Of a stretch of 29,985 bases of DNA, positions 1 through 29,985 are shown in pieces. Both the position numbers and the translations under genes were made by a program. This DNA is from a virus: positions 1 through 29,985 of the IMG/VR virus record IMGVR_UViG_3300037584_002951. One strand, given 5' to 3'. The notes under the pieces are model-generated. The model searched no databases, was not told where the DNA came from, and was given only the letters and a program-made list of their open reading frames with translations. Within the stretch, counting starts at the first letter, position 1, and each line of letters begins with the position of its first letter.

Positions 1-453
1 TTTGAATATGATATAGTAATTAAGTCAAGACCGGATGTTGTGTTTGACCCGATATACCATTTCAGTTGGGAACACTTGGAAAACAATTTACTCTATACCA
101 CACACGGGGGAATTATGGAACACGAGTTCGGTATGTTTAATGTAAATGATTGTGTATTTTATTCAAATTCATACACAATGGACTTAATGATTCCAATGTA
201 CTTTTACAGACAAAAAATGTTAGACGAAAGAAATATCTTGGATGATAAATTATATACAGGTCCATTGGGTCCAGGTGTTCTAATGAACGAATATTTTAGA
301 GACTACGGAATAACCGCACAATCTATTCAACCAAACAGAAGTAATTTTAGAGAAACACTTTTAAAACTTGGTTGTCCTAATGATTTGAATTTGTTTGAAC
401 ATAATGACTTTCACAAAATGGAAAAATATTTTAGAGAGTGGTATACGAAATGA
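1..453 (+). CDS. Glycosyltransferase-like protein, 5' end missing
   Basis: The reading frame is open from base 1, so the gene begins upstream. A GTG at 40 is inside the coding frame and is not a convincing start, because the residues before it (Y-D-I-V-I-K-S-R-P-D) form a motif. That motif, YDxVIKxRPD, recurs as YDYVVWTRSEID in the protein at 4548 and YDAIIHTRGD in the one at 5195, so the three are probably related. The family resembles WavE-like glycosyltransferases, where the R-x-D/E segment lies in the nucleotide-sugar domain; this is recalled, not searched. About 150 residues are present. The stop overlaps the next start (ATGA). The likely role is adding a sugar to a surface glycan. Confidence 0.55.
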   Translation, partial: FEYDIVIKSRPDVVFDPIYHFSWEHLENNLLYTTHGGIMEHEFGMFNVNDCVFYSNSYTMDLMIPMYFYRQKMLDERNILDDKLYTGPLGPGVLMNEYFRDYGITAQSIQPNRSNFRETLLKLGCPNDLNLFEHNDFHKMEKYFREWYTK

Positions 454-1274
454 ATATTATTACAGGTGAAAAATTTCAAGATTTATGTGAAACGCAAATT
501 AGTAAAGTAGAACATAAACAATTTGAGTCTAATATACATAGTATTGACATAGACAATTTTGATTTTACAGATTATAATAATAGTGAATTGGTTTATTGTA
601 ATATTTCTTTGATTAACGAAACAAAACCAAAGTTAGCAGAGTCAAAGTTATATGAAAAATTACAACAATTAAAAAATCCATTTAGTTTAATTCTACATAA
701 TGCGGACGATAGTTTTGAAAACTACCATTCAAAGTATCTCAATATACCAAATTGTAGAAAGGTTTATTCACAAAATGTAAACACATTGGATTCACGAGTA
801 GAGTTCTTACCAATCGGTATAGCAAATCATTTTTGGAAATGGGGAGATACAAAAAAAGTAGTAGATGTAATTTTGGAAGATATAGAAAAAACAGATTTTG
901 TATACGCACATTTTCAAGAAAGAGACAATAGAGTTGAGTGTTATGATAATGTTGTAAGAGAGGAAATACCAATTGTAGAATCAATGGAATATAAAGATTA
1001 TCTAAGAAAACTAAAAACATATAAGTATTGTGTTTCACCAGAGGGGAATGGAATTGATTGTTATAGAACTTGGGAAGCACTATATATGAAAACAATTCCA
1101 ATATGTAAACGAAGTATATTGATAGAGGAATTCGCAAAAACATTTCCAATATACATTGTTGATGATTGGAAAGATTTAGATGTTAAAGATTTAGAAAAAC
1201 AATATGATTCATTTAGTTGGGATAATTGGTATCAATTGGATTTTGAAACATATTGTAGAAAGGTTGGACTATGA
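450..1274 (+). CDS. Exostosin-like glycosyltransferase
   Basis: A 274-aa protein. An in-frame ATG at 438 lies inside the previous gene; the ATG at 450 forms the ATGA overlap used throughout this cluster and is preferred. The diagnostic segment is at residues 194-213: C-V-S-P-E-G-N-G-I-D-C-Y-R-T-W-E-A-L-Y-M, followed by T-I-P-I. This matches the SPxGxGxDxxRxWEaLxxGxIPI signature of exostosin-family (GT47-like) enzymes, where it forms part of the nucleotide-sugar site. It has no signal peptide or membrane segment, so it probably acts in the cytoplasm or at the inner membrane face. Substrate is unknown. The family call is good; the sugar cannot be told from sequence. Confidence 0.75.
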   Translation: MNIITGEKFQDLCETQISKVEHKQFESNIHSIDIDNFDFTDYNNSELVYCNISLINETKPKLAESKLYEKLQQLKNPFSLILHNADDSFENYHSKYLNIPNCRKVYSQNVNTLDSRVEFLPIGIANHFWKWGDTKKVVDVILEDIEKTDFVYAHFQERDNRVECYDNVVREEIPIVESMEYKDYLRKLKTYKYCVSPEGNGIDCYRTWEALYMKTIPICKRSILIEEFAKTFPIYIVDDWKDLDVKDLEKQYDSFSWDNWYQLDFETYCRKVGL

Positions 1275-2089
1275 TATATTCATTTGGAGATAGTTTTACA
1301 GCAGGACTTGGTGTTGATAGGGAGTATGAAAATTCTCAGTTGGGTGGACATCCAGAGTGGGATACAATGACTGATGAGCAAAAAGGTATTCAAAGAAGTA
1401 AAATTGAAAGATTTAGACACGAAAACTCTTACACCGCATTTTTTGCTCGTAAGGTCGGTATAGGTTATCTAAATCAAGGACTATCTGGTTGTTCTAATAT
1501 TGATATTTTAAATACAATATTTGAATGTGGAGATAATTTTAAACAAGGTGATATAGTTTTTATAGGATTTACTTCTTCACTTAGAAATCCAATATCATTT
1601 TTTCCACGAAAGTTTCATCAAACAGGATTTAAGTTAGCACCAAATCTAAATGTTTTGAAAGATTTTACTGATATTAAGATAAATAACTTGATGAAAGAAA
1701 ATTATTCAGAAGAATCTATGTCATTTTTTCAAGATTACTCTAAGTTTTATTTAACAGAAATGTTTGACGAACAATATTATGAAATAGTAAATTATAACAT
1801 AATAGTATTTTTACAGAAATATTTTGAATATAAAAAAGTAAATTATATAATGTTTGATGCTTTTGATTATATGGTTAATAAAAATTACAAACACATTAAT
1901 CAAAAATATTATTGGAATTTTAACAATGAAACTATTTATTCTTATATAGCAAGTTTTAATGATGAAGGTTTATTAGAAACGGAAGGTTATAATCCATACG
2001 ACCAAACACCACGACACCCAAGTGCAGCGGGACATAAACTCTTTGCGGAAGAACTACATAAATTTTACAAAAAGGTATACAATGGTTAA
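1271..2089 (+). CDS. SGNH hydrolase (GDSL-like esterase/acyltransferase), copy 1
   Basis: A 272-aa protein. Block I is G-D-S-F-T at residues 6-10, with Ser8 as the probable nucleophile. A glycine/asparagine block follows (N-Q-G-L-S-G-C-S-N, about 68-76). The C-terminal block is R-H-P-S-A-A-G-H around 248-255, supplying the catalytic His. SGNH enzymes in surface-polysaccharide loci usually add or remove acetyl groups on sugars. No signal peptide is seen, so it likely acts in the cytoplasm on a precursor. The start overlaps the previous stop by 4 bases (ATGA). It is one of three SGNH proteins in the cluster; they share motifs but differ strongly elsewhere. Confidence 0.75.
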   Translation: MIYSFGDSFTAGLGVDREYENSQLGGHPEWDTMTDEQKGIQRSKIERFRHENSYTAFFARKVGIGYLNQGLSGCSNIDILNTIFECGDNFKQGDIVFIGFTSSLRNPISFFPRKFHQTGFKLAPNLNVLKDFTDIKINNLMKENYSEESMSFFQDYSKFYLTEMFDEQYYEIVNYNIIVFLQKYFEYKKVNYIMFDAFDYMVNKNYKHINQKYYWNFNNETIYSYIASFNDEGLLETEGYNPYDQTPRHPSAAGHKLFAEELHKFYKKVYNG

Positions 2090-2888
2090 TTATTGGTTTG
2101 ATACATTTAAACATCTAAAGTCTTTTGATATACTACCATATCAAGAGGTGGTTGATTTGTATTTAAAAAATCAATTATTATTAGATAAAAGTGGAAAAGA
2201 AAAACTTGGTGGTGATAACGAAAGACCAATCAACTCAGACAAAGAAGAAGTAGATGAGAATGCTTTTTGGTTAGGACACGACCCACGATATTACAATGTA
2301 AATTCAATTGGTAAAGTTACACAAGCAAAAGCAGATGTAGTATCAATGGATATGAGAGGTTTGGGAAAAACTTGGAGTCATTTTATTTACTTAGAATTAC
2401 CATATCAGTTATTTAACAAGTTTCAAACATCAGTTCACTCAAATAAAGATATAAGTATTTACAGAAAATTTTTAACCGATTTAGATAAATGTAGTTTGGA
2501 AAAAGATGAAGTTAATAAGTTGGTAAAAGAATATGATAAAAAATTTGAAAATGAAAACACTATACAAGATTACTTTGGGGATTTCACAAAGCCAGCTTGG
2601 AGAATAGATTTAGATGAGGGTCAATATATTTCTATAAAAGAAAATGGAATAATCTATCCTATATGTTATAATGCTATGTATAGTATATTTGAAAGAGGAA
2701 CTCATAGGTCAATGTTTTTAGCTCACACCAAAAGTGATGTCCCTATCTTTATACAATATCCTAAATTAAATGCAGAGGAATTAGATTTTGATTGGGAAAT
2801 TAATCTTGGTAGTAATTTTAAAAGTAGTATGATAATGAAAGTAAATGTAGAAGAAAAATCATTGAAGTTTTATGAGGAAGTATTATGA
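2082..2888 (+). CDS. Unknown protein with ParB/sulfiredoxin-like 'GTHR' patch
   Basis: A 268-aa protein that I do not recognise as a named family. The ATG at 2082 has an AAAAGG ribosome binding site and overlaps the previous stop by 8 bases; an in-frame ATG at 2022 would lie deep in the previous gene. The C-terminal third contains I-S-I-K-E-N-G-I-I-Y-P-I, then F-E-R-G-T-H-R-S-M-F-L-A, then V-P-I-F-I-Q. This order (xSIKxNGxxxPI ... GxHR ... vPvfi) matches the ParB N-terminal/sulfiredoxin-like fold, where the G-x-H/R-R patch binds phosphate or nucleotide. It has no helix-turn-helix, so plasmid partition is unlikely. A role in the glycan pathway is inferred only from position. Confidence 0.45.
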   Translation: MVNYWFDTFKHLKSFDILPYQEVVDLYLKNQLLLDKSGKEKLGGDNERPINSDKEEVDENAFWLGHDPRYYNVNSIGKVTQAKADVVSMDMRGLGKTWSHFIYLELPYQLFNKFQTSVHSNKDISIYRKFLTDLDKCSLEKDEVNKLVKEYDKKFENENTIQDYFGDFTKPAWRIDLDEGQYISIKENGIIYPICYNAMYSIFERGTHRSMFLAHTKSDVPIFIQYPKLNAEELDFDWEINLGSNFKSSMIMKVNVEEKSLKFYEEVL

Positions 2889-3538
2889 AGACAATAGCAG
2901 GAATCATACACGCGAGAAAAGATAGTACAAGGTGTCCTAATAAACATTTACGACCATTAGGAGATACTACTTTGATTGATATTGCCTTGGATAAACTAAG
3001 TAAGTTAGAGTTGAATGAAAAGTATTTGGCAGTCTATGACCAAGAATTAAAAGACAAAGTTATTGACGGAGTAAAGATACTTCATAGAGACTATGATTCA
3101 GTAGCACCTGGAAATGCACACCACTCGATAATGTATAGACATTTAGAAAATGTTGAATCTGATTACATAGTAAACTTAAATCCTTGTCAACCATTTTTAC
3201 AAGTAGATAAATTACAACAAGTTATCACATTGTTTAAATACTCAACACTCGATAGTATGATTACGGTAAAACAAGAAAGAAACTTTTTTTGGGATAAAGA
3301 TGAAAATCCAATAAATTTTAAACCAAGTGATAGGTTGTCAACAACTGCTGGCCCTTGGGTCTACTCGGCAACTCACTCTTTGGTATTTTATAAAAAGCAA
3401 TATATGTTGGACAATTGGGAATTGTTCCCGAATACAAAAAACAATCCTTGTCCATTTTTAGTGGATTGGAGTGAAAAAGAATTATTAGATGTAGATACAG
3501 AAACAGATTTCAAAATAGTGGAGGAATTTTTAAAATGA
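2885..3538 (+). CDS. CMP-sugar cytidylyltransferase-like protein (NeuA/KdsB/SpsF type)
   Basis: A 217-aa protein, about the usual length of the catalytic domain. The N-terminal loop G-I-I-H-A-R-K-D-S-T-R-C-P-N-K (residues 6-20) matches the xIxARxxSxRxPxK nucleotide-binding signature of CMP-NeuAc and CMP-Kdo synthetases. Y-I-V-N-L-N-P-C-Q-P-F-L at 94-105 corresponds to the segment that normally reads 'QPTxPL'. D-V-D-T-E-T-D-F near the C-terminus fits the family's usual ending. The reaction would be CTP plus sugar acid giving CMP-sugar. A NeuB-like synthase at 10880 is the natural upstream enzyme. Family assignment is good; the exact sugar is unknown. ATGA overlap at the 5' end. Confidence 0.7.
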   Translation: MKTIAGIIHARKDSTRCPNKHLRPLGDTTLIDIALDKLSKLELNEKYLAVYDQELKDKVIDGVKILHRDYDSVAPGNAHHSIMYRHLENVESDYIVNLNPCQPFLQVDKLQQVITLFKYSTLDSMITVKQERNFFWDKDENPINFKPSDRLSTTAGPWVYSATHSLVFYKKQYMLDNWELFPNTKNNPCPFLVDWSEKELLDVDTETDFKIVEEFLK

Positions 3539-3846
3539 AATATGTAATTGATATAGACGGAACTATATGTAAAGAAGAAGGTAAGGTAGTTGGTAGAACA
3601 CCATATCTTGATAGAATCGCAAAGATAAACAAATTGTATGATGAAGGTCATACGATTGTATTCTATACTGCTCGTGGATTAAAGAGTGGTAGAGGTGAAC
3701 AACATTATCGTCCAATCACAGAACAACAATTAAAAGAGTGGGGAGTAAAGTATCACGAGTTGTGTTTTAAAGGACACAATGGAGATTACTTCATAGATGA
3801 TAGAGGAATAAATGCAGGAGATTTTTTCAATGAAACAAAAGTGTAA
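3535..3846 (+). CDS. Small HAD-family phosphatase
   Basis: A 103-aa minimal HAD protein. Motif I is V-I-D-I-D-G-T (Asp6 nucleophile, Asp8 acid/base). Motif II is Y-T-A-R-G with Thr45. The lysine is probably Lys79 in F-K-G. Motif IV is I-D-D-R at 87-90. It has no cap domain, as in small HAD proteins found in capsule and LPS loci. Its substrate is probably a phosphorylated sugar or sugar-acid intermediate of this cluster (inferred). The ribosome binding site GGAGG lies just upstream of the ATG and the gene overlaps its neighbour by 4 bases. Confidence 0.75.
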   Translation: MKYVIDIDGTICKEEGKVVGRTPYLDRIAKINKLYDEGHTIVFYTARGLKSGRGEQHYRPITEQQLKEWGVKYHELCFKGHNGDYFIDDRGINAGDFFNETKV

Positions 3847-4555
3847 TATATTAATCCCGATGGCAGGTCGTGGTTCACGATTTGAAGAACAAGGGTATAC
3901 AGACAAAAAACCATTTATAGATGTAAATGGAAAACCTATGATTCATAGAGTAATTAAAAACTTAGGTATGGAATTCAATACCGACTACAAATTTATAATG
4001 ATTTGTTTACAAGAGGACTTTGACAAATATGATTTTACAGAATTTGAAAAAGTAATAGGACACGACTCTTATGATGTTGTAATATTAGATGATGTCACAG
4101 AAGGGGCCGCACAGACTATATTACAAGCAAAAGATTTAATCAATGACGACACACCATTAATGACTATGAACTCAGACCAATTAGTAGATTGGGATGTAGA
4201 AAGATTGTTTAAAATGTGTGAACAATTTGACGGAGTGATTCCTTGTTTTTACGGAGAGGGAAATGCGTGGAGTTATGCCAGAACACTCGATAATGGATAT
4301 GTCCAAGAAGTCGCAGAAAAGAAACAAATATCAAAGTATGCAACAGCAGGATATTATTATTGGAGTAAAGGTAGTGATTTCGTAAAATACGCAGAACAAA
4401 TGATTGAAGACAATAGTAGAACCAACGGAGAGTTCTATGTAGCACCAGTTTATAATTGGGCAGTTCGTGACGGAAAAAGAGTAGGAGTGTTTATGGTGGA
4501 TAAATGTTATTCATTAGGAACACCAGAAGATTTACAGGAATATTTAAATGGATAA
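3830..4555 (+). CDS. Sugar-phosphate nucleotidyltransferase
   Basis: A 241-aa protein of the NTP-transferase (RmlA-like) superfamily. The N-terminal signature is M-A-G-R-G-S-R-F at residues 11-18 with K-K-P-F at 26-29. N-S-D-Q at 114-117 supplies the metal-binding Asp. The reaction is sugar-1-phosphate (or another phosphorylated alcohol) plus NTP giving NDP-sugar. An ATG at 3812 would add six residues, but the one at 3830 puts the conserved beta-strand at the usual distance and has GGAG upstream, so it is preferred. It overlaps the HAD gene by 17 bases. Closer assignment to glucose, mannose or another substrate is not possible by eye. Confidence 0.75.
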   Translation: MKQKCNILIPMAGRGSRFEEQGYTDKKPFIDVNGKPMIHRVIKNLGMEFNTDYKFIMICLQEDFDKYDFTEFEKVIGHDSYDVVILDDVTEGAAQTILQAKDLINDDTPLMTMNSDQLVDWDVERLFKMCEQFDGVIPCFYGEGNAWSYARTLDNGYVQEVAEKKQISKYATAGYYYWSKGSDFVKYAEQMIEDNSRTNGEFYVAPVYNWAVRDGKRVGVFMVDKCYSLGTPEDLQEYLNG

Positions 4556-5198
4556 AAAAAGAGTAGCGATATGTTTTTTTGGTCAAACGAGAACATTTCA
4601 AGTTATAAATAATACTTACAAAAAACTACAAGATGATAAAATTCATTTCGATTTTTTTGTTTCAACTTGGGATGATTTTCAAGATAAATCTCGATTTGAC
4701 TTTTGTAAAGGAAAAGAGTTTATAGACCCAAATATTATTGAGTTTAAAAATAATACCGATAGAGCTGCATACACAATTCACAGAGTAAATTTACAGAAAT
4801 CAAATTACGAAGTAAAAAATAATTTTATTTATGATTATGTTGTATGGACACGAAGTGAAATAGACTTTAGTCAAGAGGATTTATTAGATGCGATTAAAGA
4901 AAAGTTTATAGAACATACAGACTTGGAAATAAATCTTCATAGTCATTTAAGAACAGATGAACAAGAATATTATTATGCACCAGCCGATTACTTTTTTATG
5001 GGAACATCATTATCATTTGATTTATATTCAACGGGTTGGAAATTATATTTTAAAAGATATGATAGGTTTGAACAAGGAAAGTCCGGTGGACACAATTTTC
5101 ACGCATATGTAATTAATAAACTACCATTTAATTTACAAGTTAGAGATGTTCCACATACATTTCAATTTAGTAAATTGGAAGACCGAGATATACTATGA
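4548..5198 (+). CDS. Glycosyltransferase-like protein (YDxVxxTR family)
   Basis: A 216-aa protein. It begins R-V-A-I-C-F-F-G-Q-T-R-T-F, a start typical of WavE-like surface glycosyltransferases, then D-F-F-V-S-T-W. The motif Y-D-Y-V-V-W-T-R-S-E-I-D is at 95-106, and D-Y-F-F-M-G-T-S follows near 147. The same layout (F-D-F-F-V-S-x-W; YDxxxxTRxD; F-M-G-T) occurs in the next protein, so the pair are divergent paralogues. No transmembrane segment or signal peptide is seen. The acceptor and donor sugars are unknown. The start overlaps the previous stop by 8 bases. Confidence 0.5.
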   Translation: MDKKRVAICFFGQTRTFQVINNTYKKLQDDKIHFDFFVSTWDDFQDKSRFDFCKGKEFIDPNIIEFKNNTDRAAYTIHRVNLQKSNYEVKNNFIYDYVVWTRSEIDFSQEDLLDAIKEKFIEHTDLEINLHSHLRTDEQEYYYAPADYFFMGTSLSFDLYSTGWKLYFKRYDRFEQGKSGGHNFHAYVINKLPFNLQVRDVPHTFQFSKLEDRDIL

Positions 5199-6097
5199 AG
5201 AATATAGCAGTAATGGTATCAGGACACCCAAAAGGATTTGACTTAACATTTCCATATTTCCAATATTGGAATAAATTGTATGATAATGTAAAATTTGATT
5301 TCTTTGTTAGTATGTGGGAAAACGACTATAATAGAAAAGAAGTTTTTGATTGGACTACTACATATGAAATATTAGACGAAAAACATTGTCCTTATGATTT
5401 AAGTAAACACGAAAATCGAAGACACCAACCACATTACTCTTGGGCACTATACAGAGTGAATGAATTAAGAAAAAAACATCAAGAAATAGAATATGATGCG
5501 ATAATACATACAAGGGGAGATTCAATTTTTTCAAGAAGTCTTTTAAATAGTTTGGTTAATAATTTAACTAAAATTCGTGGTGGATTAGTTCCTGAAAAAG
5601 ACGGAGATACCTACACAGGAAAATCTACCATTGATACAAGACCAGACCCACAAATATCTGATAAGAATATATTATCAGCAAATGGTAGTGTAATACACAA
5701 CTACTTTGACCCAGACAGAAATTCATTAAACCAAAACTTATGGACACAAGATGTTTGGTTTATGGGAACACCAAAGGTTATGGATATATTTTGTAATATG
5801 TTTAATTATATGTTTTTAAGAAAAGATTATATGCTACACATTATGCAGGCAGAATATTTAAATCAAATGGGAATATATAATTCACCAACAGAGGAAGGTA
5901 ATACTTTTACTTTTATGAGAGACACATATAGATTTGATTTTAAAACTGGTGATGGTGGATACCCATTAGAATACCCTTCACCTAAACAACTTAAAAAATT
6001 AACAGAAGATAAAGGATTACATTGGTTTTATGATGATGAAAAACCTAAACAAAGATGGCAAGAAGTTCAGGATTATTTCAAGGAAACAGAAAAATGA
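5195..6097 (+). CDS. Glycosyltransferase-like protein (YDxVxxTR family)
   Basis: A 300-aa protein related to its upstream neighbour. The shared features are N-I-A-V-M-V-S-G-H at the N-terminus, F-D-F-F-V-S-M-W at 34-41, Y-D-A-I-I-H-T-R-G-D at 100-109, and V-W-F-M-G-T-P later. It carries about 80 residues beyond the shorter paralogue, including an aromatic C-terminal tail. The likely role is transfer of one residue of the phage-specified glycan. Family call is moderate, by shared motifs rather than a search. ATGA overlap with the previous gene. Confidence 0.5.
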   Translation: MKNIAVMVSGHPKGFDLTFPYFQYWNKLYDNVKFDFFVSMWENDYNRKEVFDWTTTYEILDEKHCPYDLSKHENRRHQPHYSWALYRVNELRKKHQEIEYDAIIHTRGDSIFSRSLLNSLVNNLTKIRGGLVPEKDGDTYTGKSTIDTRPDPQISDKNILSANGSVIHNYFDPDRNSLNQNLWTQDVWFMGTPKVMDIFCNMFNYMFLRKDYMLHIMQAEYLNQMGIYNSPTEEGNTFTFMRDTYRFDFKTGDGGYPLEYPSPKQLKKLTEDKGLHWFYDDEKPKQRWQEVQDYFKETEK

Positions 6098-7026
6098 AAT
6101 CAATAACATACGCATATTTAGAAACAACAAATTATTGTAATTTAGATTGTAGTTTTTGTAATCGAACTGATGTAATCGGCCCACTAAAACATATGTCATT
6201 AGAGAATTGGGGTAAGTTATTGGACGGAATAAAACACCACCCAATCCAAGAAGCAAAACTTATGGGTATGGGTGAACCATTTCTACACCCACACTTTGAC
6301 GAAATATGTCGTATGTTCAAAGAAACATTTCCAGATTGTAAAGTGGTCGTAGCAACAAATTGTCAATATGACATTACACCTGGAAAAAGACTTCGTAAAA
6401 TTTTTGAAAATGCATTACAATATATTGATGTATTGTATTTTTCAATTGACGGATATGAGGACAATTATGAACGAGATAGAGCACCAGCAAAGTGGAAAAA
6501 GTTAATAAAATTTTTAGACAACACAAGAGAACTTGATAGACAAGGTTGCGATATCGTGGTAAACTATGTAGTAAATGCATACAATGTAGATGACATTGTA
6601 AAGATAGATGAACTTAGAGTAAATTATGATTTGGGTGTATTGAGATTAAACATAGCACAGATTTGGGACGAGAGTAGTAGTATCAAAGATGATATAGCAA
6701 CATCAGGTTATACCAAACACCAATTAGACTATTTGAAAGAAAATTGGGGTGGTAAAATTATGGGTAGAGCAGATTGGGATTACAAAGATTGTTTTTGGGT
6801 AAACAATGCACTTTACACTACGGTAGAAGGTAATGTAAAAATGTGTTGTTTAAATACAGGAGCAGAACCATTTGGTAATTTATTCATAAACTCAATAGAT
6901 GAGATTAGACAGATGACAGATTACCAAAATGTAAAGAAAGGTTGTAATACAAACAATCCTACTTCACATTGTAAGAATTGTTCATATAAAGAATTATCAC
7001 CAATGTTAAAATATTTAGGAGTGTAA
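6094..7026 (+). CDS. Radical SAM protein with SPASM-like C-terminus
   Basis: A 310-aa protein. C-N-L-D-C-S-F-C at residues 15-22 is the CxxxCxxC motif that binds the [4Fe-4S] cluster and S-adenosylmethionine. A glycine-rich M-G-M-G-E-P-F-L segment follows, typical of radical SAM barrels. The C-terminal part has several more cysteines (K-M-C-C-L-N, K-G-C, H-C-K-N-C), fitting a SPASM/twitch auxiliary-cluster domain. Such enzymes do radical chemistry on sugars or peptides; here a sugar or amino-sugar substrate is inferred from context. The start at 6094 (ATGA overlap) puts the cysteine motif at the normal distance; an ATG at 6055 lies inside the previous gene. Confidence 0.8.
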   Translation: MKSITYAYLETTNYCNLDCSFCNRTDVIGPLKHMSLENWGKLLDGIKHHPIQEAKLMGMGEPFLHPHFDEICRMFKETFPDCKVVVATNCQYDITPGKRLRKIFENALQYIDVLYFSIDGYEDNYERDRAPAKWKKLIKFLDNTRELDRQGCDIVVNYVVNAYNVDDIVKIDELRVNYDLGVLRLNIAQIWDESSSIKDDIATSGYTKHQLDYLKENWGGKIMGRADWDYKDCFWVNNALYTTVEGNVKMCCLNTGAEPFGNLFINSIDEIRQMTDYQNVKKGCNTNNPTSHCKNCSYKELSPMLKYLGV

Positions 7027-7907
7027 TGGAAAAAGTATTAATAGGAGTAGGTTGTTCACATACACAAGGTTGTGCTTGTGTGATAGGAGCAGGAACAGAA
7101 CACCAAGAATATGAATTAGCTTCATTCGAATTAAAACAGAAATACAAAAAAGAAAAAGTTTCTACTGATTGGATTACAGAAAACTTTTCTTGGATTGGTA
7201 GATTAGGTAATTTACTCAATGTAGATAAAAAGATAAACTTTGGTTCAGGTGGGAAAGGAATTGAACATTGTGTTAGAGTATTAAGAAACTACGCATTTCA
7301 AAAAAAGGATTTGTCAAATCATCTAATAATTTTTCAGGTTCCATCATTCGACAGACGAGAAGTAGCTTGGTATAATGGAACACAATGGTTTATAACTATG
7401 TTAACCGATATGTTAAGTATGATAACCAATAGTGATGGAAGAATGAAAACTTTCTATCAATACTTTCACAATGAAGATTTTTATGTCGTAAAGTATATGT
7501 ATGAATTAGTTCATATACAAAAGTATATGGAAAGTCTTGGAGCAAAAGTAAAATTCTTTACATTTTTTTCACCACATATGAAATTAGTAGAACAAAATCC
7601 AAATGCATTTGACACTATGTTAGAACAATTTCAAAAACATCATAACATACACAACTATTCATCAGATATAAATAAAATGATTTCAATGGAAGAATTATTC
7701 AATAGTTTAAATATTATTAAACTTCCTGAAACTAATTGGTTACAACACCCATTATATACTGGCGAAAGGGGATTTGGAAAAATGGATAGACACACTTTAC
7801 ACTCAGAGGGATTATTAAAGGAAGATACACATTTGAGTGAAGAGGGAAATAAAAAGTTAGCAACAATGATTTATAATTTAGTAAAAGATGAAAAACCATT
7901 TATATAA
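7026..7907 (+). CDS. SGNH hydrolase-like protein, copy 2
   Basis: A 293-aa protein. It starts V-L-I-G-V-G-C-S-H-T-Q-G, a variant of block I with Ser11 as nucleophile. A G-S-G-G-K-G-I block follows near 74-80. The C-terminal block is D-T-H-L-S-E-E-G-N at about 267-275, giving the Asp-x-His pair. It is longer than the other two SGNH proteins and carries an extra central region. The predicted role is acyl transfer or hydrolysis on a sugar. TAATG overlap with the radical SAM gene suggests coupled translation. Confidence 0.65.
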   Translation: MEKVLIGVGCSHTQGCACVIGAGTEHQEYELASFELKQKYKKEKVSTDWITENFSWIGRLGNLLNVDKKINFGSGGKGIEHCVRVLRNYAFQKKDLSNHLIIFQVPSFDRREVAWYNGTQWFITMLTDMLSMITNSDGRMKTFYQYFHNEDFYVVKYMYELVHIQKYMESLGAKVKFFTFFSPHMKLVEQNPNAFDTMLEQFQKHHNIHNYSSDINKMISMEELFNSLNIIKLPETNWLQHPLYTGERGFGKMDRHTLHSEGLLKEDTHLSEEGNKKLATMIYNLVKDEKPFI

Positions 7908-8946
7908 AGTAAAAAGAAAATTTGACTACACGGATAAAAACGACTATGATTTTATTCTTAATCAATCAGAGCGTTCACAACCAATTCAACAATCTTATTA
8001 TACAAAGTTTCTAAGAAGTTTAAAACAAGAGGACTTTGCATATTATCCCAATACAAAAAACTTCAAAGAAAAAATATGTGAATTTTATAATGTCAATACA
8101 GAAAATTTATTTTTAAGCGATGGCTCGGATATCGGTATCAAGTCTATATTTGAAACCTTCACAACTTGTGGCAATATCGTGACTTCCGAGCCGTCCTTTC
8201 CTATGTATCAAGTTTACGCATCATTATATAATTGTCCTTACAAAGGAATACACTATGATTTAGATACAAGACAATTATCAGTAGAACATATGTTAAAGTT
8301 CGTTGATGATGAAACTCAGCTGATTATATTGGCAAATCCAAATAGTCCAATCGGTGATTACAAAACCATAGATGAAATCAAACCATTATTAGATACTGGT
8401 ATTCCGGTATTGATTGATGAAGCATATATAGAATTCTTAGATACTGAGGATTTGTATTATGATAGTTTTATTAAGTATATTAACGAGTATCCAAATCTAA
8501 TTGTAACGAGAACATTTTCAAAAGCATTTGGTGCGGCAGGTTGTAGAGTTGGTATGACTTTTTCTAATCCACACTACATTGAAAATATTTCTAAGTTTAG
8601 ACAAATGTATGAGATATCAGGGGTGTCTATGAAGTATTGTGAATTTCTATTGGATAACTTTCACTTAGTTGATATCTATACACAAGAAATTATTGAGGAA
8701 CGAAAAAAAGTCTTGACATTGATGAAAAACTTTAGTATATTAGATAGTGAGGCAAACTGGATACATTTCAATACTCACGACGATAATCTCAAAACAAAGC
8801 AAATTCTTGATAAACATAAAGTATTAGTAAAGTATTGTAAAGTTCACCCATACGGAAAAAGAAATAATTGGTGTCGTATGACAATACAACCAAACATTAC
8901 AGAACAAGAATTTTTTAAGGAGTTATTAGATGAATATGATAACTAA
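7888..8946 (+). CDS. HisC-like PLP-dependent aminotransferase
   Basis: A 352-aa fold-type I aminotransferase of normal length for the HisC/class I-II group. Visible landmarks: S-D-G-S-D at 77-81 (phosphate-binding region), N-P-N-S-P-I-G at 150-156, the PLP-pyridine Asp177 in I-D-E-A-Y, and T-F-S-K-A-F-G with Lys212 forming the Schiff base. Arg220 and R-M-T-I near the C-terminus may bind a carboxylate. HisC-like enzymes also occur in capsule loci, where they aminate non-histidine substrates. No other histidine genes are near, so histidine synthesis is unlikely. It overlaps the preceding gene by 20 bases. Confidence 0.8.
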   Translation: MKNHLYKVKRKFDYTDKNDYDFILNQSERSQPIQQSYYTKFLRSLKQEDFAYYPNTKNFKEKICEFYNVNTENLFLSDGSDIGIKSIFETFTTCGNIVTSEPSFPMYQVYASLYNCPYKGIHYDLDTRQLSVEHMLKFVDDETQLIILANPNSPIGDYKTIDEIKPLLDTGIPVLIDEAYIEFLDTEDLYYDSFIKYINEYPNLIVTRTFSKAFGAAGCRVGMTFSNPHYIENISKFRQMYEISGVSMKYCEFLLDNFHLVDIYTQEIIEERKKVLTLMKNFSILDSEANWIHFNTHDDNLKTKQILDKHKVLVKYCKVHPYGKRNNWCRMTIQPNITEQEFFKELLDEYDN

Positions 8947-10096
8947 AGAAAGTCAAGAATTATTAGATGAGTTTTTTAAGGAACACAAGTTATTCTTTTG
9001 TGATGATGTTAGTTGGAAGATTTACAAGAAAGATAATTTAGAAACAAGATTAATTTATTTATTTTCTAAATTTGGATTTTTTGAAACTTCACTTAAAGAA
9101 TTAGATGATGAGTATATAGATGAACAAGCTTTTTACAAAAGGGGTGATAATCCAGACTATCACGAAAATAAACGATTTGTTATTCAAGAGGTGGTAGAAG
9201 AAAAGATATGTAATCCAATACACGCAAGCTTTAAACCAAATGACTTTGGACTTGATGTATATGGAAACTTACATAAAACAGCTATTCATCCAGGACACAC
9301 CAGATATGAGTCTTCGGTTTTTTTAAAGAAAAATTTAAAAAAAGGATTTTTCTACATAAGAAAAAAGTATTACAATAATGATGAAATATTCAAGGGTCTA
9401 AAAGAAATGAAATCATTTGAGGATATTATGCAACATTGGACAGAAAGACTATTGACAAAAGAAGAACAAGAAATTAGAGGAGACTCTAATATGTGTGATT
9501 TCATACATTTAATGGATGATGCGAATAACAAATTAAGAAAAACTAAATACCACGACGAAACTGAATGTTATATTTTAAAGTTATGGAATTGGTATTCAAC
9601 TACGATTGATGATATCCCATACGAAAAACTACTTGCAGCACAAAGAATAGATTTATTACATACATCAAGATATTTAGATTACATTAGAGAGTCATCAAAA
9701 GATATAACTAATATTTTATTTGAAAAAAAATTAACGATATATACAGACTCTAATACAGATGTAAAATCATACTTTAAAAATATACAAAAATATCTTTTAC
9801 AAAAAGCCAATGAACAATTACTTTTTGTTACTAACAAACACGAACAATTTGATTTTGATGTAGTGGTGGTAGATAAAAAACCAGACAATATTTCAAAGTT
9901 AAATGGTAGTAAAGGATTTGCAATTTGGATAGATAAAGATATACTTGGTAGTATAACGAGAGACATTTATGAGTTCTTAGTCTTTACAAGAAAAGATATA
10001 AAGTTAGCAGAAACAAAAGACGGAAAAATATCAGTAGTGAATTGTAGAAATACAGGAGATAAAAAGTGGACAATACACAAAGAATTTTATTTATAA
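8930..10096 (+). CDS. Unknown 388-aa protein with 'HPGHTR' motif
   Basis: I do not recognise the family. The start at 8930 is set by AAGGAG seven bases upstream, although a second in-frame ATG is at 8936. Residues 90-145 contain C-N-P-I-H-A-S-F-K-P, then G-N-L-H-K-T-A-I-H-P-G-H-T-R-Y-E-S-S. The order 'PI ... G ... HPGHTR' resembles the ParB/sulfiredoxin-like patch of the protein at 2082. The C-terminal half is charged and contains F-D-F-D-V-V-V-V-D. There is no signal peptide, membrane segment or cysteine cluster. Its place between an aminotransferase and a dehydrogenase suggests a job in the glycan pathway, but this is inference only. Confidence 0.35.
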   Translation: MNMITKESQELLDEFFKEHKLFFCDDVSWKIYKKDNLETRLIYLFSKFGFFETSLKELDDEYIDEQAFYKRGDNPDYHENKRFVIQEVVEEKICNPIHASFKPNDFGLDVYGNLHKTAIHPGHTRYESSVFLKKNLKKGFFYIRKKYYNNDEIFKGLKEMKSFEDIMQHWTERLLTKEEQEIRGDSNMCDFIHLMDDANNKLRKTKYHDETECYILKLWNWYSTTIDDIPYEKLLAAQRIDLLHTSRYLDYIRESSKDITNILFEKKLTIYTDSNTDVKSYFKNIQKYLLQKANEQLLFVTNKHEQFDFDVVVVDKKPDNISKLNGSKGFAIWIDKDILGSITRDIYEFLVFTRKDIKLAETKDGKISVVNCRNTGDKKWTIHKEFYL

Positions 10097-10896
10097 CACC
10101 AGTAAAACATTTAAGTTTGTTTTATAACTATGCTTTACAAAACTATGAAGTGTTGGAATTAATAGAACCAACATATGAAGATGTGAAGAATCAGATAAAA
10201 AACTTTGATATATTATTTTGTGCACCTAATCATCAAACATTTGTTATTGATGAAGATTTAATTAAAGACTCAAACATAAAGTCTATATTGTCACCATCAA
10301 CAGGACTTAATCACATTGATGTTGATTCAGTTCCAATTGTATCGGTAAAGAATGATAAAGTTTTAAATGATGTTTGGTCAACAGCAGAACATACTTTATA
10401 TTTAATATTATCAATAGTTAGAGGAAAACACGAACTACACGATAAAACATTAGGTATTATTGGATATGGAAGACTTGGTAAAATGGTAGAACAATTATGT
10501 AAACCATTATTTAAAAATGTTATTTGTGTTGATAAAGATGATGATATAAGTTTACTTTACATAGAAAGTGATGTAGTTTCACTTCATATGGATTACAATC
10601 CAACAACAGAGTATATGATTGACAATGAGTTTCTAAGTAATTTTAAAAAGAACATTTACTTAATCAACACAGCAAGAGGTGAAGTGGTAAACGAACAAGA
10701 TATAAAACATTTACTATCAGTCGGTAGAATTAAAGGATATGCTACTGATGTATTGCAAACAGAATACAATGAACAGAAGTCAGTATTTTACGGAGTGGAT
10801 TATGTAATCACTACACCACACATAGCAGGAACATCAATAGAAGCACAAGAGAAAACATACAAACGAGTATTGGAGAAATATGAAAATAATAACTGA
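10066..10896 (+). CDS. D-isomer-specific 2-hydroxyacid dehydrogenase
   Basis: A 276-aa NAD(P)-dependent dehydrogenase. It starts at GTG 10066, supported by AGGAG seven bases upstream. The Rossmann motif is I-I-G-Y-G-R-L-G at 131-138. The substrate/catalytic Arg204 is in N-T-A-R-G-E, and the catalytic His252 in T-P-H-I-A-G. It is shorter than full SerA (no ACT regulatory domain) but keeps a complete catalytic core. It would interconvert a 2-hydroxy acid and a 2-keto acid. With the aminotransferase and the HAD phosphatase it makes an oxidise/aminate/dephosphorylate set. It overlaps its upstream neighbour by 31 bases. Confidence 0.8.
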   Translation: MDNTQRILFITPVKHLSLFYNYALQNYEVLELIEPTYEDVKNQIKNFDILFCAPNHQTFVIDEDLIKDSNIKSILSPSTGLNHIDVDSVPIVSVKNDKVLNDVWSTAEHTLYLILSIVRGKHELHDKTLGIIGYGRLGKMVEQLCKPLFKNVICVDKDDDISLLYIESDVVSLHMDYNPTTEYMIDNEFLSNFKKNIYLINTARGEVVNEQDIKHLLSVGRIKGYATDVLQTEYNEQKSVFYGVDYVITTPHIAGTSIEAQEKTYKRVLEKYENNN

Positions 10897-11692
10897 ATTA
10901 TGTCAAAATCACAATGGTGATATTAACACATTAAAAGATATGGTGGTCAAGTCTGCTGAGAGTGGAGCAGACATAGTAAAGATACAATCTATCAAAGCTA
11001 ATTCACTCACTAAACGAGATGAGTTTGAGTCATTTAGAAAGTATTCAGACGAATATAAAAGATTAGCATCATTAGAACTAAGTATGGATGATGAATTAGA
11101 ATTTATACATACAGCAAAAGCTAATAATGTTATACCAATGACAACAATATTTAGTCCCAATCACTATGAATATTATAATTCATTAGGATACGATTATCTA
11201 AAACTTAGTGGATATTCGATGAGAGCATTTGATTGGGGTAAAAAATTAGATAAATTTAATTTCAAACACTTGGTATTTTCTACATCAAGTTTACATTTAC
11301 ACGATATCAAAAAGTGTATTGAGAATTTACAAGGAGTTGATTTCACAATATTACATTGTGTTTGTTTATATCCAACACCATTTGAAAAATTAAACTTATC
11401 ATCAATAGAACATTTGAAAACACTACACGACAAAGTAGGATTCAGCGACCATTCAGATAATTTACTATCAAGTAAACAGGCAATCTTTCAAGGTATTGAT
11501 ATGTTGGAAAGACACTTTACTATATTGGATAAAGAAGAAACAAGAGATGGTAAAGTTTCGGTCACACCAAAAGAATTACAAGAGTTAAAAACATTTAGTA
11601 ATTATACAAAGGAAGGTCAGTATTTAGTATTGAATGGATTTAATGAGGAACAACAATTTAATCACGAGTATTACCAAGGAAGATTTGAATGA
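10880..11692 (+). CDS. neuB: NeuB-like nonulosonic acid synthase lacking the SAF domain
   Basis: A 270-aa TIM-barrel synthase. The signatures are E-L-C-Q-N-H-N-G-D at 6-14 and G-A-D-I-V-K-I-Q at 29-36, then H-C-V-C-L-Y-P-T-P and V-G-F-S-D-H-S, and L-E-R-H-F-T-I near the C-terminus. NeuB enzymes condense phosphoenolpyruvate with an N-acetylated hexosamine-type aldose to make sialic, legionaminic or pseudaminic acid. Typical members have about 340 residues with a C-terminal antifreeze-like (SAF) domain; this one stops after the barrel, with no sign of a frameshift. The product sugar is unknown. The cytidylyltransferase-like protein at 2885 would activate it. Confidence 0.75.
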   Translation: MKIITELCQNHNGDINTLKDMVVKSAESGADIVKIQSIKANSLTKRDEFESFRKYSDEYKRLASLELSMDDELEFIHTAKANNVIPMTTIFSPNHYEYYNSLGYDYLKLSGYSMRAFDWGKKLDKFNFKHLVFSTSSLHLHDIKKCIENLQGVDFTILHCVCLYPTPFEKLNLSSIEHLKTLHDKVGFSDHSDNLLSSKQAIFQGIDMLERHFTILDKEETRDGKVSVTPKELQELKTFSNYTKEGQYLVLNGFNEEQQFNHEYYQGRFE

Positions 11693-12420
11693 TACTACTT
11701 TGTAATGGAGATAGTTGGACACAGGGTGATTCACCTGCACAAGATATAAATTGGGAGTCGGAACCAAACTTGGACTGGTATAATATAGTACCTGATTTTG
11801 GTGAATTCTCTAATCCTTGTGATGATAGAGTTCTTTACAAGTTTTATGATAGTGATGTATGGTCAAAAGTATTAGGTAAAAAACTTGGAATAGAAACTTG
11901 GAATTGTGGTAGGTTGGGTGCAAGTAATGATAGAATCATTAGAACCACAATTAATTCTATCGAGTATTTAGAATCATTGGGTAAAACAGATATATTTGTT
12001 GTGATTGGTTTAACCAGTATAAATCGTTATAGTAATTTAACATCAAATTTCAAATATAATGAATTGAGAGAAGATAAAAAAAGTAATCTTAGTCCGGCAT
12101 TGGTTCAAAGAAATTTAGTGAATTTAATCAATATTCAGAACTATTTATCTATGAAAGGTTATGATTACTTAATATTTAATGCGTTTGATTTTTTGATGGA
12201 AAATGATTTTAAATCTTTACCATTATACCAATACATTAATTTTGACAAAATTTACAACAACGACTTGAAAGCACATTTTAAAAATTATATAGATAATAAA
12301 TTTAATACTAATTGGGATATAAAAGGAAAATACTATAAAACACAACACCCAACAGACTTTTCTCACAATGAGTGGGGTAATGAATTACATAAATACATTA
12401 AGGAGAACTATGATGTTTAA
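11689..12420 (+). CDS. SGNH hydrolase-like protein, copy 3
   Basis: A 243-aa protein. Block I is N-G-D-S-W-T-Q-G with Ser9. The Gly/Asn block is C-G-R-L-G-A-S-N-D-R near 74-84. The C-terminal block is H-P-T-D-F-S-H-N-E-W-G around 220-230, giving Asp and His. It has the same logic as the proteins at 1271 and 7026 but only local resemblance. It is the last enzyme of the glycan run; the next gene begins inside its final codons. The expected role is O-acyl transfer or removal on the glycan. Confidence 0.7.
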   Translation: MILLCNGDSWTQGDSPAQDINWESEPNLDWYNIVPDFGEFSNPCDDRVLYKFYDSDVWSKVLGKKLGIETWNCGRLGASNDRIIRTTINSIEYLESLGKTDIFVVIGLTSINRYSNLTSNFKYNELREDKKSNLSPALVQRNLVNLINIQNYLSMKGYDYLIFNAFDFLMENDFKSLPLYQYINFDKIYNNDLKAHFKNYIDNKFNTNWDIKGKYYKTQHPTDFSHNEWGNELHKYIKENYDV

Positions 12421-12517
12421 GAAAATAAAACAATGGTTTCAGGATTGGAAACAAAAAAGAAAATTAAAGAAAAAACTTGAAGCATTAAAGAAGAGAGACC
12501 CGTTCATTTATAAATAA
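12413..12517 (+). CDS. Small basic protein, 34 aa
   Basis: A short frame, with AGGAG at 12401-12405. ATG codons occur in frame at 12410 and 12413; the second has the better seven-base spacing. The product is strongly basic and predicted helical (M-F-K-K-I-K-Q-W-F-Q-D-W then K/R/L-rich) and ends D-P-F-I-Y-K. No known function. The ribosome binding site, the 8-base overlap with the upstream stop and the ordered amphipathic pattern support translation. The last codons and the stop contain TATAAATA, so this end may also act as a promoter. Confidence 0.55.
   Translation: MFKKIKQWFQDWKQKRKLKKKLEALKKRDPFIYK
12509..12516 (+). promoter_or_regulatory. Candidate T4-type late promoter (TATAAATA)
   Basis: An exact TATAAATA, the -10 consensus of T4 late promoters, lies 57-64 bases upstream of the start of the kinase-like gene at 12573. 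It coincides with the end of the 34-aa frame. In an AT-rich genome this octamer can occur by chance, but its position at the switch from glycan genes to head and lysis genes favours function. Confidence 0.4.
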
Positions 12518-12528
12518 AACTTCCTAAC

Positions 12529-12540
12529 TTTATATTTATA
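12529..12540 (+). promoter_or_regulatory. Candidate promoter element TTTATATTTATA
   Basis: It lies 33-44 bases before the ATG at 12573, in one of the few real gaps of the window (12518-12572). A near copy, TTTATATTTATTA, sits 35-47 bases before the ATG at 24513, in the other clear gap. The two gaps are otherwise unrelated in sequence, so the shared core TTTATATTTAT is a candidate late-promoter variant. No terminator hairpin is visible in this gap. Confidence 0.4.
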
Positions 12541-12572
12541 GTTGTATAGATTTATATAAATTAAGGACATAA

Positions 12573-13439
12573 ATGATTAAACTAAAAAACTTACTATTTG
12601 AATCCAGTATTACAGGACAAACACAGGGTTCTGAAGAGATTGGTGGATATAAAGGTTTCTTTAAACTATCTGAAATGGAAAAGTATAAGAAATGGTTAAA
12701 GAAAACTCTTCGAATAGAATTAGTTGAGGGATTCAAAGACCCAGGTATATTTAAAGCAGTATTTTTAGCAGGTGGACCAGGTTCAGGTAAAACCTACATA
12801 GCAAAGGGTTTATTTGGAATACCAGAAAGAGTCAATGTATCTCAAAGTGGTTTAAAAATGGTTAATTCAGACAAAGAATTAAAATATTTATTAAACAAAT
12901 TTGGATTCGGTACTGACTTAGATTCATTACCAGATGAAGTATTTAAGAACCTTACAGGTGACGGACCACAATCAAGTGGATTGAGAAAGTTCGCAAAAGA
13001 TTTAACCGCAGAAAGAAGAAGATTGTATCAAAACGGAAGACTTGGTATGATTATCGACGGAACCGGAGACGATTTTAAAAAAATCTCGATGGAAAAAGCG
13101 GAATTAGAGAAGATTGGGTATCAAACATATATGATATTCGTAAACACTACATTAGAAGTAGCACTTGAACGAAATGAAAATCGTGATAGAGTATTACCAG
13201 CAAGTATTGTTAAAGCATCACACCAGGAAGTAAATAGAAATGTTGGTGCGTTTCAAGGATTATTTGGTTCAAGTAACTTTATGATTGTTGATAATAATGA
13301 GTACAAAACAGAAGCTCAAGCAAAAAAGAGATTTAAGATGTTGGTGAAACAAGGATTAGGTAAGTTTATAAAGGCACCAATCAAAAGTAAAAAAGCATTG
13401 AGTTGGATTAGAAAACAAAAAATATTAAGGGAAAAATAA
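12573..13439 (+). CDS. Zeta-toxin/polynucleotide-kinase-like P-loop protein with head-targeting leader
   Basis: A 288-aa protein. Walker A is A-G-G-P-G-S-G-K-T at 66-74 (Lys73). I-I-D-G-T-G-D at 160-166 and the arginine-containing R-N-E-N-R-D-R-V-L-P at 200-209 match the zeta-toxin/AAA_33 kinase layout; such kinases phosphorylate sugars, nucleotides or nucleic-acid ends. The N-terminus M-I-K-L-K-N-L-L-F-E|S-S resembles the short capsid-targeting leader of T4 internal proteins, which the prohead protease cuts after hxE. No antitoxin partner is adjacent, so a toxin-antitoxin role is unlikely. AAGGA precedes the start. It is the first gene after the candidate late promoters. Confidence 0.7.
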   Translation: MIKLKNLLFESSITGQTQGSEEIGGYKGFFKLSEMEKYKKWLKKTLRIELVEGFKDPGIFKAVFLAGGPGSGKTYIAKGLFGIPERVNVSQSGLKMVNSDKELKYLLNKFGFGTDLDSLPDEVFKNLTGDGPQSSGLRKFAKDLTAERRRLYQNGRLGMIIDGTGDDFKKISMEKAELEKIGYQTYMIFVNTTLEVALERNENRDRVLPASIVKASHQEVNRNVGAFQGLFGSSNFMIVDNNEYKTEAQAKKRFKMLVKQGLGKFIKAPIKSKKALSWIRKQKILREK

Positions 13440-13921
13440 TGTTGATATCATTTGATGAAATTATAAAAGTAACACTACACCACGAAGGTGGATATGTTCA
13501 CGACCCAAAAGATTTAGGTGGTGAAACAAACTTCGGGATAGCAAAAAGATTTTATCCAGATGTAGATATAAAAAATCTAACGGAAGAAGAAGCAACAGAT
13601 ATTTACAGAGAAGATTACTGGAACAAGAATAGGGTAGAAGAACTACCAGAAAACCTTAGACATATATTTTTCGATATGTGTGTTAATCAAGGTAGAGGAA
13701 CCGCAGTAAAGATTTTACAACGAGCATGTGTCGCAAAAGGAGCAGACATCGCAATAGACGGAGGTATGGGTCCAGGTACTATGAATGCGATTCAAACATA
13801 CAAACCTTCAAATGAAAGAGTTCGTTGTTATAGATTAAAATTTTATTATGATTTAGTAAATAAAAAACCCGAACAAGAAAGGTTCTTGTTTGGTTGGTTT
13901 AAACGAGCAATATCAATTTAG
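13439..13921 (+). CDS. GH108-type endolysin (peptidoglycan muramidase)
   Basis: A 160-aa protein. H-H-E-G-G-Y-V-H-D-P-K-D-L-G-G-E-T-N-F-G-I-A, starting at residue 14, is the hallmark of the GH108 lysozyme-like family, with Glu16 as the catalytic acid. The C-terminal part has G-G-M-G-P-G-T, typical of the linked peptidoglycan-binding module (D-G-x-x-G-P-x-T). No signal peptide or membrane anchor is present, so it would need a holin or similar route to the periplasm; no clear holin is adjacent. An exported coiled-coil protein at 20596 may be a lysis partner. It starts as TAATG from the previous stop. Confidence 0.85.
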   Translation: MLISFDEIIKVTLHHEGGYVHDPKDLGGETNFGIAKRFYPDVDIKNLTEEEATDIYREDYWNKNRVEELPENLRHIFFDMCVNQGRGTAVKILQRACVAKGADIAIDGGMGPGTMNAIQTYKPSNERVRCYRLKFYYDLVNKKPEQERFLFGWFKRAISI

Positions 13922-13931
13922 GAGAAATTAA

Positions 13932-14225
13932 ATGTCATTTTCAGATGTAACACGAGGACAAGCTAGTTTTGTTAGTAGAACAAAGAAAAACCCAAGACCA
14001 AGTTCATTTCACAAAACACACGAAGTAGCAGCGTCAACAACATACGAACCAACAGGTTCATTTAAAAATACTGCATTTTTAGTTGAAACAGGAACTAACT
14101 ACGCACTTACACCAGCAGATGGTGGTGATAACTTGACTGCAGGTTTAGTAACAGGACAAGTTTACAACATCGCTTTGAAAAAAGTTGTTAATGGTTCAAG
14201 TACAGTAGTTCAATTATTAAAATAA
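13932..14225 (+). CDS. Small unknown protein, possible virion component
   Basis: A 97-aa protein with AGGAGA upstream. It is rich in Thr, Ser, Gly and Val in the second half, a beta-type composition (T-G-Q-V-Y-N-I-A-L-K-K-V-V). No signal peptide, cysteine or known motif is seen. The position between the endolysin and the multi-module protein at 14225, and the composition, suggest a minor structural or decoration protein, but this is weak. It overlaps the next gene by one base (TAATG). Confidence 0.55.
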   Translation: MSFSDVTRGQASFVSRTKKNPRPSSFHKTHEVAASTTYEPTGSFKNTAFLVETGTNYALTPADGGDNLTAGLVTGQVYNIALKKVVNGSSTVVQLLK

Positions 14226-15589
14226 TGGACAATGTAGCACAAATAATAAGAGAAACAATCACAGAATTGATTGACGATAGTCGTTGTATTCATTGTGGTT
14301 CAATCACCAATGAAAACTTAAGACAATGGTTTAAGAAAGGTGGAGCCGGAGGAACAACCAAAGGTGGTTGGGACAGATATGGTTCAGAGGGACAGAAACT
14401 CGGTAAGTGTGGTGGTGGAAAAGAAGGTGGTGCATATGCCGCTTGTTTAAGTGCAGAAAAAGCAAAGAAACTCGGTCCAAAAGGTAGAGCGTCATTTGTT
14501 CGTAGAAAGAGAGCAGCACAGAAAAAGGGTGGTGATGCTAAAAAAGGTGGACAAAGAACTAAAAGTAAAAAACCTACCTATGTAAAAACCAAAGCAGAAA
14601 ACACTATGAACGAAAGAAGAAATCTAAAACAATTACTAACTAAAATAAAAGGCGGTAAGATGAATAAGGATATCGCTAAAGACTTGGACAACTTGATAAT
14701 GAAAGACGATGGTTTTGTAGTGATTACAAAATCAAAAAAAGATGGATACAATCGTTTTCACGCTAATAGAGTAGATGATAGAGGTGTTGAGGTTGTTCCA
14801 CATAGTAGAGATTTTAAACCAGGTAAAGTTAGAGGTATGATGAGACACAAACCAGAACATTTGTTAGGAGATGTTAATTGGAAAGATGTTAAAGATATTT
14901 ATATGGAGAATAAAATGAACTTGAAATTAGAAGAATTAGTAGGTAAACCAATTACAGAAGCTCAATTCGATGAAGCCGCCGGAAAGAAAGACGCTTGTTA
15001 TCGTAAAGTGAAAGCCCGATATGATGTATGGCCTTCTGCTTATGCAAGTGGTGCTTTAGTAAAGTGTCGTAAAGTAGGTGCAGCTAACTGGGGAAATAAA
15101 TCTAAAAAAGAAAATGTAAATGAAATTAAGGTTTGGAGTTTAGACGAAAAATGTTGGAAAGGATATGAGAAAAAAGGAACAAAAAAAATGTTCGGTAAAG
15201 TCTATCCTAATTGTGTAAAAAAAGAAGGTGTTCAGACTAATGTTTGGTTAGGTGAGAACGAACTTTATTATGAATCCAACACAGGAGAGTCAGGAGGATA
15301 TTCATTTAATTTTAAAAAAGAAGATGTCAACGAAGCAGAGTATCAAGGAAGAAAAGTAAAACTTGGTAAAATTATGCAAGGTGATACTAAAAAGTTCAAA
15401 GTATATGTTAAAAATCCAAAAGGAAATGTAGTAAAGGTGAACTTTGGTCAAGGTGGTGACGCTAAAGGTGGAACAATGAGAATTAGAAAATCAAACCCAA
15501 AAGCAAGAGCTAACTTTAGAGCAAGACACAATTGTGATAATCCAGGTCCAAGACACAAAGCAAGATATTGGTCTTGTCGTAAATGGTAG
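14225..15589 (+). CDS. Multi-module basic polyprotein, candidate capsid cargo (454 aa)
   Basis: Built from short modules: an N-terminal helix with I-T-E14 and C-I-H-C at 21-24; a Gly/Lys-rich module at 33-101 (resembling DUF5872, from memory); a module after M-N-E130; a leader-like helix at 231-245 ending P-I-T-E|A; a Cys module at 252-290; another at 307-333; and a basic module at 371-454 ending Y-W-S-C-R-K-W. Junctions often carry hxE or NE sites: ITE245|A, FDE250|A, VNE300|I, VNE370|A. T4 gp21 cuts at (I/L)xE, so processing by the protease at 26271 into basic DNA-associated peptides is inferred. Each Cys module has two or more cysteines spaced for small metal or disulfide folds. No enzyme motif is visible. 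Confidence 0.7.
   Translation: MDNVAQIIRETITELIDDSRCIHCGSITNENLRQWFKKGGAGGTTKGGWDRYGSEGQKLGKCGGGKEGGAYAACLSAEKAKKLGPKGRASFVRRKRAAQKKGGDAKKGGQRTKSKKPTYVKTKAENTMNERRNLKQLLTKIKGGKMNKDIAKDLDNLIMKDDGFVVITKSKKDGYNRFHANRVDDRGVEVVPHSRDFKPGKVRGMMRHKPEHLLGDVNWKDVKDIYMENKMNLKLEELVGKPITEAQFDEAAGKKDACYRKVKARYDVWPSAYASGALVKCRKVGAANWGNKSKKENVNEIKVWSLDEKCWKGYEKKGTKKMFGKVYPNCVKKEGVQTNVWLGENELYYESNTGESGGYSFNFKKEDVNEAEYQGRKVKLGKIMQGDTKKFKVYVKNPKGNVVKVNFGQGGDAKGGTMRIRKSNPKARANFRARHNCDNPGPRHKARYWSCRKW
14905..14917 (+). promoter_or_regulatory. Internal ribosome binding site and in-frame ATG
   Basis: GGAGA at 14905-14909 sits five bases before an in-frame ATG (14915, residue 231 of the 454-aa protein). The residues after it, M-N-L-K-L-E-E-L-V-G-K-P-I-T-E|A, look like the leaders at true gene starts nearby. 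It may give a 224-aa shorter product, or mark an old gene start at a fusion point. Confidence 0.4.
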
Positions 15590-15596
15590 GAGAGTT

Positions 15597-18500
15597 ATGT
15601 CAAATAAACTAACAGAATGGTTAGTTAAACCTTTTATCAATGAAGTAGATTTACCAATTAAAGTTGGTGATGATGTATTGATGGGTAGGTTTAAAAACAA
15701 ACGAGTAAAAGTCAAGTCCATTGACTACAATGAGAAGGGTGATTTACTAATTAATGGTCGTCCTGCATTAAAATTTAGATTAGTCAAGGGTGACAAAAAG
15801 TTATTACCGAGTAAAACTACAAAGAAATCATCAGCAGAACCAGACTCAGATAGAAAAGGTGTTGATGATGAATATCCACATCATAAAACAGAATCTAAAT
15901 TACAAGAAGCAGAACCAAAGTTTCAATCAGTCCACACAAGGTCATCATTTAATCAAACATTTGGTGGTTGGTATTCAAATTATGTTCCACTATCCACTAA
16001 ATTTATGCAAAAGATGATAGGTAATACACGAGTAAGTGTATTTCACGTCGGTTCAGCAGAAATGAAAAGAGATATACAACAGGTTGGAAGAATCATTGGT
16101 AAGAAAGGTTCCTTATCTACATTTACCGCAGTTGACAAAGGTGAGAAACTTGCAAAAGGACAAGGGATACAATCCAAAGGTGGTGTTATTTATCAAATAG
16201 AGGGAACTTTATTAGTTGCAAGCACAAGAGATATACAATCCACACCAGATAAAACAGGTCGTAGATGGGTTCCACCAACTAGCTTAGCAGGTAAAGTTGC
16301 TGGTGGTAAAATGTATGATGAATTAAAAAAAGGTATTAAAGCAAATAAACTGGATAGAGACACTTGGAATAGTATAGAAAGAAAAGAAGAAGCAAAGTGG
16401 GAAAAAGAAGTTGATTATTACAGTGATAATTATAAGGGAAGTTATGAAGAAAAAGAAGAAGCATTGAAAAAAATAATGGGCCCATTGAAAAGAAAATGGA
16501 TTAAAAAATATATTGATATGTGTTATAAAATAATGAAAAAATATCAACCACAAATCAAAAGACATATATTAAGTCAAAAAGATAAAGGTTCAGAATACGG
16601 GTGGAACGAAATAGTTGTGAATCAAATTCATATTCAAGATGTATTTTTATTAAAAAGAGTGGGTCAATATAGTAGTATACGAGATGAAGTAGAAAAAATT
16701 GCAAAAGGTACAGTTACCGTAGGTTCACCAGCACAATTTAGAAAGTGGTATAACCAACGAGGTGGTATTATTAATGAAGCAAAAAGAATTCCAAGAAAAA
16801 AAGGACAACATAGAGGTTCTAAATCACATTCAGATTTATACACAGACGAAAATCCAAAAGGAACAATCAAAGGTTTAAAGTTTGCAACCGTCAAGGACGC
16901 AAAGGCATCAGTAAGTAAAATCAGAGGTAGTGGTAAAACACACGCTCACAAAATTCAAGCAGCAGTTGCTATGGAACAACGAGCAAGAGAAATGGGTAAA
17001 ACATCTGAGGCAGCAGTCTATCGTGCTTACATCAACCAAATGAAAAAGAAAACTAAAAAGAAAAATGAATCTGATGAATATACATTTGGACCAGATTATA
17101 TACCAACAAACTTAGCACAAAGAAAAAAGATGAAAAGAATTCATCAAAAAACAAATAGAAGTAGTAGAGTTAGTGGTAGAAAAAACGAAGGTTGGTCAGA
17201 TAAATATAAAAAAAGTATTGATTGTAATAATCCAAAAGGTTTTTCACAAAAAGCACATTGTGACGGAAAGAAGAAAAACGAAAGTTTCTTTGGATTAGGA
17301 CCAGGAGATGTTCCTTCACCAAGTCGTAAAATGGTTAAGAAAATGAAAAAGAAGGGGAACACATCAGTTCCTTATGGTAGTGGATATAAAAAAGTAAACG
17401 AACAAAAAGAAATTAAAAAAGTAATAGCTATTTATCCAGGTAGATTTCAACCATTTGGTCCACATCACAAAAAAGTATATGATGCGTTAAAAAGTAAGTT
17501 CGGTGAAGCATACATCACAACATCAGATATACAACAACCACCAAGACACCCAATGAACTTTAATGAAAAAGTTAAACATATGGTTAAAATGGGAATACCA
17601 AAGAATCGTATCGTAAAAGAAAAAGTTCCTTATGTGGCAAACAACTTATTGAAGAAATTTAATAAAGACACCACAGCAGTAGTTTATGTGTTTGGAGCAA
17701 AGGACGCCGGTAGATTAAAAGGTGGTAAAAAGAAATCAGGTGGATTAACTTACTATCAAGATTTAAAGTCAAATCTAAATAATTTGAAAGGATTTGAAGA
17801 ACACGGATATATTTATGAAGCACCATTTGTAAAAGTTAGTGGTATCTCAAGTGGAACAGAGATTAGAAAATTATTAGGTAGTCCAAAGTTTGATGATAAA
17901 AAAAGACAACAAATATTCAAAAAAACATTTGGATACTTTGATAAGTCCACATATGAAATGATGACTTCCAGATTTAAAAAGTTGTTTGAATTTTTCCAAC
18001 AACCACAAGTAAAAAAACTAATGAAAGAAGTTAGTGGTTTTGGAACAAGTATAAATGCAAGTGATATGTCAGATGAGGGTATGTATGATTTTTTTGGTTC
18101 CTTAGATGATTATTACAGAATATCACCAGAACACGCAGAACATATTGGTTATGAATTGATTGATTTTCCAGTAAGAGATTCTGAGGATATGATGTTTACC
18201 ATTATGGCAGATGAATATGAAAAGGACAGAACCAAAACCGTAACACACGGAAGAACAATTAATCAAAACAGAAAAAATAAAGAATCAGTTGATAACCCAT
18301 TTCCAAAGTATAAAGAACGAATGAGAAAAACATTAGGTGGTCTTGGATTTGAAATAATTAAATACTTTGGTGAAGAGTCATTTACTAAGATGAAAGAATC
18401 ACCACTACTGGCCAAAAAAGATATTGATAAGGGTGTTAGTCATATTAAGAAAGTTCAAGAAGGGTTTATGGAAGATGTTAAATTATTAATAGAAGGTGGA

Positions 18501-19718
18501 GCATACGGACATATGAATCATCCATTTGATGATAATAATTTGATGTTTTCAGATTTGAAGAACATAATTATTATAGGGTTAGAAGGAAAGCTTAATCGTG
18601 AAGATAATGTTTCTGAAAAACTTGATGGACAAAACCTAATGATAAGTTGGGTAGATGGAAAGTTAAAAGCAGCCCGAAACAAAGGTCATCTGAAAAATGG
18701 TGGTAAAACTGCACCAACAACTTCCGGTATAGCAAGTATGTTTGCTGGTAGAGGTAATATTAAAAAGGCATTTGTAGGTGCGATGAGAGATTTAGAAAAA
18801 TCAATAGGTTCTTTATCAGACGCTCAGAAGAAAAAGATTTTTGGTAATGGAACTAAATGGATGAATTTAGAGGTTATATATCCACAAACGAGTAATATAA
18901 TAGACTATGATGTCGCAGAGATTGTATTCCACGGAACTACCGAATATGATATGTCCGGTAGAGCAAAAGGATACTCAAAAGATGCGGCTCGTATGTTACA
19001 AGGTATGATAAAACAAGTAAATCAAAATATACAAAAAACATTCAAGATTAGTAAACCTAACTTTTTGAAAATGAGCAAAGTTCAAGACTTTAGTAAGAAG
19101 AAATCTACATTTTTAAATAAGTTAAATAAACTACAAAGTCAATATGGATTAAAAGATAGTGACAAATTAGGTATGTATCATCAATCTTATTGGCAAGAAT
19201 ATATTTTCAACGCAGCAAAACAATTCAAAGTTAAGTTGAAGAGTAATCAATTAGTAAACTTAACGAATCGTTGGGCATTCTTTGATAAATCATATAGTAT
19301 CGGACAAATTAAAAAAGACTTTAAAGACAATCCACAATTTATTGATTGGATATTAAAGACTGATAAACTTGACCATAACAAAATGTTTAAACAAAATATC
19401 AAACCATTTGAGATATTATTTTTCCAAGTAGGTGCAGAGATATTGAAAAATATGTCAGGTTTCTTAGCGGTATCACCAGACACAGCAGTTCAAAAAATTA
19501 AAAAAGATGTGGACACCGCACTAAAAGATTTACAAAAACCAGATAAAGTAGAAAAATTAAGAAAATTAAAAATACAAATAGAAAAATTAGAAGCTATCGG
19601 TGGTTCGAGTGCAATAGTTCCGAGTGAGGGATTAGTATTTAAATACAAAGGTAATATATACAAATTTACAGGAGCATTTGCACCAATCAATCAAATACTT
19701 GGTAGTTTAAAATTTTAA
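15597..19718 (+). CDS. Giant multi-domain polyprotein: leader, NMNAT-like and ligase-like domains (1373 aa)
   Basis: The start is ATG 15597 with AGGAGA upstream; the open frame reaches back to 15534 but only inside the previous gene. Layout: leader 1-16 ending F-I-N-E|V; small beta module 17-70; unknown domain 105-394; module 395-490 (R-I-P-R-K-K-G-Q, DUF5824-like from memory); Cys module 532-560; nucleotidylyltransferase 603-798 with G-R-F-Q-P-F-G-P-H-H at 615-624 and G-I-S-S-G-T-E-I-R-K at 749-758; linker 799-966; covalent nucleotidyltransferase 967-1373 with E-K-L-D-G at 1007-1011 (Lys1008), W-M-N-L-E-V at 1088-1093, and E-G-L-V-F-K plus Y-K-F-T-G at 1344-1359. The last set fits RNA/DNA ligase or capping enzymes. 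Candidate cuts: LQE104|A, INE394|A, KNE491|S, KNE562|S, VNE602|Q, LIE966|G. It is probably packaged in the head and cleaved by gp21. Confidence 0.75.
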   Translation: MSNKLTEWLVKPFINEVDLPIKVGDDVLMGRFKNKRVKVKSIDYNEKGDLLINGRPALKFRLVKGDKKLLPSKTTKKSSAEPDSDRKGVDDEYPHHKTESKLQEAEPKFQSVHTRSSFNQTFGGWYSNYVPLSTKFMQKMIGNTRVSVFHVGSAEMKRDIQQVGRIIGKKGSLSTFTAVDKGEKLAKGQGIQSKGGVIYQIEGTLLVASTRDIQSTPDKTGRRWVPPTSLAGKVAGGKMYDELKKGIKANKLDRDTWNSIERKEEAKWEKEVDYYSDNYKGSYEEKEEALKKIMGPLKRKWIKKYIDMCYKIMKKYQPQIKRHILSQKDKGSEYGWNEIVVNQIHIQDVFLLKRVGQYSSIRDEVEKIAKGTVTVGSPAQFRKWYNQRGGIINEAKRIPRKKGQHRGSKSHSDLYTDENPKGTIKGLKFATVKDAKASVSKIRGSGKTHAHKIQAAVAMEQRAREMGKTSEAAVYRAYINQMKKKTKKKNESDEYTFGPDYIPTNLAQRKKMKRIHQKTNRSSRVSGRKNEGWSDKYKKSIDCNNPKGFSQKAHCDGKKKNESFFGLGPGDVPSPSRKMVKKMKKKGNTSVPYGSGYKKVNEQKEIKKVIAIYPGRFQPFGPHHKKVYDALKSKFGEAYITTSDIQQPPRHPMNFNEKVKHMVKMGIPKNRIVKEKVPYVANNLLKKFNKDTTAVVYVFGAKDAGRLKGGKKKSGGLTYYQDLKSNLNNLKGFEEHGYIYEAPFVKVSGISSGTEIRKLLGSPKFDDKKRQQIFKKTFGYFDKSTYEMMTSRFKKLFEFFQQPQVKKLMKEVSGFGTSINASDMSDEGMYDFFGSLDDYYRISPEHAEHIGYELIDFPVRDSEDMMFTIMADEYEKDRTKTVTHGRTINQNRKNKESVDNPFPKYKERMRKTLGGLGFEIIKYFGEESFTKMKESPLLAKKDIDKGVSHIKKVQEGFMEDVKLLIEGGAYGHMNHPFDDNNLMFSDLKNIIIIGLEGKLNREDNVSEKLDGQNLMISWVDGKLKAARNKGHLKNGGKTAPTTSGIASMFAGRGNIKKAFVGAMRDLEKSIGSLSDAQKKKIFGNGTKWMNLEVIYPQTSNIIDYDVAEIVFHGTTEYDMSGRAKGYSKDAARMLQGMIKQVNQNIQKTFKISKPNFLKMSKVQDFSKKKSTFLNKLNKLQSQYGLKDSDKLGMYHQSYWQEYIFNAAKQFKVKLKSNQLVNLTNRWAFFDKSYSIGQIKKDFKDNPQFIDWILKTDKLDHNKMFKQNIKPFEILFFQVGAEILKNMSGFLAVSPDTAVQKIKKDVDTALKDLQKPDKVEKLRKLKIQIEKLEAIGGSSAIVPSEGLVFKYKGNIYKFTGAFAPINQILGSLKF

Positions 19719-19727
19719 GGAGTTATA

Positions 19728-20297
19728 ATGGCAAACAGGTCAAAAGAAGCAGAAAGACAGAATAAAGCATTACAAAATATTCTTGAAGGTAAACCAGTAG
19801 AAAAGGATTATGTTCAGGTTGGATATGAGGGTAAGAAAGATAAAGGTCAAGGTGGTAAAACCAGAGAATCAGAATTAAGTAAAACAATGCAATCAGTTAG
19901 AATGCCTTGGTTTTGTCCTAATTGTAAAAAAGCAATGAAGAAAAAACTTGATAACAAGTTTTGGAGATTGATGGGACATTGTTTTGATTGTCAAATAGAT
20001 TATGAAAACCAACTAAAAATTGAAGGTAAGTTCAATGATTGGGCACAATCAAAAATGTTAGAAAATCAAAAAGCACAATTAAAAGATTTAGAACAAAGTA
20101 TAGATGACTTTGAAAAAACAGGTGGTAAAAAAGAATGGTTCAATAATGTAGGTGTCAATACACCAATGTTAGAATCAGATAAATGGGAAATGGGTGAAAA
20201 GGAATTTGAAAAAACCATTCAGGAAGCAAGAGATTTCATACAAGAGAAACAACAAATCGTGAAAGAAGCAGAACAACAACTAAAAGGAGCAGAATAA
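19728..20297 (+). CDS. Zinc-ribbon and coiled-coil protein, possible small terminase position
   Basis: A 189-aa protein with AAGGAG upstream. C-P-N-C and C-F-D-C, about 26 residues apart in the middle, form a four-cysteine zinc ribbon (W-F-C-P-N-C-K-K ... G-H-C-F-D-C-Q). The C-terminal 80 residues are charged and helical, probably coiled coil. It lies in the slot before the large terminase where T4 has gene 16, but two other genes intervene and no helix-turn-helix is visible. A DNA-binding or assembly role is likely; the small-terminase label is only a positional guess. Confidence 0.6.
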   Translation: MANRSKEAERQNKALQNILEGKPVEKDYVQVGYEGKKDKGQGGKTRESELSKTMQSVRMPWFCPNCKKAMKKKLDNKFWRLMGHCFDCQIDYENQLKIEGKFNDWAQSKMLENQKAQLKDLEQSIDDFEKTGGKKEWFNNVGVNTPMLESDKWEMGEKEFEKTIQEARDFIQEKQQIVKEAEQQLKGAE

Positions 20298-20578
20298 TGG
20301 GAATCATTAATGCAATATTAAACCTATTCTTTGGTGGAAATAAAAAGAAAGAAGTCAAAGAGTTAGATAAAGCTATTAAAGTTAAAGACAATGAAGTTAA
20401 GGAACTTGAAAAAGAAGTAAAAGTTCTTGAGGCAAAAAAGAAAGTTAACAAAAAAGAAGTAGCAAAATTAAAAAGAAAAGTAACCAATACTAAAAAACAG
20501 ATTGAAAAAGCTGGTGAAGCGGTAAAAGAAGACAATGCCGATGAAGCAGTTAAATTTTTAAAGAAGTTTAGTAAATAA
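20297..20578 (+). CDS. Small coiled-coil protein
   Basis: A 93-aa protein. A hydrophobic N-terminus (M-G-I-I-N-A-I-L-N-L-F-F-G-G) is followed by Lys/Glu-rich heptads through the rest, a clear coiled coil. The N-terminal segment is short for a membrane span but could insert peripherally. It is joined to the previous gene by TAATG. Function unknown; the neighbouring exported coiled-coil protein suggests the two could work together at the envelope. Confidence 0.6.
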   Translation: MGIINAILNLFFGGNKKKEVKELDKAIKVKDNEVKELEKEVKVLEAKKKVNKKEVAKLKRKVTNTKKQIEKAGEAVKEDNADEAVKFLKKFSK

Positions 20579-20595
20579 GTTATATATTTATATAT

Positions 20596-20982
20596 ATGAG
20601 ATATTTAATTTACATATTACTAATCGGGAGTTTATTCGGTCAAGATGTGATTGAACCCAAAACCTACACCTTTACAGAGGAAGAAGTTTTAGGATTTACC
20701 AATACGATTAAAGAACTTGAACTAAAAGATAGTTTAAATGTTTCTTTAGTTGAGGATTTAGAATCACAATTGAAACTTTTTGAAGAAACATCAGTCATAG
20801 ACTCTATGTTGATTGCGAATAAAACGAACCAAATTAATCTACTAAAAGACACCACAAAACTACTTGAACAAAAAGTAAAACTCGTTCAACCTAAATGGTA
20901 TGAAAACAAATGGTTATACTTTACATTTGGGGTAGCTTTGACTGCTACTTCAGTTAAATTAGCAGGTCAAATAGTAGACTAA
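20596..20982 (+). CDS. Exported coiled-coil protein with C-terminal membrane anchor, spanin-like candidate
   Basis: A 128-aa protein. It begins M-R-Y-L-I-Y-I-L-L-I-G-S-L-F-G-Q-D, a signal peptide with likely cleavage after G or Q. There is no cysteine, so it is not a lipoprotein. The middle 75 residues are helical and charged. The end W-L-Y-F-T-F-G-V-A-L-T-A-T-S is a probable transmembrane segment. This topology, periplasmic coil with a C-terminal anchor, resembles unimolecular spanins except for the missing lipid anchor. No ribosome binding site is visible upstream; the 5' region is TATA-rich. It ends in a TAATG overlap with the terminase. Confidence 0.55.
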   Translation: MRYLIYILLIGSLFGQDVIEPKTYTFTEEEVLGFTNTIKELELKDSLNVSLVEDLESQLKLFEETSVIDSMLIANKTNQINLLKDTTKLLEQKVKLVQPKWYENKWLYFTFGVALTATSVKLAGQIVD

Positions 20983-22553
20983 TGGCAGAACCAATAAAAG
21001 AAGTAATCAAACAAGAATATGTAAAGTGTGCAAAAGATTCAGCATACTTTATGAAAAAGTATTGTATGATACAACACCCGATACGAGGAAAAATTCCTTT
21101 TGATTTGTACGATTTTCAAGAAAAAACCGTAACAGAGTTTCAAGAAAATCGTATGAACATCATACTAAAAGCTCGTCAGTTAGGTATATCTACATTGACA
21201 GCAGGATACGCTTTATGGATGATGACTTTTCATCAGGATAAAAATGTTCTGGTAATTGCAACGAAACAAGAAGTAGCAAAAAACTTGGTTACGAAAGTTC
21301 GTGTTATGCACTCAAACTTACCGAGTTGGTTGAAACAAAGGTGTGTCGAGGATAACAAATTGAATTTGAGATATCGTAATGGTTCTCAAATTAAAGCAGT
21401 ATCTTCTTCTGGTGAAGGTGCTCGTTCTGAAGCACTATCATTATTGATATTGGATGAGGCGGCATTTATTGATAAGATTGACACAATATGGACAGCGGCA
21501 CAATCCACATTGACTACTGGTGGTAGTTGTATCGCATTATCAACACCAAATGGTGTGGGTAATTGGTTTCATAAAAATTGGGTAGAAGCAGAAGAGGGAC
21601 GAGGACTATTTAATCCAATCAAACTACATTGGACTACACACCCAGATAGAGATGAAGAGTGGAGAAAAGAACAAGATACTTTACTTGGACCAAGTTCAGC
21701 AGCACAAGAGTGTGATTGTGACTTCTTAACATCTGGTACAGGTGTGATTGACCCAGTATTACTGGAGAACTTAAGAAAGAACTCGTGTAATGACCCAATG
21801 GAAAAAAGAGGTATTGACAATAATTGTTGGATTTGGGAACCAGCAAATTACTCAAAGAGTTACATTGTATGTGCCGATGTTGGTCGAGGAGATTCAGCAG
21901 ACTATTCTGCTTTTCACGTGATTGATGTTGAAAATTTAGAACAAGTAGCAGAATACAAAGGTAGAATAAATACCAAAGATTTTGGAAATATGTTGGTAAG
22001 TATAGCGACAGAATATAATGATGCGATACTTATAGTAGAGAACAATAATATTGGTTGGGCAACAATCCAACAAATTATAGATAGGGATTATCCTAATCTA
22101 TTTTATACAAGTAAAGACTTACAATATGTTGATGTTCAACACCAATTGAACAATAAAATCAACAGACAAGAAAGGAATATGGTTGCTGGTTTTTCAACGA
22201 CTTCTAAGACCAGACCACTAATTATTAGTAAGTTAGAAGAATTTTTTAGAGAAGAAAGTGTAGTGGTTCGTAGTAATCGTTTGATTGATGAACTATTGAC
22301 TTTCGTCTATATAAATAATAGAGCAGAAGCGATGACCGGATACAATGATGATTTGGTTATGTCTTTTGCTATTGGACTTTGGGTTCGTGATACTGCATTA
22401 AGATTACGAACTGAAGGGATTGAATTAACAAAAAAGACTCTCAGTAGAATGAACGATACCGAGGGTTTATACACTCCAGAAGACGCAAATAAAAATGATA
22501 GTTGGGAGTGGGATACAGGAAAAGAAAAAGAGTCTTTAGATTGGCTCTTATAA
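20982..22553 (+). CDS. terL: Large terminase subunit (T4 gp17-like)
   Basis: A 523-aa packaging motor ATPase and nuclease. The N-terminal ATPase has K-A-R-Q-L-G-I-S-T at 63-71 (the deviant Walker A of the T4 family, normally SRQLGKT-like), Walker B L-L-I-L-D-E at 154-159, and the coupling motif L-S-T-P-N-G at 186-191. The C-terminal RNase H-type nuclease has Asp299 (C-A-D-V-G-R-G), Glu353 (I-V-E-N-N-N) and Asp456/457 (Y-N-D-D-L-V). Length and order match gp17. It docks on the portal encoded next. The Walker A segment has I-S-T where most relatives have G-K-T or M-S-T. Confidence 0.95.
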   Translation: MAEPIKEVIKQEYVKCAKDSAYFMKKYCMIQHPIRGKIPFDLYDFQEKTVTEFQENRMNIILKARQLGISTLTAGYALWMMTFHQDKNVLVIATKQEVAKNLVTKVRVMHSNLPSWLKQRCVEDNKLNLRYRNGSQIKAVSSSGEGARSEALSLLILDEAAFIDKIDTIWTAAQSTLTTGGSCIALSTPNGVGNWFHKNWVEAEEGRGLFNPIKLHWTTHPDRDEEWRKEQDTLLGPSSAAQECDCDFLTSGTGVIDPVLLENLRKNSCNDPMEKRGIDNNCWIWEPANYSKSYIVCADVGRGDSADYSAFHVIDVENLEQVAEYKGRINTKDFGNMLVSIATEYNDAILIVENNNIGWATIQQIIDRDYPNLFYTSKDLQYVDVQHQLNNKINRQERNMVAGFSTTSKTRPLIISKLEEFFREESVVVRSNRLIDELLTFVYINNRAEAMTGYNDDLVMSFAIGLWVRDTALRLRTEGIELTKKTLSRMNDTEGLYTPEDANKNDSWEWDTGKEKESLDWLL

Positions 22554-22566
22554 AGTGAGGTAAAAA

Positions 22567-24447
22567 ATGGCAGATACAACATTATTTGGTAGATTACAGA
22601 GATTATTCTCAACAAATGTAATTGTAAGAAATGTCGGTGGTAAGAAATTAAAGATTGCTGATACAGACCAAGTACAAAAACAAGTCAAGAGTCATCTTGT
22701 TGATAGGTATACAAAACTACACAACAACTTGGACTTAGTAGGAACAGGTTATTCTACGGTTCATCAGATTATGGCAGCAAGATTGGCATTGTTTAAAGAT
22801 TATGAATCAATGGATTCTGACCCAATCATTTCATCAGCATTGGACATCTATTCAGATGAGTCTACAATGAAAGGTGAGTATGGTGAAGTCGTTTCAATTA
22901 AATCTGACAACGAAAATATCAAAGAAATTCTACATAATTTATTTTATGACATTATGAACATTGAGTTTAATCTATGGCCTTGGGTTCGTAATATGGTTAA
23001 GTATGGTGATTTCTTTTTACACTTAGACATTAGTGAAAAGTATGGTATTACAAATGTAGTTCCATTATCACCTTATGAAATAATTAGAGCAGAGGGAGAA
23101 GACCCAGAAAATCCTTATTATACAAAATTCTACTTGGAAAGTATTGAAGGAGCACATCCATACTTCGGTCAAAAGAATAGTGGTAAAGGAAAAATAGAAT
23201 TTGAAAACTTCCAAATCGCACACTTCAGGTTAGCAAACGATAGTAACTTCTTACCTTACGGAAAATCTATGGTTGAGTCTACAAGAAAGATTTGGAAACA
23301 ATTAACACTTATGGAAGACGCAATGTTAATTCACAGAATTATGAGAGCACCTTCCAAACGAGTATTCAAGATTGATATCGGTAATATACCACCAGCAGAA
23401 GTTGACAATTATATGCAAAGAATCATCAACAAGATGAAGAAAACACCAATCATAGATGAACAAACAGGTGAGTATAATTTAAAATACAATATGCAAAACC
23501 TAACAGAAGACTTCTTTATGCCAGTTCGTGGTGGAGATAGTGGAACTGAAATATCAGAGTTGGGTGGTATTGATTATGATTCAACCGAAGACATTGAATA
23601 TTTGAAAAACAAATTATTAGCATCACTAAGAGTACCAAAAGCATTCTTAGGATTTGATGAAAATGTCGGTGGTAAAGCGACACTTGCGGCAGAAGATGTA
23701 AGATTTGCCAGAACCATTGAAAGAATACAAAGAATTGTAGTATCAGAGTTAACAAAGATTGCAGTTGTTCACTTATATTCACAAGGATATACAGACGAAG
23801 ACTTAGTAAACTTTGAATTAAACTTAGCAAGTCCTTCAACAATGTATGAACAAGAGAAGATTGAATTGTTCGGACAAAAAGTTTCATTAGCTCGTGATAT
23901 GATACAAGATAAAATTTTACCTTATGAATGGGTATATGATAATATTTTTAATTTCTCAGATGAACAAAAAGTTGATATTGAAAATCAAATCATTGAAGAC
24001 CAGAAACAAAAATTCAGACACTCACAAATTGAGATGGAAGGTAATGACCCACAAGCATCCGGAGAATCAGTTGGAACACCAAGTGATATGCAAACCGGCC
24101 GTGGTGGATTATTCGGACAACAACAAGAACCACAACAGGATGACGATTCAGTAGCAGGTTCTATATTTGACCCGTTCCAAACTCAAGATGGAGAAGACGA
24201 CAGACCAGAAGACCAACAAGGTGGTCGTCCACAAGAGATGAATAAACCATTCAAAGATAGTGGAGCAAGAGGCCGTGACCCATTAGGGAAACAAACCAAG
24301 AATAGAAGACCACTTGCATTAGCACACTACGACGCCTTGAAGAAAACTATGGGTAAAAAGTCAAAGGACATAATAAATGAGACCAACAAGGTAGATGAAA
24401 TTGAACAAGAATATAATGAATATAAGGAAGAAAACGGGGTAGATTAA
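22567..24447 (+). CDS. 20: Portal vertex protein (T4 gp20-like)
   Basis: A 626-aa protein. S-A-L-D-I-Y-S-D-E-S-T, P-W-V-R-N-M-V-K-Y-G-D and S-L-R-V-P-K-A-F-L-G-F are conserved landmarks of T4-type portals, and it follows the terminase as expected. It forms the dodecameric DNA channel at one vertex. After about residue 495 comes a low-complexity tail rich in Gln, Asp and Gly, then a helical end with I-I-N-E605|T, a possible prohead protease site. The ribosome binding site is GAGG. Confidence 0.93.
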   Translation: MADTTLFGRLQRLFSTNVIVRNVGGKKLKIADTDQVQKQVKSHLVDRYTKLHNNLDLVGTGYSTVHQIMAARLALFKDYESMDSDPIISSALDIYSDESTMKGEYGEVVSIKSDNENIKEILHNLFYDIMNIEFNLWPWVRNMVKYGDFFLHLDISEKYGITNVVPLSPYEIIRAEGEDPENPYYTKFYLESIEGAHPYFGQKNSGKGKIEFENFQIAHFRLANDSNFLPYGKSMVESTRKIWKQLTLMEDAMLIHRIMRAPSKRVFKIDIGNIPPAEVDNYMQRIINKMKKTPIIDEQTGEYNLKYNMQNLTEDFFMPVRGGDSGTEISELGGIDYDSTEDIEYLKNKLLASLRVPKAFLGFDENVGGKATLAAEDVRFARTIERIQRIVVSELTKIAVVHLYSQGYTDEDLVNFELNLASPSTMYEQEKIELFGQKVSLARDMIQDKILPYEWVYDNIFNFSDEQKVDIENQIIEDQKQKFRHSQIEMEGNDPQASGESVGTPSDMQTGRGGLFGQQQEPQQDDDSVAGSIFDPFQTQDGEDDRPEDQQGGRPQEMNKPFKDSGARGRDPLGKQTKNRRPLALAHYDALKKTMGKKSKDIINETNKVDEIEQEYNEYKEENGVD

Positions 24448-24465
24448 TACCGATTTCTTGAAAGT

Positions 24466-24478
24466 TTTATATTTATTA
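24466..24478 (+). promoter_or_regulatory. Candidate promoter element TTTATATTTATTA
   Basis: It lies in the 65-base gap between portal and the next gene, 35-47 bases before ATG 24513, and shares its core with the element at 12529-12540. It may drive the head-core/protease transcript. No hairpin terminator is visible in the gap. Confidence 0.4.
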
Positions 24479-24512
24479 TTGATAAAATACAGAAAAATAC
24501 TTTGGAGCTCAA

Positions 24513-25385
24513 ATGTCTTATGTTAAACACAACAAGATAAAGAATACAGGTATTCTTTATGAACTTTTATCTCGTCAAATAACAGTTGATGTGATGAATG
24601 ATACAGAAAGTCCTAAGTCAGTAAAGATTTTTAAAGAATTCTTTAATAAAAATACTGAATTAGGTAAAGAATACGAATTATATTCAGTTTTGTTAGAAAA
24701 AAAATACAAAAACAATAAATATGCTACTCAATTAGTTGAAGCAGTAGTTAAAAGTCGTAGAAAGTTATCTAATCGTAGGTTGAACAATGAAAAATACAAC
24801 TTAATTAAAACCATAAGAGAAAATTATGATATAAAAGAGTTTTTTAATACTCGTATTCCAAATTTCAAAGTTATGGCATCTATTTACAAAGTTTTTGGAA
24901 CTGAAACAGGTAAAGAAGACTTTGGACCAATAGAACAAACAGATTCTACTATCACTCTAACTGAACATATCTCACAAAGTAAAATTGAAAAATCAAAAAA
25001 ACATAATTTAAGTGAATATGTGGAACAAGAAAAAGATTTAAGGTTGTTGAGTTATCAATTATTAGTTGATAAGTTTAACAAAAAGTATAAATCTCTTGAT
25101 GAAAGTCAAAAAAACTTGTTGAAACAATACATCAACAATGTATCCAATACAAATTCATTGAAAGAATTCATAGACAATGAAGTAGTTAAAATTAAAAAAG
25201 CTTTAAAGAGGTTATTACCAAATGTCAATGATAAAATTACACAGATTAAATTATCAGAAGCTATTGGTCATACTGACACCGCTACAAAAGGTAAAGTCGT
25301 GAAAGATAAACACGTGGTTGCATTGATGAGATATTATGAATTAATTAAGGAAATCAAAAATGTCCAAACACGACAAAGTAACTAA
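24513..25385 (+). CDS. Unknown portal/protease-linked head protein, 290 aa
   Basis: It has GGAG at 24504-24507. The start Y-V-K-H-N-K-I-K-N-T-G-I-L-Y-E-L-L-S-R-Q-I is distinctive and, from memory, seen in other marine T4-like phages between portal and protease. It is helical and charged throughout, with no cysteine or signal peptide. It holds the place of T4 genes 67/68 (prohead core), so a core or assembly role is possible. The end overlaps the next gene by 26 bases. Confidence 0.6.
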   Translation: MSYVKHNKIKNTGILYELLSRQITVDVMNDTESPKSVKIFKEFFNKNTELGKEYELYSVLLEKKYKNNKYATQLVEAVVKSRRKLSNRRLNNEKYNLIKTIRENYDIKEFFNTRIPNFKVMASIYKVFGTETGKEDFGPIEQTDSTITLTEHISQSKIEKSKKHNLSEYVEQEKDLRLLSYQLLVDKFNKKYKSLDESQKNLLKQYINNVSNTNSLKEFIDNEVVKIKKALKRLLPNVNDKITQIKLSEAIGHTDTATKGKVVKDKHVVALMRYYELIKEIKNVQTRQSN

Positions 25386-26274
25386 GTTAAAAGAACTTAT
25401 CAAACATTTAGTTGTTCAAGAACTAAATAAAGATAAAGAGGTCGATGAAGTCTCTACAACAGCTTCAGCAGGTGCAGCAAATCCTATGGGAACTGGTATT
25501 TACTATGATACTCCTTACGCATTCAGAACTAAAAAGAAAAAAGATAAAGAAAAAATGAAAAAGATTACTCGTGCAGGTGGATACAAACCAGTAAACGAAT
25601 CACAACCATTTGCAGACTTCCCACAATTCCCAAAACTATCAAGAGCACAACAAGAATCTCTTGATGAGTTATTTGGATTTGCAGAATCATATCAGATATT
25701 TAATTCATTCAATAGTAATCCTAAAAAGTTTATCCAAACATTAGACGATATGGCAAAGATTAGAAAAGCATCTAACAAACAACCAAAAGGTGTTAATTTT
25801 AACAAAGGTAAAAAAGAATTCGTTAAAGAAATCACTAATCAAGAAATTAGTGCATTACAAAGTCTTGAAAAAGGTTTAAAGAAACTTCAACAAGATTATA
25901 TCAAGATTACTAAAGTAGGTGATAATACACTCAAAAACAGACAATACAATGATTATTATGAATATATTATAGGAGCTAAAGAAGGAATAGGAAAACTTAT
26001 ACAAACTTTAAAAAGAAAACAAATGTTAGGTGAAGGTCGTTATCACGATTGGAGAAACGACGAATCCCTAACACCAAAACAAAAAATTGGTAAGTCAATG
26101 AGAGAAATTAGAGACGCATTAAATGAATTAGACAAAACCGTAAAGATGAATCTCAAATTAAAAACAGAATTAAAAATGAAGTCAGAAGACTATTGGAAAA
26201 ATACACATAAAGCGTTGACCAAGATTTCAGAAAGATTAGTCAAGATGGCAAACAAAGTAGGAAATTTAAGATGA
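25360..26274 (+). CDS. Head-associated protein with leader-like N-terminus, 304 aa
   Basis: AAGGA lies before ATG 25360. The N-terminal helix K-L-K-E-L-I-K-H-L-V-V-Q-E-L is like other leaders here, followed by V-D-E30|V-S-T-T-A-S-A-G-A-A. A second candidate cut is P-V-N-E80|S. In between is a Gly/Ala-rich patch and a Lys-rich patch. Residues 95-304 are helical with many Lys and Glu, resembling scaffold or internal core proteins. It is encoded directly before the prohead protease (ATGA overlap), the usual place for its substrates. Function is inferred. Confidence 0.6.
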   Translation: MSKHDKVTKLKELIKHLVVQELNKDKEVDEVSTTASAGAANPMGTGIYYDTPYAFRTKKKKDKEKMKKITRAGGYKPVNESQPFADFPQFPKLSRAQQESLDELFGFAESYQIFNSFNSNPKKFIQTLDDMAKIRKASNKQPKGVNFNKGKKEFVKEITNQEISALQSLEKGLKKLQQDYIKITKVGDNTLKNRQYNDYYEYIIGAKEGIGKLIQTLKRKQMLGEGRYHDWRNDESLTPKQKIGKSMREIRDALNELDKTVKMNLKLKTELKMKSEDYWKNTHKALTKISERLVKMANKVGNLR

Positions 26275-26888
26275 AACAAGTTATTGTAGACTATATACCA
26301 TTTAGTTTAACACCAAAACAGATTAATGAATCGATGAAAGAAAACAACGGAAAGTTAGTTGTTAAAGGTGTATTACAAAGAGCAGAAGCAAAAAACCAAA
26401 ACGGACGAGTATATCCAAGAGAGATATTGGTTCGTGAGTCAAAAAAGTATGATAAAAATTTTGTAAAACAGAATAGAGCACTTGGTGAATTAGACCACCC
26501 AGATAGTTCAGTTGTTAATTTAGCAAATGTATCACACAATATTACTGAAATGCACTTTGAGGGTGACAATTTATTAGGTACAGTAGAAATTTTAACAACA
26601 CCAAGTGGTAATATATTGAAAGAATTATTTAAAAATGGTATCAAATTAGGTATCAGTTCACGAGGATTAGGTAGTGTTGAAGTTGTTAGAGAATCCAATG
26701 GAGACCAAGTATCAAAAGTAGGAGATGACTTTGAGTTAATCGCATTTGATTTTGTTTCTAATCCATCAACACACGGAGCATTCTTGTATCCGATGAACGA
26801 ATCAGTAGACAATACACAGACAGGTAGAACTTGTGGTGATTATTGTAGAGCAGAAGATATTATTAATCACATTATAAGGGGTGAGTAA
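26271..26888 (+). CDS. 21: Prohead core protease (T4 gp21-like)
   Basis: A 205-aa serine protease of the T4-type procapsid family. Landmarks: N-G-R-V-Y-P-R at 44-50, catalytic His76 in G-E-L-D-H-P, and the catalytic Ser at 129/130 in G-I-S-S-R-G. The His-Ser distance of about 54 matches the family. It has its own candidate cut sites near both ends, I-N-E20|S and M-N-E187|S, fitting the self-processing known for such proteases. Its expected substrates are the NE-marked proteins encoded on both sides. Its place after portal is the T4 order. Confidence 0.93.
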   Translation: MKQVIVDYIPFSLTPKQINESMKENNGKLVVKGVLQRAEAKNQNGRVYPREILVRESKKYDKNFVKQNRALGELDHPDSSVVNLANVSHNITEMHFEGDNLLGTVEILTTPSGNILKELFKNGIKLGISSRGLGSVEVVRESNGDQVSKVGDDFELIAFDFVSNPSTHGAFLYPMNESVDNTQTGRTCGDYCRAEDIINHIIRGE

Positions 26889-27094
26889 TGGCATTAGAAG
26901 ACTTAAAATCAAACTTAAACATTGGAGCAGGTAAACCAAAGTCCAGTCCAAGTGGAAGACATTTAAAATCACCAACTAACATTGTAACAATAGACAATTT
27001 AGCCGGTGAAGGAACTGGTGGATTAGAAAAATCTAAAACACAAGAAGTTCCAATTTACACTAACCCAGGTTTAGCAAACTCAAAGAAGAAATAA
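26888..27094 (+). CDS. Small unknown head-cluster protein, 68 aa
   Basis: It starts M-A-L-E-D-L-K-S-N-L and ends in K-K-K. Gly, Ser, Pro and Lys are abundant, so much of it is probably disordered. It begins as TAATG from the protease stop, so it is likely translated with it. It could be a core or accessory head protein; no motif supports a firmer call. Confidence 0.5.
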   Translation: MALEDLKSNLNIGAGKPKSSPSGRHLKSPTNIVTIDNLAGEGTGGLEKSKTQEVPIYTNPGLANSKKK

Positions 27095-27095
27095 A

Positions 27096-28391
27096 ATGAA
27101 AAAACTATCACAATTATTAGAAAGTATTAATGAGATAGATTCTTTATTAGAATTAGACTTTAAAGATAAAAAAGCATTTCAAAAGTATCAGTCAATTCAT
27201 AAAATGAAACCTACGACTAAAGTAAACATCGCAGGTAAAGATACTACCGTAGGTGATGAAATGGGTGATGATAGTGAAACACCAGAAGCACCTAAGAAAA
27301 CAACCGGAGCAGACATTGAAAAACAAGCAGACAAGTCCGGTAAAGAAACAGATGATATTGAAAAAGATATCGCAGGAGACTTAATGGGTGATGAACCTGA
27401 ATCAGAAAAAGCTGATGCCATAGATTCTGCACTAAAAAGAATCAGTAATGAAGTAGATATAGAAGATTTCGAAGGTAGTCCAAATAATTTTGACGCATTA
27501 ATGGATATCGCTTCTGATTTAGAAGATTCACCTATCGGAGATGACGAAGAATTTGGTGATTTGTATGATGATTTAATGGGTAATCAAGATACAGAATCTG
27601 CAGAAAATTTTAAAAAATATTTGGATGACCAATTAAAAGGTGATAAACCTAAATCAGAACCTAAATCACTTTTCTCACAAGTTTCTGATGAAAATAAAGA
27701 TGAATTTATGGATGTTGTTTCTGACATAGATTCTAATTCAGGATTAGATACGATTAATGTAGATAAATCTAAGGGGGGTAGTGGAACATATTATAATAAT
27801 ATCACTCTTCCAGCATTAAAGAAAAAGTTTCCTGGTGGTGGTGATGAGTTTTATGAAGGTATAGACCAAGGTATTGATAGTGCAATAGATTCACTTGGAT
27901 ATATTGAAGATAAAAAACTTAAGAAAAAATTAGAAGATGAACTCTTTACTCTTAGTAATGATATGATGGCAGAACTCGGTGACGATTATGAAGCTGCAGT
28001 TGATGGAGATGGTAAACTACCTTATAAAAAAATGTTACCTTATTTAGAGAAATTAGACAAATTTAAGAAAGAACATTTTTCTGATGAGTCAAAATCTAAA
28101 GATGAACCTACTACTAAATTTCAAGGGAGAACTATTCCAAAAGCTCCAAAATATGATACTAAAAAGAAAACAGGAAGTAAAAAACCAAGTTCATTGGATA
28201 GTTACTACGCTAAGGAAGACGCAAAGAAAAAATGGCTTTCAAGTAATCCAGGCAAAACATCATATGATTGGAGTCGTCTACCATACGGAACAATGTCAGA
28301 TTTAATTGATAAAGAAATGAAAGCTAGAGGGTTTAAAGAAAATACTAATTTAAAAGAATTATCCAAAATTACAACGAGGTATAACAAATGA
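27096..28391 (+). CDS. Acidic head-core-like protein with cleavable leader, 431 aa
   Basis: The start M-K-K-L-S-Q-L-L-E9|S-I-N-E13|I gives two overlapping candidate protease sites in a short helix, like the T4 internal-protein leader. Residues 27-53 form a basic module ending in T-K-V-N-I-A-G-K-D-T-T-V-G-D. Residues 55-215 are very acidic (many Asp/Glu, few aromatics). The last 100 residues are Lys-rich with a W-L-S-S-N-P-G-K-T-S-Y-D-W-S-R-L-P motif. In T4 the next gene after 21 is the acidic scaffold gene 22, so this may play the scaffold role, but sequence similarity is not evident by eye. Confidence 0.55.
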   Translation: MKKLSQLLESINEIDSLLELDFKDKKAFQKYQSIHKMKPTTKVNIAGKDTTVGDEMGDDSETPEAPKKTTGADIEKQADKSGKETDDIEKDIAGDLMGDEPESEKADAIDSALKRISNEVDIEDFEGSPNNFDALMDIASDLEDSPIGDDEEFGDLYDDLMGNQDTESAENFKKYLDDQLKGDKPKSEPKSLFSQVSDENKDEFMDVVSDIDSNSGLDTINVDKSKGGSGTYYNNITLPALKKKFPGGGDEFYEGIDQGIDSAIDSLGYIEDKKLKKKLEDELFTLSNDMMAELGDDYEAAVDGDGKLPYKKMLPYLEKLDKFKKEHFSDESKSKDEPTTKFQGRTIPKAPKYDTKKKTGSKKPSSLDSYYAKEDAKKKWLSSNPGKTSYDWSRLPYGTMSDLIDKEMKARGFKENTNLKELSKITTRYNK

Positions 28392-28648
28392 TTAAATTAA
28401 AAGAAGTGTTGAAAAAACAAATAAATGAAGCACCAGAACAACACGAAGTCTATGAAGCTCTTCAAAAGATAGTTGCCGGATTAGATGACGCGGAGTATGG
28501 TATTAATGATTTAGGTAGAATAAACTTTGAAAGTAGAGATAAGTCACAAGCAAAGAAAATTGTAAAAGATTTTAAATCATTACTAAAGTTAACTAACAAA
28601 TTTTACTCAGATGTTGATAGAGGTAAAATAAAAACATCAGAATTTTAA
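28388..28648 (+). CDS. Small head protein with cleavable leader, 86 aa
   Basis: The N-terminus M-I-K-L-K-E-V-L-K-K-Q-I-N-E14|A closely resembles the leader of the kinase-like protein at 12573 (M-I-K-L-K-N-L-L-F-E|S). The rest is a compact helical, charged domain (about 70 residues). Cleavage after Glu14 would release a mature 72-residue protein. It is a candidate internal head protein. ATGA overlap with the preceding gene. Confidence 0.6.
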   Translation: MIKLKEVLKKQINEAPEQHEVYEALQKIVAGLDDAEYGINDLGRINFESRDKSQAKKIVKDFKSLLKLTNKFYSDVDRGKIKTSEF

Positions 28649-29985
28649 ATGCCAGCACTTAGTAAAAAGCAACAAAAATTTATGGGGATTGTAAGGTCAA
28701 TCCAAAAAGGAGAACAACCGGCTTCTAAGTTTTCCAAAGACGCAAGAGATGCGGCAAAAGATATGAAGAAGTCAAGTGTAAAGAAATTTGCAGGAACAAA
28801 ACACAAAGGACTACCAATGAAGAAAGAGATTTTGGGTAAACTCAAAGAGTTAATCAGACAAGAATTATCTGAATACACATATGGAACAGGTGATGTCGTT
28901 AAAGATGTTAATCCAAGTTGTCCACATTATGGTGCTGAGGGTAAAGTAAAATCCGTAAATCCAAAAAGTGTTGTGTTCGTCGTAACGAACAAAGGAAAGA
29001 ATTTTAAACCAGGTATGGAGTTGGAAAAATCACACGACCAAATGAAAAAAATGAATGAATCAATAAACGAAAATAGAGATTTTGAAAAGTTGTATAAGTT
29101 ATTTTCAAAAAAAGATTACTTCGGTCTAAAAGGGGTAATGAAAACACAACTGGGTAATTACAAAAGAGCACTTAAAAAAGGTGATAAAGGTGCACAAAAA
29201 TATTCTGAAAAAGATGTAATCAATATGGTTAATCGTATGATTAAAAATAGAGCTAAATTTACTTATGATGAATTAGAAAAGGCAATAAAGAACAAAGATA
29301 TCAAAGCATTAAAATCTAAATTACGACACAACCAACCATATTCAATCGCAATATTTAACCAAATAACAGGTAAAAAACTACCTAAAAACACTCGTGACAT
29401 TCGTTCATTTTTAGACGATGAGTTTATGAATGAATCAATAAACGAGATGTCAGCAAAATCTAAAAAGATTATCAGTAAATTAGGTAAGAAAGAAAAAGAA
29501 ATGTTTATGGATATGGTTGATATGTTAGGGTTTGACCAAGTAATGGCAGACTACAAAAGAGACAAGAAAGCATTTAAACAAGCATTAAAAGATATGAGTG
29601 AAGGATTCGCCTCAGCGGCTCAAAGACGAGCAGCATTTGCAAGTGGATACAAAGCCAAAGGTAAAAAGAAAAAGAAAAATGAAAGTATCATCAAAGAAAG
29701 AAATGATGAAGTTCAAACAGGTAAAGAATACACAAAACTTTGGTTACAATCAATAAACTTGATAATCAAACAAGCTAATAGTTTAAAAGGTGAATTAGCA
29801 AAACACCCAATCAAAAGAGATTTGAATAAACTAAAAGCAGTTCAAAACTTATTTAAGAAGTTTATCAAACCAGCAGTAGAACAAGAAGGTAAAGACAATA
29901 GACATTATGCACCGAACCAAACAGAACTAAGAAAATATTTATCAGATGGTAAATTCAAAATCGCTACAAGAATTTTAAGACAAAC
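28649..29985 (+). CDS. Multi-module polyprotein, candidate capsid cargo, 3' end missing
   Basis: An open frame of 445 codons that continues past the window; it begins directly after the previous stop. Modules: 1-56 with S-K-K-Q-Q-K-F-M-G and K-H-K-G-L-P (DUF3008-like, from memory); a leader-like helix 57-75 (M-K-K-E-I-L-G-K-L-K-E-L-I-R-Q-E-L); a beta module 77-130 (Y-G-T-G-D-V-V-K-D-V-N-P, SH3/KOW-like look); helical modules 142-259 and 267-315; F-A-S-A-A-Q-R-R-A-A-F at 320-330 followed by poly-Lys; and a last helical part. Linkers M-N-E-S-I-N-E occur at 135-141 and 260-266, and K-N-E344|S later, matching the expected protease sites. No enzyme motif seen so far. Confidence 0.65.
   Translation, partial: MPALSKKQQKFMGIVRSIQKGEQPASKFSKDARDAAKDMKKSSVKKFAGTKHKGLPMKKEILGKLKELIRQELSEYTYGTGDVVKDVNPSCPHYGAEGKVKSVNPKSVVFVVTNKGKNFKPGMELEKSHDQMKKMNESINENRDFEKLYKLFSKKDYFGLKGVMKTQLGNYKRALKKGDKGAQKYSEKDVINMVNRMIKNRAKFTYDELEKAIKNKDIKALKSKLRHNQPYSIAIFNQITGKKLPKNTRDIRSFLDDEFMNESINEMSAKSKKIISKLGKKEKEMFMDMVDMLGFDQVMADYKRDKKAFKQALKDMSEGFASAAQRRAAFASGYKAKGKKKKKNESIIKERNDEVQTGKEYTKLWLQSINLIIKQANSLKGELAKHPIKRDLNKLKAVQNLFKKFIKPAVEQEGKDNRHYAPNQTELRKYLSDGKFKIATRILRQ
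28805..28819 (+). promoter_or_regulatory. Internal ribosome binding site and in-frame ATG
   Basis: AAAGGA at 28805-28810 is six bases before the in-frame ATG at 28817 (residue 57). A leader-like helix follows. As at 14905, this falls exactly between two modules, so it may be a second start or the remnant of a fused gene. Confidence 0.4.
29051..29070 (+). repeat. Direct repeat, first copy (linker-coding)
   Basis: The 20 bases atgaatgaatcaataaacga occur again at 29426-29445, in the same frame. They encode M-N-E-S-I-N-E, a double protease-site linker between modules. Confidence 0.85.
29426..29445 (+). repeat. Direct repeat, second copy (linker-coding)
   Basis: Identical over 20 bases to 29051-29070, 375 bases away (125 codons). 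It flanks the module between residues 142 and 259 of the protein at 28649, so recombination between copies could delete or swap exactly one module in frame. Confidence 0.85.

Follow-up and report, generated by a model that had tools for sequence, protein, structure and literature searches.

Two adjacent multi-module proteins of a marine T4-like virus as candidate head-cargo polyproteins with prohead-protease-like sites

The window analyzed here is a stretch of 29,985 nucleotides (positions 1 to 29,985 of IMG/VR record IMGVR_UViG_3300037584_002951) from a marine T4-like virus. An initial annotation had claimed two adjacent open reading frames of 454 and 1373 amino acids, which held (14225-15589 and 15597-19718); we call their products polyprotein 1 and polyprotein 2. 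The T4 prohead protease gp21 cuts at (I/L)xE↓ and strips leaders from packaged internal proteins. Most head-region genes of marine T4-like phages are labeled 'hypothetical'. The features of the region are as follows, with ↓ marking a putative cut and the basis of each assignment in brackets.

12573..13439, + strand: P-loop kinase with leader MIKLKNLLFE↓S (Zeta_toxin/AAA_33)
14225..15589, + strand: polyprotein 1 (454 aa), built of basic modules with Cys residues (matches to PHROG 727, 38880 and 7595)
14957..14959, + strand: putative cut site ITE245↓A, where a former leader, MNLKLEELVGKPITE, ends (in relative L019 a gene of its own begins MKLEELVGKSITE↓AQFDE↓AAG)
14972..14974, + strand: putative cut site FDE250↓A (sequence; AQFDE↓AAG in the separate L019 gene)
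15332..15334, + strand: putative cut site VNE370↓A, preceding the C-terminal module (relatives keep E: INE↓AEYQGR, LQE↓AEYQGR, LNE↓AEYQGR)
15597..19718, + strand: polyprotein 2 (1373 aa; 360 relatives in viral contigs)
15597..15644, + strand: N-terminal leader MSNKLTEWLVKPFINE↓, residues 1-16, T4 CTS-like (E16 in 13/13 alignable relatives)
15645..15908, + strand: small beta-rich module, residues 17-104, ending LQE104↓A (AF2 model)
15909..16778, + strand: module of unknown fold, residues 105-394, ending INE394↓A (directly after leader MIKLKDLLKE↓ in L048; no PDB match)
16779..17069, + strand: RIPRKKGQ module, residues 395-491, ending KNE491↓S (homologue contexts)
17070..17189, + strand: YTFGPD module, residues 492-531, ending KNE531↓G (homologue comparison)
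17190..17282, + strand: WSDKYKKSIDCNNPKG module, residues 532-562, ending KNE562↓S (in Synechococcus phage Bellamy it occurs alone, behind the leader MKSFKQFQE↓)
17283..17402, + strand: PSPSRK module, residues 563-602, ending VNE602↓Q (homologue comparison)
17403..18461, + strand: NMN-adenylyltransferase-like domain and linker, residues 603-955, ending VQE955↓G (Pfam, Foldseek)
18462..18494, + strand: leader-like peptide GFMEDVKLLIE↓, residues 956-966 (homologue alignment; insertions at E966 in L100 and L076)
18495..19715, + strand: KxDG nucleotidyltransferase/RNA-ligase-like domain, residues 967-1373 (weak Pfam, motif)
26271..26888, + strand: prohead protease gp21, Peptidase_S77 (E 1.9e-27; alignment with T4 gp21)
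28388..28648, + strand: small head-region protein with leader MIKLKEVLKKQINE↓A (ORF and motif)
28649..29983, + strand: another multi-module protein, the third, running off the contig; putative sites MNE137↓S, MNE262↓S and KNE345↓S (ORF and motif)

Polyprotein 1 is a fusion of genes that stand separate in relatives. In polyprotein 2, the NMN-adenylyltransferase-like domain matched Pfam CTP_transf_like in all 31 members (best 1.7e-9) and NMNAT/NadM structures by Foldseek. Support for the KxDG domain was weaker (Pfam RNA_ligase in 9/31 members, best 0.027), with a motif, SEKLDGQN, that is mostly invariant among members. Most of the small modules had no Pfam or NCBIfam match, and domain and profile searches of both chains detected no peptidase domain. 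The N-terminal module may resemble HVA1/Tudor by eye, and we do not claim this identity. For module 105-394 we had suspected, also by eye, a T4 Alt-like ADP-ribosyltransferase from STF/RV motifs, an idea that we dropped because neither a Pfam match nor a PDB fold match was found.

All ten Glu sites listed in the initial annotation are present (ITE245, FDE250 and VNE370 in polyprotein 1; INE16, LQE104, INE394, KNE491, KNE562, VNE602 and LIE966 in polyprotein 2), and KNE531↓G and VQE955↓G in polyprotein 2 are additional candidates. Its count of 11 NE(S/A) sites was also exact, all of them in head or multi-module proteins: the two polyproteins contain 4 against 0.6 expected (residue shuffles, P 0.0025) and the other head genes 7 against 1.0 expected, a number reached in 0 of 2000 shuffles. 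No NE(S/A) occurs in the 4196 residues of glycan enzymes, nor in terminase, portal and their neighbors, and the reversed motif EN(S/A) showed no enrichment, with 0 in the head groups. The three KNE sites (491, 531 and 562) lack a hydrophobic residue at P3 and are weaker candidates because they break the T4 P3 rule. In AF2 models of moderate confidence (pLDDT 61-64), the seven tested sites (residues 1-610) are all predicted to sit in disordered linkers, that is, in segments with pLDDT<50, compared with 11 of 29 other Glu residues (P=0.004). The junction Glu is encoded by both GAA and GAG, and we therefore infer that selection acts on the protein; a DNA-level recombination motif as the origin of the joints is disfavored for the same reason. 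The statistics within the window are moderate, and it is the homologues that supply strong evidence.

Stand-alone versions of the modules and many small head-region genes of relatives start with a 10-residue leader, MIKLKxLLxE↓, that matches the T4 ipII/ipIII leader MKTYQEFIAE↓A in length and shape. The pattern M..KLxx(L/I)(L/I)xE, which was picked after inspecting the data, begins 91 of 1048 complete ORFs of relatives compared with 2 of 6609 internal Met positions. An N-terminal leader of 10-20 aa ending (I/L)xE↓, as expected of packaged T4-type cargo, is present on polyprotein 2 (MSNKLTEWLVKPFINE↓) and on the kinase gene (MIKLKNLLFE↓), and is less clear on polyprotein 1 (MDNVAQIIRETITEL...ITNE). 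Such cargo would also require an S77 prohead protease of T4-like specificity in the head operon. The protease is there, and its specificity is inferred from sequence: where T4 gp23 has FLTE↓A, the aligned major capsid protein gp23 of relatives reads LIQE↓A or LIDE↓A.

Upstream of the terminase, homologues exchange, gain and lose modules, and the breaks coincide with E↓ sites. At BLAST breakpoints between homologues, hxE(S/A/G/N/Q) was enriched 3.4-fold, while the control dipeptides NK and KN gave 0.7-0.8. Glu precedes the RIPRKK module in 14/14 distinct contexts and the kinase module in 7/7; in a fresh sample, Glu preceded three modules in 37/38, 14/14 and 18/18 contexts against a background of ~0.28, and the KDACY module had E near its start in only 12/18. 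The P-loop kinase of the window itself recurs as a module within polyprotein 2 of four relatives (L063, L054, L055 and L080), and L080 places the same kind of leader as that of polyprotein 2 directly ahead of a different module. Microcystis phage Mel-JY01, Flavobacterium phage immuto and Synechococcus phage Bellamy (gp122/gp123) are among the cultured relatives that encode such proteins. Leaders and internal joints are also interchangeable: the SPAKFQSVH module follows a true leader in L048 (MIKLKDLLKE↓SPAKFQSVH) and an internal junction in L057 (HYKLKE↓SPAKFQSVH), and L143 retains an intact internal leader (TRE↓GMIKLKDVLRE↓SKVSYL), and the part downstream of it exists elsewhere as a gene of its own with a leader. 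L100 and L076 carry an extra module of ~340 aa whose insertion point is precisely site 966 and which has E↓ at either end. Across relatives, E966 is kept in 26/30 (the other 4 have lost the site, reading LLLM↓GG), E955 in 24/25 and E394 in 19/19, compared with only 5/30 for the look-alike E741 within the folded nucleotidyltransferase domain. The homologue alignment that had been proposed as a check thus found E↓ sites staying at module borders while the flanking modules change, as expected of a polyprotein cut by a prohead protease, and the look-alike inside a folded domain varying.

We consider it likely, as an inference from sequence alone, that the products of both ORFs are internal (head cargo) proteins of the T4 type, joined into polyproteins that gp21 can cleave. 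In this view, the polyproteins arose when genes, each with a leader of its own, were fused and shuffled. The short N-terminal leader ending hxE↓ would target the chain to the prohead core, where gp21 would trim the leader and cut the E↓(A/S/G) sites between modules. The cuts would release within the head small basic modules, the NMN-adenylyltransferase-like enzyme and the ligase-like nucleotidyltransferase, to which the cargo of relatives would add a P-loop kinase, a CCA-adding-like enzyme and an NTN hydrolase, and the released proteins would enter the host together with the DNA. Their function is probably nucleotide or RNA repair and counter-defense in the first minutes of infection, again by inference. 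The earlier reading, that polyproteins are packed in the prohead and diced into peptides and enzymes, is supported by this behavior of the homologues and, beyond it, by the leaders that polyprotein 2 and the stand-alone module genes carry, the internal leaders at fusion points, and the published detection of a leader-bearing cyanophage cytidylyltransferase in virions. The sites, the leaders, the shuffling at E↓ and the linker positions are plain in the sequences; targeting, packaging, cleavage, delivery and function in the present phage are all inferred, and the group has neither virion proteomics nor a protease assay.

That enzyme is GC190 (T4-GC190) of cyanophage S-SM1, which was detected in purified virions (PMC3037559) and carries the leader MKKFSAFLNE↓A. 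As a sequence homologue of the polyprotein 2 nucleotidyltransferase it was rejected; the match is only 35% over 57 aa, without a profile hit, and GC190 therefore serves as an analogue, not an orthologue. Terminase-side multi-module proteins of cyanophages (S-SM1 GC119, Bellamy gp123) contain small modules homologous to those here, likewise joined at E↓ and encoded next to head genes. Unlike here, where they are fused in one chain, the cytidylyltransferase and a KxDG ligase-like gene are separate neighbors in S-SM1. The T4 proteins IPI-III and Alt share the 10-residue amphipathic leader ending hxE↓(A/S), the S77 protease, the head operon and exchangeable early-acting cargo. They differ in that T4 has one protein per gene and one cut, whereas here one chain combines several modules that would be cut apart at their joints, and nucleotide/RNA enzymes are among the cargo. 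Iyer et al. (2017; PMC5512222) likened polyvalent proteins to polyproteins; these, too, are long chains in which enzyme domains related to conflict have been shuffled, and they are injected along with the DNA. Their hallmark of several enzyme domains per chain is met here (NMNAT-like and ligase-like; kinase, CCA-adding-like and NTN hydrolase in relatives), but their embedded metallopeptidase, thought to release the domains, is not; cutting is inferred to be the work of the S77 prohead protease, which is encoded separately, at leader-like sites in the joints. In SPN3US and phiKZ the prohead protease also cuts some head proteins at several sites (PMC10052503, PMC5694885), but those cuts strip a long propeptide from one mature protein, whereas here the pieces between the putative cuts are modules. 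P1 DarA, DdrB and DarB are head-packaged defense cargo, some of it proteolytically processed, with an N-terminal packaging signal (PMC9024508), but a search of P1 gave no leader consensus common to them, and modules set apart by repeated cut sites are not reported there.

Among the rival explanations, the one that survives best, although we think it unlikely, is a packaged but uncut multidomain protein of the polyvalent type, with E-rich joints as flexible linkers and only the N-terminal leader removed. Proteins of the polyvalent type are an established cargo of phage heads, some of them, N4 vRNAP for example, are packaged without being cut (PMC5512222), and all sites lie in predicted disorder, as expected of any linker. 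However, one specific residue, Glu, marks the joints, in most cases with a small residue after it; the control dipeptides show no enrichment, leader ends recur as internal joints, and the rule held in 37/38 contexts of the fresh sample. It remains possible that Glu is conserved as the first residue of modules for some other reason. A scaffold or core protein, diced by gp21 into fragments that mostly exit the head like T4 gp22, gp67 and gp68, is very unlikely. T4 core proteins are indeed cut to short fragments that leave the capsid (PMC5694885), and many modules here are short and basic, but enzyme domains with conserved catalytic motifs and swapped enzyme modules are unlike scaffolds, and relatives have a separate gp22-like gene ahead of gp23. 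We give even less credence to E↓ joints as scars of gene fusion or DNA recombination without a role in the protein: polyprotein 1 is a fusion and old start regions survive at joints (L143), but both Glu codons are used and Glu is retained as its neighbors diverge. Non-virion, late-expressed intracellular enzymes with chance motif matches would fit the lack of proteomics for the clade and the annotation of S-SM1 GC119, the cyanophage counterpart of polyprotein 1, as hypothetical and not as a virion structural protein, but are very improbable given the leader statistics, the location beside terminase and protease, and leader-bearing GC190 in virions.

The initial annotation regarded such a cargo polyprotein as not well described. 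This holds only in part, since the internal proteins of T4, the Dar proteins of P1, the cutting of SPN3US propeptides at several sites and the concept of polyvalent proteins were already known. In the literature searched we found no description of capsid-maturation polyprotein processing by prohead proteases, and no virion proteomics of Pelagibacter phages. Polyprotein processing is usually tied to RNA viruses; if the head-cargo polyprotein reading is true, capsid maturation also serves this purpose in a tailed phage, a simple rule (leader and E↓ joints) would spot injected cargo in abundant marine T4-like phages, and nucleotide-repair enzymes may be delivered ahead of any phage gene expression. 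A bolder form of this reading, which in our judgment could go either way, is a plug-in delivery system: any module bracketed by hxE↓ would join the chain, be packed with one leader, be freed by the capsid-maturation protease and be injected. The clade would thereby carry a fast-evolving, pre-made kit of NAD/RNA-repair and counter-defense enzymes and small DNA-/RNA-binding proteins, with dozens of interchangeable modules across marine T4-like phages.

The gp21 protease itself carries INE20↓S and MNE177↓S close to its own two ends. MIKLKNLLFES and MSNKLTEWLVKPFINEV are putative capsid-targeting leader sequences.

Both ORFs proposed in the initial annotation, and every Glu site that it listed, are present in the sequence of this viral contig of 29,985 bases (IMG/VR record). 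The genes are arranged as follows:

1-12420, glycan-modification island, leftmost part of the window
12573, P-loop kinase as its own gene, starting MIKLKNLLFE↓SS (↓, putative cut), then an endolysin and a small gene
14225-15589 (+), polyprotein 1 (454 aa)
15597-19718 (+), polyprotein 2 (1373 aa), then three small genes
20982, terminase, right of these small genes
22567, portal, then two head proteins
26271, S77 prohead protease gp21 (Pfam E 1.9e-27), further head-region genes beyond

The terminases of Microcystis phage Mel-JY01 and Flavobacterium phage immuto share 53-54% identity with that of the window, which therefore comes from a T4-like phage that belongs to none of the well-studied genera. 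By eye, we take the island ORFs to be NeuB-like (10880), cytidylyltransferase-like (2885), nucleotidyltransferase (3812), radical SAM (6055), aminotransferase (7888), dehydrogenase (10066), HAD-like (3535) and, three times, SGNH-hydrolase-like (1271, 7026, 11689).

The claim that NE(S/A) is restricted to head and multi-module proteins also held. The motif occurs 4 times in the two polyproteins (0.6 expected from shuffles) and 7 times in the remaining head-region genes (1.0 expected), and is absent from the glycan enzymes (4196 aa) and from terminase, portal and their neighbours; the reversed control EN(S/A) is absent from all head groups. Coming from a single genome, this enrichment is no more than suggestive. 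A third multi-module protein (28649-29983), truncated by the contig end, has two MNE↓S sites and one KNE↓S site; in relatives it has 390-790 aa, up to 6 NE(S/A/G) sites and varying modules.

Relatives of polyprotein 2 are encoded in 360 contig stretches. Their C-terminal part (NMNAT-like plus ligase-like) is stable and is preceded by exchangeable modules. Those that come on top of the window's own set include matches to Zeta_toxin/AAA_33 (a P-loop kinase), PolyA_pol (E 1.8e-30; a CCA-adding/poly(A)-polymerase-like enzyme) and AAT (E 4.7e-6; an NTN hydrolase). At BLAST alignment breakpoints between homologues, an unbiased scan of the joints, hydrophobic-any-Glu followed by S/A/G/N/Q was enriched 3.4-fold and NE(S/A/G/Q) 3.3 to 5-fold, whereas NK, KN and D(S/A) were rarer than expected. 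Reading module starts directly, we found Glu immediately before the RIPRKK module (E↓AxR) in 14/14 unrelated upstream contexts, before the kinase start (E↓GxNDPG) in 7/7, and before GFGG and FGAPAG in 6/6 each. In fresh contigs, a Glu lay within 6 residues upstream of RIPRKx in 37/38, WSxKYKK in 14/14 and CWKGY in 18/18 contexts (background 26-30%); KDACY was weaker, with just 12/18 against 36%. The homologue alignment suggested by the initial annotation showed sites 966 and 955 of polyprotein 2 kept as Glu (26/30 and 24/25 relatives) and the in-domain look-alike at 741 variable (5/30). Two contigs (L100 and L076) carry a module of ~340 aa inserted precisely at site 966, flanked by IE↓A and LILE↓G. 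A DNA-scar origin of the joints is argued against by the junction Glu codons, since both GAA and GAG are used.

Most joints also fit the cleavage rule inferred for the protease from sequence. Relatives' gp23 has LIQE↓A, LIDE↓A, LISE↓A or IVSE↓A aligned with the T4 gp23 cut FLTE↓A, and gp21 itself carries Glu sites close to both ends: INE↓S/A or ITE↓A (N-terminal) and MNE↓S or QE↓S (C-terminal). The rule, hxE↓ (h, hydrophobic), is met by sites 16, 104, 394, 602, 955 and 966 of polyprotein 2 and 245, 250 and 370 of polyprotein 1; KNE491, 531 and 562 of polyprotein 2 miss it at P3 and are doubtful. In an AlphaFold model of polyprotein 2 residues 1-610 (pLDDT 60.7), all seven sites fall in segments below 50, against 11/29 other Glu (Fisher P 0.004). 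A structure search with the model of 599-1373 hit NMN adenylyltransferases (2r5w E 4e-4, prob 1.00); the C-terminal domain, with conserved SEKLDGQN and EGLVFK-type motifs and weak RNA_ligase matches, is possibly ligase-like, its reaction undetermined. A fold search with module 105-394 gave no match.

The T4 capsid-targeting leader comprises 10-20 residues and is removed by gp21 (PMC5694885, PMC3012670); ipII and ipIII start MKTYQEFIAE↓A. In relatives, M(I/A)KLKxLLxE↓, a pattern picked after inspecting the data, starts many head-region proteins: 91/1048 complete ORFs have it, against 2/6609 internal methionines. The start of polyprotein 2 is MSNKLTEWLVKPFINE↓, and 13/13 alignable relatives keep E16. 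One module follows a true leader in contig L048 (MIKLKDLLKE↓SPAKFQSVH) and an internal joint in L057 (HYKLKE↓SPAKFQSVH). A 579-aa fusion (L143:10026-11765) embeds a complete leader mid-chain (TRE↓GMIKLKDVLRE↓SKVSYL), and other contigs encode its second half as a gene of its own, with a leader. Polyprotein 1 is likewise a fusion, its component genes staying separate in four contigs (L019, L017, L012, L041). In cyanophage-like contigs, some internal joints read FQQFQE↓ or FQDFIYE↓, resembling the leader with which Synechococcus phage Bellamy gp122 starts (MKSFKQFQE↓SWSNKYKK). These cases suggest, from sequence alone, that internal joints are present or former leader ends.

Virion evidence is by analogy, with no data for the window's clade. 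The cytidylyltransferase GC190 of Synechococcus phage S-SM1, found in purified virions (PMC3037559), starts MKKFSAFLNE↓A and adjoins a gene that carries a ligase-like KxDG motif; it supports packaging of such proteins only as an analogue, because sequence similarity to polyprotein 2 is weak. The open-access literature searched covers the cargo of T4, the multi-cut propeptides of SPN3US, the Dar proteins of P1 and polyvalent proteins; it yielded no account of a prohead protease dicing a cargo polyprotein. In the proposed mechanism, the leader would steer the chain into the prohead core (inferred from its shape) and gp21 would cut at the joints (inferred from site conservation). Enzymes and basic modules would be freed inside the head and delivered with the DNA, by analogy with T4 and P1; that they serve NAD or RNA repair and counter-defence is a guess from domain content.

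Two cultured cyanophages encode multi-module proteins adjoining terminase genes, Bellamy gp123 (L176:2629-4485) and S-SM1 GC119 (L177:38537-40024), both 'hypothetical', with homologous modules and E↓ joints. The small protein at 20596-20982, kept directly upstream of terminase in ORFs of 108 relatives, has a start resembling a signal peptide (MRYLIYILLIGSLFGQ) and a hydrophobic C-terminal stretch; it might have a membrane or lysis role. Several small proteins adjoining head genes in phage immuto have leader-like starts (MRLLELLRE↓A, MADNFNLRSFLTE↓N, MENFDLKKFLVE↓N), so the leader rule could reach Bacteroidota phages.

Follow-up and report, generated by a model that had tools for sequence, protein, structure and literature searches.

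The window analysed here, the whole 29,985-nucleotide stretch of IMG/VR record IMGVR_UViG_3300037584_002951, belongs to a marine, T4-related phage and carries on its plus strand a 1,373-residue open reading frame (ORF) at 15597..19718, with its ATG at 15597, which appears to encode a cargo polyprotein. It opens with a leader, MSNKLTEWLVKPFINE (15597..15644), a candidate capsid-targeting sequence, and contains a NadM-like nucleotidyltransferase of the HIGH superfamily (residues 603-800; 17403..17996) and a nucleic-acid ligase (residues 963-1373; 18483..19715). Downstream on the same strand lie a T4-type large terminase (20982..22553; Terminase_6N, 5.4e-12), a T4-type portal gp20 (22567..24447; Portal_T4, 3e-79) and a gp21-like prohead protease (26271..26888; Peptidase_S77, 1.9e-27), presumably the processing enzyme. 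Two further plus-strand ORFs have leader-like starts: one (27096..28391; MKKLSQLLESINE) may encode cargo or scaffold, and its residues 18-62 match part of the polyprotein of locus L204; the other is small (28388..28648; MIKLKEVLKKQINE).

Relatives of the polyprotein are encoded in 360 of 370 pattern-matched IMG/VR stretches, of which the best 80 were kept, and in at least 579 of the 600 stretches of an IMG/VR scan. The nucleotidyltransferase and the ligase occur together in 52 of the 57 distinct ORFs that are complete, including those of the distant loci L119, L120, L203 and L205; the loci had been found with ligase or whole-protein queries. A first-pass annotation, made from the letters alone, had recognised both domains by short motifs, and these do lie where it saw them: GRFQPFGPHH at residue 615, GISSGTEIR at 749, EKLDG at 1007, EGLVFK at 1344 and YKFTG at 1355. 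Since the motifs fall within fold-matched domains and are kept in homologues, they are not a product of chance. The observation is thereby confirmed; the interpretation attached to it, that kinase, ligase and adenylyltransferase are delivered with the DNA to protect the infection, is partly supported.

AlphaFold modelled the two domains together poorly (pLDDT 64.8, pTM 0.36), and the fold-search matches shown for that model were all nucleotidyltransferases, with none for the ligase; the ligase was therefore refolded alone, yielding a model with pLDDT 86.5 and pTM 0.83. A Foldseek comparison of this model with the PDB returned ligases at all of ranks 1-32, RNA ligases leading (best E 4.8e-3). 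The highest Z-scores were to Naegleria RNA ligase (9.6; 4.0 A over 188 residues), T4 Rnl1 (8.4), fungal tRNA ligase (8.2) and T4 Rnl2 (7.8), with DNA ligases reaching 6.8 and archaeal RNA ligases 6.5-6.8, on a scale where this aligner also gives best values of 7-8, or 14 for helical models, without clear relatives. No single RNA ligase family stands out. In a viral fold search, proteins carrying the name RNA ligase begin at rank 14 (1.1e-4). The same search lists the S-PM2 'Cytidyltransferase-like' protein A0A0M6VVW4 at 1.5e-4. Sequence searches of the ligase against the PDB produced no credible match, the Pfam RNA_ligase profile scored below its cut-off in five relatives (0.022-0.048), and the L120 ligase used as a single query found no relative.

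Lys1008 (18618-18620), Asp1010, Arg1027, Glu1092 (18870-18872), Glu1344 (19626-19628) and Lys1356 are present in 105/105 distinct family members and in all ten of a diverse set reaching down to 31% identity; the loss of Lys1008 or Glu1344 in homologues, named beforehand as one finding that would count against the reading, was looked for, and both are kept in all of these. By motif, K1008, D1010 and G1011 of motif I (KxDG), E1092 of motif III, E1344-G1345 of motif IV and K1356 of motif V are each found in 105/105, and Lys1349 of motif IV (EGxVxK) in 89% of the 105, some relatives having Val or Asn there. The model has a mostly helical stretch (model residues 167-377) between motifs III and IV, and after motif V it has only a helix, hence no C-terminal OB domain. 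Judged by motifs and model, residues 963-1373 are a member of the covalent nucleotidyltransferase/RNA ligase superfamily, and the module is probably an RNA ligase, the fold matches pointing to RNA as its substrate.

For the nucleotidyltransferase, the nearest PDB sequence by profile is the NadM 4yp5 (2.6e-4), and all 13 PDB sequences found up to an E-value of 1 are NMN or NaMN adenylyltransferases by name or entry, counting 1f9a, which is named hypothetical protein MJ0541 under an entry titled NMN adenylyltransferase. Searched alone, the domain matches CTP_transf_like (1.3e-4). Its HIGH-superfamily Rossmann fold is closest to NadM 2r5w (Z 11.9); both domains have folds of the kinds predicted from their motifs, NadM-like and RNA-ligase-like. 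Phosphopantetheine adenylyltransferase 3pxu follows at 11.0, and by the fold of the model NMN and phosphopantetheine adenylyltransferases cannot be told apart. The second motif, SGTxxR, aligns to NadM and is invariant at S155, G156, T157 and R160 in 32/32. The HxGH box, however, reads GPHH in the ORF, the first His missing; among 76 distinct homologues GPHH occurs in 61, another GxHH in three, and HxGH or TxGH in 12. Because the window domain does not match HxGH/TxGH, we call it NadM-like only. The earlier reading of this module as NMNAT-like therefore holds for the fold and SGTxxR, and is weakened by the box and by the phosphopantetheine match: NMNAT activity is uncertain, and NAD+ restoration by the module is a weaker proposal than the annotation made it. 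A gene of Flavobacterium phage immuto annotated as NMN adenylyltransferase upstream of the terminase was tried and rejected, two profiles matching 0/19 immuto genes tested.

The kinase that the annotation had noted four genes upstream is there, on the plus strand at 12573..13439 (288 residues; Zeta_toxin 8e-9, AAA_33 1.9e-5), and is PNK/zeta-like with a P-loop. It carries a leader of its own, MIKLKNLLFE (12573-12602), and a second candidate site, IELVE52 before G, ending at 12728. Its best PDB match by profile is 4mde (8.7e-4), which bears the database name Metallophosphoesterase and which we take to be a bacterial Pnkp kinase domain; L-seryl-tRNA(Sec) kinase 3adb follows at 0.0051. The P-loop and the lid arginines R146 and R148 are invariant in 21/21. 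The link proposed between kinase and ligase is borne out by 23 of 165 distinct relatives, in which the kinase lies inside the polyprotein-type ORF together with the ligase.

The leader and junctions bear on how these modules might travel. The leader of the polyprotein ends in INE16, which fits L/I-x-E, and by our own count 31 of the 44 distinct N-termini among those listed share its type, which stands ahead of four different modules. Of the complete polyproteins 45/57 have L/I-x-E at residues 10-17, compared with 78/386 of the other ORFs, in a loose test that terminase genes pass too. Our own leader-plus-site pattern is found in 43 of 57 complete ORFs, 39 of the 43 with strict L/I-x-E, and is absent from 14. 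Within the ORFs, Glu directly precedes the kinase module in 14/14 contexts and the PRKKG module in 14/14. Ile, Leu, Val or Met stands two residues before the kinase module in 14/14, although at PRKKG junctions L/I/V/M-x-E fits in 7/14. A kinase-junction count of 17/17 includes same-contig or identical short repeats, so the 14-context count is relied on, in which some contexts sharing under 45% identity nevertheless appear related once shifted (e.g. L053/L063, L080/L131).

Before the nucleotidyltransferase, the candidate cut VNE602 before Q (Glu602 codon, 17400..17402) puts the first base after the cut at 17403, the start assigned to this region by the annotation. L/I/V/M-x-E lies 3-9 residues upstream of this domain in 19 of 22 contexts, two of them truncated repeats, against 2.1 in random windows. 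The candidate cut before the ligase, VQE before G (Glu955 codon, 18459..18461), follows a less regular pattern than its counterparts ahead of the kinase, nucleotidyltransferase and PRKKG modules: L/I/V/M/F-x-E occurs within 15 residues upstream in 26/38 contexts against 6.6, and in a narrower test in 12/41 against 3.4. In Mel-JY01 the two domains stand 18 residues apart within one 639-residue protein. Given this spacing and the irregular site, nucleotidyltransferase and ligase may stay joined. The idea of a polyprotein with candidate cut sites is thus upheld by leader and gp21-type sites, less so by the site before the ligase. In sequence, the junction Glu pattern matches L/I-x-E, the rule for T4 gp21. 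From a leader type shared ahead of four modules, an invariant junction Glu and a gp21-like protease in the window we infer head packaging, and with it cleavage and injection of the modules.

The modules upstream of residue 603, which the annotation leaves unmentioned, are shuffled between relatives. On the plus strand of this ORF they comprise an LPIKVGD module (residues 17-75, 15645..15821; 42/165 distinct polyproteins), an ART-like module of uncertain identity (residues 105-394, 15909..16778; 13/165), a PRKKG module (residues 395-491, 16779..17069; 40/165) and a GWSDKYK mini-module (residues 532-562, 17190..17282), which recurs in other ORFs of L012, L014, L017 and L032 and follows a Glu in 5/5 distinct contexts among those listed. 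The ART-like module, labelled by eye and with no credible PDB match, occurs in six further ORFs at these loci, of which some carry MIKLKDLLTE-type leaders. Some relatives add a Nudix domain; a CCA-adding module is found in 6/165 and HD in 1/165 distinct relatives (5.5e-31 and 3.9e-8 by Pfam in L202), the ORF at 15597-19718 having neither. A Pol-beta-like label in L163/L175 was given by eye, and Pfam found nothing there.

Pairing of a kinase with an RNA ligase is common to this system and to T4 tRNA repair by Pnkp and Rnl1. The T4 enzymes are produced after infection, whereas these would arrive in the particle, accompanied in a few relatives by CCA-adding and HD modules. T4 IPI-III and Alt have a short leader ending L/I-x-E, are processed by gp21 and are injected with the DNA, according to PMC9026906. 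Leader and gp21-type protease are alike in the two cases, but T4 has separate proteins, each with its own leader, and here one leader serves a series of modules in which candidate cut sites recur. The polyvalent proteins that phages and conjugative elements encode are multi-domain, thought to be injected and used in host conflict; PMC5512222 describes their release by embedded peptidase domains and 2H domains never seen associated with RNA ligases. Unlike theirs, the cuts here match what a prohead protease of the phage itself would make. NAD+ salvage enzymes of phages include NadM, NadR and NadV (PMC9503650, PMC7824862). Our module is closest to NadM by sequence, but with an altered HxGH; no Nudix is joined to it in the window, and a Pfam scan of 18 window ORFs, covering the window from 11689 on, found no NadV.

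Cyanophages, too, have adjacent ligase-like and HIGH-superfamily proteins, T4-GC71 (DUF6267) and the T4-GC190 cytidyltransferase, although as separate genes at another genome position rather than as a polyprotein. Compared with the T4-GC190 family, the nucleotidyltransferase reaches an hhalign probability of 89.6. Profile comparison of DUF6267 with the ligase gave 0.4-7.5%, which is no support, and that link consists of motifs seen by eye. By tblastn, the HTVC008M member of DUF6267 has matches in 469 phage records, and in 174 of these the match spans 80% or more of the protein. According to PMC3037559, T4-GC190 was detected in S-SM1 virions and undetected in S-PM2 virions. Among the literature matches listed, no title or abstract opening concerned a packaged RNA-repair polyprotein.

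Taken together, we favour, as reasonably probable, a head-packaged, injected cargo cleaved by a gp21-type protease. Like the capsid-targeting sequences of T4, the leader would recruit the polyprotein to the prohead core; cutting after Glu at (L/I/V)-x-E, the gp21-like protease would free modules inside the head, and these would enter the cell together with the DNA. The companion kinase, acting as a 5'-end polynucleotide kinase, and the C-terminal RNA ligase would then reseal breaks that host defence nucleases make in tRNA or other RNA, ahead of phage gene expression, while the NadM-like module would most likely supply nucleotidyl transfer in this RNA-repair setting, for example by remaking NAD+. 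It is fairly unlikely that the enzymes are instead real and unpackaged, a late-expressed fusion acting in the infected cell with Glu-ended junctions as ordinary linkers. A position beside head genes does tell the timing of synthesis and not the destination, and T4-GC190 went undetected in S-PM2 virions; yet this cyanophage relative was detected in S-SM1 virions (PMC3037559), the Glu is invariant across unlike upstream contexts, one leader type precedes four modules, and a gp21-like protease is nearby.

Packaged enzymes might also act on DNA, sealing nicks or ends of the injected genome: a kinase and a ligase also fit end repair of DNA, and DNA ligases share the fold at a level with archaeal RNA ligases. 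We regard this as unlikely, since RNA ligases are the best matches in both structure searches, the model has no C-terminal OB domain and some relatives have a CCA-adding module. It is quite unlikely that the modules have kept old folds as internal head proteins that are structural or no longer active as enzymes, given the invariant ligase catalytic residues and kinase P-loop, even though the HxGH box is altered in 64/76 distinct homologues and several small modules lack an enzyme match. A very unlikely alternative would have the nucleotidyltransferase serve the ligase, turning NMN into NAD+ for an NAD+-using enzyme or supplying another cofactor; the two do share an ORF in most cases, distant loci included, but the structural matches include ATP-using RNA ligases, an NMN-binding Ia domain was not recognised by eye, and NMNAT activity is uncertain with such a box.

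With CCA-adding, HD or Nudix domains in some relatives, RNA (tRNA) repair carried in with the DNA is the best reading of the activity predicted from sequence. The few relatives with CCA-adding and HD modules add to it. A broader proposal, to which we give somewhat less than even weight, is that marine T4-like phages carry a head-borne, mix-and-match RNA-repair kit for host tRNA, of which T4-GC71/T4-GC190 would be a split form. It would be made from one ORF, as a polyprotein to be cleaved, or from individual genes, of which some have leaders, and would combine the kinase, a new-branch RNA ligase with a helical insertion and the NadM-like enzyme with optional CCA-adding, HD, Nudix and ART-like modules, acting as soon as infection starts and independently of phage gene expression.

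In T4, tRNA cut by host defence is mended by enzymes made after infection, which requires a working translation system. A repair kit delivered with the DNA, if true, would avoid the circularity of needing translation to mend tRNA, and may undo host damage ahead of any phage gene expression. The modular polyprotein and its clear junction rule suggest a route to predicting virion cargo from sequence alone, and the proposal suggests a function for a family common among marine phages, possibly for DUF6267 too.

The window, 29,985 bases of viral sequence, encodes a T4-type terminase, a portal and a prohead protease resembling T4 gp21. Among the phage records searched, its terminase is nearest to that of Microcystis phage Mel-JY01 (54%), followed by those of immuto-group Flavobacterium phages (53%). 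The polyprotein ORF opens with an ATG at 15597 and runs for 1,373 residues; translated from this start, the motifs named in the first-pass annotation fall at the residues assigned to them, and the feature delimited there begins one base past the codon of Glu602, a candidate cut site. Directly before the ORF lies a gene (14225-15589) for a 454-residue Lys-rich protein (phrog_727) with several N-E sites and short Cys-containing segments. In the upstream gene run (438-12420), N-termini resemble by eye SGNH-type, sugar-nucleotide and radical-SAM-type enzymes, unusual company for head genes.

The assignment of residues 963-1373 to the ligases is well supported by both fold and catalytic residues. 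Folded alone with 47 sequences, this region gave a model with pLDDT 86.5 and pTM 0.83, for which Foldseek returned nucleic-acid ligases at all of ranks 1-32, with an archaeal RNA ligase on top and T4 Rnl2 and Rnl1 included, at modest E-values (best 4.8e-3); the ligase-like domain predicted from motifs is borne out. In VIA-align, where best Z-scores of 7-8 (14 for helical models) are possible without clear relatives, the model matched a Naegleria RNA ligase with Z 9.6 (188 residues, 4.0 Å), T4 Rnl1 with 8.4, a fungal tRNA ligase with 8.2 and T4 Rnl2 with 7.8. Archaeal RNA ligases scored 6.5-6.8, on a par with the top DNA ligase (6.8); capping enzymes came after the ligases, and the first chain beyond the superfamily appeared at rank 45 (Z 5.4). 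Viral models yielded 18 matches with E no higher than 0.001. Unannotated or 'Cytidyltransferase-like' family members head this list, with proteins named RNA ligase from rank 14. Lys1008, Asp1010, Gly1011, Arg1027, Glu1092, Glu1344, Gly1345 and Lys1356 are unchanged in all 105 ligase sequences (194 matches minus those in loci L119-L122, plus the window, thinned to <95% identity) and in a ten-member set with L119, L120 and L201 (identities down to 31%). Loss of Lys1008 or Glu1344 in homologues had been named as evidence against the original proposal; both are kept throughout the two sets. The model has a mostly helical stretch (model 167-377) between motifs III and IV, and a single helix after motif V with nothing further. 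Pfam RNA_ligase matched at motif I, below cut-off (0.022-0.048), in four of 11 scanned ligase-bearing homologues (P0004, L175, L161, L188).

For residues 603-800, a NadM-like nucleotidyltransferase fold is likewise well supported. Pfam CTP_transf_like matches this domain alone (1.3e-4), and a profile of 32 homologues finds archaeal NadM in the PDB (2.6e-4) in an alignment spanning both the GRFQP and SGTxxR boxes; each of the 13 listed hits with E no higher than 1 is an NMN or NaMN adenylyltransferase. Across this part of a two-domain model, block pLDDT is 58-89, and structure comparison places NadM first (2r5w, Z 11.9, 3.2 Å, 162 residues). Phosphopantetheine adenylyltransferase 3pxu comes so near (Z 11.0) that the fold by itself leaves the substrate unnamed. 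Moreover, the window has GPHH in place of the usual HxGH, making catalytic activity less sure than the fold. Among 76 distinct homologues, GPHH occurs in 61, another GxHH in three, and HxGH or TxGH in 12. The distant L120, L121, L203 and L205 keep the ordinary box, as do eight nearer homologues, which have HSGH. In L203:4339-7242, from a contig of a Pelagibacteraceae MAG, the order is reversed: the ligase precedes a nucleotidyltransferase, which has a canonical HAGH box.

The kinase proposed nearby is well supported too. The gene at 12573-13439 matches Zeta_toxin (8e-9), and its family profile finds PDB 4mde (8.7e-4), the kinase domain of a bacterial Pnkp (database name Metallophosphoesterase), and L-seryl-tRNA(Sec) kinase (0.0051). 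Of 165 distinct ORFs encoding a nucleotidyltransferase, a ligase or both, many of them truncated, 23 also include a kinase; another 19 ORFs of the loci examined carry the kinase separately. By BLAST with one query each, the 165 ORFs also contain CCA-adding (6), HD (1), Nudix (2) and ART-like (13) modules. The 2,463-residue polyprotein of locus L202 (L202:896-8287) is the only ORF uniting kinase, ligase, CCA-adding and HD modules, and it has the nucleotidyltransferase as well. Pfam values are 5.5e-31 for the head of the CCA-adding enzyme (PF01743), 7.6e-9 for the RNA-binding part of that enzyme and 3.9e-8 for the HD domain. By eye, the polyprotein also has a hydrophobic, membrane-like segment. 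Zinc-protease-like, Nudix and exonuclease domains were seen in other polyproteins (L135:1450-5058, L187:892-3981, L174:6159-9230).

Homologues tend to retain nucleotidyltransferase and ligase as a pair, with 52 of the 57 complete distinct ORFs encoding both, whereas the flanking modules are shuffled. Passages of PMC9026906 describe T4 gp21 as cleaving after L/I-x-E and T4 capsid-targeting propeptides as 10-19 residues long. The 48 sequences upstream of PRKKG collapse into 14 contexts at <45% identity, in which Glu is the sole fully invariant position (14/14) and only seven fit L/I/V/M-x-E. The kinase junction (34 sequences, 14 contexts) has Glu, a following Gly, and Ile/Leu/Val/Met two before Glu in all 14. 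A few of the contexts still resemble one another once shifted, so the independent ones number at most 14. Of 22 contexts ahead of the nucleotidyltransferase, two of which are truncated repeats, 19 have L/I/V/M-x-E just upstream, versus 2.1 in random windows drawn from these ORFs. The signal at the ligase junction is weaker: 12/41 versus 3.4 in a narrow window, and 26/38 versus 6.6 when the window is widened and Phe also accepted. A KL(T/S)xWL-type leader begins, by our count, 31 of 44 distinct N-termini and directly precedes LPIKVGD, PRKKG (L131, L142, L080), kinase (L173, L198) or nucleotidyltransferase (L185, L135) modules; a second type, MIKLKDLLKE, heads the ART-like module in L048, with similar starts on stand-alone kinases. 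By a defined pattern, leader plus site occur in 43 of 57 complete ORFs (39 of the 43 with strict L/I-x-E) and are absent in 14. A pattern-free test asked for L/I-x-E at residues 10-17, counted from a Met within the first 30. Of the 57 complete polyproteins 45 passed, compared with 78 of the 386 other ORFs that reach 200 residues. Kinases with MIKLKxLL starts are among the 78, but terminases are too, which makes the motif unspecific when taken by itself. Taken together, the leader and junction pattern is well supported. Uncultured phage LR756500 encodes its ligase in a gene of its own, starting MKFLKSYEEFLNE. Past the protease, two window genes (27096-28391 and 28388-28648) have leader-like starts ended by I-N-E; more cargo may thus exist.

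Possible counterparts occur in cyanophages and in a pelagiphage. In P-HM1 (L209), cytidyltransferase T4-GC190 immediately follows DUF6267 (T4-GC71), and its family aligns with the window nucleotidyltransferase family at hhalign probability 89.6. Sullivan et al. 2010 (PMC3037559) report T4-GC190 in purified S-SM1 virions, and state alongside that it had not been detected in those of S-PM2. DUF6267, matched in 469 phage records, may be related to the window ligase, a lead suggested by KWDG, VFHT, EGYV and KLVxR motifs seen by eye, with a long gap ahead of EGYV as in that ligase; profile comparison of the two gave no support (0.4-7.5%). DUF6267 lies beside or near a HIGH-superfamily nucleotidyltransferase in both P-HM1 and Pelagiphage HTVC008M (L207), where four neighbouring genes are DUF6267, an LPIKVGD-module gene, a kinase and the nucleotidyltransferase.

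We infer that the polyprotein is likely packaged and cleaved. Kinase, ligase, CCA-adding and HD modules are jointly accounted for by RNA repair, and its operation at injection is the best, if unproven, explanation; NAD+ restoration by the nucleotidyltransferase is a possible but weaker one. Compared with T4, the polyprotein would represent T4-type head-cargo delivery in a new variant, loaded with enzymes of a kind that T4 produces after infection.
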